A stretch of 64,000 nt of DNA from positions 2,976,001 through 3,040,000 of the forward strand of contig NZ_CP085135.1 in assembly GCF_020616515.1 (NCBI RefSeq). Reading direction: 5' to 3'. The notes under the pieces are model-generated. The model was not told where the DNA came from, made no database searches, and worked only from the letters and a program-made list of their open reading frames with translations. Each line of letters starts with the position of its first letter. Position 1 is the stretch's first letter. The stretch comes from Mesorhizobium sp. PAMC28654 (GTDB lineage Bacteria; Pseudomonadota; Alphaproteobacteria; Rhizobiales; Rhizobiaceae). This document shows positions 1 through 64,000 of this stretch, one piece after another. Both the position numbers and the translations under genes were made by a program.

Positions 1-1
1 C

Positions 2-61
2 ACGCCACCAAAAGGCGCGATCGCGCATCACCTCATCCGCGCCTGGGTCGACAGCGAATAA
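2..61 (+). CDS. C-terminal end of an unidentified protein (partial)
   Basis: An open frame runs from the window edge to a TAA at 59-61 and ends with residues AHHLIRAWVDSE. It has good codon use and the next gene's ribosome binding site follows closely, so it is probably the tail of a real gene. Nineteen residues are too few to assign a family. It could also be a chance open frame. Confidence 0.35.
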   Translation, partial: TPPKGAIAHHLIRAWVDSE

Positions 62-85
62 TCAGACGTATTGCAGGAGCAGGAT

Positions 86-391
86 ATGATCCGTCACACC
101 GTCGTCTTCACGCTAAAACATCCGCCGCATTCGCTGGAGGAGAAGCGTTTCCTGACCGACGCCAAGAGAATCCTCACCGCGATCAGGGGCGTCACGCATT
201 TCGAGCAGCTACGGCAGATCAGCCCCAAGAACGATTATCACTTCGGGTTCTCGATGGAGTTCGCCGATCAGGCTGCCTATACGAGATATAACGACCATCC
301 CGACCACGTGGCCTTCGTTCGCGACCGCTGGGTTCCCGAAGTCGAGACCTTTCTCGAAATCGACTACGTGCCGCTGGGCTCGGTGGTTTAA
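86..391 (+). CDS. Dabb (stress-responsive A/B-barrel) domain protein
   Basis: This 101-residue protein begins MIRHTVVFTLK and has the Dabb layout: an N-terminal H-x-V-x-F strand, a helix with a hydrophobic face, and a late H-x-x-Y/H-x-x-F segment (NDHPDHVAFV) before the final strand. Dabb proteins are small dimeric ferredoxin-like barrels, and some are cyclases or aldehyde-handling enzymes. No specific reaction can be given. The ATG at 86 is preferred over the in-frame TTG at 71 because AGGAG at 74-78 sits at the right distance upstream. It converges on pheA, with a palindromic repeat between the two stop codons. Confidence 0.8.
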   Translation: MIRHTVVFTLKHPPHSLEEKRFLTDAKRILTAIRGVTHFEQLRQISPKNDYHFGFSMEFADQAAYTRYNDHPDHVAFVRDRWVPEVETFLEIDYVPLGSVV

Positions 392-441
392 AGCTCGTCA
401 CGTCCAAACGGACTATTTCGACGCGCTTTAAATCCTTGTTC

Positions 442-490
442 ATGCATGTCGTTGTCCCAAAACCGCTGCGAACTTTTGGGCGACATGCAT
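442..490. repeat. 49-bp intergenic palindrome between convergent genes
   Basis: The arms ATGCATGTCG...CCCAAAA and TTTTGGG-CGACATGCAT pair almost perfectly around a short GC-rich centre. The right arm ends at the pheA stop codon. The sequence resembles a palindrome I know to be common in Mesorhizobium intergenic DNA. The RNA hairpin could end transcription from both sides, since the flanking genes converge here. Confidence 0.7.
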
Positions 491-1353
491 CAGTCCGCGA
501 CCTTCCACTGCTCGCGCGACGCGCTGGCCGGATAAACGCCGAGGATTCGCACCTCACGCGAGAAGAAGCGAAGCTCCTCCAGCGCCAGCTTGACCAGCGG
601 ATCATCCGGATGGCCCTCGATATCGGCGTAGAACAGCGTCGCCGTGAAGGCCCCCAGCTGGTAGCTCTCCAGCTTGGTCATGTTGATGCCGTTGGTGGCG
701 AAGCCGCCCATCGCCTTGTAGAGCGCCGCCGGCACGTTGCGGACGCGGAAGATGAAGGTTGTCATCATCTTGACGTCAGGCGAAGGACGTTCGGCCCACT
801 GCTTGTTCTTGGTCAGGACGACGAACCGCGTCACGTTAGAGTCGGTGTCCTCGACATTCTCCTCGATGATATCGAGCCCGTAGAGCGTCGCGGCGAGCGC
901 CGGCGACAGAGCGGCCATGGTGCGGTCATTGACCTCGGAGACCATCTTGGCAGCACCCGCCGTGTCGCCCGCAACCACAGCCTTCCAGCCATTCTTGCGG
1001 ATGTATTTGCGGCACTGGCCGAGCGCGTGGATATGGCTGTGGACGGTCTTGATCTCCTCGCGTTTGACGCCCGGCAGCACCATCAGCTGGAAATGGATCG
1101 GCAGGAAATATTCGCCAACGATGTGCAGCTTCGATTCCGGCAGCAGATGATGAATGTCGGCGACGCGCCCGGCGATGGTGTTCTCGATCGGGATCATGGC
1201 GAGATCGGCCTTGCCGGTCTCGACCGCGTTGAAGGCATCCTCGAAGGTCGGGCACGGCAACGGCTCCATCGAGGGGTAGACGTTGCGGCTGGCGGTGTCG
1301 GAGTTGGCGCCCGGCTCGCCCTGGAAGGATATTCTGTTGGTTTTTTCAGGCAT
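490..1353 (-). CDS. pheA: Prephenate dehydratase
   Basis: This 287-residue cytosolic enzyme converts prephenate to phenylpyruvate, the committed step of phenylalanine synthesis. The N-terminal catalytic domain (about 5-180) shows the family segments GEPGANSD, FEDAFNAVETGKADLAMIPIENT and a late DSNVTRFVVL threonine motif. A C-terminal ACT domain (about 195-275) should bind phenylalanine for feedback control; its usual ESRP motif reads ESYQ here, close to the form in many alphaproteobacteria. The length fits monofunctional PheA, and there is no chorismate mutase domain. It lies 36 bases after kdsB on the same strand, the usual kdsB-pheA pairing in this group. Confidence 0.96.
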   Translation of the reverse strand: MPEKTNRISFQGEPGANSDTASRNVYPSMEPLPCPTFEDAFNAVETGKADLAMIPIENTIAGRVADIHHLLPESKLHIVGEYFLPIHFQLMVLPGVKREEIKTVHSHIHALGQCRKYIRKNGWKAVVAGDTAGAAKMVSEVNDRTMAALSPALAATLYGLDIIEENVEDTDSNVTRFVVLTKNKQWAERPSPDVKMMTTFIFRVRNVPAALYKAMGGFATNGINMTKLESYQLGAFTATLFYADIEGHPDDPLVKLALEELRFFSREVRILGVYPASASREQWKVAD

Positions 1354-1389
1354 GGCCAGATCTCTGATTGAAGGTTTTAACGGATTGTC

Positions 1390-2118
1390 TCAGGCCGCAA
1401 GGATCGTCCTGGCACGTTCGAGGTCTTCCGGAGTGTCGACCCCGAGCGGCACGGAATTGACGATCTCGGCGTCGATGCGCATGCCGGCCTCCAGCGCCCG
1501 CAGTTGCTCCAGCTTCTCGCGGCGTTCAAGCGGTGACGGCGTCAAGGCCACGAACCGTTCGAGCGCCGAACGGCGATACGCATAGAGGCCGATATGGTGA
1601 TAGAGCGGCCCCTCGCCCCAGGGTGCGGTGGCGCGGGTAAAATAAAGTGCCCGCAGCCGCGTTGGCGACAGCGGCGAACCGACGAGCTTGACGACATTGG
1701 GATTGGTCTTTTCCGCATCGCGGACGATCTCGACGCAGAGCGTGGCGATGTCGACAGCGGCATCCTCGAAAGGCTTCAGCGCGGCGCTGATGTCCCGGGG
1801 GTCGATGGTCGGCAAATCGCCCTGCACATTGACGATGGTCTCGACCTTGCTGTTGGGGTCCAGCGCGGTCAGAGCCTCGAAAATACGGTCGGAGCCCGAT
1901 TCGTGATCCATCCGTGTCATCACCGCCTCGAAGCCATGCGCGCGCACCGCTTCGGCAACGCTCTGGGTATCGGTTGCGACCACCACCCGGCCAAGATCGG
2001 CCTCGGCCGCGCGGCGAGCAACATGGACGATCATCGGGGCGCCGGCGATGTCGGCAAGCGGCTTGCCCGGAAGGCGGGTCGAGGCCATGCGGGCCGGGAT
2101 GAGGATGAGCGTGGACAT
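1390..2118 (-). CDS. kdsB: 3-deoxy-manno-octulosonate cytidylyltransferase
   Basis: KdsB activates the lipopolysaccharide sugar Kdo with CTP to give CMP-Kdo. The 242-residue protein opens [21 protein letters not shown], the nucleotide-binding signature of the family, and contains the [12 protein letters not shown] segment that holds metal- and sugar-binding residues. The ATG at 2118 gives the standard N-terminus; an upstream in-frame ATG at 2160 would add a 14-residue tail absent from the family. It precedes pheA, probably in the same transcript, and is divergent from the cytochrome c gene. Confidence 0.96.
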
Positions 2119-2310
2119 GAGGATGGCAGGCGTTTGAAAAGAGGAGGGGAAAAGTGGCAAAAGGTCTCACTGGAAGCGCCCTTATAGGTGTTGCAACGCC
2201 CGAGCAAAAGACCTAGTTTCCGCCCGATTTGACCGGCCCCGCGGGGTGGGTCACGATACCGACGGACGGAGTGGACGGATCAGTCCGCCGGAAAAGGGAG
2301 CCTGGGGCGT

Positions 2311-3006
2311 ATGGACTCTTTCGAAATCAACAAGCTGATCGGCGGACTGCTCGGAACAGTCTTCGTCGTCTTCTCGGTTGGCCTGGTGTCCGACGCGCTG
2401 TTTGCCTCCCCCGCTCCGGAAAAGCCGGGCTTCGCGATCGAGGTCACCGAGCCTGCCGAGGGTGGCGCTGCCGCCCCCGTGGCAGCGGCCAAGCCGATCG
2501 CCGATCTCCTGGTCACCGCCAATGTCGAAGCGGGTGCAGCTGTCTTCAAGAAATGCCAAGCCTGCCATTCCGGCGAAAAGGGCGGCCCGAACAAGGTCGG
2601 CCCGGACCTGTGGGACCTCGTCGACCGTCCCGTGGCCGAGCATGAAGGCTTCGCCTATTCGGCCGGCATGAAGGAGTTCTCCAAGGGCGGCGCCGAGAAG
2701 TGGACCTACGACAACATCAACCACTTCATCACCTCCCCGAAGAAATTCGTGAAGGGCACGGCCATGGGCTTCGCCGGTCTGCCAAAGGATGAGGACCGCG
2801 CCAACGTCATCGCCTATCTGCGCACGCTGTCGGACAATCCGAAGCCGCTGCCGACACCCGGCACTTCGGCCGACGCAAGCGCTCCCGCCAAGCCCGCGGA
2901 CGCCGCCGCGCCGGCAAAGCCCGCAGCAGGCGCCGCTCCGGCTCCAGCGGCTCCAGCGCCAGCGGCTCCTGCCGCGCCGGCGGCGCCAGCGGCGCCGGCC
3001 AAATAA
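2311..3006 (+). CDS. Membrane-anchored c-type cytochrome
   Basis: This 231-residue class I cytochrome c has one N-terminal membrane segment (about 8-30, GGLLGTVFVVFSVGLVSDAL) that remains as an anchor. A linker leads to a periplasmic haem domain with CQACH (Cys82, Cys85, His86). Met152 in KGTAMGF is the likely sixth ligand. It resembles the CycM/c552 type that carries electrons between the bc1 complex and aa3 oxidase. The C-terminus from about residue 175 is an unusual Ala/Pro/Lys tail of repeated PAAP units, probably disordered and possibly a wall-spanning spacer. A terminator follows directly. Confidence 0.92.
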   Translation: MDSFEINKLIGGLLGTVFVVFSVGLVSDALFASPAPEKPGFAIEVTEPAEGGAAAPVAAAKPIADLLVTANVEAGAAVFKKCQACHSGEKGGPNKVGPDLWDLVDRPVAEHEGFAYSAGMKEFSKGGAEKWTYDNINHFITSPKKFVKGTAMGFAGLPKDEDRANVIAYLRTLSDNPKPLPTPGTSADASAPAKPADAAAPAKPAAGAAPAPAAPAPAAPAAPAAPAAPAK

Positions 3007-3031
3007 CCGAATTGTAATGGACATATCCTTG

Positions 3032-3059
3032 AAAAAGCCGGGTTCAGCCCGGCTTTTTT
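3032..3059 (+). terminator. Rho-independent terminator after cytochrome c gene
   Basis: AAAAAGCCGGG and CCCGGCTTTTTT form a GC-rich stem with a small TTCAG loop followed by a T run, 25 bases after the cytochrome stop codon. It separates the cytochrome gene from the yej operon. Confidence 0.88.
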
Positions 3060-3164
3060 GTTAGGAAAAATGCATGTGCGGCGACAAAGCCGGGTCGCGC
3101 CGGTTTTCATGGGCGTCAAATCATCTAGATTGTCCGTGGACAGGCATAGCAACGAGGATAACGC

Positions 3165-5045
3165 ATGACGGTTGGCCGGACGCTTCTCAGATCAGTGCTT
3201 GTCGCGGCCGCATTGGCCGCCGGTCTGCAGATGGCGTTCTCTGACGAATGGCGCACCACGTCGTCGCTGATCGGCGAGTCCAAATATGGCGACAACTTCC
3301 AGCGCTATGACTATGTCAATCCGGATGCCCCCAAAGGCGGCACGCTGAACAGGGTTGTCATTGGCACCTTCGACAGCTTCAATCCCTATATCGTGCAGGG
3401 ATCGGCCGCAGCGGGCCTCGTCGCGTTCGGCGGCGGCCTGCTTTACGATACGCTGATGGAGCAAGCGACCGACGAAGGCAGCACAAGTCACCCGCTGATC
3501 GCCGATGCTTACAAATATCCAGCCGATTATTCGTCGGCGACATATCGGCTCGATCCACGTGCGAAATGGCATGACGGCCTGCCGATCACCACCGATGACG
3601 TGATCTGGTCGTTCCAGGTGCTGAAGGCCAACAGCCCGCTCTATAGCCGCTATTTCGAGAACGTCACCGAAGCCATAGCCGTCTCCGACCGCGAGGTCGA
3701 ATTCCACTTCAACCAGAAGGGCAACCGCGAACTGCCGAAGATCCTCGGAGATCTCGTGGTGTTGCCAAAACATTGGTGGGAAGGCACGGACGCCAACGGC
3801 AACAAACGAGACATCACCAAGCCGACGCTGGAGATACCGCTCGGTTCGGCGGCGTACAAGATCGCCAGTTTCAAGCCGGGCTCGGAAATCGTCTGGCAGC
3901 GCGTACCCGATTATTGGGGCGCCAAGGTACCGGTGAAGATCGGGCGGGAGAATTTTGACACCCAACGCATCAGCTACTTCCTCGACGACAACGCAGCGTG
4001 GCAGGCCTTCACCAAGGGCGGCTTTGACGATTTTCGCGTCGAGCAGCGCGCCCAACGCTGGGCGATCGACTACACTTTTCCGGCAATAAAGTCAGGCGAC
4101 GTCATAAAAAAGGAATACCCCACGACGTCACCGGAACCCATGCAGGCCTATGTCATGAATACGCGGCGCCCGCTGTTCCAGGACATGCGCGTGCGCCAGG
4201 CGCTAACCTACGCCTATGACTTCGAGAGCATGAACCGAACCATCTTCTTCGGCGCCTATACGCGCACGGACAGCTATTTCGAGGGCGGAGACCTGGCCTC
4301 AACCGGCCTGCCACAAGGCAAGGAACTGGAAATCCTGCAGCCATACCGAGACAAGCTGCCGCCGGAGTTGTTCACGCAGGAATTCAAACTGCCGGTCTAT
4401 GACACGCCGCAATCGGGGCGCGAGAATTTGCGCAAGGCCTACGACCTCTTCAAGCAAGCCGGCTGGGTCAACCAGGCCGGGAAGCTGGTGAATGCCAAGA
4501 CCGGCGAGGTGTTCAAGATCGAGTTTCTCGGCAACGACCCTATCGACGAACGCGTCGCCTCGCCGTTCATAGACAACCTACGGCGCCTCGGCATCGATGC
4601 CACGCTGCGTATCGTCGATGACAGCCAATATACCAACCGAACGCGTGCGTTCGATTTTGACATGCTGGCGCTTGCGAGTTTCGCCCAATCCAATTCGCCC
4701 GGCAACGAACAGCGCGATTTCTTCAGTTCTACCGCAGCCGACCGGTCAGGGTCTCGCAATCTCGCCGGGATAAAGAACCCTGTCGTCGATGCGCTGATCG
4801 ATCGCGTCATTTTTGCAACCGACCGTGACGATTTGCTGGCTGCGACCCATGCGCTCGACCGGGTGCTGTTGTGGAATTATTACATGGTGCCGCAATGGCA
4901 TCTGGGAAAAGTTCGAGCTGCATACTGGAACAAATTCGGCATGCCGGAGAAACAACCGAGCTATATCGGCGTCGACCTCGATTCCTGGTGGATCGACCCG
5001 GAAAAGGAAAAGGCGCTGGCGGCCAAATACAAGGGCAGCAATTGA
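3165..5045 (+). CDS. yejA: Peptide ABC transporter substrate-binding protein YejA (first copy)
   Basis: This 626-residue periplasmic binding protein is of SBP family 5. A Sec-type signal peptide covers about residues 1-27 (LLRSVLVAAALAAGLQMAFS). The mature start SLIGESKYGDNFQRYDYVNPDAPKGG is typical of YejA, and the family-5 segment YRLDPRAKWHDG follows near 125. YejABEF systems import peptides such as microcin C; in Sinorhizobium meliloti the homologous system is needed for tolerance of plant NCR peptides. Its stop overlaps the start of a second yejA-like gene (TGATG), so the two are translationally coupled. Confidence 0.93.
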   Translation: MTVGRTLLRSVLVAAALAAGLQMAFSDEWRTTSSLIGESKYGDNFQRYDYVNPDAPKGGTLNRVVIGTFDSFNPYIVQGSAAAGLVAFGGGLLYDTLMEQATDEGSTSHPLIADAYKYPADYSSATYRLDPRAKWHDGLPITTDDVIWSFQVLKANSPLYSRYFENVTEAIAVSDREVEFHFNQKGNRELPKILGDLVVLPKHWWEGTDANGNKRDITKPTLEIPLGSAAYKIASFKPGSEIVWQRVPDYWGAKVPVKIGRENFDTQRISYFLDDNAAWQAFTKGGFDDFRVEQRAQRWAIDYTFPAIKSGDVIKKEYPTTSPEPMQAYVMNTRRPLFQDMRVRQALTYAYDFESMNRTIFFGAYTRTDSYFEGGDLASTGLPQGKELEILQPYRDKLPPELFTQEFKLPVYDTPQSGRENLRKAYDLFKQAGWVNQAGKLVNAKTGEVFKIEFLGNDPIDERVASPFIDNLRRLGIDATLRIVDDSQYTNRTRAFDFDMLALASFAQSNSPGNEQRDFFSSTAADRSGSRNLAGIKNPVVDALIDRVIFATDRDDLLAATHALDRVLLWNYYMVPQWHLGKVRAAYWNKFGMPEKQPSYIGVDLDSWWIDPEKEKALAAKYKGSN

Positions 5046-6913
5046 TGGCGGTTCTTCCCCGCCGCGACTTCCTGACCTTGAGCGCCGCGGCTGCAGCGGC
5101 AGCGCTGCTGCCCGGCCGAGCCTTCGCGAATGTTGCGACTGGCGTGAAACTGCATGGGCTGTCCGCCTTCGGCGATCTCAAATACAAGCCGGACTTCGCC
5201 CATTTCGACTATGTGAATGTCGATGCGCCAACCGGCGGCACTTTCAACTTCGCGCCGCCGAACTGGGACTACAATCAGAATACGGAAACGTTCAACACGC
5301 TGAATTCCTTCACTTCCAAGGGCGACGCACCGCCGCGCATGGAGATGTGTTTCGATTCACTGATGGTGACGGCACTGGACGAACCAGACGCCGTGTACGG
5401 CCAGCTTGCCAACGACGTGACCTTGTCAAATGACCGCAACAGTTACGAGTTTTCGCTGAGGCCCGAGGCGCGCTTCCATGATGGCACGCCGCTGACGGCC
5501 GAGGATGCAGCCTTCACCTACAAGCTCTACAAGGACAAGGGCCATCCGAAGATCACGCAGGCACTGAAGTTTCTGAGCGATGTCGTGGCGGTCGATGATC
5601 ATACGCTGCGGCTCACCTTTTCAGGCAACCAGTCAGCCCGCACGGTACTCAATGTCGTCCAGTTTCCGATCTTGTCGAAGACCTTCTACACGGCGAACCC
5701 GTTCGACTCTTCGCAATTGAGCGCACCGCTGGGGTCTGGCGCCTACAAGGTTGGACGATTGTCCGCGGGAACGTGGATCGAATATGAGCGCGTCGCGGAC
5801 TATTGGGGCCGTGACCTTCCGGTCAATCGCGGCCGGAACAATTTCGAAGTGGTCCGCATCGAGTTCTACCAAAATCGCACGGCCGGCTTCGAAGCCTTCA
5901 AGAAAGGCGAGATCCTTTATCGCGAGGAATCCGTCTCACGCATCTGGGCAACGGGTTATGATTTTCCGGCTTTCACCTCCGGCAAGGTGGTCAAGAACGA
6001 GTTCCCGAGTGAAAAGCTCCCCTCGATGCAGGCAACCGCCGTCAACCAGCGGCGTGAGCACTTTCGCGACGCACGGGTGCGGCAAGCGATCGCGCTCTGC
6101 TTCGATTTCGAATGGACGCGCCGCAACTTCTTCTACGGGTCGTACGAGCGCTCACAATCCTGTTTCGAGAAATCGGATTTTCGCGCCGAAGGACCGCCCC
6201 CACCGCAAGAACTGGCGCTGCTGGAGCCATTGCGCAGCCAGCTTCCAGCAGAAGTCTTCGGCGAGGCTGTGACCCAGCCCGCATCCGATGGCTCCGGCCG
6301 CGACCGCAAGCTGCTCGGCCAGGCGGCAAAGCTTCTCGCCGCGGCTGGCTGGAAACGGTCCGGCGATTTCGTCGTCAACGACAAGGGCGAGAAGCTCTCT
6401 GCCGAATTCCTGGTCGACGACGATCTCTTCGTTCAAGTCTATTCGCCCTGGGTCGCCAACATGAAAGCCGTTGGCATCGATGCCACGATCCGCCTGGTGG
6501 ATTCGGCACAATACCAGTTGCGGCAGGCGACGTTCGATTTCGACCTGATCTCAGCCGCCTTCAGTTTCAGCGCGACGCCGACCCGCGACGACCTCGAGAT
6601 CATTTTCCACTCGAGCACCGCCAATGCCTCCTATTCCCGCAACTTGCCCGGCACTTCAAACCCGGCGATCGACGCACTGATAGATTCGGTGGGTGCCGCC
6701 AAGGATCGCGAAAGCCTGACAGTTGCGATGCGGGCGCTCGACCGGGTCTTGCGCGCGCGGCTCGATTGGATTCCAAGTTGGTTCCTGGCGAATCACCGAA
6801 GCGCCTATTGGGACATGTTCGGCTTTCCCGAACAGAAGCCCGATTTCGGCTTTCCGGTCGAGGCGCTGTGGTGGTTCGACAAGGGCAAGGCGACAAAAAT
6901 TGGCAAAGCCTGA
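5045..6913 (+). CDS. yejA: Peptide ABC transporter substrate-binding protein YejA (second copy)
   Basis: This second 622-residue SBP family 5 protein begins MAVLPRRDFLTLSAAAAAAA, a twin-arginine signal peptide ending near LLPGRAFA, so it is probably exported folded by Tat, unlike its Sec-type neighbour. The mature part again has GDLKYKPDFAHFDYVNVDAPTGG and RPEARFHDG. The two proteins align along their length but are clearly diverged, indicating an old tandem duplication and perhaps different peptide ranges. The start at 5045 was chosen because it overlaps the upstream stop and gives a complete signal peptide. Confidence 0.93.
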   Translation: MAVLPRRDFLTLSAAAAAAALLPGRAFANVATGVKLHGLSAFGDLKYKPDFAHFDYVNVDAPTGGTFNFAPPNWDYNQNTETFNTLNSFTSKGDAPPRMEMCFDSLMVTALDEPDAVYGQLANDVTLSNDRNSYEFSLRPEARFHDGTPLTAEDAAFTYKLYKDKGHPKITQALKFLSDVVAVDDHTLRLTFSGNQSARTVLNVVQFPILSKTFYTANPFDSSQLSAPLGSGAYKVGRLSAGTWIEYERVADYWGRDLPVNRGRNNFEVVRIEFYQNRTAGFEAFKKGEILYREESVSRIWATGYDFPAFTSGKVVKNEFPSEKLPSMQATAVNQRREHFRDARVRQAIALCFDFEWTRRNFFYGSYERSQSCFEKSDFRAEGPPPPQELALLEPLRSQLPAEVFGEAVTQPASDGSGRDRKLLGQAAKLLAAAGWKRSGDFVVNDKGEKLSAEFLVDDDLFVQVYSPWVANMKAVGIDATIRLVDSAQYQLRQATFDFDLISAAFSFSATPTRDDLEIIFHSSTANASYSRNLPGTSNPAIDALIDSVGAAKDRESLTVAMRALDRVLRARLDWIPSWFLANHRSAYWDMFGFPEQKPDFGFPVEALWWFDKGKATKIGKA

Positions 6914-6943
6914 CATTCACCTACGCACGGGACAGACGGACTG

Positions 6944-8038
6944 ATGGGTGCCTACATCCTGCGCCGCATCCTGTTGATGATCCCGACACTGCTGGGCATC
7001 ATGGCGGTATCGTTCGCCGTCATACAGTTCGCGCCGGGTGGGCCGGTCGAGCAGGTCATCGCCAAATTGACGAACCAGGGCGGCAGCGATCGCCTCGGTG
7101 GCGGCGGGGGCGACACGGGCGGCAGCAATTTCGACGTCGCCGGCGATGTCGGTTCGAAATACCGGGGCGCACAGGGACTGGACCCGGAATTCATCAAGAA
7201 GCTTGAAAAGCAGTTCGGCTTCGACAAGCCGCCGCTTGAACGCTTCGGCATGATGCTGTGGAACTATGCCCGCTTCGATTTCGGCAACAGCTATTTCCGC
7301 GATATCTCGGTACTGGACCTGATCCTCGAGAAGATGCCGGTATCGATTTCGATCGGGCTTTGGATCACGCTTCTATCCTATATGATTTCAATCCCGCTCG
7401 GCATCCGCAAGGCGGTCAAGGACGGTTCGGCGTTCGATGTGTGGACCAGCGGCGTCGTCATCGTCGGCTACGCCATTCCCGGCTTCCTGTTCGCCATCCT
7501 GTTGATGATCCTGTTTGCCGGCGGCTCGTTCTGGGACTGGTTTCCGTTGCGTGGCATCGTCTCCGACAATTGGGACCAATTGTCCTGGCCGGCGAAGATC
7601 TTCGACTATTTCTGGCATATGACCCTGCCGCTGACAGCGCTTGTGCTGTCGGCCTTCGCCACGACGACGCTTTTGACCAAGAATTCCTTCCTCGAGGAAA
7701 TCCGCAAGCAGTATGTCGTGACCGCGCGCGCCAAGGGCCTGTCTGAACGGCAGGTGCTCTACGGCCATGTGTTCCGCAATGCCATGCTGATCGTCATCGC
7801 CGGCTTTCCGGGCGCCTTCATCTCGGCCTTCTTCACCGGCTCGCTGCTGATCGAGAACATCTTTTCGCTCGATGGCCTCGGCCTGCTCGGCTTCAAGTCG
7901 GTGGTCGAGCGCGATTATCCGGTGGTCTTCGCCAATCTCTACATCTTCTCGCTGCTCGGGCTGTTTGTCGGGCTGCTGTCGGACCTGATGTACACCTGGG
8001 TCGACCCACGCATCGATTTCGAGCGGAGAGACGTCTGA
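6944..8038 (+). CDS. yejB: Peptide ABC transporter permease YejB
   Basis: This 364-residue inner-membrane permease starts [20 protein letters not shown], the first membrane helix of the DppB/OppB type. A Gly-rich periplasmic insert (about 45-75) is typical of YejB. The EAA loop that contacts the ATPase is visible around [23 protein letters not shown], and about six helices are predicted. It is the third gene of the yej operon, and its stop overlaps the yejE start by one base. Confidence 0.95.
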
Positions 8039-9183
8039 TGTCGGGGGTGGAGATCGCCGCCGAGACGACGCCGGGTCGGACAGCCAGACCCAGGTTCTCG
8101 CCGCTCAACCAGCGCCGCTGGCAGAATTTCAAGGCCAACCGGCGTGGCTACTGGTCGCTGTGGATCTTCCTCGTCCTGTTCGTGCTGTCGCTGTTCGCCG
8201 AATTGATCGCCAACGACAGGCCGCTTATCGCCTCCTACAAGGGCGAGATCCTGTTTCCGGTGCTGGTCGCCTATCCCGAGGAAAAATTCGGCGGCTTCTA
8301 CGCCGTGACAGACTATCGCGATCCGGTCATCCAGGATGAGATCGACGCCCACGGCTGGACGCTCTGGCCGCCGGTTCGTTACTCCTATCAGACCGTCAAC
8401 AATGCCATTCCCGAGGCTGCCCCCGCCAAGCCTTCCTGGCGCTATGATGCCGCAGCACGCTGCAAGCAGTATCCGCAAGGGGCCGCCGATCCCAACTGCA
8501 TCGTCGGCAACTGGAACTGGCTGGGCACTGACGACCAGGCCCGAGACGTGCTGGCGCGCGTCATCTACGGCTTTCGGGTCTCGGTGCTGTTCGGGCTGAT
8601 CTTGACCACGGGCTCCGCGCTGATCGGCGTGGGGGCGGGCGCCATGCAGGGGTATTTCGGTGGCTGGACCGATCTTCTGTTCCAGCGTTTCATCGAGATA
8701 TGGTCGGCGATCCCGGTTCTGTACCTGCTGCTGATCGTTGCCGCCATCCTCCCTCCCGGTTTCTTTATCCTGCTCGGGCTGATGCTGCTGTTCTCCTGGG
8801 TGGCGCTGGTCGGGGTGGTGCGCGCCGAGTTCCTGCGTGCCCGCAACTTCGAATATGTCAACGCGGCCCGGGCGCTCGGCGTATCCAACCGCACCATCAT
8901 GTTCCGGCACCTCCTGCCCAACGCCATGGTCGCGGCGCTAACCTTCCTGCCCTTCCTGCTCTCGGGCTCGATCTCGACGCTGACCTCGCTCGATTATCTC
9001 GGCTTCGGCCTGCCGCCCGGCTCGGCTTCGCTCGGCGAACTGCTGAAGCAGGCCCAGCGCAACCTCAACGCGCCGTGGCTCGGCATTTCCGGCTTCGTCG
9101 TCATTTCGCTGATGCTGTCGCTGCTGGTTTTTGTCGGCGAGGCGACCCGCGATGCCTTCGACCCGCGCAAGACATTCAAATGA
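8038..9183 (+). CDS. yejE: Peptide ABC transporter permease YejE
   Basis: This 381-residue DppC/OppC-type permease partners YejB. An N-terminal cytoplasmic segment SPLNQRRWQNFKANRRGYWSL precedes helix 1, and a long periplasmic loop (about 60-160) follows. The core membrane domain carries the EAA loop near YVNAARALGVSNRTIMFRHLLPNAM. The length matches YejE, which is longer than ordinary DppC because of the loop. It overlaps yejB (TGATG) and yejF (ATGA). Confidence 0.95.
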   Translation: MSGVEIAAETTPGRTARPRFSPLNQRRWQNFKANRRGYWSLWIFLVLFVLSLFAELIANDRPLIASYKGEILFPVLVAYPEEKFGGFYAVTDYRDPVIQDEIDAHGWTLWPPVRYSYQTVNNAIPEAAPAKPSWRYDAAARCKQYPQGAADPNCIVGNWNWLGTDDQARDVLARVIYGFRVSVLFGLILTTGSALIGVGAGAMQGYFGGWTDLLFQRFIEIWSAIPVLYLLLIVAAILPPGFFILLGLMLLFSWVALVGVVRAEFLRARNFEYVNAARALGVSNRTIMFRHLLPNAMVAALTFLPFLLSGSISTLTSLDYLGFGLPPGSASLGELLKQAQRNLNAPWLGISGFVVISLMLSLLVFVGEATRDAFDPRKTFK

Positions 9184-10811
9184 GCGAAGCCCCTCTCCTC
9201 TCCGTTCGCGATCTCAGCGTCGCCTTCTCGCAAGGCGGCAAACAGTCGATAGCCGTCGACCACATCTCGTTCGACATCGCCAAGGGCGAGACTGTGGCGC
9301 TGGTGGGCGAATCCGGTTCCGGCAAATCGGTCTCGGCGCTTTCGGTGCTGAAGCTGCTGCCCTATCCGACCGCCAGCCACCCGTCGGGCAAGATCCTGTT
9401 CCAGGGCAACGACCTGCTTGCGCTGAACGAGAAACAACTGCGCCAGGTTCGCGGCAACAAGATCACCATGATCTTCCAGGAGCCGATGACCTCGCTCAAT
9501 CCGCTGCACACGATCGAGCAGCAGATCGTCGAGATCCTGAAACTACACCAGGGAATGGCCGGCCGCCCGGCCAAGGCGCGCACGCTGGCCTTGCTCAACG
9601 AAGTCGGCATCCGCGAGCCACAGAAGCGGCTGGACGCCTATCCGCACCAATTGTCCGGCGGTCAGCGCCAGCGCGTCATGATCGCCATGGCGCTGGCCAA
9701 CGAGCCTGAACTGCTCATCGCCGACGAGCCGACAACGGCGCTCGACGTCACGGTGCAGGCGCAGATCCTCGAACTGCTCGCGGGGCTGAAAAGCCGCAAG
9801 AACATGTCGATGCTGTTCATCACCCATGATCTCGGCATTGTCCGCAAGATCGCCGACCGCGTCTGCGTGATGACCAAGGGCAAGATCGTCGAAACCGGGC
9901 CGACGAAGGAGATCTTCGCCAATCCGCAGCATCCATATACGCGCCATTTGCTGGCCGCCGAGCCAAAGGGCAAGCCGCCCGCCGCCAACAGTGCCGCCAA
10001 ACCGGTGATGACGGGCCATGACATAAAAGTCTGGTTTCCGATCAAGAAGGGGTTCTTCCGGCGCACGGTCGACAATGTGAAGGCGGTGGACGGCATCGAC
10101 ATCACCGTGCGCGCCGGGCAGACGCTCGGCGTCGTTGGTGAATCGGGTTCCGGCAAGACGACGCTCGGCCTGGCGCTGGCCAGGATGATTTCGTCGACCG
10201 GCATCATCCAGTTCAACGGGCGCGACATCAACCAGCTCTCGTTCAACGCGATGCGGCCGCTGCGGCGCGAATTGCAGATCGTCTTCCAGGACCCGTTCGG
10301 CTCGCTCAGCCCGCGCATGTCGATCGCGGAGATCATCGAGGAAGGGCTGAAGATCCACGAGCCAAAGCTGTCGCCCGACCAGCGCGACAGCAGAGTCATC
10401 GATGTGCTAGGCGAAGTCGGACTCGATCCGGAGACGCGCAACCGCTACCCGCACGAATTCTCCGGCGGCCAGCGCCAGCGGGTCGCCATAGCGCGCGCCA
10501 TGGTGCTCAATCCGCGCTTCGTCATGCTGGACGAGCCGACCTCCGCGCTCGACATGAGCGTGCAGGCGCAGGTGGTCGACCTCTTGCGCAATCTGCAGGC
10601 AAAGCACGACCTCGCCTACCTGTTCATCAGCCACGATCTGAAAGTCATCCGGGCGCTGGCCAACGAGGTCATCGTCATGCGCAATGGGCTGGTGGTCGAA
10701 GCTGGCCCATCCGAACAAATTTTCGAACGGCCGCAGACCGACTATACTCGGGCGCTGATCTCCGCCGCCTTCAAGATCGAGACGGCGCCGGTCGACGTCG
10801 TCAGCCAGTGA
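9180..10811 (+). CDS. yejF: Peptide ABC transporter ATP-binding protein YejF (two NBDs)
   Basis: This 543-residue protein has two complete nucleotide-binding domains in one chain, as in YejF. The first has Walker A GESGSGKS (about 43-50), signature LSGGQRQR and Walker B LLIADEPT. The second has GESGSGKT near residue 318, FSGGQRQR and FVMLDEPT. Each half ends with the oligopeptide-type tail, the last reading [15 protein letters not shown]. It powers import by YejB/YejE. The start at 9180 ([14 protein letters not shown]) overlaps the yejE stop; a much longer open frame upstream is just yejE read in another frame. Confidence 0.96.
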
Positions 10812-10821
10812 TCTGCATCTA

Positions 10822-11781
10822 ATGGAACAGAAGACCGCAATGGAAAAAGGCCGCATCCTGCTTGCCGTGACTGGCTTTCACCCGCAACGCTGGCACGAAT
10901 TGCTGTCGGCGGAGCGCGACGTGGTGCTGGAGCCGGACGGCGCCAAGGACCCGTCGATCACCTATGCGGTGGTGTGGAAACAGCGGCCTAACCTCTTGTC
11001 GTCGCTGCCCAATCTGCGTGCCATCTTCTCGATCGGCGCCGGCGTCGATCATATCTTCGCCGATCCAGGCCTGCCGAAGGTTCCGATCGTGAGGGTCGTT
11101 GCCGGCAATCTCACCCAGTACATGACCGAATATGTCGTCTGGCGGGTGCTCGATCATCACCGCCAGGGCCTGCTTTACCGGTCGCAGCAGAAGAAAAAGA
11201 TCTGGCATGATCCGCCACAGCGGCCGGCCGGCGACATTTCGGTCGGCATCATGGGGTTCGGTACGCTCGGGCGCGCGGCGGCGTCGGTGCTGCTGTCGCT
11301 CGGCTTCACGGTCAATGGCTGGGCGCGCGGCGACAAGCCGATGGCAGGTGTTTCGACCTATGCTGGCGAGGCCGGATTGGTTCCCTTCCTCAACGCCACC
11401 GACATTCTGGTCGTGCTGCTGCCCCTGACCCCCAACACCCAGGGCATCATCAACCATGGACTGCTGAAGGAACTGCGCAAGCGCAACGGCCTCGGCGGCT
11501 CCGTGCTGATCAATGCCGGGCGCGGACGCCTGCAGAAGGATGCCGACATCGTGCGCGCCCTGGACGACGGCGCGCTGAAGGAGGCGAGCCTCGACGTGTT
11601 CGAGGTCGAGCCGCTGCCCAAGACCAGCCCGCTGTGGGGCCATCCCAAGGTGTTCGTCACGCCACACGCGGCGGCGACCTCCGACCCCGTGCATCTGGTA
11701 CCGACCATGCTGCGCCAGATGGACGCTTTCGAGCGAGGTGAAAAGCTGGAAAACCTGGTGGACCGCGACGCTGGATATTAG
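10822..11781 (+). CDS. D-2-hydroxyacid dehydrogenase, glyoxylate/hydroxypyruvate reductase A type
   Basis: This 319-residue cytosolic oxidoreductase belongs to the D-isomer 2-hydroxyacid dehydrogenase family. It has the NAD(P)-binding segment VGIMGFGTLGRAAASVLLSLGF (about 135-155), then the catalytic Arg in INAGRGRLQ, the Glu region SLDVFEVEPLPKTSPLWGHPKV and the His in TPHAAATSDP. The pattern best fits GhrA, which reduces glyoxylate or hydroxypyruvate. It follows yejF by 10 bases and may be read through from it. The start is uncertain: the ATG at 10840 (MEKGRILL) has a slightly better upstream purine run. Confidence 0.87.
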   Translation: MEQKTAMEKGRILLAVTGFHPQRWHELLSAERDVVLEPDGAKDPSITYAVVWKQRPNLLSSLPNLRAIFSIGAGVDHIFADPGLPKVPIVRVVAGNLTQYMTEYVVWRVLDHHRQGLLYRSQQKKKIWHDPPQRPAGDISVGIMGFGTLGRAAASVLLSLGFTVNGWARGDKPMAGVSTYAGEAGLVPFLNATDILVVLLPLTPNTQGIINHGLLKELRKRNGLGGSVLINAGRGRLQKDADIVRALDDGALKEASLDVFEVEPLPKTSPLWGHPKVFVTPHAAATSDPVHLVPTMLRQMDAFERGEKLENLVDRDAGY

Positions 11782-11792
11782 CGCCGCAAGAC

Positions 11793-12155
11793 TTAGCCTG
11801 GCAGCGTCAGCTTGGTCTGCTTGGTAGGCTTGCCGCAGTCACGGCGGGTGATCGAACGATTCATCGCGTCGATCTTGCCGCTTGCGGCTTCGGCGTCTTG
11901 CTGGCTCTTTGAACGTGTGTCCATCATGAACGGGCCAAAGCCCATTGCCGGATTGGAGAAAGTCGGCTTCGCGGTTTGCGGCGACAGGTGATATTGCTGC
12001 GCCAGGCCGTTGCGCTGAGCCAGCAGTTGATCGCAAGGGACCGTATCGTATTGCAGCGACGACTGGATGTTCGCATCCTGCCTTTCCGCCAACGAATTCT
12101 CCATGCAACCGGCCACAGCCAGGCAGGATGCCAATACCATCATGTTCCAACGCAT
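11793..12155 (-). CDS. Small predicted lipoprotein of unknown function
   Basis: This 120-residue protein starts MRWNMMVLASCLAVAGCMEN, a lipoprotein signal with lipobox LAVAGC, so Cys17 should be lipidated and the rest periplasmic. The mature part has two further Cys residues (VPCDQLL and RRDCGK) that could form a disulfide. No domain is recognised. The ATG at 12155 is chosen because GGAG lies 9 bases upstream; a start at 12167 would add four residues. Confidence 0.7.
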   Translation of the reverse strand: MRWNMMVLASCLAVAGCMENSLAERQDANIQSSLQYDTVPCDQLLAQRNGLAQQYHLSPQTAKPTFSNPAMGFGPFMMDTRSKSQQDAEAASGKIDAMNRSITRRDCGKPTKQTKLTLPG

Positions 12156-12199
12156 GGGGTGCTCCATATAAACGCGCCTTCGGTGGTGTCAGTCGGGGT

Positions 12200-13194
12200 T
12201 CAAGAATCCTGCTTTTTCGCAGTCACCGCAATGGTCGTTCGACACGAAGCGAAAAAACCTGCATCCCTTCCCGCCAACGACGAAGACAGTGCCGCGACCA
12301 CGATCAACCCCTCGACCGCCTGGCGGCGATCCTGCCGGATAATCTTCGTTTCCAGTGACAGGATCGAGAAACCGTTGTCGGCGAGCACCCTGCGCACATA
12401 AGTTTCAGAATGAGCATAGCGGCGCGACGGCTGCAGCACAAAGTCACCATGCCATCCCGCATCGCCGATCTTCTCGACCGAGAACACAAACAACCCGTTG
12501 TCAGCAAGCATCGCCGCGACATTCTTCACCACACCGTCGAGCGAGCCGACATAGATGAAGACATCGGCCGCGGTGACCAGTTCGGCCTTGTCGCCCGCAT
12601 GCACAAAATCCTGCAGATTGGCCTTGGTGAGGACGTCGTAGATGTTCTTTGCCCGCGCCTTCCCGAGCATTTTGGCGGAGATATCGACACCCTCAAGCCG
12701 GTCGGCGATAGGCCGCAGCCTTTCACCCATCAGGTACCGCAGCCGAGATCGAGCACCAGTCCGAACCGACCCGGCCTGGCAGCCCGAATGGCCGCGTCGA
12801 GAAACTCGGGCACCCGGTAGCCAAGCTTCTCGACGAGAGCGTCATCGAAGCTTTCGGCATAGTGGTCGAACAGCGTTTCGACAAAGGCACTGGGCGGCGC
12901 TCCTTTTGCCGGCTCCCTGCCGATCAATTGCAGCTTGAGCGCGGCGCCCTGGCGATCCGTGGGATCGAGCTTCAGCGATATTGTCCAGGCCTGCGCCGCG
13001 AGATCGAATGCGCCCGCCGTCTCCTGCATCTCGCCAAGGCGATACCAGCCCATCGCCCATTGCGGCACCAGTTCCATGGCGCCAAGCAGCAGTTCAGCCG
13101 CCGCCGCGTGGTCGCCCGATGCATGGAGCATCTCGGCATAGTCGGCACGACGATCGGCGTTCAAGTCGCCGGACGAGGCCTGAAGCGGCTTCAT
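12200..13194 (-). pseudogene. TPR-containing SAM-dependent methyltransferase, frame broken in motif I
   Basis: The 5' part (13194-12730) encodes TPR-like helices (DHAAAAELLLGAMELVPQWAMGWYRLGEM) and runs into methyltransferase motif I, VLDLGCGT, then stops. The 3' part (12730-12200) continues in another frame as MGERLRPIADRLEGVDISAKM, exactly what should follow. Family proteins read LDLGCGTG-L-M-GE, so about four bases (GGCC-like) seem missing at 12732. The stop and restart form TGATG, so a re-initiated second polypeptide is possible, but the SAM-binding glycine loop would be cut. It could be a recent loss or a sequencing error. Confidence 0.75.
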
Positions 13195-13300
13195 GGCAGT
13201 GGTTCCGCCGGCGGATGGAGCCGGGATGCTGTGTATGCTGGAGTCAGCAGTGACTTACAACAGGCTTCCCGCGACGCAATTCATGCCTATCTTGGGAAAC

Positions 13301-14311
13301 ATGCGCGCCAGTGACCTGCTTCATCCCCGGCCCGAAGGCCTTTATTGCCCGCCCGGCGATTTCTTCATCGACCCGGTGCGGCCGGTCAACCGCGCCCTGG
13401 TCACGCACGGCCATTCCGATCATGCCCGTTCCGGGCACCGCTCGGTGCTGGCAACCCGACAGACGCTGGACATCATGGCACTTCGCTATGGCGAGGGGTT
13501 TGCCGGCGCGACGCAAGCGGCCGGTCTCGGTGAGGCAATCGCGCTGAACGACGTCACCGTCACCTTCCATCCGGCCGGGCATGTGCTGGGCTCGGCGCAG
13601 ATCGCGGTGGAACACCAGGGCATGCGCATCGTGGCGTCCGGCGACTACAAACGCCAGAAGGACGCCACGTGCCTGCCGTTCGAGCCGGTCACCTGCGACG
13701 TGTTCATCACCGAGGCGACCTTCGGCCTGCCGGTGTTCCGTCATCCGCCCGATACGGAGGAAATCGCCCGCCTGCTGAAATCAACCGTGCAATTTCCCGA
13801 ACGCGCGCACCTGGTCGGCGCCTATGCGCTGGGCAAGGCGCAACGGGTGATGAGACTGCTGCGCGATGCCGGCTACGACAAGCCGATCCATATCCACGGC
13901 GCGCTGGCGAAGCTCAGCGGCTATTACCAGGGCCAGGGCATCGATCTCGGCACGCTGGAGCCGGCAACCATCGAGACCGGCGGCAGGCAAGATTTTGCCG
14001 GCGCCATCGTCGTCGGCCCGCCATCGGCCTTCGCCGACCGCTGGGCGCGGCGCTTTCCCGATCCGATCTCATGCTTTGCTTCCGGCTGGATGCGCATCCG
14101 CCGGCGCGCCAAGCAAGGTGGCGTCGAGCTGCCGCTGATCATATCCGACCATTCCGACTGGGACGAACTGACGGCGACGATCAAGGAGACGGGTGCCGGA
14201 GAAATCTGGGTCACGCATGGTCGAGAGGAAGCGCTGGTGCGGTGGTGCGAGCTTGAGGGCATCGCCGCCCGGCCGCTGCACCTCGTCGGCTATGAGGACG
14301 AGGGCGATTGA
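13301..14311 (+). CDS. Ligase-associated DNA exonuclease (metallo-beta-lactamase/beta-CASP fold)
   Basis: This 336-residue protein is related to SNM1/CPSF-like nucleases. The metal-binding motif THGHSDHA sits at residues 35-42, GHVLGSAQ follows, and the segments ITEATFGLPV, SGDYKRQ and late SDHSDWDEL and WVTHGREEA complete the fold. Bacterial members sit beside ATP-dependent ligases in a repair cluster and have been assigned DNA 3'-end processing. The ligase gene follows 237 bases on, separated by an inverted-repeat element. MRASDLLHPRPEGLY at 13301 matches the family start; earlier in-frame starts at 13193 and 13283 overlap other sequence. Confidence 0.87.
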   Translation: MRASDLLHPRPEGLYCPPGDFFIDPVRPVNRALVTHGHSDHARSGHRSVLATRQTLDIMALRYGEGFAGATQAAGLGEAIALNDVTVTFHPAGHVLGSAQIAVEHQGMRIVASGDYKRQKDATCLPFEPVTCDVFITEATFGLPVFRHPPDTEEIARLLKSTVQFPERAHLVGAYALGKAQRVMRLLRDAGYDKPIHIHGALAKLSGYYQGQGIDLGTLEPATIETGGRQDFAGAIVVGPPSAFADRWARRFPDPISCFASGWMRIRRRAKQGGVELPLIISDHSDWDELTATIKETGAGEIWVTHGREEALVRWCELEGIAARPLHLVGYEDEGD

Positions 14312-14348
14312 GCTGATGGGAACAATCGCCGATGTGGCGCTCTACGGT

Positions 14349-14503
14349 GCCCCCCTCTGTCCTGCCGGACATCTCCCCCTCAAGGGGGGAGATCGCATGT
14401 CACCTTCGCTTTCGCAAATCTCCAACATCACAAAGGAAGTGCGGTCGGCGGGGCTTCCGATCTCCCCCCTGGAGGGGGAGATGTGCGGCAGGACAGAGGG
14501 GCG
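14349..14503. repeat. Inverted-repeat intergenic element, copy 1
   Basis: The left arm reads CCCCCTCTGTCCTGCCGGAC, then ATCTCCCCCTCAAGGGGGGAGAT, itself a small hairpin. The right arm is the mirror: GATCTCCCCCCTGGAGGGGG, then AGATG-GCGGCAGGACAGAGGGG. About 60 bases of unrelated sequence lie between the arms. The same structure recurs at 19863-20017 and 57433-57615. It contains no gene. It ends about 45 bases before the ligase start and could form a strong cruciform or RNA hairpin. Confidence 0.9.
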
Positions 14504-14548
14504 CGCGACAGAACGCAAACCTCATCCATTATCGCGGTCCACACCCTC

Positions 14549-16150
14549 ATGAACCGCTTCGCCGAACTTCTCGACCGACTGGTGCTGACGCCGTCGCGCA
14601 ACGGCAAGCTGACGCTGCTGACCGACTATTTTCGCAGCGTCGAGGATCCGGATCGCGGACTGGCGCTGGCCGCGATCACCGGCGACCTCAATATCGCGGC
14701 GGTCAAGCCCGCCATGCTCAGGTCCCTCGTTGCCGAGCGGATGGACCCGGTTCTGTTCGGCTATTCCTACGACTATGTCGGCGACCTCGCCGAGACGGTC
14801 TCGCTGGTCTGGCCGCAGGCGCAGGAGGCCATTCCGAACCGTGTGCCGACGCTTGGCGAGGTCGTCGGCAAACTGCAGGCGGCCAGTCGCTCAGACGGGC
14901 CCAAAGTGCTGGCCCGGCTGCTCGACAGCGCCGGCATCTCGGCCCGCTTCGCCATCATAAAGCTGGTTACCGGTGGCCTGCGCATTGGCGTCTCGGCGCG
15001 GCTGGCGAAACAGGCGCTGGCGGATTTCGGTCAGGTCGATGTCGCCGAGATCGAGGAACTCTGGCATGGGCTGACGCCGCCCTATGCCGAACTGTTTGCC
15101 TGGCTGGAGGGCAAGGCGGAGAAGCCGAAGAAGACGGCGCTCGCCCTGTTCAGCCCGGTGATGCTGTCCAACCCCGTCGGCGATGGCGACCTCGAAAAGC
15201 TCGATCCGGCCGACTATGCGGCGGAGTGGAAGTGGGATGGCATCCGCGTGCAGGCGGTGTCGGAAGGCGGCGTCCGGCGGCTCTACTCGCGCACCGGCGA
15301 CGATGTTTCGGGCGCCTTCCCCGATCTTGCGGAGGCCATGACCTTCGACGCCACTCTTGATGGCGAGCTTCTGGTCGGCGATCCCCGGGAGGCGACTGGT
15401 ACCTTTTCGGACCTGCAGCAGCGGCTGAACCGCAAGACCGTGACCCCGAAGATGCAGCAGCAATATCCGGCCTTCATGCGCTGCTACGACCTGCTGCAGC
15501 TCGCCGGCGAAGATGTGCGCGGCCTGCCCTTCCGCGAGCGGCGCGACCGCCTGGAGAGATTCGTGAAAACGCTGGAACCAAGCCGCTTCGACCTGTCGCC
15601 CTTCGTCACCTTCGACGACTGGCATACGCTGGAGGAACTGCGCCGGGCGCCGCCCCACCCGATCATCGAGGGCGTCATGCTGAAGCGTTGGGATGCACCC
15701 TATCTCGCCGGTCGTCCCAAGGGGCCCTGGTTCAAATGGAAGCGCGACCCGCATACGGTCGACGCGGTGCTGATGTATGCCCAGCGCGGTCACGGCAAGC
15801 GTTCGAGCTTCTACTCGGACTACACATTCGGCGTCTGGTCCGGCCCGGAAGGTTCGGAGGAACTGGTGCCTGTCGGCAAGGCCTATTTCGGCTTCACCGA
15901 CGAGGAACTGAAGCAGATCGACAAATATGTCCGCGACAACACGATCGAGCGTTTTGGCCCGGTCCGCTCGGTGCGGGCCGACCGCAAGAACGGCCTCGTG
16001 CTGGAAGTGGCATTCGAAGGGCTCAACCGCTCGACACGACACAAATCCGGCGTAGCCATGCGCTTTCCACGCATTTCAAGGCTACGCTGGGACAAGCCTA
16101 CCGATGAAGCCGACCGCATCGAGACGCTGCGGGCGCTGCTCGATCGCTAG
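14549..16150 (+). CDS. ATP-dependent DNA ligase (repair type)
   Basis: This 533-residue protein has an N-terminal DNA-binding domain (about 1-195), an adenylation domain with nucleophile Lys228 in KWDGIR, further motifs DGELLVG, KRWDAPYLAGRPKGPWFKWKRDP, and an OB-fold end with KSGVAMRFPRISRLRWDK. This matches the bacterial ligase linked to a beta-CASP exonuclease, an Lhr-type helicase and a phosphoesterase, reported in cisplatin and crosslink responses. Here only the exonuclease is adjacent. The start MNRFAELLDRL at 14549 lies just past the inverted repeat; a frame open from 14483 enters the repeat and is rejected. Confidence 0.93.
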   Translation: MNRFAELLDRLVLTPSRNGKLTLLTDYFRSVEDPDRGLALAAITGDLNIAAVKPAMLRSLVAERMDPVLFGYSYDYVGDLAETVSLVWPQAQEAIPNRVPTLGEVVGKLQAASRSDGPKVLARLLDSAGISARFAIIKLVTGGLRIGVSARLAKQALADFGQVDVAEIEELWHGLTPPYAELFAWLEGKAEKPKKTALALFSPVMLSNPVGDGDLEKLDPADYAAEWKWDGIRVQAVSEGGVRRLYSRTGDDVSGAFPDLAEAMTFDATLDGELLVGDPREATGTFSDLQQRLNRKTVTPKMQQQYPAFMRCYDLLQLAGEDVRGLPFRERRDRLERFVKTLEPSRFDLSPFVTFDDWHTLEELRRAPPHPIIEGVMLKRWDAPYLAGRPKGPWFKWKRDPHTVDAVLMYAQRGHGKRSSFYSDYTFGVWSGPEGSEELVPVGKAYFGFTDEELKQIDKYVRDNTIERFGPVRSVRADRKNGLVLEVAFEGLNRSTRHKSGVAMRFPRISRLRWDKPTDEADRIETLRALLDR

Positions 16151-16176
16151 CTTGTGGCCTCCACAATGCGCAGAAC

Positions 16177-17283
16177 TTACTGGGCGATCGAGACGCGGAT
16201 CTCGTAGATGTCGACTGCCTTGCCCTGCTTGTCGAAATCGGAATTGATGGCGATGGTGCCGGCGGCGCCCGGATGCTTGTCGGCAAACGGCACGTCGAAC
16301 AGATATTCGTTGCGCTGCTGGCCAACCGCATAGCGCTTGCGGCCGCAATCACCGAGTTCCCCAAAGTTGCAGTCGACGGAGATCTGCGTCTCCTTGCCTT
16401 CCTCGGAGCGGGCGATGATGTCGAACACGGCGTGCTTGCCGGCGAGCTTCTCCAATATGCCCTGCCCGACGTCGAAGCTTATGGCCGAGCCGGATGTGCC
16501 CGAACGTATCCGCAGGAACGACCCCGTGTCGTCCTTCATCACCTCGGCCTTGGCATCGGACGGCGCGCTGACATGCGACGCATCGCTCGGTGAAAACACA
16601 TTGATCCAGTCCCGCGACTGATCAGACGCGCCCGGCTTTTGCGGCGAGCCACTGTTGGCCGAGGGCGTGAAGTCGTCATCATTCACGGTCGGAGAAGCTT
16701 CGGGCGGGGCCGTGTCGAGCTGGGCCCGGGTCTTGAAGACGCCAGTCTGCATGGCGAAGAAAAGCCCGATGCCGACAGCCGCGAGCAATGTCACGCCGAG
16801 GAAGATGGCGGTCAGAGGCAAGCGGCGCCCTCTTATCCGCCGCTCGTCACGGTCAGGGGCCACCTCGGCCGCGGCTCCTGCCGAACCGGACATATCCGTC
16901 GGCGCGCCGGGGAGGACGGCGTCGGGCATGATATCGGGAACGACCGGCAGCACGCGCGAATGCGGCGCATCGGCAGCTGGGCCGACGGCAATCGATGGCA
17001 CGGACGCGGCTTCGCCGTTGCCCGAAAGCTCTATGGCCGGCGCACCGCCTTGCGCTTGCTCCCCGCCGGAAACAGCCGGAATGTATTCAGATTCGATTTC
17101 GGCGATCTTGGCCTGCACAGCCTTGCGGCGCTTGATGGCGACTTCCACCGTGACGTTCGGATTGGCCTGCAACGCGCGGTCAAGCGCCGCGAAGGCCGAG
17201 CGATAGACCTTTTCGCGAAACGCCCGGTCGTCGGCATTGCCCTTTTCCAGGGCGTTGCGGATCGCTTTTTCGATCGCGTCCAA
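16177..17283 (-). CDS. Single-pass membrane protein of unknown function
   Basis: This 368-residue protein has a cytosolic N-terminal helical region (MDAIEKAIRNALEKG..., about 1-65), a Pro/Ala/Gly-rich linker, one membrane helix at about 157-177 (LTAIFLGVTLLAAVGIGLFF) and a periplasmic part. The last 145 residues (DWINVFSPSDASH... to the end) have the alternating pattern of a beta-sandwich and a Cys pair (DCNFGELGDCG), reminiscent of carbohydrate-binding-like folds, but no named family is claimed. It faces the ligase gene tail to tail. Confidence 0.8.
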   Translation of the reverse strand: MDAIEKAIRNALEKGNADDRAFREKVYRSAFAALDRALQANPNVTVEVAIKRRKAVQAKIAEIESEYIPAVSGGEQAQGGAPAIELSGNGEAASVPSIAVGPAADAPHSRVLPVVPDIMPDAVLPGAPTDMSGSAGAAAEVAPDRDERRIRGRRLPLTAIFLGVTLLAAVGIGLFFAMQTGVFKTRAQLDTAPPEASPTVNDDDFTPSANSGSPQKPGASDQSRDWINVFSPSDASHVSAPSDAKAEVMKDDTGSFLRIRSGTSGSAISFDVGQGILEKLAGKHAVFDIIARSEEGKETQISVDCNFGELGDCGRKRYAVGQQRNEYLFDVPFADKHPGAAGTIAINSDFDKQGKAVDIYEIRVSIAQ

Positions 17284-17462
17284 GCGAATTCCCTCTGCAC
17301 GTTCGCTTACATCGCATGATCGTTAGCCGCAGGCGACCAATCAATCAACGGGCGAGCGGCCGCATTCTGCCTTGCCGATGAATTCAAAGGCAATTTCCCG
17401 GATTTTCCGGCAAAGAAACAGATCTATTTCGCCGTTTCTGCCGTGGTGCGGTCGTTGCGCGC

Positions 17463-17729
17463 TCAGTCGTCATTCGAGCGGTCGCCGGTCGCGACCGGAT
17501 TCCCGGCCACGACCTGCCGGAGCGCTTCGTTGATGCGATCCTGCCAACCCGGCCCGTCCTCCTGGAAATGGTCCAGCACAGCCCGATCGATGCGGATCGA
17601 AACCAGCTCCCTGACATTGGGAGCCGCCGGTGCCTCACGAACCGGCGCCGGCGCCGGCTTCTTGATCGGCTTGAAGGCGGCCTCGGCGGCTTCCATCGGG
17701 TTTGTCGGTCGGCGCGGCGGGTTTACCAT
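17463..17729 (-). CDS. BrnA-like (DUF4415) ribbon-helix-helix protein
   Basis: This 88-residue protein has a disordered Pro/Ala-rich N-terminus (about 1-40) and a C-terminal segment VSIRIDRAVLDHFQEDGPGWQDRINEALRQVV. That segment is the BrnA antitoxin/DUF4415 pattern: a basic beta strand, a helix, then GPGWQ-x-R-I-N-x-A-L. BrnA proteins bind DNA and neutralise BrnT ribonucleases. No brnT-like gene lies on either side, so this is an orphan and may be just a repressor. The start at 17729 has AGGA upstream. Confidence 0.72.
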   Translation of the reverse strand: MVNPPRRPTNPMEAAEAAFKPIKKPAPAPVREAPAAPNVRELVSIRIDRAVLDHFQEDGPGWQDRINEALRQVVAGNPVATGDRSNDD

Positions 17730-17859
17730 GGCGTGTCCTGACTGCATGAGGGCTGTGATGCGCCACAATAGCCGATATGGCAGCGGCGCACAGGTCGGCG
17801 CAGAGGGTTTCCACCATTGACCGACCGCTGCGTCGTGAACCGCGAAAAAAGGCAGTGCC

Positions 17860-19380
17860 TCAAACCGTCAGCACCAGGGCTCCGGTTGTGCGCCGCGATT
17901 CGAGATCGCGGTGAGCCGCTGCTGCCTGCGACAGCGGATATCGCGTCGGTGGTTCGACCCTGATCACCCCCTGCCGTAGCGCCGAGAAGAAGCGGTTGAC
18001 ATGCGGCGCGAGCTTTTCCGGCGTGTCGGTGTAATGCGCATAGTTCGGGCGCGAGATGGTGATCGACTTCGACGAGAACCGGCCGATATCCCAATTGCCG
18101 ACCGGGCCGGAGGCCTGGCCGAAACTGACGAGGTGACCGCGAACGCCGAGCGCCGCCAGCGAACCGCCGAATGTGTCATTGCCGACCGCGTCATAGGCAA
18201 CATCGGCGCCCGCACCGTTGGTCAGCCGCATGACCGCGTCGGCGAAATTCTCGCGCGAATAGACGATGACGTGATGCGCCCCCAACCTCTCAACAATGCG
18301 CGCCTTGTCGTCGCTCGATACGGTGGCGATGACGGTTGCGCCGAGATGGCGGGCCCATTGCACCAGCAACTGGCCGACGCCGCCGGCGGCCGCGTGGATG
18401 AGAACGACGGAACCGGGGCGCGCGGCATGGACATCATGGAGCAGGAAACTCGCGGTGACGCCCTTGAGCAGGCCGGCGGCGGCAATCTCGTCGGTAACGT
18501 CATCCGACAGATGAACCAGCAGATCCGGCGCCATGTTGCGCCGTTCAGCATAAGCGCCAACCGGCGGACAGGCATAGGCGACGCGATCGCCGACCATGAA
18601 GCCCGAGACTTCCGGGCCGACGGCTTCGATGACACCAGCGGCCTCCATGCCGGGCACGCCAGGTGGCTGCAGAAGGTCGAAATAGCCGGTGCGGCAGTAG
18701 ACATCGATGAAGTTGACGCCGATCGCCGTATGGCGAATCCGCACTTCGTTGGGCCCGGGCGGCGGCAATCCGATTTCGGTGAATTGGAGGACTTCCGGGC
18801 CGCCATAGCGTTCTACAAGCACCGCCCTGGTTCGTTCAGCCTGGCCGGGCGCGATCGGCGATACCGCGCGCGGCGCGCTTGCGGATGGCGCCGGGACGAC
18901 AATCGTCCCAGGTGGCCTCGCCTCAACGGGCGCGGCCACGGTCTTGCGCCACAGCAATCTGCGAACAGCCTCAAAACCGGCCTGATAGATTCCTTCGGTG
19001 ACCAGCTTGACCAGTTCGTCACGCCGGTGCGCGGGCGGCTGGAATTCGGAAGACCATTCCCAGAATGTGGCGTTGCCGTCGGTCACCGGCTTCAGCCGGA
19101 CAGACGCGACATAGCCCATCAGCGGCAAGGGCGCCTCGAGCAGGCAATAGCTCAACCGCCGGTCCTTGTCGGACAGCGCCAGCAACTGCTCCCGCAACTC
19201 ACCGCCATCGGCCAGCCGGAAATGCCGCACCGCCCCGACGGCATCAACGGGGTCACCACCCTCGATCTCGCTGAAAGCGATCGCCGGGTGCCAGCGGTCA
19301 TGGCTGTTGAAATCGCGCAGGATGGCCCAGACGTCATCGATCGGCGCATCGATGATGGTGCTCTGACGGACCTTGACCAT
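17860..19380 (-). CDS. SRPBCC domain fused to quinone oxidoreductase (zinc-independent MDR)
   Basis: This 506-residue fusion has an SRPBCC/START-like hydrophobic ligand-binding domain at 1-150 (MVKVRQSTIIDAPIDDVWAIL), a Pro/Ala linker, then a complete NADPH:quinone oxidoreductase at about 184-506. The oxidoreductase shows AVLVERYGGPEVLQ, the IGVNFIDVYCRTG signature and the dinucleotide loop HAAAGGVGQ near 329-337. Zn ligands are absent, as expected for quinone reductases. The domain pairing suggests binding and reduction of a lipophilic substrate. The start overlaps the upstream SRPBCC gene by one base. Confidence 0.88.
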   Translation of the reverse strand: MVKVRQSTIIDAPIDDVWAILRDFNSHDRWHPAIAFSEIEGGDPVDAVGAVRHFRLADGGELREQLLALSDKDRRLSYCLLEAPLPLMGYVASVRLKPVTDGNATFWEWSSEFQPPAHRRDELVKLVTEGIYQAGFEAVRRLLWRKTVAAPVEARPPGTIVVPAPSASAPRAVSPIAPGQAERTRAVLVERYGGPEVLQFTEIGLPPPGPNEVRIRHTAIGVNFIDVYCRTGYFDLLQPPGVPGMEAAGVIEAVGPEVSGFMVGDRVAYACPPVGAYAERRNMAPDLLVHLSDDVTDEIAAAGLLKGVTASFLLHDVHAARPGSVVLIHAAAGGVGQLLVQWARHLGATVIATVSSDDKARIVERLGAHHVIVYSRENFADAVMRLTNGAGADVAYDAVGNDTFGGSLAALGVRGHLVSFGQASGPVGNWDIGRFSSKSITISRPNYAHYTDTPEKLAPHVNRFFSALRQGVIRVEPPTRYPLSQAAAAHRDLESRRTTGALVLTV

Positions 19381-19817
19381 CAGCCCCTGAAACGCTGCTT
19401 GAGCGCTGTGAATGCCGCCTGGAACACGCCGGTGCCGATCTGCTGCATGAGGGTTGCTTCCTGATCGGGGGCGCAATCGAACTCGGCCTGCCATTCGGCG
19501 AATGTCGCGTTGCCGTCGGTGATCGGCGTCAGGGAAAGCGTGGAGACATAGTTCTCCACGCCCATCGGACTTTCGAGGATCGCGTAGCTGCAGGACAGGT
19601 CATAGTCGGACAGCGCCAGCAGTTTTTCCCGGATGCGTCCGCCGCCCTTGAGCGTGAAACTGCGGATGCAGCCGATCTGGTCGGCCGGCGCATTCTGCTC
19701 GATCCGGCTCTCGGCAATGAACGGCGCCCAATTTGGAAGGCCGTTGAAATTGCGCACGACCTTCCACACTTCGGCAGCGGGCGCGGGAATGACGGAGGAG
19801 ATATAGACCTTGGTCAT
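19380..19817 (-). CDS. SRPBCC family protein
   Basis: This 145-residue single-domain START-like protein begins MTKVYISSVIPAPAAEVWKV and includes REKLLALSDYDLSCSYAILESP and TPITDGNATFAEW. It closely parallels the N-terminal domain of the next gene, which has REQLLALSDKD and KPVTDGNATFWEW at equivalent places, so the two arose by duplication. Such folds bind hydrophobic ligands such as polyketides or lipids. Translation is coupled to the downstream fusion gene through TGATG. Confidence 0.88.
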   Translation of the reverse strand: MTKVYISSVIPAPAAEVWKVVRNFNGLPNWAPFIAESRIEQNAPADQIGCIRSFTLKGGGRIREKLLALSDYDLSCSYAILESPMGVENYVSTLSLTPITDGNATFAEWQAEFDCAPDQEATLMQQIGTGVFQAAFTALKQRFRG

Positions 19818-19862
19818 GCTTGGAAGCCGGGGATGGAATGACAGACGTTGTGTCCAGGCATA

Positions 19863-20017
19863 CCCCCCTCTGTCCTGCCGGACATCTCCCCCTCAAGGGG
19901 GGAGATTGCCAAGACTTCCATCTGCTCCGACATTCCGAATTTGGAGACTGGTGAATCCGTCGATGACGGCCGATCTCCCCCCTTGAGGGGGAGATGTCCG
20001 GCAGGACAGAGGGGGGC
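19863..20017. repeat. Inverted-repeat intergenic element, copy 2
   Basis: This is the best-preserved copy. The left arm CCCCCCTCTGTCCTGCCGGA, then CATCTCCCCCTCAAGGGG, is mirrored by CCCCTTGAGGGGGAGATG and TCCGGCAGGACAGAGGGGGG, with about 75 bases between the arms. The arms match copy 1 and copy 3, while the central spacer is unrelated. It lies between the flotillin stop and the SRPBCC start, both on the minus strand. Confidence 0.92.
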
Positions 20018-20036
20018 GCGAAGGAACACGACCGCC

Positions 20037-22223
20037 TCAGTGATCGCGGTCGTCATCATCGTCCTTGGCGGTCTTGCCCTTGCCCTTCTTGTCGCGGGTC
20101 AGGCTCGAAATATCCTTGGCGTCGCGCAGCACATCGGTCATGCGGCCAAGCGAACCGCCCTCGATACCGATCTCCTTCATCAGACTGTCGATCATCGGCG
20201 CCTGCACCCGGTAGCGCAGGGCGGAATCGATGACCTCGTCGGTGACATTGCGGTTGCCGCCCTGGCCGCCATTGAGGCCGTCGACATGCAGGATCTTGAT
20301 GCCTTCGATCTTCTCCATCGGCTTGACGCTTTCGCGGATGATGCCTTCCATGTGGTCGAGCAGCTTGCCACGCAGGCGACCGGCGCGCGCCTCGTTGGAA
20401 AGCAGGTTCTCGGCCTCGTTGAGCTGGCGATGGCCGGCTGCATCGACCTCGTAGCGCTGGGCCGCCGCGAGGGCGTGGATCTTCTCCGACTCGGCCGAGG
20501 CAACGGCCGCGATCTTCTGCGCTTCGGCGAGGCTCTTGGCCGCCTTCATCTCCGCATCGGCGGCGGATGTGATACGCAGAGCCTCGCGCTCCGCCTCGCG
20601 CGCAGCACCAATCAGATCCGTCAGCTTGCGTCGCTCGGCGATCTCGCGTTCGCGGGCGGTGAACGCCTGTTCCTCGGCCTGGACGGCCTTGGCGCGAACG
20701 GCTTCCGAAGCCGCTATCGCCGAAGAGCGCTCCTGCGTCTTCTTGGCGATGTCGATGGCCTTCTGGATCTCGGCGATCTCGATCCTCTGGTCGCGTTCGA
20801 CACCCATTTGCCGGATATCTCGATCCTTGATCAGCCGCGCTTCCTCGATGCCGCGCTCGGTGGTGATGCGAGCACGCTCGACCTCTTCGCCAGCCGAGAT
20901 CTCGGCTTCCTCGAAGGCCTGCCGCTTAGCAATCTGCAGCGCTTCGAGATGGCGCTCGCGTGAAATCCTGACCTCGTCGATGGCACGGTCCTGCGCGATC
21001 CTCGCCGTCTCGGTCGCCTGGTTCTCGACGATCTCGGCGCGGCGCTTTTCCGCCTCGGCCTTGGTGACCTCAAGCGCTTTTTCGGCGAGTGTGATCTGGC
21101 GTTCCAGTTCGGCGACTTCGAGCAGCTTCTTGCGTTCGATCTCCAGCTGGCTCTGCGCGCCTTCGCGCTCGATACGAGCCCGCTCCAGGGACAGTTCGAG
21201 CGCTATCTGCTCGCGTTCCGTCAGCTCGCGCATCTTCATCTCGGTCTCGTCGAGCGAACGGCGGCGCGCGATCTCACGGCGCTGCGTGTCTTCCTCGCTC
21301 TTGATGCGCTCCTCGGTGATGTTGCGCTCCTGGTTGAGGCGCGATTTCTCGACGGCTTCGCGTGACGATAGCTGTGCCTGTTCGGATTCCTGGTCGCGCA
21401 GCGCGCGATCGATGGCGAGCTCAGAACGCTGGGCCGCACGACGGATCTCGACTTCACGCTCCTGCTCCAGGCGGGCATATTCGCTGTCGCGGTCGATCTC
21501 CAGCACCTTGCGCTGGGTGTCGAGGTTCTGGTTGCGGATGTCGACCAGCGTGCGCTGCTCAATCTCGTTGCGCATGCGGCGCCGGGTCTCGATCGACTCC
21601 GTCAGCTGCGTCAGGCCCTCGGCGTCGAAGGCGTTGGAGGGATCGAAATATTCGAGGCTGGTCTGGTCGAGATCGACGATGGCGACGCTTTCCAGCTCAA
21701 GGCCGTTGGCGGCAAGCGATTCCTCGGCGAGCCTGCGCACCTTGGCGGCATAGTCGCCGCGCAGTTCGTGCATCTCTTCCAGCGTCATCTGGGCGGCGAC
21801 CGTGCGCAAGGCGCCGGCAAACTTGCCTTCGAGCAGTTCGCGCAGGCTGTCGGGCTGCAGCGTGCGGCGGCCAAGCGTCTGGGCGGCGGCCGCGACCAGC
21901 TCTCGGCTGGCGCCGACACGGACGAAGAACTCGGCGATCAGGTCGACGCGCATCCGGTTCCTGGTGATCAGTGCAAAACCGTCCTCGCGGCGCACCTCGA
22001 TGCGCAGGACGTTCATGTTGACGGGCGTGATCTCGTGCAGCACCGGAATGACGAAGGCGCCGCCATTCACCACCACCTTCTCGCCCATGAAGCCTGTGCG
22101 TACGAACGCCGTCTCCTTGGTCGAGCGGCGATAGAGCCATCGCAGGATGTAGACGGCGATGACCACGACGACCGCGGCGATGATCAGCCACAACAGGAAA
22201 GCGCCAAAGATCTGCGCGTCCAT
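20037..22223 (-). CDS. Flotillin-like SPFH/band 7 membrane protein
   Basis: This 728-residue protein has an N-terminal membrane helix (about 5-27, IFGAFLLWLIIAAVVVVIAV), an SPFH domain (about 35-200, including GGAFVIPVLHEITPVNMNVLRIEV) and a very long charged coiled coil (about 215-560) rich in E, R, A and K. A flotillin C-terminal domain and a DDDDDRDH acidic tail follow. Bacterial flotillins (YqiK/YuaG) assemble in lipid-ordered membrane patches. The NfeD/OB-fold partner that usually accompanies them is not adjacent. The heavy EAR composition creates long but spurious antisense frames. Confidence 0.92.
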   Translation of the reverse strand: MDAQIFGAFLLWLIIAAVVVVIAVYILRWLYRRSTKETAFVRTGFMGEKVVVNGGAFVIPVLHEITPVNMNVLRIEVRREDGFALITRNRMRVDLIAEFFVRVGASRELVAAAAQTLGRRTLQPDSLRELLEGKFAGALRTVAAQMTLEEMHELRGDYAAKVRRLAEESLAANGLELESVAIVDLDQTSLEYFDPSNAFDAEGLTQLTESIETRRRMRNEIEQRTLVDIRNQNLDTQRKVLEIDRDSEYARLEQEREVEIRRAAQRSELAIDRALRDQESEQAQLSSREAVEKSRLNQERNITEERIKSEEDTQRREIARRRSLDETEMKMRELTEREQIALELSLERARIEREGAQSQLEIERKKLLEVAELERQITLAEKALEVTKAEAEKRRAEIVENQATETARIAQDRAIDEVRISRERHLEALQIAKRQAFEEAEISAGEEVERARITTERGIEEARLIKDRDIRQMGVERDQRIEIAEIQKAIDIAKKTQERSSAIAASEAVRAKAVQAEEQAFTAREREIAERRKLTDLIGAAREAEREALRITSAADAEMKAAKSLAEAQKIAAVASAESEKIHALAAAQRYEVDAAGHRQLNEAENLLSNEARAGRLRGKLLDHMEGIIRESVKPMEKIEGIKILHVDGLNGGQGGNRNVTDEVIDSALRYRVQAPMIDSLMKEIGIEGGSLGRMTDVLRDAKDISSLTRDKKGKGKTAKDDDDDRDH

Positions 22224-22300
22224 TTTCTACCCTCCCAGACAGGATGCGGTCAGCCAAAGGCGACCGGCATCAAATTCATAAACCCATTCGCTCCAAGTCA

Positions 22301-24500
<2,200 letters not shown>

Positions 24501-24508
<8 letters not shown>

Positions 24509-25286
24509 GCTTGCCTCCGAGGTAGATTTCCTGGACCTCGGGATCGGCCTCGATCTCCTGCGGCGTGCCCTCCTTGAACAGGCGGCCATTGTGCATCATC
24601 GAGACATATTCCGACACGCGCAGCGCCACGTCGAGGTCATGCTCGATGATCACATAGCCGATATGCTTGGGCAGGCCGTTGAGGATTGTCACCAGGTCGC
24701 GGCGCTCGGTCGGCGACAGACCGGCCGCGGGCTCGTCGAACAGGATGAAACGCGGCGCGCCGGCCAGCGCCAGCGCGATCTCCAACTGCCGCTGCTGGCC
24801 GTGGCTCAGCGTCGCCACCAGCGTATCGCGATAGGTTTCGAGATGCACCGCGTTCAGGATCGATTCCGCCTGCACCATGTTCACATCGGTGACCCGTGGG
24901 CGCAGCAGCGAGAAGCGGCGGCGCGACACGCCGCGACAGGCGAGGAAGATGGAATCAAGGACGGACAGGCCCTTGAACAATTGTGAGATCTGATAGGTGC
25001 GCCGCAGGCCGCGCCGGATACGCTCATGCGGCGGCAGGTCGGTGATGTCCTCGCCAAAGAAGCGGATACGTCCGGCCGTCGGCAGGAAGTCGCCGGTCAC
25101 GGCGTTGAACAGCGTCGTCTTGCCGGCGCCGTTGGAGCCGAGAACCGCGCGCCGCTCGCCGGCCGCGATCCTCATGTTGATACCCGAGAGCGCCACCAGT
25201 GCCCCGAAATGCCGCGCCACGCCGTCAAGCTCCAGCGCATAGGCGCCGGTGCTCTGGAGACGGTTTGCTGCGAGGCTTTCGGTCAC
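24501..25286 (-). CDS. LivG-type ABC transporter ATP-binding protein
   Basis: This 261-residue NBD is of the branched-chain amino acid (HAAT) importer type. Walker A GSNGAGKTT lies near 50-58, LSHGQQRQLEIALAL is the signature and FILFDEPAAGLSP the Walker B. The C-terminal segment EIEADPEVQEIYLGG is diagnostic of LivG. It should pair with the LivF-like half of the fused downstream ATPase to drive uptake through the two permeases encoded upstream. Confidence 0.94.
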
Positions 25287-25312
25287 TGGCGGCTACGCTC
25301 CAAGGTCAGTTG

Positions 25313-26560
25313 TTACGGGCAGCTCGGATTGTCGCGGTTGACCGCGCCGAGCTTCATGAACTCGTCTTCGGGAATGCCGAGCGTCTGGTTGACCTGCGGC
25401 ACGACCTTGACCAGCTTGTTCATGAGATTGCCGTCCGCGCCTTCGGTGACCTCGGTCAGGAAGATGTCGGCGATCGCGTTGCGGTTCTTGTCCAGCGACA
25501 CCTTGCCGGTCGGCGTGTCGAAGGAAAGCTTCGACAGTGCGTCACGCAGCTTCACACCGCCATCGGAAACATCGCCGCCAACCTTGTCGAGGCCGAGCAG
25601 CGTCGCCTTCATGTCGACGTAGTAGCCATGGGCAAAGAGCGAGGGCGAGGGAAAGGCGCCCGGCTGCTTCTTGTAGGCCTCGACAAACGTCTTCCATGCC
25701 GGCGAGTCATTGGTGTCGGCGGTAGGACCGGCCGACGGCGTGCCCTTGAGCACATCGCGCAGCTTGCCTTTCGAGGTCAGCACCGTCTGGTCGACGGTGA
25801 TCGAGCCGCCGATGAGCGGCGCGGTACCACCGCTCTGCTGATACTGGGTCAGGAAGTTGACGGCATCGGCGCCGCCGAGCGCGACATAGATCGCATCGAC
25901 GCCTTCAGGAATGGCGGCGATGACCGAGGAGAAATCCTTGTTGCCGATCGGCACCCAAGACTTCGACGGTACATGTCCGCCGGCCTTGCAGAACTCGGCC
26001 ATGAAGCCGAAGACCTGCGTGTAGGGGAAGGAATAATCCTCGGCGACGGTCGCGACCTTCTTGTAGCCCTTGTCCTTGAAGGCATAGGTCCCGAGGCCCG
26101 CCATCCACTGCGCGCCATCAGTCGAGAAGCGGAAGAAATTGTCTGCCGGATCGCGCAGCGTCGTATCCTGCGCGGCGGACGTGCCGTTGATGAAGGTGAC
26201 GTTCGGCTGGGTCTTGGCATAGTCCTTGACCGCGATGCCTTCGTCACCCGAGAGCGGACCGACCAGCACCTTGACGCCGTCCTGCTCGACCAGCTTGCGC
26301 GCCGCGCGTACGGCGCTGTCGGGCGAGGCATCGGACGAACCCTTGACGATCTCGACCTTCTTGCCGGCGACAGTGCCGTTCATCTCGGCGACCGCCGTCA
26401 TCGCGCCACGCTCGCCGTCCTCGCCGAGCACCGTGAACGGCCCCTCGAAGGTGGCAAGCAGGCCAATCTTGATCGTATCGTCGGCAGCCAGCGCCATCGA
26501 AGGCGCGGTCAGCCCGGTGAACACCGCCAGGGCCAGCAATGTACGTCTATGCATCCTCAT
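25313..26560 (-). CDS. HAAT-type ABC transporter substrate-binding protein
   Basis: This 415-residue periplasmic protein has a signal peptide (MRMHRRTLLALAVFTGLTAP, cleavage near SMALA) and a type I binding fold opening DDTIKIGLLATFEGPFTVLGEDGERGA. The pattern matches the LivK/Leu-Ile-Val-binding family, which also serves amides, urea and aromatic acids. Its ligand cannot be predicted. It sits between the second permease and LivG, 26 bases before the latter, and the linked hydrolases suggest a degradable organic substrate. Confidence 0.92.
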   Translation of the reverse strand: MRMHRRTLLALAVFTGLTAPSMALAADDTIKIGLLATFEGPFTVLGEDGERGAMTAVAEMNGTVAGKKVEIVKGSSDASPDSAVRAARKLVEQDGVKVLVGPLSGDEGIAVKDYAKTQPNVTFINGTSAAQDTTLRDPADNFFRFSTDGAQWMAGLGTYAFKDKGYKKVATVAEDYSFPYTQVFGFMAEFCKAGGHVPSKSWVPIGNKDFSSVIAAIPEGVDAIYVALGGADAVNFLTQYQQSGGTAPLIGGSITVDQTVLTSKGKLRDVLKGTPSAGPTADTNDSPAWKTFVEAYKKQPGAFPSPSLFAHGYYVDMKATLLGLDKVGGDVSDGGVKLRDALSKLSFDTPTGKVSLDKNRNAIADIFLTEVTEGADGNLMNKLVKVVPQVNQTLGIPEDEFMKLGAVNRDNPSCP

Positions 26561-26611
26561 GATTTTCCTCCCGTTGATTTCATTTTGCAGTGGTTCATTC
26601 CGTTCCGTCCG

Positions 26612-27640
26612 CTAAGGGCCGGAACGTAAGGACTCCTGGGCAAACTGTGGCTTGATCCTCCCCCACAACCCAAGAATTCCATCCGGTGAGACGAAGACGA
26701 TCACCAGGAACACCATGCCGATCAGCGTGTTGAAACGCTCGGCGCCGACAATGTCGATGGCGAAAGTCTGCATCAGGACGACGACGACCGCGCCGAGAAA
26801 CGGCCCGATCGGATGGCGCAAGCCGCCGATGACGGCGATGATCAGCACGTCGATCGCCGCGTCGACACCGATGGTGCCCGGCGAGACGCGGCCGTTGAAC
26901 CAGACCAGCAGCACGCCCGCGAATCCGGCAATGACGCCCGCCAGCAGCCAGGCGAAAACCTTGTGCGCTGTGACGTGATAGCCCAGCGCGCGCATGCGGC
27001 GCGGATTGTCGCGGATCGCCTGCAGGGTCATGCCGAAGGTGGAGCGCGAGCCGTAGAGCACGGCCGCATAGGATAGCACGGCCAGACCGAGGCAGAGATA
27101 GTAGAATGGCCGGGGATCACGCCAATTGACGCCCCAGAACGCCGGCGCCCGGATGCCGGCATAGCCGGAATGGCCGTTGAAGATGGCGTAGTTCTGCTGC
27201 GCGAAATAGTAGGTCGCGGTAGCGATGGCCAGTGTGATCATGATGGTGTAGATGCCTTCGGTGCGCACCGAAATCCAACCGATGAGCGTCGACGCCAGTG
27301 CCGCCGCGAGAACCGCGAAGGGCACCGCCAGCCACCACGGCCAGCCGAAACCCAAAATGTTCGAATTGTTGTTGCCGAGGATGGCGATGGCGTAGGCGGC
27401 GATGCCGCCGACCGTGATCTGCGCCAGGCTGACCATGCCGCCATAACCGGCGAGCATCATCAGCGAGAGGCCGAGCATGCCGAAGATCAGCGAATAGCCG
27501 CCAATCTGGGTCAGGAAGAAGTCCGACGCCACCAACGGATAAAGCACCAGCACGACGGCGAGGATGATGTGGCCGGAGCCAAGCTTCTCCAGCCAGTTCT
27601 TTTGAGGCGCGGCGCCATCCGCCGGGATCGTCAGGCTCAT
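26612..27640 (-). CDS. LivM-type ABC transporter permease
   Basis: This 342-residue inner-membrane permease with about nine or ten helices starts MSLTIPADGAAPQKNWLEKL. It contains the LivM segment AIRDNPRRMRALGYHVTAHKVFAWLLAGVIAGFAG, the cytosolic loop that couples to the ATPase. The start at 27640 overlaps the previous permease's stop by four bases. The open frame extends far upstream, but that part is the neighbouring gene in another frame. Confidence 0.94.
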   Translation of the reverse strand: MSLTIPADGAAPQKNWLEKLGSGHIILAVVLVLYPLVASDFFLTQIGGYSLIFGMLGLSLMMLAGYGGMVSLAQITVGGIAAYAIAILGNNNSNILGFGWPWWLAVPFAVLAAALASTLIGWISVRTEGIYTIMITLAIATATYYFAQQNYAIFNGHSGYAGIRAPAFWGVNWRDPRPFYYLCLGLAVLSYAAVLYGSRSTFGMTLQAIRDNPRRMRALGYHVTAHKVFAWLLAGVIAGFAGVLLVWFNGRVSPGTIGVDAAIDVLIIAVIGGLRHPIGPFLGAVVVVLMQTFAIDIVGAERFNTLIGMVFLVIVFVSPDGILGLWGRIKPQFAQESLRSGP

Positions 27641-28686
27641 CGGGCTTTCCCCATGATGCCTTGTGGCCTGACCGCCAGCGTCACCACCATGATGACGAAG
27701 GTGAGCACGATGCCGTAGGTCGGGAAGTAGACGAGACCGATCTGCTCGGCGAGGCCGATGAGCAAGGCGCCGATAGCGGCGCCGGTGATCGAGCCCATGC
27801 CGCCGACGATGACCACGACGAGCGAGGCGAGAAGGTAGCGGACGTCCTCGCCGGGTGCGACCGACAGTGCGGAGCCGCCAACGACACCGGCAAAGCCGGC
27901 GAGCCCGGCGCCAACGGCAAAGACGATGGCGAACACCGCGTGCACGTTGACGCCCGAGGCCGAGAGCATGGCGCGGTCGTCTACGCCGGCGCGGATCATC
28001 ATGCCGACGCGCGTCTTGTTCAGCATCAGCCACAGGCCAACGCCAATGACGATCGCCGCCGCGAGCACGACGATGCGGTAAAGCGGATAGGTGAGGAAGA
28101 CCGTGGCGCCGTTGGAGCGAACCGCCGTGATGACCGGCAAGGTCAGTGCACCGTCGAGCCATTCTGGCGTCGTGATCTGATAGGTTCCGCCGGCCCACAC
28201 CGCCAGCATCAGGTCGGCGGCGACGATGGAGATGCCGATGCTGACCAGGGTCTGGCGAAGGTCGTCACCCTCCAGGCGACGGAAGACGAAGACCTGCATG
28301 ACGACGCCGACAAGAGCGAGCACCACGAAGCCGGCGGAAACGCCGAGCAGCCAGTAGCCGGTACGGCTGGTAACCTCGTAGCCGATGTAGGCGCCGAGCA
28401 GATAGAGCGAACCATGCGCGAGATTGACGTTGCGCATCAGGCCAAAGATCAGCGTGAAGCCGCTGGCGACCAGGAAATAGAGACCCGCCAGCGTGATGCC
28501 GTTGAGGATCGCGCTGACGAAAGCCTTCTTGGAGATCAGGATGGCGTTCAGCCAATCCGGCCAGACAGCAAAGACCAGCCATGCAATGACAGCGGCGACA
28601 AGAAGCCCGAAAAGGCCCCATGCCTGCCGGCCCGTCATGCCGCCGCCCGAAATGTCGGGCGAAGATGGCCGGTCGAGAATGCTCAT
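27637..28686 (-). CDS. LivH-type ABC transporter permease
   Basis: This 349-residue permease has a non-conserved N-terminus MSILDRPSSPDISGGG, a first helix (AWGLFGLLVAAVIAWLVFAV) and the LivH core beginning LNGITLAGLYFLVASGFTLIFGLMRNVNLAHGSLYLLGAY. The coupling loop reads GMMIRAGVDDRAMLSASGVNVH. It differs from minimal LivH (about 300 residues) by one extra N-terminal helix. The ATG at 28686 overlaps the amidohydrolase stop (ATGA). Confidence 0.94.
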   Translation of the reverse strand: MSILDRPSSPDISGGGMTGRQAWGLFGLLVAAVIAWLVFAVWPDWLNAILISKKAFVSAILNGITLAGLYFLVASGFTLIFGLMRNVNLAHGSLYLLGAYIGYEVTSRTGYWLLGVSAGFVVLALVGVVMQVFVFRRLEGDDLRQTLVSIGISIVAADLMLAVWAGGTYQITTPEWLDGALTLPVITAVRSNGATVFLTYPLYRIVVLAAAIVIGVGLWLMLNKTRVGMMIRAGVDDRAMLSASGVNVHAVFAIVFAVGAGLAGFAGVVGGSALSVAPGEDVRYLLASLVVVIVGGMGSITGAAIGALLIGLAEQIGLVYFPTYGIVLTFVIMVVTLAVRPQGIMGKAR

Positions 28687-30005
28687 GCGGTCAGCCGGCG
28701 GCGCTGTTCGTTGATGCGCGGCGCCTTGTGGAACTTGCCGTCCTTCATGATGGCGAGGATACGGTTCTTGTCCTGCAGGATGCGCACGTCGGCGATCGGG
28801 TCGCCGTCGATCAGCAGCATGTCGGCGAGATAGCCTTCCTTGATCAGGCCAAGCTCGTCGCCCATGTTCATGATCTGGCCGCCATATTTGGTGCCAGCCT
28901 GGATCGCCTCCATCGGCGAGAAGCCGAGCATCTCGACGAAGGTCTGGATGTCCCTGGCGTTGGTGCCTTGCGGCGTCCAGGCAAAGCCATAGTCGCCGCC
29001 GATGCAGACGCGGATGCCGCGCCGGTGCATCTTCTTCATCGTATCGATGCACATTTCGAGCTCGCGCTCATATTCGAGCGACAGCGGCGAACCGGGCTTG
29101 ATGCCCCATTGCTCGGCGTGGCGCGCGGTGTTGATCAGCCATGCGATGCCCGGCGCGACAAAGTGCTTGTCCTTGACCGCCTCGAGCATGTCGAGCGCTT
29201 CCTCGTCGGCGAAGGACGCATGGTAGATGTTCTGGATGCCGTGGCGGACACACTGCTTGACCGAGCCGGAGGAGCGCGCATGCGCCGACAGCACCTTGTT
29301 GCGGCAGCGCGCCTCGGAGGCTGCCATGGCCACCTCCTCCTCCGACATCGGCGTCTCCTCGGCGCCCATGCCGGTGATGCTCTCGCCCGACAGGTTGAGC
29401 TTGATGGAATCGACGCCGTATTTGATCAGCTGGCGCACGGTGCGCCGGATCTCTTCCGGGCCCGAAACGACGATGCCGAGATTGAGGCCTTCGTGGGGAA
29501 TGTGTGAGGGTGACGAATCGCCGAGGCCGCCGACCGTGGTGATCTCCGGGCCCGCCGCGAGATAGCGCGGTCCGGGAAACCGACCCTGGTTGATGAACTT
29601 CTTGGCCACGACATCGAGGCGCGGCTTGGCGGCCGCGGCACCCCGCCCGGCGGTGAAGCCGGCATCGAGCACCAACTTGGCCATCTCCATGGTGACCAGC
29701 ATGTGCTCCTCGACCTCCATCATCTGGATTGGGTCGATGCCCGGTGCATTGTTCCACGATAGATGCAGATGTGCGTCGATCATGCCGGGCATCAGCGTCG
29801 CGCCCATGCCGTCTATAACCGTGGCGCCACCACTGTGGGACGAAGACGAGCCGTAGCGCGACGAGCCCTTGGTGATCTGCTTGATGCGGTTGCCCTGCAC
29901 CAGCACTTCACCGGTGTATGGATATTCACCGGTGGCGTCGAGCACGCGCACATTGGTGAACAGCGTGCCGGTCGAACTGTTCCCGTTCCAACTGTCGTCT
30001 GCCAT
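28683..30005 (-). CDS. Amidohydrolase-superfamily enzyme (imidazolonepropionase/prolidase-like)
   Basis: This 440-residue metal-dependent hydrolase has an N-terminal composite beta-sandwich followed by the barrel. The first metal motif is MLPGMIDAHLHLSW (His79, His81). Later ligands are likely in SAHARSSGS and NIYHASFADEEAL, with Asp in CIGGDYGF. The family hydrolyses cyclic amides, lactams or peptides. Being cotranscribed with an ABC importer, it probably opens or deacylates the imported compound, but the substrate is not identifiable. A Ser-rich insert near residues 48-60 is unusual. Confidence 0.88.
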   Translation of the reverse strand: MADDSWNGNSSTGTLFTNVRVLDATGEYPYTGEVLVQGNRIKQITKGSSRYGSSSSHSGGATVIDGMGATLMPGMIDAHLHLSWNNAPGIDPIQMMEVEEHMLVTMEMAKLVLDAGFTAGRGAAAAKPRLDVVAKKFINQGRFPGPRYLAAGPEITTVGGLGDSSPSHIPHEGLNLGIVVSGPEEIRRTVRQLIKYGVDSIKLNLSGESITGMGAEETPMSEEEVAMAASEARCRNKVLSAHARSSGSVKQCVRHGIQNIYHASFADEEALDMLEAVKDKHFVAPGIAWLINTARHAEQWGIKPGSPLSLEYERELEMCIDTMKKMHRRGIRVCIGGDYGFAWTPQGTNARDIQTFVEMLGFSPMEAIQAGTKYGGQIMNMGDELGLIKEGYLADMLLIDGDPIADVRILQDKNRILAIMKDGKFHKAPRINEQRRRLTA

Positions 30006-30057
30006 AACAAGCCTCCCAACTTGCCGAGCGCGTAGTTCTACGCTCGATCAAAAACCC

Positions 30058-30837
30058 TCACCTATCAACCCGTCTCAAAAAATCGGCGAGCTTCTGGCTG
30101 CTTTCGCGCGGGCTCTCCACCGTAGCCCAATGTCCGCACCGATCCAGCGAAGAGAATACGGCGCCCTTGATCTTGTCGGCAAGCGCCTGGGCGACACCCT
30201 GCGGATTGACCGTGTCGGCATCGCCGGTGACCAACAGCGCTGGCGCCGAAATCCGCCGTGCATCGACAGCGGTCGCCTTGGCCAGGGCCTCGCAGGTGCG
30301 GGCATAGGACTCCGGATCCTGGCGCGTGATCGATTCCCGCACAAAGGCAACGGCCGCCGGCGAAGTTTCCCTGGTATGCGCCGAAATCGCGTTGGCGACG
30401 ATCTGGTCGGCGATGTCAGCAATGCCACCGGACCGCGCCAGGCGAGCCCGATTGGCGAGACCTTGCCGCGTCGCCTCCGCCGGTTCCGCCAACGCGCCGA
30501 ACAGCGCCAGCGAGGCGACCAGCGACGGCTGCGAGGCCGCCATCTGCTGGCAGACGATGGTGCCCATCGAATGGCCGACGAGATGCGCCTTGGTCACACC
30601 CATGCCGTCCATGGCCCGGATAACCGCTTCGCTCATCATCTCGATGGTCAGCGGCTCGATCGGCCTTGCCGAACGTCCGGAACCCGGCAGGTCGATGCGC
30701 ACGACGCGATAGCCGGCCAGTGCCGACATCTGCGGCTGGAACATGTTCGACGTTCCGCCAAGGCCGTGGATCATCACCACCGGCATGCCTTCGCCGGTGA
30801 CTTCCGCGACGATGGGGCCGACGGTGACGCTTGTCAT
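30058..30837 (-). CDS. Alpha/beta hydrolase
   Basis: This 259-residue serine hydrolase has an oxyanion segment VVMIHGLGGT, the nucleophile elbow GHSMGT (Ser90), a likely acid in VTGDADTVNPQ and the catalytic His in CGHWATVE. It is similar in size to 3-oxoadipate enol-lactonases and other carboxylester hydrolases. Its stop region overlaps the FAH gene start side by four bases, and it lies 52 bases upstream of the amidohydrolase, so it is probably part of the same catabolic operon. Confidence 0.9.
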   Translation of the reverse strand: MTSVTVGPIVAEVTGEGMPVVMIHGLGGTSNMFQPQMSALAGYRVVRIDLPGSGRSARPIEPLTIEMMSEAVIRAMDGMGVTKAHLVGHSMGTIVCQQMAASQPSLVASLALFGALAEPAEATRQGLANRARLARSGGIADIADQIVANAISAHTRETSPAAVAFVRESITRQDPESYARTCEALAKATAVDARRISAPALLVTGDADTVNPQGVAQALADKIKGAVFSSLDRCGHWATVESPRESSQKLADFLRRVDR

Positions 30838-31712
30838 TGGGCGCGCTCCGCAAATCTGTTTTCCAATGTGCCGATGCCGTCGATCTCGACACGGACGACG
30901 TCACCGGCCTTCAGATATTTCGGCGGGTCGAAACCGATGCCGACGCCGGCCGGCGTGCCCGTTGCAATGATGTCGCCGGGCTTCAGCGTGATGCCTTGCG
31001 ACAGCGTCGCGATGATCGTCGGGATATCGAAGATGAGCAACGATATCCGGGAATCCTGGCGCAGATCATCATTGACGAAACAACGGATGCCCGCGGTTTC
31101 GAGGTCGAAGTCATCCTTGGTCACCGCCCATGGCCCCATCGGGCAGAACGTATCTTGCGATTTGCCGATCAGCCACTGGCTGTATTTGCCTTGAAGGTCG
31201 CGAGCGGTGACGTCGTTGACGATCGTGTAGCCCCAGACATGATCGAGCGCATCCTCCTTCGAGATACCGCGCCCGCCCTTGCCGATGATGACGGCCAGTT
31301 CGGCCTCGTAGTCGATGGCTGTCGAAACGGAGGAATCGATCAGCACACTGGCATGGTTCGCGACGACCGATTCAGGGACCTTGGAAAAGATGATCGGGTG
31401 CTTTGGCACGGCACCCGCGCCGGCGCTGGAATCAAAACCGCTGCGGGCAAATTCGTGTGCGTGTTCGTGATAATTCTTGCCGACGCAAAAGATGTTGCGG
31501 CGCGGCAGCGGGATTGGCGCCTCGATCTCGACCTGGGAAAGCGGGATCGACGAAAGAGTGCGTGGATTGCTCACGCCGTTGCGCTCGATGAGCGCCAGGA
31601 TGCCCGCCTCGGCGCGCTCGACCGGAAAATCGAAAGGCGCGACGGTCTGGGCGTCGAGATCGACCATACCCACACGGCGCTCACCCGCGATCGAAAATGT
31701 CGCGACCCGCAT
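30834..31712 (-). CDS. Fumarylacetoacetate hydrolase family protein
   Basis: This 292-residue enzyme has the FAH C-terminal domain. GKNYHEHA (near 80), IDYEAELAVIIGKGGRGI with metal-binding Glu residues and GDIIATGTPAGVG near the end are all present. The family includes acylpyruvases, hydratases and decarboxylases in catechol meta-cleavage routes. The start MRVATFSIAGERRVG at 31712 has GGAGG upstream. It is the first gene of the minus-strand operon and is divergent from a GntR regulator. Confidence 0.92.
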   Translation of the reverse strand: MRVATFSIAGERRVGMVDLDAQTVAPFDFPVERAEAGILALIERNGVSNPRTLSSIPLSQVEIEAPIPLPRRNIFCVGKNYHEHAHEFARSGFDSSAGAGAVPKHPIIFSKVPESVVANHASVLIDSSVSTAIDYEAELAVIIGKGGRGISKEDALDHVWGYTIVNDVTARDLQGKYSQWLIGKSQDTFCPMGPWAVTKDDFDLETAGIRCFVNDDLRQDSRISLLIFDIPTIIATLSQGITLKPGDIIATGTPAGVGIGFDPPKYLKAGDVVRVEIDGIGTLENRFAERAQ

Positions 31713-31736
31713 CCAGTTTCCTCCCTGAACCTTTTT

Positions 31737-31891
31737 TGAACCATATCTGGCTCTTTCGCTACACGCTATAGCCCATTGGTTCATACTTCAAGGGGATTTT
31801 TCGTTTCCCAGCTCTACAAAACCAACATATTTATGAATGCAGCCGATCTGAACGCTGGACCAAACCGTAATCATTTGCTATTTTTGGTTCA
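31737..31891. promoter_or_regulatory. Putative GntR operator sites (TGAACCA / TGGTTCA)
   Basis: The divergent promoter region holds TGAACCA at 31737-31743 and its exact complement TGGTTCA at 31777-31783 and again at 31885-31891. A near copy, TGGATCA, lies at 31896. Inverted half-sites between a GntR/FCD regulator and its likely target operon are a reasonable candidate for the operator. This is inference from position and symmetry only. Confidence 0.45.
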
Positions 31892-31919
31892 ACATTGGAT
31901 CAGATTAAGCTAGCCCCGA

Positions 31920-32591
31920 ATGCCGAAAATCGTCGCCAACGACATTGCCACAGTGCTCAGGAAGCGCATCTCATCCGGCGAATGGCTTGAACTGGGACGC
32001 ATGCCGCCGGAGCGTGACCTTGCGGTCGAATTCGGCGTCGCGCGCAATACCGTGCGCCGTGCCGTCGGCTTCCTCGAGGATGATGGGACCGTTGTCCGGC
32101 ATGTCGGGCGCGGCACTTTTCTGACCGCGCCCAATCCGACGTCGATCACCTCGATGGTCACGCGGATGGAAGGCACCAGCCCCGCCGACATGATGGAGAT
32201 CAGGCAGTTGCTCGAACCGGCAGCCGCTGCCTTTGCCGCGACAAACGCCAGCGCGGGGGAATTGAACGCGGTTCGCGAGGCCCACCAGACCGCATCCGAT
32301 GCCACGGACATGCCGGAGTTCGAGCATTGGGACGCCGAATTCCATCACCGGGTGTTCGCCTGTTGTCGCAATGACTTCCTGAAAGAGATCCACAATCTCA
32401 TGCGCGCCATCCGCAACCAGTCGCCCTGGTTCGAAATGAAGAAGCGCTCATTCTCGGAGGAGCGCCGCTTGGTCTATTGCAACGAGCATCAGGCAATCCT
32501 GGATTGCCTGTTTCACCGCGACCCCGAGGGCGCGAAGAAGGCGATGCTCACCCACCTGCGGACAGTCGAACACAACCTTCTGGGCCGGTAG
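31920..32591 (+). CDS. GntR-family (FCD domain) transcriptional regulator
   Basis: This 223-residue regulator has an N-terminal winged helix (about 1-70, with PPERDLAVEFGVARNTVRRAV as the recognition region) and a C-terminal FadR-like FCD all-helical domain. The FCD domain carries likely metal ligands in EHWDAEFHHRVF and a late His in CNEHQAILDCL. It is divergent from the FAH-led operon and probably represses it until an effector, likely a pathway acid, binds. No good ribosome binding site precedes the ATG at 31920. Confidence 0.92.
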   Translation: MPKIVANDIATVLRKRISSGEWLELGRMPPERDLAVEFGVARNTVRRAVGFLEDDGTVVRHVGRGTFLTAPNPTSITSMVTRMEGTSPADMMEIRQLLEPAAAAFAATNASAGELNAVREAHQTASDATDMPEFEHWDAEFHHRVFACCRNDFLKEIHNLMRAIRNQSPWFEMKKRSFSEERRLVYCNEHQAILDCLFHRDPEGAKKAMLTHLRTVEHNLLGR

Positions 32592-32620
32592 AACACGACC
32601 GACGCGGCGCTGTCTGAGTG

Positions 32621-34845
<2,225 letters not shown>

Positions 34846-34857
34846 GTCCCGGGTCTC

Positions 34858-35472
34858 CTAACTGTCGAAGAAGACGGTTTCCTTCTCCCCCTGGAGATGG
34901 ACGTCGAAGACATAGATGTCGCCATTGCGCTCGGCGATCAGCGTCGGCACGCGAATGCGATGCTCGATGCGCGCCAGGATCGGATCCTCGGCATTGGCCT
35001 TTTCCTCGTCGGAGAAATACAGCCGTGTCTGCAGGCCGACATTGATGCCGCGCGCGACGATCCAGAGACTGATATGCGGCGCCATCAGGCGCCCATCGCG
35101 AAAAGGCACGCGGCCGGGCTTGATCGTCTCGAACACGCAAAGGCCGGTGTCCATGTCGGTCGGGCAGCGGCCCCAGCCGAAGAAGTTCGGATCGGCCGTG
35201 CCGCGCAATTCGGCCGGCGAATTGTAGAGGCCCTCGCTGTCCGCCTGCCAGATCTCGATCAGCGCGTCCTTGAGCGGCGTGCCGGTGCCGTCAAGCACAC
35301 GGATGCGCAGGCCGATGCGCTCGCCCCTGGTCTTGTCGTTGACCATGGTCGCGCCAAGGTCGCTCGCATAGACGCCACCTATGCCGCAGAAATTGGGCGT
35401 CAGTCCGATATGGACGTAAGGGCCCGCTGTCTGCGAGGGGCTTTCCTTGAGCCGACTAATGGATTGCGCCAT
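34858..35472 (-). CDS. pcaG: Protocatechuate 3,4-dioxygenase alpha subunit
   Basis: This 204-residue subunit shares the intradiol dioxygenase fold but lacks the full set of iron ligands, as expected for alpha. The segments SQTAGPYVHIGLTPNF and LRIRVLDGTGTPLKDALIEIWQAD are characteristic. With PcaH it opens the protocatechuate ring between the hydroxyls to 3-carboxymuconate. The start [14 protein letters not shown] at 35472 overlaps the pcaH stop by one base. Confidence 0.96.
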   Translation of the reverse strand: MAQSISRLKESPSQTAGPYVHIGLTPNFCGIGGVYASDLGATMVNDKTRGERIGLRIRVLDGTGTPLKDALIEIWQADSEGLYNSPAELRGTADPNFFGWGRCPTDMDTGLCVFETIKPGRVPFRDGRLMAPHISLWIVARGINVGLQTRLYFSDEEKANAEDPILARIEHRIRVPTLIAERNGDIYVFDVHLQGEKETVFFDS

Positions 35473-36227
35473 CAATTGCCCTCCGGCCGATTTTCGAACA
35501 GCGACGAGCGTCGCCCGCGCAGCACGATGTCGAACTTGTAGGCGAGCGCATCCATCGGGATCGTCGCCTGCGTATCGAGGATGGCGGTCAGCGCTTCGAT
35601 GGCCGCCTTGTCGGCGATGCCGCGCACGATAGGGCATTTCCAGATCAGCGGATCGCCCTCGAAATACATCTGCGTGATCAGCCGCTGGGCGAAGCCATGG
35701 CCGAACACCGAGAAGTGGATATGCGCGGGGCGCCAGTCATTGGGGCCGTTCGGCCAGGGATAGGGACCAGGCTTGACCGTGCGAAAGGCATAGCCGCCGT
35801 CCTCGCCGGTGATGGCGCGGCCGCAGCCGCCGAAATTCGGGTCGAGCGCCGCCAGATAGCCGTCCCTCTTGTGACGGTAGCGGCCACCGGCGTTGGCCTG
35901 CCAGAATTCGAGCAGCACGCCGGGAACGCCCATGCCACGTTCATCGAGCACCCGGCCGTATACGATGATGCGCTCGCCGATGGCGCTCTCGCCCGGCCTG
36001 GCGAAATTGTGGATCAGGTCGTCGTCCAGTTCGCCGAGCATGGCATGACCGAAAACCGGACCGGAGATCTCCGACAAGGTGTTGTCGAACGACAGCAGCG
36101 CCTTGTGCGGCGAGCGCAGCACGGAACTCTTGTAGCCAGGCGTCAGCGCCGGCGGATGCCAGGTCCGGTCGCGCTGGAAGAAGGCGCCGGTTTCCGGCCT
36201 CTGGTTCGAACCGGAGTCAGCGGACAT
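35472..36227 (-). CDS. pcaH: Protocatechuate 3,4-dioxygenase beta subunit
   Basis: This 251-residue catalytic subunit holds the non-haem Fe(III). Likely ligands are Tyr in [12 protein letters not shown], Tyr in [16 protein letters not shown] and the two His of AHIHFSVFG. The intradiol signature [15 protein letters not shown] precedes them. The start [14 protein letters not shown] at 36227 overlaps the end of pcaC by 11 bases. The gene order pcaD-C-H-G-B is the rhizobial one. Confidence 0.96.
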
Positions 36228-36630
36228 GGCCGGCCTTGCCCCCATCCATGTCCGAAAACACCTCCTTGGCGATCTTGAAGGCGCGGTTGGCGGCCGGCAC
36301 GCCGGCATAGATAGCGACATGCAGGAACGCCTCGCAGATATCGTCGCGCGACGCGCCGGTGTTGACTGTGGCGCGCACATGCATGGCGACCTCATCGTCA
36401 TGGCCAAGTGCCGCCAGCAGCGCCAGGGTCACGATCGAGCGTTCGCGTTTCGTAAAGCCCGGCCGCGCCCACACCGTGCCCCATGCGGCCTCGGTGATCA
36501 ATTGCTGGAACGGCTGGTCGAAATCCGTGGCGACCGCTTCGGCGCGGTCGACATGCGGATCGCCGAGCACAGAGCGCCGGACCGCCAGCCCGGCCTGGTA
36601 TCGGTTTGCGTTTTGGGGAGCTTCATCCAT
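36217..36630 (-). CDS. pcaC: 4-carboxymuconolactone decarboxylase
   Basis: This 137-residue AhpD-like helical protein decarboxylates 4-carboxymuconolactone to 3-oxoadipate enol-lactone. [19 protein letters not shown] and the catalytic-region [20 protein letters not shown] stretch (here KRERS...) are conserved, as is [15 protein letters not shown]. It overlaps pcaD upstream by eight bases and pcaH downstream. It is not fused to pcaD, unlike the PcaL form in actinobacteria. Confidence 0.95.
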
Positions 36631-37435
36631 GAGTTTTTGTTCCAGAGGGAAGCGAGGCGAGGAAATCGCGGATCAGGGCAACCATTGCGCCCGGTTGCTC
36701 GACGCAGGGAATATGGCCGGCGTTGCGAATGATCTCGAAGCGCGCACCGGGAATGAGGCCGGCCAGCGAGCGGACCAACTCGGGCGGCGTTGAGCCGTCC
36801 TGGTCGCCGACGATGCACAACGTGGGGATCGCGATACGTCTGGCTGCGTCGGTGAAATCGGCGTCGCGAACCGCGGCGCAAGTTCCGATGTAACCGGCGA
36901 GCGCTTGCCGGGTCAGCATGTTGCGGCAGCCGGCAAGCTCGGCTGAACGCTCGGAATGGAAGGCTGGCGTGAACCACACCTTGAGCACGCCTTCGGCTAC
37001 GGCCTGGATGCCGTCGCGCTCGACCGTTGCGATGCGTGTGTTCCAGCTGTCGGCTGTTCCGATCTTGTGAGCGGTGTCGCACAATATGAGAGCGTCGATG
37101 ATGTCAGGGCGCCGGGCACACAGGCCTTGCGCGATCAGGCCGCCGACCGACAGGCCGCAAAGTACGATATTCCTGAAACCGAAATGATCGATGAGGCCGG
37201 AGAGATCGTCGACATGGTCGTCGATGGAGCGGATGCCGGCGCCGATGTCGGAGAGCCCATGGCCACGCTTGTCGTAGACGAGCAAGGGCATTTCACCGCT
37301 CAGGGCGGAGGCTACCTCATCCCAGATCCGGAAGTCGGTGCCGAGCGAATTGATGAACACGATCGGGCGCGCATAGCCGTTCGCCTTGATATGGCGGTGG
37401 TGCAGCGCGACGCCGCCAATGTTGAGAAATGGCAC
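36623..37435 (-). CDS. pcaD: 3-oxoadipate enol-lactone hydrolase
   Basis: This 270-residue alpha/beta hydrolase produces 3-oxoadipate. It has the strand-turn FINSLGTDFRIWDEV, the nucleophile CGLSVGG (Ser96), Asp in CIVGDQDGSTPPE and the catalytic His in RNAGHIPCVE. The start is taken as GTG at 37435 (VPFLNIGGVALHHR) because GGAGG lies 9 bases upstream and the family begins there; an ATG at 37459 lacks a good site. First gene of the pcaDCHGB-pobA operon, it is divergent from pcaQ, with a PcaQ box between them. Confidence 0.94.
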   Translation of the reverse strand: MPFLNIGGVALHHRHIKANGYARPIVFINSLGTDFRIWDEVASALSGEMPLLVYDKRGHGLSDIGAGIRSIDDHVDDLSGLIDHFGFRNIVLCGLSVGGLIAQGLCARRPDIIDALILCDTAHKIGTADSWNTRIATVERDGIQAVAEGVLKVWFTPAFHSERSAELAGCRNMLTRQALAGYIGTCAAVRDADFTDAARRIAIPTLCIVGDQDGSTPPELVRSLAGLIPGARFEIIRNAGHIPCVEQPGAMVALIRDFLASLPSGTKTHG

Positions 37436-37479
37436 GATTTCGATCCTCCAACGCCACATTGCACTAGGCGTTTGGTTCG

Positions 37480-37521
37480 GTAAAATGATATTTTGCGGCT
37501 TTTCGTTAACTCAGGGGTTAT
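37480..37521. promoter_or_regulatory. PcaQ box and adjacent imperfect palindrome, pcaD promoter
   Basis: On the minus strand, ATAACC-CCTG-AGTTAA at 37521-37506 differs by one base from the ATAACC-N4-GGTTAA motif reported for PcaQ of Sinorhizobium meliloti. It lies 86 bases before the pcaD start. Closer to the gene, at 37480-37496, is the imperfect palindrome GTAAAAT-GAT-ATTTTGC, which may be part of the promoter. The box is also eight bases from the pcaQ start, allowing autoregulation. Confidence 0.8.
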
Positions 37522-37528
37522 GTAATTC

Positions 37529-38446
37529 ATGTCTGAAAGCCGCATCCGCTTCCGGCACCTCCAGGCATTCCTGGAGGTCGCGCGCCAGGGAAGCGTGGCC
37601 AGGGCGGCCGATTTCCTGCATGTCAGCCCACCGGCGGTGACCAAGACCTTGCGTGAACTGGAAGAGGCGCTGGGCGTCGCCGTCGTCGAGCGCGATGGGC
37701 GCGGCATCCGGGTGACACGCATGGGCGAGATCTTCCTTGGCCATGCCGGCACGGCGATCACCGCGCTGAAGCGCGGGGTCGATTCTGTCCGGCAGGACGG
37801 GGCCATCAACCGCCACCCTATTCGCATCGGCGCGCTGCCGACGGTGTCGGCTCGGGTGATGCCGCTGGCGATGAGCCTGTTCCTCAAGGAGAACACGGGG
37901 GCCGCGATCAAGATCGTCACCGGCGAGAACGCGGTGCTGCTCGAACAGTTGCGGGTGGGTGCACTGGACCTTGTCGTCGGGCGGCTTGCGGCGCCAGAAA
38001 ACATGACCGGGTTCTTCTTCGAGCATCTCTATTCCGAACAGGTGCTGTTCGTGGTGCGGTCTGGACACCCGCTGCTGCAGCCGGACCAGGACGTGTTCGC
38101 CCGGCTCGATGAATTTCCCGTGCTCATGCCAACGCGGGAATCAGTGATCCGTCCCTTCGTCGACCGCCTGTTCATCACCAACGGCATGACGGCGCCGGCA
38201 ACGGAGATCGAAACCGTCTCGGACTCCTTCGGCCGCGCCTTCCTGCGGCAAAGCAATGCTGTCTGGATCATTTCCGCTGGCGTCGTCGCCAATGAGATCA
38301 GCAGCGGCGCCTTCGTCGCCCTCAACGTCAACACGGACGAAACCAAAGGACCGGTCGGCCTGACGATGCGAACGGACATTGCCCCCTCGCCGGCCTTCTC
38401 CATCCTTCTCCAGACCATTCGCGAGGCCGCAAGCCAGGGCAAGTGA
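37529..38446 (+). CDS. pcaQ: LysR-family regulator of protocatechuate catabolism
   Basis: This 305-residue LysR-type regulator has an N-terminal winged helix (about 1-65: FRHLQAFLEVARQGSVARAADFLHVSPPAVTKTLRELEEALG) and a periplasmic-binding-like effector domain from about 95. PcaQ of rhizobia and Agrobacterium activates pcaDCHGB in response to carboxymuconolactone and related intermediates. Its place, divergent from pcaD with a matching box, supports the name. A second box downstream suggests it also controls the ABC/dehydrogenase operon. Confidence 0.94.
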   Translation: MSESRIRFRHLQAFLEVARQGSVARAADFLHVSPPAVTKTLRELEEALGVAVVERDGRGIRVTRMGEIFLGHAGTAITALKRGVDSVRQDGAINRHPIRIGALPTVSARVMPLAMSLFLKENTGAAIKIVTGENAVLLEQLRVGALDLVVGRLAAPENMTGFFFEHLYSEQVLFVVRSGHPLLQPDQDVFARLDEFPVLMPTRESVIRPFVDRLFITNGMTAPATEIETVSDSFGRAFLRQSNAVWIISAGVVANEISSGAFVALNVNTDETKGPVGLTMRTDIAPSPAFSILLQTIREAASQGK

Positions 38447-38518
38447 GCGCGGCCGGCCTGGTTCGACGGCGACAGTCTCGAAGCGATGGAAGGCGGCGTC
38501 TTGCCACGACTCGTTTCC

Positions 38519-38560
38519 ATAACCCTCAGGTTAATGAAACGCCGTAAAATATCATTTTAC
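38519..38560 (+). promoter_or_regulatory. Second PcaQ box and palindrome, ABC operon promoter
   Basis: ATAACC-CTCA-GGTTAA at 38519-38534 is an exact match to the published PcaQ motif. At 38544-38560 lies the perfect palindrome GTAAAAT-ATC-ATTTTAC. Both have the same spacing as in the pcaD promoter, and the shared block continues through CCGAACCAAA and GTGCAATGTGGCG. The promoter is therefore a copy of the pcaD promoter facing the other way. Confidence 0.85.
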
Positions 38561-38604
38561 CGAACCAAAACCGTGGTGCAATGTGGCGATGGAGGATCAA
38601 AACC

Positions 38605-38688
38605 ATGCCATTCGCCAGCATCGGCCGCGTAGCGTTGCGCCGTCGTCATGGACCGGCAACAGCGACGACCGGGTGGCATAGGCGTTGA
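38605..38688 (+). pseudogene. Remnant of the pcaD 5' end
   Basis: After GGAGGATCAAAACC an ATG opens a 27-codon frame, MPFASIGRVALRRRHGP..., ending at TGA 38686-38688. Its start parallels VPFLNIGGVALHHRHIK of pcaD, and the ATG lies 86 bases from the PcaQ box, the same distance as in pcaD. Similarity fades after about 15 codons. It may now be a translated leader peptide or just a scar. Confidence 0.75.
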
Positions 38689-38734
38689 ACAAACCGGCGT
38701 TCGCCTTGGGCGTCGCCAACAAGGGAGGACTCAC

Positions 38735-40051
38735 ATGACCGACGGTATCGAGAGCAAATCCATCATTCGCGGCGTCTCGCGGCGCCAGTTCATCGCGACG
38801 TCCGCGGCTGGCGGCGCGGCACTCGTGCTCGGTGGTCGCAAAGCCTTCGCGCAGGCAGGCGACACGCTCAAGGTTGGCTTCGTCAGTCCGCGCACCGGAC
38901 CGCTCGCCGGCTTCGGCCAGACCGACGGTTATGTGCTCGACCTCGCCCGCAAGGCGCTGGCCGGCGGCCTCGAAATCGGCGGCAAGAAATACAGCGTCGA
39001 AATCGTCGACCGGGACACGCAGTCCGACCCGTCACGCGCTGGCCAACTCGCCAAGGACCTGATCAACAACCAGGCCATCGACCTGATGCTGGCCGTCTCC
39101 ACGCCCGAGGTCATCAATCCCGTGGCCGACGCCTGCGAGGCGGCCGGCGTGCCGTGCCTCTCGACGGTCATGCCATGGGAAGCGTGGTATTTCGGCCGCG
39201 GCGCCAAGCCCGGCGCGCCCTCGCCTTTCAAGTGGACCTATCATTTCGGCTTTGGTGTCGGGGAGTTCTTCAAGGCCTACATCTCTCAATGGAACCTGAT
39301 CGAGACCAACAAGAAGGTCGGCGTCATGTATCCCAACGATGCCGACGGCAACGCCATCCGCGCCAATCTGGCGCCGCTGCTGGCCAAGCAAGGTTTCACC
39401 ATCATCGATCCCGGCGCCTATGAGACCGGCACCACCGACTATTCCTCTCAGATCGCGCTGTTCAAGCAGGAGGGGGTCGAGATCTTCAACTCCTTCCCGA
39501 TCCCGCCGGATTTCGCGGCCTTCTGGCGACAGGCGGCGCAGCAGGGCCTGACGCGACAGATCAAGATCTGCCAGGTCGCCAAGACCGGGCTGTTCCCGTC
39601 GGACATCGAGGCGCTCGGCGATCTCGGCATGAAGATTTCGAGCGCCGCCTATTGGCACAAGGCCTTCCCCTACAAATCGCCGCTGACCGGCGTCTCGGGC
39701 ACGGAACTGGCTGACGGCTACGAGGCTGCGAGCGGCAAGCAGTGGACGCAGCAGCTTGGCGCCTCGATGTCGCTGCTCGACGCCGGCTTCGAAGCGCTGA
39801 AGGTCAGCACCAACGCCAAGGACAAGGCGGCCGTCGCCAAGGCACTGAGCACGCTGAAGACCGAGACCATGATCGGCAAGGTCGATTTCACCAGCGGGCC
39901 GGTGGCCAACGTGTCGCCCGGCCCGATCATCGGCACGCAGTGGGTGGCGGCGAAGGAAGGAGCCAAGTTCCCGCTCGACTATGTGGTGACCGAGAACGCC
40001 ACCGACCCGAAAGTGCCCGTCGAGGCCAAGCTCCTGCCTTACAACGGCTGA
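38735..40051 (+). CDS. pcaM: HAAT-type ABC transporter substrate-binding protein, probably for protocatechuate-like acids
   Basis: This 438-residue protein has a twin-arginine signal (VSRRQFIATSAAGGAALVLGG, cleavage near AFAQA) and a type I binding fold beginning GDTLKVGFVSPRTGPLAGFGQTDGYV. In Sinorhizobium meliloti, PcaQ controls an ABC system (PcaMNVWX) that imports protocatechuate. The exact PcaQ box upstream and the adjacent pca genes make this the likely counterpart, though the ligand could be another aromatic acid such as vanillate or coniferyl derivatives. The start at 38735 has AAGGGAGGA upstream. Confidence 0.85.
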   Translation: MTDGIESKSIIRGVSRRQFIATSAAGGAALVLGGRKAFAQAGDTLKVGFVSPRTGPLAGFGQTDGYVLDLARKALAGGLEIGGKKYSVEIVDRDTQSDPSRAGQLAKDLINNQAIDLMLAVSTPEVINPVADACEAAGVPCLSTVMPWEAWYFGRGAKPGAPSPFKWTYHFGFGVGEFFKAYISQWNLIETNKKVGVMYPNDADGNAIRANLAPLLAKQGFTIIDPGAYETGTTDYSSQIALFKQEGVEIFNSFPIPPDFAAFWRQAAQQGLTRQIKICQVAKTGLFPSDIEALGDLGMKISSAAYWHKAFPYKSPLTGVSGTELADGYEAASGKQWTQQLGASMSLLDAGFEALKVSTNAKDKAAVAKALSTLKTETMIGKVDFTSGPVANVSPGPIIGTQWVAAKEGAKFPLDYVVTENATDPKVPVEAKLLPYNG

Positions 40052-40075
40052 TGGACCGCTGACGAGGATCGCTTC

Positions 40076-40816
40076 GTGACCCATCCGCAACAACAGGCGA
40101 TCCTCACCGCAGCCGGCGTTCACAAGCGCTTCGGCGCGCTGGTGGTGCTGGATGACATCGACTTCGCCATGGCCGCCGACGAAGCGGTCGGCATTGTCGG
40201 CCCGAACGGCGCCGGCAAGACCACGCGGCTCAGCGTGCTCGCCGGCGCCTTTCCGCCAAGCGCGGGCAAGGTCAGCTTCAAGGGCGGCGACGTGACGTCG
40301 CTTCCGGCAACACGGCGCTGCCGCCTCGGGCTGGTGCGCACGCACCAGGTGCCGAAACCGTTCGGCGGCATGACCACTTTCGAGAATGTCTTCGTCGCCG
40401 CATCGCATGGCGCCGGCCTCGGCCGCGACGAAGCCTATGAGGAAGCGCTTGGATCGCTGAAGCTGTGCGGCATGCTGGGCGTTGCCAACAGGCGCGCCGA
40501 GACGCTTGGGCTGCTCGACCGCAAGCGGCTGGAGTTGGCGCGGTCGCTGGCGGCGCGGCCCACCCTGCTGTTGCTGGACGAGATTGGCGGCGGGCTGACC
40601 GATGGCGAGGCCGGCGAACTTGTCGACACGATCAAGGAATTGCGCCGGCGCAAGATCGGCATCGTCTGGATCGAGCATATCGTCCACATCCTGCTGCAGG
40701 TCGCTGAGCGGCTCATCTGCATGGATGCCGGCAAGATCATCGCCGACGGCGAGCCGCAAGCTGTGATGGCCGATCCTCAGGTGATCCGCGCCTATCTCGG
40801 CGGAGGCCCGAAATGA
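40076..40816 (+). CDS. LivG-type ABC ATPase of the PcaQ-linked importer
   Basis: This 246-residue NBD starts with GTG (VTHPQQQAIL). Walker A is GPNGAGKTT and Walker B is LLLLDEIGGGL. The signature region reads ETLGLLDRKRLELARSL, lacking a classical LSGGQ, as in many LivG proteins of aromatic or amide importers. It lies 24 bases after the binding-protein gene, and its end overlaps the next ATPase gene by four bases. Confidence 0.92.
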   Translation: MTHPQQQAILTAAGVHKRFGALVVLDDIDFAMAADEAVGIVGPNGAGKTTRLSVLAGAFPPSAGKVSFKGGDVTSLPATRRCRLGLVRTHQVPKPFGGMTTFENVFVAASHGAGLGRDEAYEEALGSLKLCGMLGVANRRAETLGLLDRKRLELARSLAARPTLLLLDEIGGGLTDGEAGELVDTIKELRRRKIGIVWIEHIVHILLQVAERLICMDAGKIIADGEPQAVMADPQVIRAYLGGGPK

Positions 40817-41541
40817 GCCTGCTTTCGGTCGAGATCCTGGTTGTCCGGCACGGCCTTCTGCAAGCAGTGCGCGGCGTGAGCTTCAAGGTCGAACGCGGCG
40901 AGACGCTGGCGCTGGTCGGCGCCAACGGCGCCGGCAAGACGACGCTGCTGCGCGCGATCGCCGGTGCCCATCAGCCGGCCGCGGGCCAGGTGCTGTTCGA
41001 CGGCGCGGATCTCTCCGGTGTGCCATCTCACAAGCGGGTTGGCATGGGCATCGCGCTGGTGCCCGAGGGGCGAAAGCTGTTCGTGCAGATGACGGTCGAG
41101 GAGAACCTTCTGCTCGGCAAGACAGCCGGCCGGGCGGGCGACTGGAGCGTCGAAAAGGTGCTGGAGATGTTCCCCAATCTGAAGCCACGCCGTCGTGCCA
41201 AGACAGGCCATCTGTCGGGCGGCGAGCAGCAGGCGACGGCGATCGGCCGTGCGCTGATGAGCAATCCCGACCTGCTGCTGCTCGACGAGGTTTCGCTCGG
41301 TTTGTCGCCTTTGATCGTCGACCGCGTCTATGCCTCGCTGCAGGCGCTGATCTCCTCGGGTACCACGATCATCCTCGTCGAACAGGATCTCAATCGCGCA
41401 CTGTCGGTGTCGGACAGGGTCATATGCATGCTGGAAGGACGCGTCTCGCTCGAAGGGCCAAGCAAAGGCATGTCGCGAGATGATGTGACGGAGGCCTATT
41501 TCGGCCTTCACAAGACGAGCGCCGGGAGCGTCTCGGCGTGA
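40813..41541 (+). CDS. LivF-type ABC ATPase of the PcaQ-linked importer
   Basis: This 242-residue NBD has Walker A GANGAGKTT near 37-45, signature LSGGEQQATAIGRAL and Walker B LLLLDEVSLGLSP. The EGRKLFVQMTVEENLLLG segment is typical of LivF. It pairs with the preceding LivG-type ATPase. Short overlaps (four bases) on both sides indicate tight translational coupling within the operon. Confidence 0.94.
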   Translation: MSLLSVEILVVRHGLLQAVRGVSFKVERGETLALVGANGAGKTTLLRAIAGAHQPAAGQVLFDGADLSGVPSHKRVGMGIALVPEGRKLFVQMTVEENLLLGKTAGRAGDWSVEKVLEMFPNLKPRRRAKTGHLSGGEQQATAIGRALMSNPDLLLLDEVSLGLSPLIVDRVYASLQALISSGTTIILVEQDLNRALSVSDRVICMLEGRVSLEGPSKGMSRDDVTEAYFGLHKTSAGSVSA

Positions 41542-42434
41542 GCAACCAGATCGTCCAGGGCATCCTTCTCGGCGGCTACTACGCAATCATCGCCTGCGGC
41601 CTGTCCTTCATGTTTTCGGTGATGCGCATCATCAATCTCGCCCATGGCAGTCTTGCCGTGTTCTCCGCCTATATGCTGTGGCTGCTGGCCTCGCACTTCC
41701 ATGTCTCGCCATTCCTCGGCCTGCTCATCGTGCTGCCCCTGATGGCGGCGATCGGCTGGGCGCTGCAACGCTTCCTGCTGGAACGCAGCGCGCGCGGCGG
41801 GGCGCTGTTGCCGATCCTCACCACTTTCGGCCTGGCTATCGTCATCGACAATCTGTTGTTCGAGCAGTTCGGCGCCGACACCCGCTCGCTGGCACCCTAT
41901 ATCGGCAGCCTGTCCTATGATTCCTGGGAATGGCCAGGCAGCATCTATGTCGGCAAGCTCGCCGTGATGATGTTTGTCACCTCTGTCATCCTGCTTGGCG
42001 GGCTGCAGCTGTTCCTGACCCGAACCCGGCTGGGTCGCTCGATCCGCGCGACATCGGAAGACCCCGATACCGCCGGCCTGGTCGGCGTCGACGCGCGCCG
42101 CGCCAATGCCATCGCCGCATCCATCGCCATGGTCACGGTCGGCATTGCCGGGGCGTTCCTCGGCATGCGCGCCACCTTCGATCCCTATGCCGGAGCGCCG
42201 CAATTGCTGTTTGCATTCGAGGCGGCGGTCATCGGCGGCGCCGGCTCGCTGTGGGGAACGCTGATCGGCGGCGTCGTGCTGGCCCTCGCCCAGACGCTTG
42301 GCGCGCAGGTGCATCCGCAAGGTTTTCTGATCGGCGGCCACGCCGTTTTCCTCATCGTGCTGTTCGTGCGGCTTTCCGCGTCCGGCCTTGGCCTGCGCGG
42401 CCTGTTGCGCCTGCCATCCGGGAAGGCGTCATGA
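41538..42434 (+). CDS. LivH-type permease of the PcaQ-linked importer
   Basis: This 298-residue inner-membrane permease starts with GTG (VSNQIVQGILLGGYYAIIACG) at the four-base overlap. About eight helices are predicted. The LivH motif FSVMRIINLAHGSLAVFSAYMLW appears near 27-50, and the coupling loop reads LGRSIRATSEDPDTAGLVGVD. It forms the membrane pore with the following LivM-type gene. Confidence 0.93.
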   Translation: MSNQIVQGILLGGYYAIIACGLSFMFSVMRIINLAHGSLAVFSAYMLWLLASHFHVSPFLGLLIVLPLMAAIGWALQRFLLERSARGGALLPILTTFGLAIVIDNLLFEQFGADTRSLAPYIGSLSYDSWEWPGSIYVGKLAVMMFVTSVILLGGLQLFLTRTRLGRSIRATSEDPDTAGLVGVDARRANAIAASIAMVTVGIAGAFLGMRATFDPYAGAPQLLFAFEAAVIGGAGSLWGTLIGGVVLALAQTLGAQVHPQGFLIGGHAVFLIVLFVRLSASGLGLRGLLRLPSGKAS

Positions 42435-43615
42435 GCGCGCCAGCCACCATGCCTGTCATCGAGCGCGGCACGGCGACCTCGCGCGTCGCGGCGATTGTCG
42501 TCGCCGTGATCATCGTGCTGCTGGCGATCGCGCCGCAATTCCTGTCGGCCGGCGCGGTCGACCGGATGACCGCGCTGTTCATCTATGTGATCCTGGCGGC
42601 GATGTGGAACGCGCTGGCTGGCTTCGGCGGACTGGTCTCGGTCGGCCAGCAGGTGTTCTTCGGGCTCGGCGCCTATTTCGCCATCCGGCTGGCCGATGCC
42701 GGCCTCAACCCCTTCCTCTCGCTGTTCGTGTCCGGGATTGTCGTCGGCGTGGTGTCCATTCCCCTCTCGCTGTTCATGCTGCGGCTGAAGAACGGCGAAT
42801 TCGCCATCGGCATGTGGGTGATCGCAGCGCTTACCCATCTGCTGGTCAATCTCGACCGCCTGGTGCAAGGCGAAACCGGCACCTCGCTGATTTCGCTCAA
42901 CGTCTACGACGCCGGCACAAGACGGGCGACGATCTATTGGCTGGCGCTGGCGTCGATGACGGCACTGCTCGCTATCCTGTTTGGCCTGCTGCGCGGCAGC
43001 ACGGGTGCCGCGATCCGCGCGATCCGCGACAATGAGGATGCCGCCGCCTCGGTCGGCGTGCGCGTCACCGGCACCAAGCGGCTGCTGTTCGTGCTTGCGG
43101 CCTTCGGCATCGGCATTGCCGGCGCGCTGTGGCTGGCGACGTCCATCACCTTCCAGCCAAAAACCTACTTCAACGTGCAGTGGACCGCCTACATGATCTT
43201 CATGGTGCTGGTCGGCGGCATCGGCACGTTCGAGGGCGCCATTCTCGGTGCGCTGGTGTTCTTCCTCATCGAAACATGGTTCGGCGGCACCGGCGTCTGG
43301 TACCTGGTCGGCCTTGGCGCCACGGCCGTGCTGTTCTCGCTCTTCCTGCCGCGCGGCCTGTGGGGACGATCGAAGAGCGCTTTGGCCTGCGCCTGCTGCC
43401 GGTCGGCTACCGTGTACGGTTTCCGGCGAACCCAGCAAGCCCCGGCGATGACGGCCCAGCGCCCTCGCGGCAAACCACAAGGCATCAGGAGAAAGCATGA
43501 CCATGCTTTTCGGCAAGACGATACTCATCACCGGCGTCGCCTCCGGCATCGGTGCGCGCACGGCGGAACTCGCCGGTCAGCTCGGTGCCGACGTGATCGG
43601 CGTCGATGTGCGTGA
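42431..43615 (+). CDS. LivM-type permease of the PcaQ-linked importer, 3' frameshift
   Basis: The start MSAPATMPVIERGTATSR at 42431 overlaps the LivH stop. Membrane helices and the coupling loop AIRDNEDAAASVGVRVTGTKRLL are normal up to LPRGLWG. At about 43366 the frame changes: this frame runs on with a basic, Cys-rich tail 119 bases into the next gene. The +1 frame reads TIEERFGLRLLPVGYRV, the expected LivM ending, and stops at 43500 in ATGA overlap with the dehydrogenase. A single missing G near 43366-43369 would explain this. The membrane core is intact, so function may survive. Confidence 0.85.
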   Translation: MSAPATMPVIERGTATSRVAAIVVAVIIVLLAIAPQFLSAGAVDRMTALFIYVILAAMWNALAGFGGLVSVGQQVFFGLGAYFAIRLADAGLNPFLSLFVSGIVVGVVSIPLSLFMLRLKNGEFAIGMWVIAALTHLLVNLDRLVQGETGTSLISLNVYDAGTRRATIYWLALASMTALLAILFGLLRGSTGAAIRAIRDNEDAAASVGVRVTGTKRLLFVLAAFGIGIAGALWLATSITFQPKTYFNVQWTAYMIFMVLVGGIGTFEGAILGALVFFLIETWFGGTGVWYLVGLGATAVLFSLFLPRGLWGRSKSALACACCRSATVYGFRRTQQAPAMTAQRPRGKPQGIRRKHDHAFRQDDTHHRRRLRHRCAHGGTRRSARCRRDRRRCA

Positions 43616-44288
43616 GCCGGCAGCAGTGGTTGGCAGCTTCGTCAAGGCCGACATCTCGTCGAAGGCCGGCGTCGACGATCTCGTTGCCCGCCTGCCCCAA
43701 CGCATTGATGCGCTCTGCAATGTCGCCGGTCTTTCCGGCAACACCGGCGTGGTATCGACGCTCGCCGTCAACTTCTTCGGCCCGCGGGCGCTCTCGGAAG
43801 GTCTCGCGCCAAAACTCCGCGAAGGTGGCGCAATCGTCAACGTCGCTTCAATCGCCGGCTATGGCTGGCGCGCCAACCTCAACCGCGCCGCTTCCATGGT
43901 CGGCATCGAAGGTTTTCCGGATGTCGCCAAGGTGGTCGAAGACCATACCGTCAAGAACGAGGAAGGCTATCCCGTTTCCAAGGAGCTTCTTCTGCTGTGG
44001 ACCTTTCGTGCCGCGCATCAGGACCTGTTCAAGAACCGTGGCATCCGCGTCAATGCGGTCAGCCCCGGGCCGGTCGAAACGCCGATCCTGAAACAATTCC
44101 GCACCGTGCTCGGCGACGCCCGTGTCGACAGCGACATCGCCCGCGTCGGACGCGCCGGCACATCGGGCGACATAGCACCGGTGGTGCTGTTCCTGTGCTC
44201 GGACGGCGCACGCTGGGTCAACGGCGCCAATGTGCCGGTTGACGGAGGCCTCGAAGCTTCGATCAATGCCGAGGTACTCGGCTTCTAA
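43497..44288 (+). CDS. SDR-family dehydrogenase, coniferyl-alcohol dehydrogenase type
   Basis: This 263-residue NAD(P)-dependent short-chain dehydrogenase has cofactor motif TGVASGIG (12-19), CNVAGLSG, a catalytic Ser in VNVASIAGYGWR and the Tyr-x3-Lys pair Tyr158/Lys162 in YPVSK. The GWRANL insertion after the Ser strand resembles coniferyl-alcohol dehydrogenases (CalA) and 3-alpha-hydroxysteroid dehydrogenases. Cotranscription with an aromatic-acid importer and a vanillin-type dehydrogenase favours oxidation of an aromatic alcohol. The substrate is not proven. Confidence 0.83.
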   Translation: MTMLFGKTILITGVASGIGARTAELAGQLGADVIGVDVREPAAVVGSFVKADISSKAGVDDLVARLPQRIDALCNVAGLSGNTGVVSTLAVNFFGPRALSEGLAPKLREGGAIVNVASIAGYGWRANLNRAASMVGIEGFPDVAKVVEDHTVKNEEGYPVSKELLLLWTFRAAHQDLFKNRGIRVNAVSPGPVETPILKQFRTVLGDARVDSDIARVGRAGTSGDIAPVVLFLCSDGARWVNGANVPVDGGLEASINAEVLGF

Positions 44289-44328
44289 TCAATGAGAATG
44301 GCTCCCCGCTGGAGCAACGGAGACAACA

Positions 44329-45774
44329 ATGGATATCGGACTTCTGATCGACGGCGACAAAAGGGAGGCGTCCGGTTCGGCCTCCTACGAGCGTATGGAC
44401 CCATTCACAGGCAAACTTGCAACGCGTGCCGCTGCGGCCAGTGTCGCCGATGCCAATGCCGCCGTGGAAGCCGCCGCAGCCGCCTTCCCCGCATGGTCCA
44501 AGACCGGACCGGGCGAACGCCGCGCCTTGCTGTCAAAGGCTGCTGACATCATGGCCTCGAAGGTCGGCGAATTCACCCGGCTGATGATGGAGGAGACGGG
44601 CGCCACCGGGCCTTGGGCCGGTTTCAACGTCATGCTCGCGGCCAACATGCTGCGCGAGGCGGCGGCGATGACGACGCAGATATCCGGAGAGATCATCCCC
44701 TCCGACAAGCCGGGCACGCTCGCCATGGGCATCCGCCAGCCGGCTGGCGTGTGCGTTGGCATCGCGCCATGGAACGCACCTGTCATCCTCGGTACCCGCG
44801 CCGTGGCGATGGCAATCGCCTGCGGCAATACGGTGGTGCTGAAGGCCTCCGAAATGTGTCCGGGAACGCATCGGCTGATCGGCCAGGTGCTGGTCGAAGC
44901 TGGCCTGCCCAAGGGCGTCATCAATGTCGTTACCAATGATCCCAAGGACGCTGCGAGCATCGTCGAGGCGCTGGTGGCGCATCCGGCGGTACGGCGCATC
45001 AACTTCACCGGCTCGACCAAGGTCGGCAGGATCATCGCCGAACTGGCCGGGCGGCACCTGAAGCCGGCGCTGCTCGAACTCGGCGGCAAGGCGCCGCTTC
45101 TGGTGCTGGACGATGCCGACATCGATGCCGCGGTGAACGCCGCGACCTTCGGCGCCTACATGCATCAGGGGCAGATCTGCATGTCGACCGAGCGGTTGAT
45201 CGTCGACGAAAAGATCGCTGACGAGTTCGTGGCCAAGCTCGCGGCCCGCGCCTCCAAACTGCCGGCCGGCGACCCACGCGGCCATGTCGTGCTGGGATCG
45301 CTGATCAGCAGCCAGGCCGCCGACAAGATGGAGGAACTGGTTGCCGATGCCGTCGCCAAGGGTGCCAAGCTGGTCGCAGGCGGCAAGCGCAGCGGCACGG
45401 TTGTGGAAGCGACGCTGCTCGACCACGTCACGCCGGCAATGCGGGTCTACGCTGAAGAATCCTTCGGGCCGGTCAAGCCGGTGGTCCGGGTGAAAGGTGA
45501 GGACGAGGCCGTTCGTGTCGCCAACGATACCGAATACGGCCTGTCCTCCGCCGTGTTCAGCAGGGATATCAGACGGGCGCTGGCGGTGGCGGCGCGAATC
45601 GAATCCGGTATCTGCCACATCAACGGTCCGACTGTCGGTGACGAGGCGCAGATGCCGTTCGGCGGCGTCAAGGGTTCCGGTTTCGGCCGCTTCGGTGGCA
45701 AGGCGGCGATCGCCGAGTTCACCGATTTGCGCTGGGTGACGATCGAGGATCCCGGCCAGCATTATCCGTTCTGA
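44329..45774 (+). CDS. Aldehyde dehydrogenase, vanillin/benzaldehyde type
   Basis: This 481-residue NAD(P)-dependent aldehyde dehydrogenase has PWNAP, FTGSTKVG (cofactor loop), catalytic Glu250 in LELGGKAP and Cys284 in GQICMSTER. The MSTER variant after Cys is characteristic of vanillin, salicylaldehyde and benzaldehyde dehydrogenases. It is the last gene of the PcaQ-linked operon, 40 bases after the SDR gene. It probably oxidises an aromatic aldehyde to an acid that feeds protocatechuate. Confidence 0.87.
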   Translation: MDIGLLIDGDKREASGSASYERMDPFTGKLATRAAAASVADANAAVEAAAAAFPAWSKTGPGERRALLSKAADIMASKVGEFTRLMMEETGATGPWAGFNVMLAANMLREAAAMTTQISGEIIPSDKPGTLAMGIRQPAGVCVGIAPWNAPVILGTRAVAMAIACGNTVVLKASEMCPGTHRLIGQVLVEAGLPKGVINVVTNDPKDAASIVEALVAHPAVRRINFTGSTKVGRIIAELAGRHLKPALLELGGKAPLLVLDDADIDAAVNAATFGAYMHQGQICMSTERLIVDEKIADEFVAKLAARASKLPAGDPRGHVVLGSLISSQAADKMEELVADAVAKGAKLVAGGKRSGTVVEATLLDHVTPAMRVYAEESFGPVKPVVRVKGEDEAVRVANDTEYGLSSAVFSRDIRRALAVAARIESGICHINGPTVGDEAQMPFGGVKGSGFGRFGGKAAIAEFTDLRWVTIEDPGQHYPF

Positions 45775-45969
45775 GGCATATGACGGATCGGAGGGACGGC
45801 ATGGCATTCGCGATTCCGCCCTCCCTTGGCTTGGCAAGCCGAGAGACCGACTGCAACCCGCCTATTTTAACCGAGAATGCGATGCCGATACGAATTGCCA
45901 ACTCCCATCTTGAATTCGCGGCTGGTTGAGTCTATCACCCAGCCCATCTTGGAGGTCTCAGCCTCCCGG

Positions 45970-46045
45970 GCCGCTTTAGCTCAGTTGGTAGAGCACCGCA
46001 TTCGTAATGCGGGGGTCAGGTGTTCGAGTCACCTAAGCGGCACCA
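45970..46045 (+). tRNA. tRNA-Thr (anticodon CGT)
   Basis: The acceptor stem GCCGCTT pairs with AAGCGGC, followed by discriminator A and an encoded CCA. The D arm TAGCTCAGTTGGTAGAGCA, the anticodon stem-loop GCATT-CGT-AATGC with anticodon at 46003-46005, and the T arm with GTTCGAGTC are all present. CGT reads the ACG threonine codon. AT-rich, gene-poor DNA follows, and tRNA 3' ends are common integration sites, but no repeated tRNA end was found in the window. Confidence 0.96.
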
Positions 46046-46750
46046 CTTCCTTTGCACCAAGAAAATTCGCCCATGTGCACAGCCGCTTCCGATGCGCACT
46101 GGCTTCAAGATGTTTTGGCCAGGTCGCGGTACGGAGTGCGTACAACCGCAGGAAGCCTGCCTAGTTGGCAATGAAACAGTCTCTTGTCGGTACCCGGTTA
46201 TATCGACCTCAATGTCTTACCCTTCTAAAGTATTCATAAAAATACAAACAAGCACACAGTGCATTTGCAGAAATTTGAACAGTGCTGCTCATGCCATGAG
46301 CATCACCAACTAGTCTGCGGTAAACATTAAGAATCATCAGCATCGTAAATATTAGCGAAACAATTAGGAATTTTTGATTTCCCTTCATGCAACAACACCA
46401 AGCGTTGAGAATTTCTATCTTGCGCGCCATGCCAAACGATAGCTCCAATTCCCCGTCCCAAAGTTCAAGATTCCGTGAGAGTTGGTCGCTTGTCACCGAA
46501 AACAATCATCTGGGGGACCACCAAGGGTAGTGGAAAGAGCTTGTCATCGCTCTGCGCCGCCTACCCTTCCCGGGAAGGCGCGCACAGCGGCGTCCGCACT
46601 GTTGTTCCCAAAAAAATACGCCGGAATCGAAAATGACGACCGACGGAAAGTTTGGGCGGCGCCGTTTAATGATGGAGAAGGGACGAACTGCCCTGAACGC
46701 TCGATTGTTCAGGTTTGTTTTTCTAACCCGGAAACCTTGGAGTATCCTTC
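46046..46750. other. AT-richer, gene-poor stretch after tRNA-Thr
   Basis: This 705-base stretch has no convincing gene. From about 46090 to 46500 it is clearly lower in GC than the neighbours, with unusual codon use in every frame. A 98-codon minus-strand frame (46209-46505) would encode one membrane helix (FLIVSLIFTMLMILNV) but has no family match I recognise and poor codon use. The last 100 bases probably hold the promoter and leader of the small secreted-protein gene. It may be residue of an island integrated at the tRNA. Confidence 0.5.
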
Positions 46751-47029
46751 ATGAAACGTTTGGCAAAATACACGATCGCCGGCGCCCTCGCGTTGGGTGG
46801 GGTGGTCACCACAGTTGCTGCTTCATCGGCCATGCCGTTGGTGCCGGTTGGACCGGCGGCGGGTCTTGTCGAGAACGTGGCCTATGGCTGCGGCCCGGGA
46901 TGGCACCCCAACCCCTGGGGGCGCTGCGTGCCTTATCGCAGGGTGGTGGTCTATCCCGGCTACTACTATGGTCCGTCCTTCTACGTCGGGCATCCCCATC
47001 ACCGGTGGCATCGCTGGCACCGCTGGTAG
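46751..47029 (+). CDS. Small secreted CGPGWH / GCG_CRPN-type protein, copy 1
   Basis: This 92-residue protein has a signal peptide (MKRLAKYTIAGALALGGVVTT, cleavage near AMP) and a short mature part with YGCGPGWHPNPWGRCVP, a Tyr/Pro-rich middle and a His/Arg/Trp tail HHRWHRWHRW. The Cys pair and CGPGWH-N-WG-C-P pattern match a family of small rhizobial secreted proteins of unknown role. The His-rich tail might bind metal. The leader AACCTTGGAGTAT just before the ATG recurs before copy 2 at 51501. Confidence 0.8.
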   Translation: MKRLAKYTIAGALALGGVVTTVAASSAMPLVPVGPAAGLVENVAYGCGPGWHPNPWGRCVPYRRVVVYPGYYYGPSFYVGHPHHRWHRWHRW

Positions 47030-47119
47030 TATCGCCTGGATAGTGGGTGCCGGTCGATCGCCGGCACCCGGACCTCCTGTTTAACCAGAATCGGCCCAGA
47101 GCCTGTTCCAGTGGGCCCC

Positions 47120-48709
47120 ATGTGTGATGCTTCAGGGCCCAGATGGCGGAGACCGGATTTGGCTACCCCTGCTTCAAACTCCCGGCCGGATCCGACTCTT
47201 GTGGTGTTCAACCGCTTCGGGCTCGGAGCACGGCCCGGCGACCTGGACAAACTCAAAGGCGATCTCAAAGGCGATCCGCGCGCTTATCTGAAGGCGGAAC
47301 TCCGGCAGCCCGACATCGCCATGATCCCCTACGACGATCCGGCCTATGCCGGCTTGCTGGGAAGCACGGCTGCCATCCAGGCCAGCATGGCGGCAAGCTT
47401 CCAGCGCAAGCTCGACATGGCGACGGGCTTGACCCGGCAGGCAACCATGACGAATGCCCCGGCGATGCTCCCGCCCGTGGCGCCGGCCAAGCCTGTCGCG
47501 CCGTCGCTGGCGCCGGCCGCCGTACCGGCCGCTGCGTCCGGGAAACCCGCGATAGTTCCCGCCAAACCCGCCGCCGCGCCTCCTCCCCCACCGCCCATCG
47601 AGGCGAAATTGTTCCAGGCGGAAGCCCAGGCGCGTTTCGACAAGGCGCTCAAAGCCGACGTGGGGTTCGTCGAGCGCCTTGTCTATTTCTGGTCGAACCA
47701 TTTTTGTATTTCCGTGGCGAAGGATAATATCATTCGGGCCAGCGCCGGCGCTTTCGAGCGGGAGGCCATCCGCCCCTTCGTGCTCGGCCGCTTCGCCGAC
47801 ATGCTCCTGGCGGTGGAGCATCACCCGGCCATGCTGTTTTATCTCGACAACCAGCAATCGGTGGGTCCTAAGTCCCGCGCGGGGAACAACGGCAAGCGCG
47901 GCCTCAACGAAAACCTCGCCCGCGAAATCCTGGAATTGCACACGCTCGGCGTTGGCGGCGGCTACAGCCAGGCCGATGTCACCAGCTTTGCCCGTATCCT
48001 GACCGGCTGGATGATCGGCGGGCGCGACGGGCGGCTGGGCGAGCCAGGCAATTTCGTCTTCAATGCCAACGCGCATGAGCCGAGCGAAGAAGTCCTGCTG
48101 GGCAAGACCTATCCCGCCGGTGGCCAGGGACAGGCCGAGGCGGCACTGAATGACATTGCCCGCCATCCGGCGACGGCGCAGCATATCGCCACCCAGATGG
48201 CCCGCCATTTCATCGCCGACAATCCACCGCCGGCAGCGATCGCCCGCCTCGCCAAGGTCTTCGCCAAAAGCGACGGCGATTTGCGGGCGCTAGCGGCCAC
48301 GCTGATCGACATGCCGGAGGCCTGGTCGACGCCACTGGCGAAGATGCGCTCGCCGACCGACTTCATTGTTGCCATCAGACGGGCGGCTGGCCCGGATCCG
48401 GCAAACAATCCCAACCAGTCGCTTGGCTGGCTCAACGCGCTCGGCGAGCCGCTTTGGCAGCCCCCGGGACCGAACGGCTTTGCCGACGAGGCGGACGCCT
48501 GGGCTTCGGCGGAAGGCATGAAGATCCGTCTCGACATCGCCTGGCAGGCGGCCCGCCAGGTCAAGAACATCGGCAATCCCAATGATACGCTCAACGCTGT
48601 CATCGGCCCCTCGGCCTCACCCGAGACCAGGCAAGCGATCGCGCAGGCCGAATCCAAGCAGCAAGGGCTGGCGATGCTGCTGATGGCGCCCGAATTTCAA
48701 AGAAGATGA
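47120..48709 (+). CDS. DUF1800 family protein
   Basis: This 529-residue protein has the DUF1800 opening (TLVVFNRFGLGARPGDLDKL), a Pro/Ala-rich insert at about 105-160, then conserved VYFWSNHFCIS, GLNENLAREILELHTLGVGGGYSQADVTSFARILTGW and late RPTSFIVAIRRA-like segments. DUF1800 genes nearly always sit beside DUF1501 genes, as here, and the pair is thought to act outside the cytoplasm; the reaction is unknown. No clear signal peptide is seen. The start is uncertain between GTG 47111 and ATG 47120. Confidence 0.87.
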   Translation: MCDASGPRWRRPDLATPASNSRPDPTLVVFNRFGLGARPGDLDKLKGDLKGDPRAYLKAELRQPDIAMIPYDDPAYAGLLGSTAAIQASMAASFQRKLDMATGLTRQATMTNAPAMLPPVAPAKPVAPSLAPAAVPAAASGKPAIVPAKPAAAPPPPPPIEAKLFQAEAQARFDKALKADVGFVERLVYFWSNHFCISVAKDNIIRASAGAFEREAIRPFVLGRFADMLLAVEHHPAMLFYLDNQQSVGPKSRAGNNGKRGLNENLAREILELHTLGVGGGYSQADVTSFARILTGWMIGGRDGRLGEPGNFVFNANAHEPSEEVLLGKTYPAGGQGQAEAALNDIARHPATAQHIATQMARHFIADNPPPAAIARLAKVFAKSDGDLRALAATLIDMPEAWSTPLAKMRSPTDFIVAIRRAAGPDPANNPNQSLGWLNALGEPLWQPPGPNGFADEADAWASAEGMKIRLDIAWQAARQVKNIGNPNDTLNAVIGPSASPETRQAIAQAESKQQGLAMLLMAPEFQRR

Positions 48710-48728
48710 TCCCAGCGGAGATGATGTG

Positions 48729-49961
48729 ATGAGCCTGTTGTGCGAAATCCCCAATCCCTCCCGCCGTGCCATGTTGATGACTGGCGGCGCGCTGTTTGCC
48801 TGGGCCTACATGCCGCGCTTTGCCCGCGCCGGCAACAATCGCGATCCGCGCCTGATCGTCATCGTGCTGCGCGGGGCGCTCGATGGTCTCTCGACGGTCG
48901 GCCCGATCGGCGATCCCGACTATGCGGGCTTGCACGGCGACATCGCCCTGTCGCTGACCGGTCCGCATGCGGCGCTGCCGCTGGATGGGTTCTTCGCGGT
49001 CAATCCGGCGATGCCGGTGTTCGCGCGCCTGTTCAAGGACAAGCAGGCTGCTGTCGTGCACGCGGCGGCGACCGGCTATCGTGAACGCTCGCATTTCGAC
49101 GGACAGGACGTGCTGGAAAGCGGCTTTGCCGGTCCCGGCCATGTTGCAACCGGCTGGCTCAACCGGGCGCTCGAAAACCTGCCGTCCGGCGACCGTGTCG
49201 CAACGCTTGGAGGGCTCGCCGTCGGCCCATCGACGCCGCTGGTGATACGCGGTTCCGCACCCGTGCTCGGCTGGGCGCCGCAATACCTGCCCGCGCCCTC
49301 CGACAATCTGGCGGCGCGCGTGCTCGATCTCTACAGCCATCGCGATCCAGTGCTTGCCGTGGCCCTTAAACGGGGACTGGACGCCGACAAGATGGCCTTG
49401 GGCGACAAGATGGATTCCATGAAGCCCAAGGGTGGTCTCGACAGCGCGGCCGGCATGCGGCAGGCCGCGCAAGGCGCCGCCAAGCTGATCGCGGCCGATG
49501 ATGGGCCGCGTGTCGCCGCGCTCGCCTTCGATGGCTGGGACACGCATGTCAACGAAGGCGGCGCGACAGGGCGGCTCGCCAGCCTGCTCGGAGGTCTCGA
49601 CGGCGCCTTCGAGGAATTCGAAAAGGGCCTGGGTGAACGCTGGAAGGACACCGCGATCGTCGCCATCACCGAGTTCGGTCGCACGGCCCGCATCAACGGC
49701 ACCGTCGGCACCGATCATGGCACCGGAACCGTGGCACTACTGGCGGGCGGCGCGATCAAGGGCGGACGCGTCATCGCCGATTGGCCCGGGTTGAAGCCGG
49801 CTCAGCTTTATGAGCAACGTGATCTCGCGCCGACAAGCGATGTCAGGGCGGTGCTGAAGGGCCTGCTCGCCGACCAGTTCGGTCTTTCCGCGGCCGTGCT
49901 TGGCGACAAGGTGTTTCCGGAGTCCGCGTCGGTCAATCCGATGCGCGATCTCATCACATGA
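48729..49961 (+). CDS. DUF1501 family protein (Tat-exported)
   Basis: This 410-residue protein has a twin-arginine signal (NPSRRAMLMTGGALFAWAYM, cleavage near FARA) and an alkaline-phosphatase/sulfatase-like core: LIVIVLRGALDGLS near the start, SHFDGQDVLESG, FDGWDTHVNEGG, ITEFGRTARINGTVGTDHGTG. The Asp/His residues in these segments would suit a two-metal site. It follows the DUF1800 gene by 19 bases, so the two are cotranscribed. The product probably acts in the periplasm. Confidence 0.9.
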   Translation: MSLLCEIPNPSRRAMLMTGGALFAWAYMPRFARAGNNRDPRLIVIVLRGALDGLSTVGPIGDPDYAGLHGDIALSLTGPHAALPLDGFFAVNPAMPVFARLFKDKQAAVVHAAATGYRERSHFDGQDVLESGFAGPGHVATGWLNRALENLPSGDRVATLGGLAVGPSTPLVIRGSAPVLGWAPQYLPAPSDNLAARVLDLYSHRDPVLAVALKRGLDADKMALGDKMDSMKPKGGLDSAAGMRQAAQGAAKLIAADDGPRVAALAFDGWDTHVNEGGATGRLASLLGGLDGAFEEFEKGLGERWKDTAIVAITEFGRTARINGTVGTDHGTGTVALLAGGAIKGGRVIADWPGLKPAQLYEQRDLAPTSDVRAVLKGLLADQFGLSAAVLGDKVFPESASVNPMRDLIT

Positions 49962-50153
49962 AAAAGGCTGGCGGCGTCACAGGGACGACACCTTTAGCGG
50001 AAGCGTCCACACCGCTCCGGGGCGGACGCCGTGTCGATCCGCTCAGTGATCACCCGTTCTAGAGCAAAATCCGAGCGGATAGAATCGATAGGGGTTTCGT
50101 TGGGATTGGAAATCTGATTCAGCATATCTGCTGGATTCGGAGGCCGGCATGGC

Positions 50154-50585
50154 ATGGCGAAATCCTTATCGGAAGATTTGCGGGCTCGGGTGGTCGCAGC
50201 GGTTGATGGCGGCCTGTCGCGACGGGCGGCAGCGGCGCGATTTGGCGTGGCGGCGGCAAGCTCGGTGCGTTGGGTCCGGGAATGGCGCGAGACCGGAGCC
50301 ACCTGCGCAAAGCCGCAGGGCGGCGACAGGCGGTCCCACCGCGTTGAAGCGTATCGCGACATCATCCTGGCGGCGATCGAGAGGCGGGTGGACATCACGC
50401 TGGTCGAACTCGCCGAGTTGCTGCGACAGGAGCATGGCGCGTCGTTTGCGACGAGCACGATCTGGCGGTTTCTCGATCGTCACTCCATGACCTTCAAAAA
50501 AAAAAACGGCGCACGCCAGCGAGCAGGAGCGGCCAGACGTGGCGGCGCGACGAAACGCCTGGTTCGACGCCCAGCCCGATCTTGA
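50154..50585 (+). CDS. IS630 transposase, N-terminal part (orfA)
   Basis: This 143-codon frame encodes the helix-turn-helix DNA-binding region: MAKSLSEDLRARVVAAVDGG, SRRAAAARFGVAAASSVRWV and TLVELAELLRQEHGASFATSTIWRFL. After MTFKKK it meets an 11-A run at 50496-50506, beyond which this frame ends in nonsense (NGARQRAGAARRGG). The downstream frame, shifted by +1, carries the catalytic part. Slippage on the A run by RNA polymerase or ribosome could join them. Confidence 0.88.
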   Translation: MAKSLSEDLRARVVAAVDGGLSRRAAAARFGVAAASSVRWVREWRETGATCAKPQGGDRRSHRVEAYRDIILAAIERRVDITLVELAELLRQEHGASFATSTIWRFLDRHSMTFKKKNGARQRAGAARRGGATKRLVRRPARS

Positions 50586-51105
50586 TCCCGAGCATCTGGT
50601 CTTCATCGACGAGACCGGAGCCTCGACAAAGATGGCTCGACTGCGGGGGCGCACGAAGCGCGGGATGCGGTGCCGATCGCCAATCCCGCATGGCCATTGG
50701 AAGACGACGACGTTCACCGGCGCCCTGCGCCTCACTGGCATGACCGCGCCAATGGTCCTGGACGGCCCGATGACTGGCGAATGGTTTGTCGCCTATGTCG
50801 AGCAGGTTCTCGTGCCGACGCTGCGGCCCGACGATGTCGTGATCCTCGACAACCTGCCGGCGCACAAAAGCGCAGCCGCCCGTGTGGCGATCGAAGCAAC
50901 CGGCGCAAGGATGATGTTCCTCCCGCCCTATTCCCCCGACTTCAACCCGATCGAGAACGCCTTTTCCAAGCTGAAATCGATTCTACGCAAAGCCGCCGCA
51001 CGAACCGTCGCGGAATTGTGGGATACCATCAGCGCCGCACTGCCTTGCTTCACACCAACCGAGTGCGCCAACTACTTCGCCGCAACAGGATATGAGCCGG
51101 AATGA
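50539..51105 (+). CDS. IS630 transposase, catalytic C-terminal part (orfB)
   Basis: This frame carries the DDE domain: Asp in VFIDETGASTKM, Asp in VILDNLPAHKS and Glu in YSPDFNPIENAFSKLK. Homologous frame actually begins in the A run (KKTAHASEQERPDVAARRNAW), before the listed in-frame start at 50539, which is probably not a real initiation site. The active-site triad is intact, so a full transposase could be made from slipped transcripts. Confidence 0.88.
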   Translation: MAARRNAWFDAQPDLDPEHLVFIDETGASTKMARLRGRTKRGMRCRSPIPHGHWKTTTFTGALRLTGMTAPMVLDGPMTGEWFVAYVEQVLVPTLRPDDVVILDNLPAHKSAAARVAIEATGARMMFLPPYSPDFNPIENAFSKLKSILRKAAARTVAELWDTISAALPCFTPTECANYFAATGYEPE

Positions 51106-51120
51106 TCAGATTCTGCTCTA

Positions 51121-51243
51121 GAGCCTGTTCCATCCCGATGGAGTCGGGATGGGGCTCTATCTTTTTGTTTGATCATGATCTCTGGACAAACGGGAACCGT
51201 TTGTTCGAGAAAGCCGGATTCCACCTTTCGGGATCATGCTCTA
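51121..51243. repeat. Rhizobial intergenic repeat with hairpins
   Basis: The first part folds as GAGCC-TGTTC-CATCCCGA / TCGGGATG-GG-GGCTC (51121-51157) followed by a T-rich stretch, terminator-like. The second part (51171-51243) contains GATCATGATC, an inner hairpin AAACGGGAACCGTTT and CCACCTTTCGGGATCATGCTC. That half resembles a GCATGATCCCGAAA-type palindrome familiar from many Rhizobiales intergenic regions. It lies directly after the IS630 end and touches the stop of the small secreted-protein gene. Confidence 0.65.
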
Positions 51244-51501
51244 GTAGCGGTGGTGCCAGCGGTGGTGGTGATAGTGCCGGAAGCCGGGATGGTAGTAACG
51301 ATACGGCCGAATTATCACGCGGTGGTTGGGCACGCAATTTCCCCACCGGTTCACGTGCCAGCCAGGGCCGCATCTCCAGCCGACGCTTTCGATTGGCAAC
51401 GGAGCGGTGCTGGGCTTTGCCATTGGCAGCGCCTGCGAGCCGACGCTCGACAGCATCAACGTGCCTGCGGCGGTAGCAATGGGCAGAATGTATCTGAACA
51501 T
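51241..51501 (-). CDS. Small secreted CGPGWH / GCG_CRPN-type protein, copy 2
   Basis: This 86-residue protein has a signal peptide (MFRYILPIATAAGTLMLSS, cleavage near SQA), mature core WRCGPGWHVNRWGNCVPNHR and a tail rich in His, Tyr and Arg (PYRYYHPGFRHYHHHRWHHRY). It is paralogous to the protein at 46751, including the gene leader AACCTTGGAGGAT before the ATG. The start at 51501 was chosen over 51516 because of the GGAGGAT site and the signal peptide. Confidence 0.82.
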   Translation of the reverse strand: MFRYILPIATAAGTLMLSSVGSQALPMAKPSTAPLPIESVGWRCGPGWHVNRWGNCVPNHRVIIRPYRYYHPGFRHYHHHRWHHRY

Positions 51502-51587
51502 GACTGTATCCTCCAAGGTTCACACCCCGAGAATAATATACCACCCAGCCGGCTGAATGCCGGGTGAATGGTCCGATCACATATTCG

Positions 51588-53171
51588 TTAGCGGGCAGCG
51601 CTCTCGCCGAGCGATGCCACGGTCTTCAGCGCGCCGTCGAGCATGTCGCCCTTCTCGTCCTTCAGAGCGGCCTCGCGCAGGCGGCGGATCCAGTCGGCGG
51701 CGTCGGGGCGACCCTTGAGCAGATCGAGCGCCGACAGAACCCGGTCGAATTTCGACTGCCCGCGCACATGCGTGTCGCTGTAGCCCTTGATCAGCCGGCG
51801 GCAGTTGAGGATCTCGACCGCCAGCGCATAATTAGCCGGCACATGACCGAGCGCTAGCGCGTACCAGAGATCGAGATGGGCGACCTCGACCTTGTGGCGC
51901 AGCAGACCGCGGCGCCAGCGGCGCAAGCCGCCGATAAACCACAGCGCGGCAAAGCCGGCAAAGCTGTCTGTACGGATACGGCGGCCATGGTTGATGCGGC
52001 GGTCGAGGAAGGCGGCGAGCTTCGGCCGGTTCTCGATGTAGCTGCCTAGCCCCGCCGGCAGCGTGCCGCAGAATTCCTCGATGCGCGGATGGAAATATTC
52101 GGTCACCTGCAGGATCGAGCCGTCCTTGATACCGACCTCGCGGCGCACCCTCCTGCCACGCGTCGAACGCGTCTTCAGATCGGCGACACGGATCATGTCG
52201 TCATAGCACATGGCGTTGGCCAGATGCTTCGCGGCGGCGATGGACAACGCATGGGCGTGCTCCGGGCTGTCCAGCGCGACGGCGCTGTCCAGCCGGTCGA
52301 GATACTCGCGCCCATAGGTGATATCCTGATAATCGACGACCTTTCTCAGGCCCCTGAGCGCCATGTCGCGCACGGTCACGGGCATCAGATCGATGTGGGC
52401 GGCCAAGGCCTGCCAGCGTTGCATCAGGTTTTGCGGTCCACTGACGTCCGCTCCCAGGGCGGCATCGCCAATCGCTGGCTCCGCCACCCTTGATGCCGGC
52501 GCCGTCGTGCCACGTGCGCGATCATAAGCGGCACCGAAGGCGGCAAGGCTGGCCTTGACGCCCCTGCCACCGGCGCTGATCGCCTGCTCATAGCTTCCAC
52601 GAGTGAACGGCAGCGCGTCGGAACCCGCCAGCGCGCCAAGCAGGCTGGCCGAGATCATCGAACCGTTGTCGGCGGCGATCTTTTCCATGTCGAAGGCGAT
52701 GAAGCGTTTCGATGCGGCTTCCGCCGTCGCATGCACCTTTGATGACGAGGCCCGGCCGTCGCCCGGCTCGATCTTTTCCGACACGGCGGCGATGCGGTGC
52801 GACGAAGCAATCAGCGTGGTGCGGTCGGGCGTGACGAAGCCCCTTATAATGGCGCGTCCGGCTTCCATCAGTTCCGCCGCGATCAGGATGTCGACGTCGC
52901 CTTGCGAGGGCGACAACGCGAACACCGGCAAACGGCCGGTGTCGCGGGCCATCTCGATATAATAGATGGTGGCGCCGGTGCGCTGGGCGACGCCGGCAAC
53001 CGAGGTCGATTGCGCCACGTAGCCGTTGCGCTCGGCGACGTCGGTGATCCAGTCGGCCAGCACGCCACCGCCCTGGCCGCCGACCGCCAGCACGGCGAGC
53101 TTGATGACGCGCTCGTCGTCCTGAGCCCCGGCCCGGGGGCGAAATGGGGGGACAGCGTCAAGCATTGGCAA
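51588..53171 (-). CDS. iorB: Indolepyruvate ferredoxin oxidoreductase beta-type subunit with C-terminal extension
   Basis: This 527-residue protein has the gamma/beta oxidoreductase domain in its first 200 residues (KLAVLAVGGQGGGVLADWI at 24-42; VAGVAQRTGATIYYIEM) and a long helical C-terminus (DUF6537-like, about 235-500). With the alpha subunit it should oxidatively decarboxylate aryl-pyruvates such as indolepyruvate or phenylpyruvate to aryl-acetyl-CoA and reduce ferredoxin. The C-terminal extension is typical of the aerobic proteobacterial form. It overlaps the alpha gene by 14 bases. Confidence 0.87.
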   Translation of the reverse strand: MPMLDAVPPFRPRAGAQDDERVIKLAVLAVGGQGGGVLADWITDVAERNGYVAQSTSVAGVAQRTGATIYYIEMARDTGRLPVFALSPSQGDVDILIAAELMEAGRAIIRGFVTPDRTTLIASSHRIAAVSEKIEPGDGRASSSKVHATAEAASKRFIAFDMEKIAADNGSMISASLLGALAGSDALPFTRGSYEQAISAGGRGVKASLAAFGAAYDRARGTTAPASRVAEPAIGDAALGADVSGPQNLMQRWQALAAHIDLMPVTVRDMALRGLRKVVDYQDITYGREYLDRLDSAVALDSPEHAHALSIAAAKHLANAMCYDDMIRVADLKTRSTRGRRVRREVGIKDGSILQVTEYFHPRIEEFCGTLPAGLGSYIENRPKLAAFLDRRINHGRRIRTDSFAGFAALWFIGGLRRWRRGLLRHKVEVAHLDLWYALALGHVPANYALAVEILNCRRLIKGYSDTHVRGQSKFDRVLSALDLLKGRPDAADWIRRLREAALKDEKGDMLDGALKTVASLGESAAR

Positions 53172-55311
53172 AGGTCAGGCGCCGGCTTTCGCGGCGGCGC
53201 TGCAACAGGCTGATGGTGGCGCGACGCGTGGATTCGAGGAAGCGGTCCCAGCGGCTCGGATTGTGCACGACGTCGGCGCGGTAGAAGGACGGGCACAGCA
53301 CCGCCGCATCGGCGACCTCGCCGCAATTGCCGCAGCCGACGCAGCTCTGGTCGATGTGTGCCACCGGATCATCGCGCAAGGGATCGTCGAGCGACTTCAC
53401 CGACAGCGACGGGCAGCCTGACAGCCGCATGCAGGCATGGTCGCCGGTGCAGATGTCCTCATCGACGCCGAATTTGGGCTTGACCACACGCTCGCCGCCT
53501 TTGATCGCCTTGTCGACCAACGGCTTTTCACGGCGCTGCCGGTTGAGCATGCATTCGGACGAGGCGACGATGACCTTCGGCCCCTTCTCGTCCGTCGTCA
53601 GCGCCTCGCGCAAAATGTCCTGCATCTTGGTGACGTCATAGGTGCGGTCGACATGGCGCAACCATTTGACACCCATGCCCTTCACCGCCTCGGTGATTGG
53701 ATGCTTGGTCGACTTGGTCTTGTTGCCGGCGCGCGATGAGAGGATGTCCTGGCCGCCGGTAGCGGCCGAGTAGAAATTGTCGACGATGACGATGACACCG
53801 TCGTTCTTGTTGAACACCGCATTGCCGATCGAGGAGGTCAGGCCGTTGTGCCAGAAGCCGCCGTCGCCGACGAAGGAGATCGAGCGGCGCTTGGCGTCGG
53901 GCGAATTGAACGCCGAGGCGGAAGCCGGCCCCAGCCCGTAGCCCATGGTGGTGGCGCCAAGCTCGAAGGGCGGCATGATCGAGAACAGATGGCAGCCGAT
54001 ATCGGAAGCGATGTGGTGCTCGCCTAGTTCCTGCTCGACCAGCTTGGTGGCTGCAAAGATCGGCCGCTCCGGACAACCGATGCAGAAGCCCGGCGGACGA
54101 CCCGGCACGACGTTGATCAGGTCCGCGGTGTCGACGCCGTCGCCGATCTTGTTGGGTGCCCGCACCTCGCCCGGCAGCAGATGCGGCGCCTCGGCGCGCA
54201 GGAAAGTGCCGATGCCGTCAAGCATGACCTGGCCGGTATATTCGCCGGCCATCGGCAGATGCTCCTTGCCGACCAGCCTGGTGCCGCGCCCGGCCTTGTG
54301 CAGCATCGAGGCAAAGGCCTGCTCGATATAATTGGGCTGGCCTTCCTCAACGACGAGCACGGACTGCTTGCCCTCGCAGAAGGACAGGAATTCATCGTCG
54401 ATCAGCGGATAGACGGCGTTGAGCACATAGAGCGGCACATCTGTGTCGCCATAGGTATCGGCAAGGCCGAGGCGTTGCAGGGCGCGGATGACCGAATTGT
54501 ACATGCCGCCCTGCATGACGATGCCGACCGAACCATGATCCGATCCGAAGAACTCGTTGATCTTGTTCTTGCGGATGAAGTCCACCGCCGCCGGCCAGCG
54601 CTTCTGCACCTTTTCCTTCTCATGCAGGAAGGAAGCGGGCGGCAGCACGATGCGGCCGGTGTCGCGGCGCGGTGCGTTCAGCGCATCGGCCACGGTCATG
54701 GGCGGCCGCTTGTTGTCCTTGGCGATGAAATGGCCGTGGACGTGGCAGCAGCGGATGCGCACCTGCAGCATGACCGGCGTGTTGGAAATTTCCGACAGCT
54801 CGAAACCGTCCTCCACCGCCTTTACGATCGACGGCAGATTGGGGCGCGGATCGAGCAGCCAGACCTGGCTCTTCATGGCGAAGGCGTGGCTGCGCTCCTG
54901 CATGATCGAGGAGCCTTCGCCGTAATCCTCGCCAACGATGATCAGCGCGCCGCCGGTGACGCCGCCGGAAGCCAGGTTGGCGAGCGCATCGGAGGCGACA
55001 TTGGTGCCGACCGTCGACTTGAAGGTTGCCGCGCCACGGATGGGATAATGCACCGAGGCGGCCAGCATGGCGGTGGCAGTGGCTTCCGAAGCGCTGGCCT
55101 CGAAATGCACGCCGAGCTCGCCCAGAATGTCCTGCGCATCGGCCAGCACATCCATCAGATGGCTGATCGGCGCGCCCTGATAGCCGCCGACATAGCCGAC
55201 GCCGCATTGCAGCAACGCCTTGGTGATGGCGAGGATGCCTTCGCCGGCAAACTCCTCGCCGGCGCCGAGGCGTAGTTTCTCGACTTCCTTGGCAAAAGAT
55301 CGTTCGGCCAT
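53158..55311 (-). CDS. iorA: Indolepyruvate ferredoxin oxidoreductase alpha subunit
   Basis: This 717-residue thiamine-diphosphate enzyme has a pyrimidine-binding domain (about 25-190), a TPP domain with GDGGFWHNG at 482-490 and a C-terminal ferredoxin region. The second cluster motif Cys657-x2-Cys660-x2-Cys663-x9-Cys673 is complete. The first reads Cys621-TGDHA-Cys627-x5-Cys633, one Cys short of a standard 4Fe-4S set. MAERSFAKEVEKLRLG at 55311 has AGGAGG upstream. It follows marR and precedes iorB. Confidence 0.88.
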   Translation of the reverse strand: MAERSFAKEVEKLRLGAGEEFAGEGILAITKALLQCGVGYVGGYQGAPISHLMDVLADAQDILGELGVHFEASASEATATAMLAASVHYPIRGAATFKSTVGTNVASDALANLASGGVTGGALIIVGEDYGEGSSIMQERSHAFAMKSQVWLLDPRPNLPSIVKAVEDGFELSEISNTPVMLQVRIRCCHVHGHFIAKDNKRPPMTVADALNAPRRDTGRIVLPPASFLHEKEKVQKRWPAAVDFIRKNKINEFFGSDHGSVGIVMQGGMYNSVIRALQRLGLADTYGDTDVPLYVLNAVYPLIDDEFLSFCEGKQSVLVVEEGQPNYIEQAFASMLHKAGRGTRLVGKEHLPMAGEYTGQVMLDGIGTFLRAEAPHLLPGEVRAPNKIGDGVDTADLINVVPGRPPGFCIGCPERPIFAATKLVEQELGEHHIASDIGCHLFSIMPPFELGATTMGYGLGPASASAFNSPDAKRRSISFVGDGGFWHNGLTSSIGNAVFNKNDGVIVIVDNFYSAATGGQDILSSRAGNKTKSTKHPITEAVKGMGVKWLRHVDRTYDVTKMQDILREALTTDEKGPKVIVASSECMLNRQRREKPLVDKAIKGGERVVKPKFGVDEDICTGDHACMRLSGCPSLSVKSLDDPLRDDPVAHIDQSCVGCGNCGEVADAAVLCPSFYRADVVHNPSRWDRFLESTRRATISLLQRRRESRRLTFANA

Positions 55312-55356
55312 TTCGGCCTCCTTCCGTTGCCGCCGGATAGCCGGCGGCGCGTACAT

Positions 55357-55839
55357 CTAGATGTCGTGCTTGCGAATGTTCTTCAGCATCTTCAAAAGCG
55401 TCGCTATCAGCGCTGAATATTCGGCGTCGTCGACGTCGTCGAACATCGCCTCGAACGCGTCATGCATGGCGGGCCAGGCGCGGGTGAATTCGGCGCGGCC
55501 GTCGTCGGTCAGGAACACGTGGCGGATGCGGCTGTCGGTCACGCCTTGCTCGCGCCGCACGAGGCCTTGGCCCTCCAGCGTGTCGAGCGTGCGGCTCAAG
55601 GTTGACTGTTCTATCACGGTGTAGACCGAGAGGTCATTGACGGTGACGCCGTCGGTGACCGACAGCACAGCGAGCGTGCGCACCTGCGGAATGGTCAGGC
55701 CCTGCTTGCGGAAATCGTCGCGCAAGGTGGCGTTATAACGGCCCATGATGCGGTTCATCAGATAGGGCGCGAATTGCTGCAGGCCGATCTGCCCCAATGT
55801 CGAAATGCGCTGGCGCTTTTCCGGAACCTTCTGTTCCAT
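55357..55839 (-). CDS. MarR-family transcriptional regulator
   Basis: This 160-residue winged-helix regulator has the recognition region TIPQVRTLAVLSVTDGVTVNDLSVYTVIEQSTLSRTLDTLEGQGLVRREQGVTDSRIRHVFLT, the classic MarR core with the D-x-R wing. It lies inside the operon: its start overlaps the flavoprotein stop by one base, and iorA begins 45 bases after its end. Such regulators commonly respond to aromatic acids, which fits control of an aryl-pyruvate route. Confidence 0.91.
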   Translation of the reverse strand: MEQKVPEKRQRISTLGQIGLQQFAPYLMNRIMGRYNATLRDDFRKQGLTIPQVRTLAVLSVTDGVTVNDLSVYTVIEQSTLSRTLDTLEGQGLVRREQGVTDSRIRHVFLTDDGRAEFTRAWPAMHDAFEAMFDDVDDAEYSALIATLLKMLKNIRKHDI

Positions 55840-57410
55840 CACAGCCTCCCCGCCAGCAGAAAGCCGGAGCCACCGCCCAAGCCCGCGCCCGGATGCGTCG
55901 AGGCGCCGATATGATAAAGGCCCTTGATGCCGGTCTGGTGGTTGCGGCTGGTCTTGAACGGCCGCCACAGGAACGACTGGTCGATGGTCGAGGAGCCGCC
56001 ATAGGGGTCGCCGCCAACCAGATTGATGTTCATCGCTTCCAGATCAGCGGGCGAATAGGCGCGGCGCGCGATGACGCAGTCCTTGAAGCCGTCGATATGG
56101 CTGGCGAGGATCGCTTCGGCACGATCGGCATAGGCTTCGCGCAGCGCGTCGGTCCATTGCCCGTCAGCCGGTGCCTGCAGCGTGCCGGCCGCATCGCCCT
56201 TGATGAAGCGTGGCGCCTCGGGCAGTTGCAGCCACAGGATCGCCTTGCCCTCCGGGCAGCGCGACGGATCGAGCGCGTGCGGCTGGCCGACACAGATGGT
56301 CGGCACCTCCGGCAGCATGCCACGCGTGGCCTCGTTGCAGGCCTTCGACACGCCGTCGAGCCCCGGCGTCAGATGCAGCAGCGCCACCTTGTCCAGCCCT
56401 TCGCCGCGCCATGCCGGCGGCTTGCTCAGGGCGTAGTGGATCTGGAAATTGCCTTTGCCGTAGCGATATTTCCGCGTCGCTTCGACATCGTCCTTGGGAG
56501 CCCCGCTGCCGAGCAGCCGGCCATAGAGTTGCGTCGGCGTGACCGAGCAGATGACGCTTTTGTTCGCTGCGATCGTTTCGCCCGATGCCAACCGCACGCC
56601 AGTGGCGCGGCCACCAGTCTGGACGATTGAAGCGACATCGGCGCCGGTGCGGATGTCGCCGCCGCGTTCCCGGATCAAGGCTTCGAACGCGGCAAGCAGG
56701 TTCTTGGCTCCGCCCTTGACGATCGGCGCGCCGGCCGCTTCCAGCGCGAAGGCGATGACTTTGGCGATCTGGCCGGAAAAGGCATCTTCCGGTCCAAGTC
56801 CGGCATGCAGCACCCAGGGTGCCCACAGCGCCCGGATGGTTTCGGACCGGTAGGTGCTTTCCAGCCAGCCGCGCGCCGGCACCAGCGCTTCGCCCAGAAA
56901 GGCGGCAAGGCCGCGCGGGCCACGCCGCCACGCTTCGCCCGCCAGGAGTTTCATCGTCGGATAGGACCATAGGCTGCCGCCGAGCAGGCCGAACAACAGG
57001 CCGGCATTGCGCTCGATGCCGCCGACATCGCCTGCGTGGCTATCGCCGTCGCCTGCCGCGATCGCATTGAGCGCGGTGACATTGGCGGCGCGGTCGGTGC
57101 GGAGCACGGCATGGCTGCCATCCGGCCGCAGCACGCCGGTCGGCGTGCCGGTGTGGCAGAACTCCAGCCCGTGCCGGGCGAGGTCGGCGCCAAGTGCGGC
57201 AAAGGCCGGCGAGGTGATGAACAGCACGAAGGTCGTCGCCATCACGTCGTGGACAAAGCCGGGCGCGGTGATCTCCTCGGTGCGCATGCAACCGCCGATG
57301 CGGTCGTTGCGCTCAAGGATGAGCACCTTGGCACCCTTGCCGCCGAGCATCGCCGCGCAGACCAGCGCGTTGATGCCGCTGCCGACGATGATGTGATCGG
57401 GCGCGTTCAT
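55839..57410 (-). CDS. FAD/NAD(P)-binding oxidoreductase, phytoene desaturase/PYROXD2-like, copy 1
   Basis: This 523-residue flavoprotein has the dinucleotide motif VGSGINALVCAAMLGGKGAKVLILERNDRIGG (9-40), with the G-x-G-x-N-x-L variant of the CrtI/PYROXD2 group. Its C-terminal FAD segment is LYHIGASTHPGAGLGGGSGFLLAGRL. The group covers desaturases and amine or carotenoid oxidases; the substrate is unknown. It is the first gene of the minus-strand operon with marR-iorA-iorB. A related copy lies at 58600 on the other strand. Confidence 0.87.
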   Translation of the reverse strand: MNAPDHIIVGSGINALVCAAMLGGKGAKVLILERNDRIGGCMRTEEITAPGFVHDVMATTFVLFITSPAFAALGADLARHGLEFCHTGTPTGVLRPDGSHAVLRTDRAANVTALNAIAAGDGDSHAGDVGGIERNAGLLFGLLGGSLWSYPTMKLLAGEAWRRGPRGLAAFLGEALVPARGWLESTYRSETIRALWAPWVLHAGLGPEDAFSGQIAKVIAFALEAAGAPIVKGGAKNLLAAFEALIRERGGDIRTGADVASIVQTGGRATGVRLASGETIAANKSVICSVTPTQLYGRLLGSGAPKDDVEATRKYRYGKGNFQIHYALSKPPAWRGEGLDKVALLHLTPGLDGVSKACNEATRGMLPEVPTICVGQPHALDPSRCPEGKAILWLQLPEAPRFIKGDAAGTLQAPADGQWTDALREAYADRAEAILASHIDGFKDCVIARRAYSPADLEAMNINLVGGDPYGGSSTIDQSFLWRPFKTSRNHQTGIKGLYHIGASTHPGAGLGGGSGFLLAGRL

Positions 57411-57432
57411 TGGAGGTTTCCTGAGGTCTGTC

Positions 57433-57615
57433 GCGCTCTACGGCGCCCCCCTCTGTCCTGCCGGACATCTCCCCCTTCGGGGGGGAGACCGGCAGCTTCG
57501 GCTCCGCGCCCACCCTTGCAGCGTTGACGATTAGCGAAGCCGGCTGTGACAGCCAATCTCCCCTCTGGAGGGGGAGATGTCCGGTAGGACAGAGGGGGGC
57601 GCCGTAGAGCGCCAT
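57433..57615. repeat. Inverted-repeat intergenic element, copy 3
   Basis: The longest copy: arms start CGCTCTACGGCGCCCCCCTCTG, CCTGCCGGACATCTCCCCC and end in the complement, GGGGGAGATGTCCGGTAGGACAGAGGGGG, CGCCGTAGAGCG. The outer CGCTCTACGGCG block matches part of the flank of copy 1 (CTCTACGGTG). The centre of about 70 bases is not shared. It lies between the first flavoprotein gene and the cyclase gene, both on the minus strand. Confidence 0.92.
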
Positions 57616-57688
57616 CACTGCACGGTTGCCGCGCCATCACTACGGTTTCGCCTTCGCGCATGATCTTCTCCCGAAGACCCACCTCGCC

Positions 57689-58480
57689 CTATTGCTTTGA
57701 CACCAGTGCCAGCGCGCGGATCGGGCTGCCGGTGCCATGTTCGATCTTGAGGGGTGCCGCGATCAGGATCGCACCTTTCGGCGGCAGCTGGTCGAGATTG
57801 CAGAGGCTGGCGAGGCCGTAGCGATTGGCCTTGTGCATCAGCGTGTGCGCCGGGAATGGCGGTTCCATTCCCCCTGCCTTGCCAGCATCCGTGCCGATCG
57901 TCTCGCTTCCCCAGCCCTTGATGTCCTTGCTGATCAGGAACTGGATGGCTTCCGCCGTCGGGCCAGGCGTGTGCGGCCCGGTCTCGTTGGCGTTGAGGAA
58001 TTCGGCTTCCGAACCGTTTCGCTTGTACCAGTCGGTGCGCATCACCACCCATTCGCCGGCATTGATGGCGCCATGCTTGGCTTCCCATGCCTTGATGTGG
58101 TCGACGGTGAGCAGGAAATCGTGGTCGGCGGCGGCTTCCTTCGAGCAGTCGATGACGTTGACCGGGCCGACGAAGTTCTGGGCCGGAATGGTGTCGGTGG
58201 CGCCGTCCGGATAATCCTTGCCGCTGATCCAATGCTGCGGCGCATCGAAATGCGTGCCCGAATGCTCGCCGAGCTTCAGCCAGTTCCACGCCCACCACGG
58301 ACCATTCTTGTCATAACGGGAGATGTTGTGGATCTCGACCTTCGGCGTGTCGACTGCAAGTTCCGGCGGCAGCTTGATCAGCGGCGTATCCGGTCCGAGC
58401 GGCGCCGACAGGTCGACCACCTTGATGGCGCCTGAAAGAAGCTGGCCGGCGACCTCGCCGAGGAGTTTTTGCGTGTCCAT
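57689..58480 (-). CDS. Cyclase-family hydrolase (isatin hydrolase / kynurenine formamidase-like)
   Basis: This 263-residue metal-dependent hydrolase has the signature HSGTHFDAPQHW (His73, Gly75, Thr76, His77, Asp79, His83), which binds Mn or Zn in isatin hydrolase and kynurenine formamidase. PPFPAHTLMHKANRYGLASL near the C-terminus is another conserved stretch. Members open cyclic amides or N-formyl groups, often in indole or tryptophan breakdown. It is divergent from the second flavoprotein gene and lies beside an aryl-pyruvate oxidoreductase operon. Confidence 0.87.
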   Translation of the reverse strand: MDTQKLLGEVAGQLLSGAIKVVDLSAPLGPDTPLIKLPPELAVDTPKVEIHNISRYDKNGPWWAWNWLKLGEHSGTHFDAPQHWISGKDYPDGATDTIPAQNFVGPVNVIDCSKEAAADHDFLLTVDHIKAWEAKHGAINAGEWVVMRTDWYKRNGSEAEFLNANETGPHTPGPTAEAIQFLISKDIKGWGSETIGTDAGKAGGMEPPFPAHTLMHKANRYGLASLCNLDQLPPKGAILIAAPLKIEHGTGSPIRALALVSKQ

Positions 58481-58599
58481 GGTCTCTGTTCCCTCTTTTT
58501 TGCTGATGCTGATGGCTCGTTGCGGCCCTTAATATCCTACTAGACGAAAACATATGCATCTGCAATTATCTTTAAGCATAAAGGAAATGGGAACGAGGC

Positions 58600-60174
58600 G
58601 TGAGCGAGTTTGACGCCATCTTTGTCGGAGCGGGCCACAACACTCTGGCATGCGCCGCGCATCTGGCGCTCAAGGGCTGGAAAACCGGGGTTTTCGAACG
58701 CAGCGCAACAATCGGCGGCGCCGTCCAGACCCGCGAATTCACCCTTCCCGGCTTCCGCCACGATTTTGGTGCGATGAATCTGAGCCTGTTTGCCGGCTCG
58801 GCCTTCCACCGGAAATATGCAAATGAATTGAAAGCACAGGGCCTGGAGTTCGCGCCTGTCGCCGACTGTTTCGCCAGCGCCTTTCCCGACGGTCGCTGGT
58901 TCGGCGTCAGCAACGACCTGGAAAAGACCGCGAGCCGCATGGCCGCTTTCTCCGCCGCCGACGCCGCGACATGGCGCAAACTGGTTGCCGCCTTCCCGGC
59001 GGAAGCCGAGCACCTGTTCCGCCTGCTGGGCTCGCCGATGAGCGCCCGCGCGCTTGCCGGCACCGCCTGGAACCTGTGGCGCAAGAAGGGCATGTCCGGC
59101 GCGCTCGACACCGGCCGTTTGCTGCTTTCCTCACCCCGCGCGTGGCTCGAGGAGAACTTCGAGTCGCCCTATGTGCGGGCGACGCTCGCCACCTGGGGCA
59201 TGCATCTCGACTTCGCGCCCGACATCGCGGGCGGTGCCGTGTTCCCCTATCTGGAATCCATGGCCAACCAGAGCTTTGGCATGGTGCTGGGCAAGGGCGG
59301 CGCCGACACCATCATTCGCGCGCTGTCGGGCATGGTTACGGCTGCCGGCGGCAAGATCATCACCGGAGCGGAAGTGGCCGAGATCACGGTTTCCGCCGGC
59401 AAGGCGACCGGGGTGCGGCTTGCTTCGGGCGAAACGCATACCGCCACCAAGGCGGTGATTGCCGGCGTCGCGCCCGGGTCGCTGACCGGCAAGTTGCTGC
59501 CCAACGGGTCCGGCGACGCCGGCTTCGATGCGGCGATGCTAAAATTCCGCCATGCGCCGGGCACGATGATGATCCATCTGGCGCTCGACGACCTGCCAGA
59601 CTGGCGCGCCGGGCCTGAGCTCCGGCAGTTCGCCTACGTGCATCTGTCGCCTTCGCTCGACGCCATGTCGCGCACCTATCAGCAGGCCATGGCCGGCATG
59701 CTGCCGGACGAGCCGGTGCTGGTCGTCGGCCAGCCGACGGCGGTCGACCTGTCGCGCGCGCCCATGGGCAAGCATGTGCTTTGGGTGCAGGTGCGCATGC
59801 TGCCCGCCGAGATAACAGGCGATACCGCCGGCAAGATCGCGCCCGCGCATTGGGATCAGGTCAAGGTGCGCTATGCCGAGCGGGTACTCGATATCATCGA
59901 GACCTATGCGCCCGGTCTTCGGCGGAAAATCCTCGATCAGGCCGTATTCTCTCCCGTCGACCTGGAGCGCGAGAACCCTAACCTCGTCGGCGGCGACCAG
60001 GTTTGCGGCAGTCATCATCTGGCGCAGAATTTCCTGTTTCGCCCGGCGCGCGGTTTTGCCGGCTGGAACACGCCGGTCGGCAATCTGCATCTCACGGGAG
60101 CTGCTACTTGGCCCGGAGCCGGCACTGGTGCGGCTTCGGGCTTCATGCTCGCGCAGCAGCTTGGCGGGAGGTAG
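58600..60174 (+). CDS. FAD/NAD(P)-binding oxidoreductase, phytoene desaturase/PYROXD2-like, copy 2
   Basis: This 524-residue flavoprotein starts with GTG (VSEFDAIFVGAGHNTLACAAHLALKGWKTGVFERSATIGG) and ends LHLTGAATWPGAGTGAASGFMLAQQLGGR. The same landmarks occur at the same positions as in the protein at 55839, so the two are distant paralogues with probably sequential or complementary roles. It is the first plus-strand gene of the block and precedes the dipeptide-type importer by 112 bases. Confidence 0.87.
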   Translation: MSEFDAIFVGAGHNTLACAAHLALKGWKTGVFERSATIGGAVQTREFTLPGFRHDFGAMNLSLFAGSAFHRKYANELKAQGLEFAPVADCFASAFPDGRWFGVSNDLEKTASRMAAFSAADAATWRKLVAAFPAEAEHLFRLLGSPMSARALAGTAWNLWRKKGMSGALDTGRLLLSSPRAWLEENFESPYVRATLATWGMHLDFAPDIAGGAVFPYLESMANQSFGMVLGKGGADTIIRALSGMVTAAGGKIITGAEVAEITVSAGKATGVRLASGETHTATKAVIAGVAPGSLTGKLLPNGSGDAGFDAAMLKFRHAPGTMMIHLALDDLPDWRAGPELRQFAYVHLSPSLDAMSRTYQQAMAGMLPDEPVLVVGQPTAVDLSRAPMGKHVLWVQVRMLPAEITGDTAGKIAPAHWDQVKVRYAERVLDIIETYAPGLRRKILDQAVFSPVDLERENPNLVGGDQVCGSHHLAQNFLFRPARGFAGWNTPVGNLHLTGAATWPGAGTGAASGFMLAQQLGGR

Positions 60175-60286
60175 GAGCCGAAGATTTCATAGAGGCGAAC
60201 GAGGGCAAGGCGCTGCTGCCCAGGGAGCCTGACCAATGAACTGACGACGCCGCGTAAAAGACAATAAACCAACAAGGGGAACGACC

Positions 60287-61816
60287 ATGCCAATCAACAG
60301 ACGCGAATTGCTGGGATACAGTGCCGCGGCACTCGGTGCCACGGCCATCGGCCTGCCGCGGATCGCCAAGGCGGCAGCCGGCGAACTGACGATCGCCTAC
60401 AACGTCAATCTGCCGTCCTGGGACCCGACCACCGGACCCTCGGCGGTCAACCCGACGATCCAGGGTCTCTACCAGTCGGTATTCGACCAGTTCATCCCGC
60501 AAAAGCCTGACCTGTCCTTCGCGCCCGGCCTGCTCACCGAATGGGGCTGGAACGAAGACCGGACCAAGATCACGATGACGGTTCGCGAGGGCGTTACCTG
60601 GCATGACGGCTCGCCGTTCACGCCCGAGGACGTGGTGTGGTCGCTGCAGCGGGCCGGCGACGAAAAGACCGGCAACCCGATCCAGTTCGTCTGGAAGAAC
60701 GTCAATAACTTCAAGATCGACGGCAACAGGATCACCGGCGATGTCGTGCAGTTCGATCCGGTTTATTTCAAGTGGATGTCGTTCCTGACCGGCTACGTCA
60801 TGCCGAAGGCCTATTACGAGAAGGTCGGACCCGAAGGGTTTGAGAAAGCGCCGATCGGCACCGGGCCGTACATGGTCGACAAATTCGAGCGTAACGCCTT
60901 CCTGCGGCTGAAGGCCAATCCGAACTACTGGGGCGGCAAGCCGGCTTTCGAAAACGTGACGATCAAGTTCGTCACCGATGCGGCGAGCCGAGTCGCGGAA
61001 ATCGAGTCGGGATCCTCGCAGGTGACGCTCGAAATCCCCTATGAGGAGTATGACCGGCTGATCGCCAAGGACGGGCTCGCCGGCACCTGCAAGAACGTGT
61101 CGGACATCGGCATGATCTTCTTCAACAACAAGGACGCCATGCTGGACAAGAATGTCCGCCAGGCAGCGGTGATGGCCGTCGACAAGAAGCTTCTGGTCGA
61201 TCGCCTGCTGCGCGGCTACGGCCAGCCGATCGATACGCTGGAAACGCCCGAATACGCGGCCTACGACCCCTCGATCAAGGTCGAGCACAACCCTGAGAAA
61301 GCCAAGGAATTGCTGGCCGCCTCCGGCTACTCGCCTGAAAAGCCGGCCAAGATCACCATCCAGACCACCAAGGGCTTCAAGCCCAAGGACTACGAGATGG
61401 TGCAGGCGATCGTCGGCATGTGGCGCAAGGTCGGCATCGAGGCGACGATCGAGGTCTACGAGATCGCCAAGCATTTCGAATTGCGCGCGGCGCACAAGCT
61501 GGCGCCGGCCGCCTTCTACAATTGGGGCAATGCCATCGGCGACCCGACCACCTCGACCGGCTTCGCGATGTTCGGGCCGTCACCGCATTCGTCCTGGAAG
61601 ACCGACGACCTCGACGCCAAGATCGGTCCGCTGTGGGGCGAGAAGGATGAGGCCAAGCGCATCGCCGGCTGGAAGGCGGTCGACAAATACATCGCCGAGC
61701 AGGCCTATGTGCTGCCGCTGCTGCAGTTCGCGCAGCCGGTCGTGCATGCCAAAGGGGTCAAGGTGGTCCAGCATCTTTCCGGCGCGCTGCTGCCGGCCCT
61801 GATGACCCCGGCCTGA
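60287..61816 (+). CDS. Dipeptide/nickel-type ABC transporter substrate-binding protein
   Basis: This 509-residue SBP family 5 protein has a Tat-like signal (INRRELLGYSAAALGATAIG, cleavage near AKAA). GELTIAYNVNLPSWDPTTGPSAVNP opens the mature part, and TMTVREGVTWHDGSPFTPEDVVWSLQR is the family signature. It precedes two permeases and an ATPase. Such systems import peptides but also opines and other organic acids, so the ligand may be the substrate of the neighbouring flavoproteins. Confidence 0.92.
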   Translation: MPINRRELLGYSAAALGATAIGLPRIAKAAAGELTIAYNVNLPSWDPTTGPSAVNPTIQGLYQSVFDQFIPQKPDLSFAPGLLTEWGWNEDRTKITMTVREGVTWHDGSPFTPEDVVWSLQRAGDEKTGNPIQFVWKNVNNFKIDGNRITGDVVQFDPVYFKWMSFLTGYVMPKAYYEKVGPEGFEKAPIGTGPYMVDKFERNAFLRLKANPNYWGGKPAFENVTIKFVTDAASRVAEIESGSSQVTLEIPYEEYDRLIAKDGLAGTCKNVSDIGMIFFNNKDAMLDKNVRQAAVMAVDKKLLVDRLLRGYGQPIDTLETPEYAAYDPSIKVEHNPEKAKELLAASGYSPEKPAKITIQTTKGFKPKDYEMVQAIVGMWRKVGIEATIEVYEIAKHFELRAAHKLAPAAFYNWGNAIGDPTTSTGFAMFGPSPHSSWKTDDLDAKIGPLWGEKDEAKRIAGWKAVDKYIAEQAYVLPLLQFAQPVVHAKGVKVVQHLSGALLPALMTPA

Positions 61817-61834
61817 TATCGGCCTGGAATTGCC

Positions 61835-61860
61835 GCGCGCCGTCGATTGCGACGGCGCGC
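61835..61860 (+). promoter_or_regulatory. Perfect intercistronic hairpin after binding-protein gene
   Basis: GCGCGCCGTCG and CGACGGCGCGC form an 11-bp perfect stem with loop ATTG, 18 bases after the stop codon. No T run follows, so it is more likely a processing or stability element that raises binding-protein mRNA over permease mRNA than a full terminator. Confidence 0.6.
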
Positions 61861-61906
61861 ATTCTCTACCAAGCATGGGAGCTAGCGGGCTCCCGCAAAG
61901 ATTTAC

Positions 61907-62914
61907 ATGCTCCTGCAGAGATTTCTGATCCGTCTTCTGACGATGATGGTCACGCTGTTCGGCGTGGCCGTCGTCGTGTTCGTCGTGATCCGCGTAGCGC
62001 CCGGGGATCCCATAGCGATGATGCTGCCACCCGGCGCGACGGATGCCGACATTGCCCGGCTGCGGGCGCTCTACGGGCTCGACAAGACCATCGTGCAGCA
62101 GTTCTTCATCTGGCTTTCCGGCGTCGTCCGAGGCGATTTCGGCACCTCGATCTCGCTGCGGCAGAACGTGCTCGGCCTCGTCTTCAATCGGCTGCCGGCG
62201 ACGCTGGAACTTGCCATCGTCGCCCTTGTCATGGCGGTTGCGATCGGCGGAACGACGGCGATCATCGGCGCGCGAGAACGCGGCACGGCGATCGAAGCCG
62301 GCATCGACATCGCCAGCGGGACGGCGCTGTCCATTCCCGATTTCCTGTGGGGCCTGGTGCTGATCCTGCTGTTTGGCGTGCTGGTGCCTATCTTCGACAT
62401 TTCCGGCCGGGTGTCACCGCAGCTCGACCTGCCCTTCGTCACCCAATTCTATCTGTTCGAGAGCGTGCTTCGGCTGCGCTTCGACCTGACCTGGGATCTC
62501 CTCAAACACATGCTGATGCCGGCGGTTGCCTTGGCGCTGCCGCTGGCCGCGATCATCTCGCAGCTGTTGAAACAGTCGCTGAAGGAAGTGCTCGATCTCG
62601 ACTATGTCATGCTGGCGCGGGTGAAGGGGTTTTCGGAAACGCAGGTCATCCTGCGCGAGGCGCTGAAGAATGCCGCCCTGCCGACGCTTACCCTGGTTGG
62701 CGTGCAATTCACCTTCCTCATCGGCGGCACCGTCATCGTCGAGCGGCTGTTTTCCTATGAAGGTCTCGGCAATATGGCGATCGATGCCGTCATCAATCGC
62801 GATCTGCCGCTGATCCAGGGCATCGTGCTGGTCTTCGCGCTGCTGTTCGTGCTGATCAACCTTGCCGTAGACATGATGTATGCCTTGCTCAATCCGAGGC
62901 TGCGCCATGGATGA
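61907..62914 (+). CDS. DppB-type ABC transporter permease
   Basis: This 335-residue inner-membrane permease starts MLLQRFLIRLLTMMVTLFGVAVVVFVVIR and has the DppB/OppB periplasmic segment RVAPGDPIAMMLPPGATDADIARLRALYGLD. The EAA coupling loop is in VMLARVKGFSETQVILREALKNAALP. Six helices are predicted. Its stop overlaps the start of the next permease gene by eight bases. Confidence 0.94.
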   Translation: MLLQRFLIRLLTMMVTLFGVAVVVFVVIRVAPGDPIAMMLPPGATDADIARLRALYGLDKTIVQQFFIWLSGVVRGDFGTSISLRQNVLGLVFNRLPATLELAIVALVMAVAIGGTTAIIGARERGTAIEAGIDIASGTALSIPDFLWGLVLILLFGVLVPIFDISGRVSPQLDLPFVTQFYLFESVLRLRFDLTWDLLKHMLMPAVALALPLAAIISQLLKQSLKEVLDLDYVMLARVKGFSETQVILREALKNAALPTLTLVGVQFTFLIGGTVIVERLFSYEGLGNMAIDAVINRDLPLIQGIVLVFALLFVLINLAVDMMYALLNPRLRHG

Positions 62915-63755
62915 CGGCCGCATTTCACGACATGGCTCGAGCGCAAAGCTGTGGCTGGCCGGCGGCTGGCTGCTGCCGGCGCTGCTGGCCGCGATCTTCG
63001 CGCCGCTGGTCGCAGCGCAAGATCCGCTGGCGCAGGACCTGATGCTGGAGCGGCTGCCTCCCTTCTGGATGAACGGCGCCGAGCCCGGCTACTGGCTGGG
63101 CACGGACAGCCTCGGCCGCGATCTCTTGTCCCGGCTGATCTTCGGCGGACGCATCGCTTTCATCGTCGCCTTCGCCGCTGCAATCGCCGCCTGTCTGGTC
63201 GGCTCGACGCTCGGCCTGATCGCCGGCTATTTCGGCGGCTGGGCCGATCGCATCATCTCACGCATCGTCGAGATCTGGATGGCCTTCCCACCGGTGCTGT
63301 TCGCCATCCTGCTGGTGGCCGTGCTTGGCACGGGCCTGAGCTCGGTCATCCTGGCTATCGCCATCATCGACTGGACACGCTTCTGCCGGGTCATCCGCGC
63401 CGAGGCGATGGGCCAGTCGCGGATGGACTATGTCGAGAATGCCCGCATCGCGGGCTATGGCCGCATCGGCATCATGCTGCGCGAAGTGCTGCCCAATGTC
63501 GTGCCCTCGATCGTGGCGCTTCTGTCGCTGGAAATGGGCATCGCCGTCATCGTCGAGGCGATCCTGTCCTTCGTCAACCTGTCGATCTCGACGGATGATC
63601 CGACCTGGGGCGGCATCATCGCCGAGGGCCGGCTATCCATCCATCAGGCGTGGTGGGTGCTGGTGTTCCCGCTGATCACGCTGATCCTGACGGTGCTGTC
63701 GTTCAGCCAGTTCGGCGAGGCGCTGCGGGCGCGCTTCGATCCGGTGCTGCGATGA
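62907..63755 (+). CDS. DppC-type ABC transporter permease
   Basis: This 282-residue partner permease begins MDDGRISRHGSSAKLWLAGGW. The WLGTDSLGRDLLSRLIFGGRIAF segment is diagnostic of the DppC family. The EAA loop is in DYVENARIAGYGRIGIMLREVLPNVVP. The start at 62907 lies inside the end of the previous gene; an earlier in-frame start at 62880 would overlap more and give an atypical N-terminus. The ATPase gene starts within its stop (ATGA). Confidence 0.93.
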   Translation: MDDGRISRHGSSAKLWLAGGWLLPALLAAIFAPLVAAQDPLAQDLMLERLPPFWMNGAEPGYWLGTDSLGRDLLSRLIFGGRIAFIVAFAAAIAACLVGSTLGLIAGYFGGWADRIISRIVEIWMAFPPVLFAILLVAVLGTGLSSVILAIAIIDWTRFCRVIRAEAMGQSRMDYVENARIAGYGRIGIMLREVLPNVVPSIVALLSLEMGIAVIVEAILSFVNLSISTDDPTWGGIIAEGRLSIHQAWWVLVFPLITLILTVLSFSQFGEALRARFDPVLR

Positions 63756-64000
63756 GCGCTTGCCTCCACATCAGGGATTTGAGCGCCGTGTTGCCGAACG
63801 GCCAGCGCGTGCTGCGCTCGGTATCGCTTTCCGTACAGCCCGGCGAAGTGCGTGCACTGGTCGGCGAGAGCGGCGCCGGCAAGACCATGATCGGCAAGGC
63901 GGTGCTCGGCGTCTTGCCGTCGAGCGTGCGGATCGTCGAGGGCGACATGCTGCTCGAAGGCGAAGACCTCGGCAAGCTGCAGCCCAAGGCACGGCGCACG
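63752..64000 (+). CDS. DppD-type ABC transporter ATP-binding protein (cut by window end)
   Basis: The first 83 codons of an ABC ATPase are present: MSACLHIRDLSAVLPNGQRVLRSVSLSVQPGE, followed by Walker A GESGAGKT. The protein must continue past the window. By position and sequence it energises the two preceding permeases; a DppF partner may follow or the chain may carry two NBDs. Confidence 0.93.
   Translation, partial: MSACLHIRDLSAVLPNGQRVLRSVSLSVQPGEVRALVGESGAGKTMIGKAVLGVLPSSVRIVEGDMLLEGEDLGKLQPKARRT

Follow-up and report, generated by a model that had tools for sequence, protein, structure and literature searches.

An old inverted copy of the pcaD promoter, carrying a pcaD coding scar, probably placed a transport and aldehyde-oxidation operon of Mesorhizobium under PcaQ control

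New targets of bacterial regulators are usually inferred from binding sites alone. Precedents exist for promoters that were copied or captured, among them the reiterated nifH promoters with their coding remnants and, in laboratory evolution, the E. coli citrate case. In a rhizobium, regulon growth through promoter duplication is announced in the title of Ferrieres et al. (2004), and one event of promoter capture in laboratory evolution is described in PMC10621929. For the PcaQ regulon, the described system that most invites comparison is pcaMNVWX of S. meliloti, presented in PMC5002191 and PMC4495286 as a PcaQ-activated ABC transporter for protocatechuate. Here we describe a locus in the window (the whole analysed stretch, 64,000 nt of Mesorhizobium sp. 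PAMC28654) in which pcaQ lies between two inverted copies of the pcaD promoter, the second of them ahead of another transport operon. We consider it very likely that this second copy is an old inverted duplicate that captured the transport/aldehyde operon for the PcaQ regulon, with control by PcaQ itself predicted from the sequence.

As in the case of Ferrieres et al. (2004), judged by its title, a regulated promoter was copied and a regulon would have grown in a rhizobium. That case concerns a different regulator, whereas the copy described here is inverted, lies beside the regulator gene, carries codons of its source gene and can be followed through the genus as it decays. The locus also resembles the laboratory event of PMC10621929 in that a gene gains new control from another promoter, but the Mesorhizobium case is natural, old and genus-wide. 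Promoter duplication that enlarges a regulon is already known in rhizobia, and Mesorhizobium offers an unusually complete record of it. Still available for comparison are source, copy, coding scar, the alternative gene order of relatives, the contrasting S. meliloti pcaM promoter and the scar at several stages of its decay; from these the sequence of events can be reconstructed and put to the test step by step. We found no published account of this duplication, the literature on PcaQ and protocatechuate in Mesorhizobium included, and MacLean 2008 and 2011 could mention it.

The two copies form an inverted match of 135 nt (37391-37525 and 38515-38649), 79% complementary, with 989 nt between the arms. 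A search of the 6.7 Mb genome (E up to 0.001) returned two matches only, copies A and B, with no third; copy B was recovered with an E-value of 2.8e-27. The flanking of pcaQ by inverted pcaD-promoter copies, which the earlier note had read from the sequence, is thus confirmed. Copy A (37391..37525, minus strand) comprises the pcaQ-pcaD intergenic control region and pcaD codons 1-15, and is taken as the original because it occupies the same place in other genera. It belongs to pcaD (3-oxoadipate enol-lactonase; 36623..37435, minus strand; TIGR02427 at 347 bits, cut-off 256), the donor of the copied 5' codons. The LysR-type regulator gene pcaQ follows (37529..38446, plus strand; TIGR02424 TF_pcaQ at 418 bits (417.7), cut-off 304 (303.8)), and beyond it copy B (38515..38649, plus strand), recognised as the inverted duplicate by the inverted-repeat, genome-search and alignment results, stands ahead of the operon. 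The PcaQ protein nearest to that of the window is 95% identical to it and points to Mesorhizobium as the genus.

Read from a few bases off the pcaQ start codon, each arm contains in turn the box, the AT-rich palindrome, a ribosome-binding site and a start codon, and it ends in pcaD codon 15. In copy A, the box ATAACCCCTGAGTTAA (37506..37521, minus strand) matches in form the box ahead of S. meliloti pcaD (L166), and the palindrome AAAATATCATTTTA (37481..37494, minus strand) begins 27 nt after the box start. Copy B has its box ATAACCCTCAGGTTAA (38519..38534, plus strand), its palindrome at the same 27 nt from the box start (38546..38559, plus strand) and the copied pcaD ribosome-binding site GGAGGATC (38591..38598, plus strand). 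It fits the PcaQ box form ATAACC-N6-TTAA, as found ahead of S. meliloti pcaD, and keeps the distances that pcaD has from box to palindrome and start codon. From the first box base to the start codon, GTG at 37435 (minus strand) in copy A and ATG at 38605 (plus strand) in copy B, the distance is 86 nt in both. Both the equal spacing and the repetition of box and palindrome in opposite orientation had been proposed from the letters, and both were found.

Past the box-side end of copy B, the pcaQ coding sequence gave an alignment score of 10, which 23% of 500 shuffles reached. Since nothing beyond this edge rose above shuffles, what can be recognised of the copy stops no more than a few bases from the pcaQ start codon, and this edge is the sole trace of the duplication mechanism that we identified. 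A sigma-70 consensus scan of 37380-38760 gave no site, terminator-like sites were no more frequent than chance, and an Rfam search of 36400-40200 gave no match.

We then considered the operon behind copy B, whose genes all lie on the plus strand. It opens with an ABC transporter substrate-binding protein of the Leu-Ile-Val-binding type (38735..40051), not orthologous to S. meliloti PcaM. Profile matches identified a LivG-like ATPase (40076..40816), a LivF-like ATPase (40813..41541) and a first permease (41538..42434); the second permease (42431..43615), assigned by position and sequence, has an open frame that overruns the start of the next gene. A short-chain dehydrogenase of the coniferyl-alcohol dehydrogenase (CalA) family (43497..44288; NF009092 at 362 bits, cut-off 242) and an aldehyde dehydrogenase, ALDH (44329..45774), complete the series. 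CalA serves here as a family label only, and P. putida CalA has been reannotated as vanillin reductase, according to PMC7054097. Of the two ALDHs in the Rhizobium operon, the downstream one is its counterpart: the window's protein matches that of relatives at 74-87% and their other ALDH at 57-65%; the assignment follows these identities because the ALDH tree left it open. The case suggests that PcaQ of Mesorhizobium may control the uptake and oxidation of alcohols or aldehydes feeding protocatechuate.

A search of 297 family genomes found orthologues of the binding protein (78-86%) in 11, which belong to six other genera, and such orthologues are also present on Rhizobium plasmids; in the binding-protein tree, Mesorhizobium lies on one side of a branch with support 77/77. 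The operons of R. leguminosarum WSM1325 pR132501 and R. etli CIAT 652 pC have transporter, dehydrogenase and ALDH in the same order as the window, with a binding protein about 85% identical to its own. Unlike the window's operon, they carry an extra ALDH gene and a divergent AraC-type gene ahead and have no PcaQ box match. The neighbours of the R. etli CIAT 652 operon are annotated fcS, ech and calB (feruloyl-CoA synthetase, enoyl-CoA hydratase, coniferyl-aldehyde dehydrogenase). Across 13 loci outside Mesorhizobium (L164, L165, L168-L178), the extra ALDH gene (ALDH1) precedes the binding-protein gene in all 13 and the divergent AraC-type gene was detected in 11, while the box and palindrome patterns had no match ahead of the operon in any. 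The window's genome has no orthologue of ALDH1 (best match the operon's own ALDH, 65%) or of the AraC-type gene (best match 34%, partial), so that, at the site occupied by the pcaD promoter copy, the window lacks both the operon's first part and the gene for its probable regulator. Both genes may have been absent from the donor form already, rather than lost at capture.

What the window shares with S. meliloti pcaMNVWX is an ABC transport operon of Leu-Ile-Val type preceded by a PcaQ box. The two systems differ in that their binding proteins are not orthologous, their promoters are unlike (outside box and palindrome, S. meliloti pcaM agrees with its own pcaD promoter at 32%, the window's pair at 84%), and the window's operon additionally encodes the CalA-family dehydrogenase and the ALDH. 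We rejected an identification of the operon as pcaMNVWX, given a binding-protein identity to S. meliloti PcaM of 32% over 102 residues, and the case warns against giving this operon that name. Proteins that are true PcaM orthologues (76-86%) are separate and occur in 13 of 146 genus genomes, 12 of which are without the captured operon, whose own binding protein is found in 63 at the threshold used. Both transporters are present in one genome (G524, region L203), with 62 genomes having the captured operon only and 12 PcaM only, a co-occurrence below chance (one-sided Fisher p 0.005, kinship uncorrected). True pcaM follows pobA within the pca cluster in L203 and L204; L207 and L208 have it downstream of pcaQ, on the opposite strand. 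Going by the co-occurrence count, it is plausible that one transporter has displaced the other in Mesorhizobium. The earlier reading is thus refined in two points: the operon is distinct from pcaMNVWX, and the event looks old and genus-wide.

To place the duplication within the genus, we used 88 loci: 60 Mesorhizobium or Mesorhizobium-like loci (of 77 PcaQ loci in genome records), the window, and 27 further genus loci. The pattern used to locate copies took in part of the palindrome; each operon-bearing locus of the set gave a B copy, so it dropped no variants. One locus (L153) was ambiguous under the rule assigning copies to A or B and was placed by its orientation. Both copies are present in 72 of the 88, with the operon downstream of pcaQ in each. 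In the other 16, copy A was found, and the downstream stretch (about 6 kb; 1.2 kb in L067) showed neither a second copy nor the operon. Copy B and operon occur together in 45 of 61 loci of the first set and in 30 of 30 in the set of 27 plus L080-L082; in L040, about 2.35 kb separates pcaQ from the second copy.

Merging identical pairs left 54 distinct pairs, with mean identities of 0.857 (A-A), 0.814 (B-B) and 0.748 (A-B). In a tree of the copies, a single branch separated all B copies from the A copies without one misplaced row. These patterns suggest an old duplication rather than a recent one in this strain. It probably had a single origin, no later than the base of the sampled Mesorhizobium, although support for the branch is weak (0.267). 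The promoter block has been conserved since: in the palindrome block of copy B, 20 of 24 positions do not vary, whereas the three segments with the least conservation have 1 such position in 21. Mapped on the pcaQ tree, the operon turns up patchily in every deep group and changes 11 times, at least seven of these changes being forced by firm branches. One has to suppose that the operon was lost repeatedly, or lost and regained; an early gain with repeated later losses fits the pattern. One loss can be observed in L035, where the 3' end of the operon ALDH lies directly behind pcaQ. Binding-protein distances correlated with pca-gene distances over 44 loci at r 0.68 and 0.73, with pcaQ-pcaB (0.76) as the yardstick.

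While the promoter block has been kept, the pcaD codons have decayed. In the window, the remnant is a 27-codon open frame (38605..38688, plus strand) whose first 15 codons are recognisable; 32 of these 45 nt are identical to pcaD, in frame (VPFLNIGGVALHHRH / MPFASIGRVALRRRH), a match reached by none of 100,000 mononucleotide shuffles in that register. The first estimate of about 15 pcaD codons is therefore right for the window. The longest remnant among the strains is that of L137, the nearest relative by operon binding protein (97%), whose 156-nt match reaches approximately pcaD codon 21, so that the piece originally copied was longer than the window's 15 codons. Among the 54 distinct pairs, the pcaD match is clear in seven (window, L137, L003, L004, L006, L025, L013), the remnant is down to 5-6 nt in 29, and it is weak or undetectable in 18, of which L040, L045, L047 and L051 beat at least 97% of 500 shuffles. 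The earlier note had suggested looking for the scar in other Mesorhizobium, where it is indeed present at several stages of decay.

Could two PcaQ promoters of independent origin look this similar through a shared demand for box, spacing and AT-rich element? Part of the resemblance might arise in this way, since the palindrome block is a constrained part of pcaD promoters in several genera: of 394 family genomes, 25 contain its exact 21-base pattern, representing 9 of 109 genera, Mesorhizobium included, and all 27 matches fall in pcaD-pcaQ control regions or the Mesorhizobium second copy. The S. meliloti pcaM promoter, too, has a TCATTTT stretch at an equal distance from its box. As likeness in the palindrome block says little, we excluded flank, box and palindrome and compared the remaining 50 positions. 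Window copies A and B agree at 84% of these; Mesorhizobium A-B pairs average 75.6% (own pairs 77.1%), and Mesorhizobium pcaD promoters agree with 23 pcaD promoters from other genera at 52%. By contrast, the S. meliloti pcaM promoter agrees with that strain's own pcaD promoter at 32%, a single comparison pair whose independence is itself deduced from low similarity (the site was located by pattern in L166, and its sequence is that quoted in PMC5002191). The identity between A and B thus exceeds that of this comparison pair, the pcaD codons match as well, and no regulatory need accounts for codons in frame; we regard separate origins as highly improbable. It is very unlikely, too, that copy B descends from a canonical pcaMNVWX promoter behind which the operon was swapped. 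The captured operon and true PcaM are rarely found together, as the counts above indicate, and true pcaM lies downstream of pcaQ in two of six regions examined (L207, L208), as such a swap would have it. However, copy B carries pcaD codons and is unlike the S. meliloti pcaM promoter (0.454 over 88 nt), and the strict box and palindrome patterns were unmatched ahead of true pcaM in 12 loci (L191-L202) and in six larger regions. If the remnant served the operon as a regulatory leader peptide, the ribosome-binding site and the 27-codon frame kept in the window would be explained, but with the codons lost or barely traceable in the 29 and 18 pairs noted above, such a role is extremely improbable.

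An event confined to this strain, either a recent duplication or continuing gene conversion, would account for a slight excess of own-genome A-B identity (0.759, against 0.748 across genomes; permutation p 0.0003, kinship uncorrected), and the excess does leave room for some, limited gene conversion. In the M. neociceri group, CCAAACC is present in both arms at 4/4 loci and GTAACC at 2/4 (L003, L004). Across the genus, however, B copies resemble one another more than they resemble A copies, and the window's remnant TTCGCCAGCATCGGC has more in common with the pcaD that other clades carry (TTCGTCAGCATCGGC, L005 for example) than with the window's own pcaD (TTTCTCAACATTGGC), leaving this account with a very low probability. 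Inverted repeats about 1 kb apart can recombine, so the spacing of the arms would permit a switch that flips pcaQ. Yet the operon lies 3' of pcaQ in all operon-bearing entries examined (45 and 30, in overlapping sets that share the window and in which strains recur), and the chance of such a switch is practically negligible.

We therefore return to capture by an old duplicate. The pcaQ-pcaD control region and at least about 20 pcaD codons would have been duplicated in inverted orientation, and copy B would have come to precede the ABC-transport/aldehyde operon downstream of pcaQ. The heading of other genera, ALDH1 and usually the divergent AraC-type gene, is absent from that place in Mesorhizobium. 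PcaQ with its inducer would then activate the copied promoter at the copied box, and transporter, CalA-family dehydrogenase and ALDH would be expressed together with pcaDCHGB, selection presumably keeping the promoter block while the pcaD codons remain as a decaying scar. Found together are homology beyond the operator, a coding scar of the source gene, and relatives' operons without that promoter. The alignment, the 54 pairs, the S. meliloti pair and the orthologous operons lacking the promoter all speak for a promoter duplication, with a coding scar, ahead of an operon that had newly become its neighbour. Because orthologous operons are headed by ALDH1 and usually the AraC-type gene where Mesorhizobium has the pcaD promoter copy, the operon probably passed to PcaQ control, and we infer former control by the AraC-type protein. 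The earlier note took the locus to show how an operon was captured into the PcaQ regulon; the duplication stands, and PcaQ control we infer from the conserved box and promoter block. With box, spacing and block all conserved, PcaQ-dependent activation is the most likely function of copy B.

The boxes of the two copies have nonetheless diverged. The first box base (position 9) is A in 49 of the 54 A copies but in only 7 of the 54 B copies, the remainder of which have C (42), G (4) or T (1). In S. meliloti, changing the first box base to G lowered pcaMNVWX activation, as reported in PMC5002191, so the majority of B boxes could be less active or tuned in another way, which counts against a plain equivalence of the A and B promoters. 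The window's own copy B keeps A as its first box base. We also raise, as a tentative reading that we would not call probable, that the captured operon displaced PcaMNVWX in most Mesorhizobium having either and that the copied operator was retuned; if so, the level of PcaQ or inducer that turns on transport and aldehyde oxidation would differ from the one that turns on the ring-cleavage genes. Position 19, also in the box, is A in every one of the 54 A copies, while 52 of the 54 B copies have G there. The right half-box accordingly reads AGTTA in all 54 pcaD copies and GGTTA in 52 of the 54 operon copies, which gives the latter a symmetric TAACC-N4-GGTTA.

The AT-rich palindrome AAAATATCATTTTA lies at 37481-37494 in the pcaQ-pcaD control region (copy A) and again at 38546-38559 in its inverted duplicate 3' of pcaQ (copy B). 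It is shared by pcaD promoters of nine genera, is nearly invariant inside Mesorhizobium, and is placed 27 nt past the start of the box in most of the pcaD promoters examined (the window and the compared loci L110-L134).

Alignment position 71 differs between the copies: it is A in all 54 A copies versus C in 34 of the 54 B copies (GTGCAATG to GTGCACTG). By eye, this change was also seen to alter a TTGCAC hexamer on the opposite strand of copy B. The hexamer is perhaps part of a pcaQ-side promoter, which in copy B would point antisense into pcaQ; a sigma-70 consensus scan of 37380-38760 listed no promoter at this hexamer.

Within the operon behind copy B, the second permease frame (42431-43615) overlaps the start of the dehydrogenase gene by approximately 118 nt, unlike in R. 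leguminosarum WSM1325, where the permease and dehydrogenase genes do not overlap. The substrate-binding gene was matched as two overlapping pieces in locus L004 and in G399:C82 (from compared genome G399), a pattern such as a frameshift would produce.

Only one of the 146 genomes of the genus (G524, region L203) carries both this operon adjoining pcaQ and a true pcaM, the latter located behind pobA. In another locus, L040, copy B and the operon both sit beyond a stretch of ~2.35 kb, and this gap between pcaQ and copy B contains several open frames. Two pcaQ loci (L059 and L067) were observed ~32 kb apart on a single contig of Mesorhizobium silamurunense (NZ_JHQR01000162.1), and their pcaQ genes fall on separate branches of the pcaQ tree.

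Adjoining the pob/pca cluster of the window are amidohydrolase, alpha/beta-hydrolase-like and FAA-hydrolase genes with a GntR/FCD regulator (28683-32591), perhaps an additional catabolic set. Immediately 3' of the captured operon lies a tRNA-Thr (cgt) gene (45970-46045), beyond which a DUF1800 protein is encoded (47111-48709).
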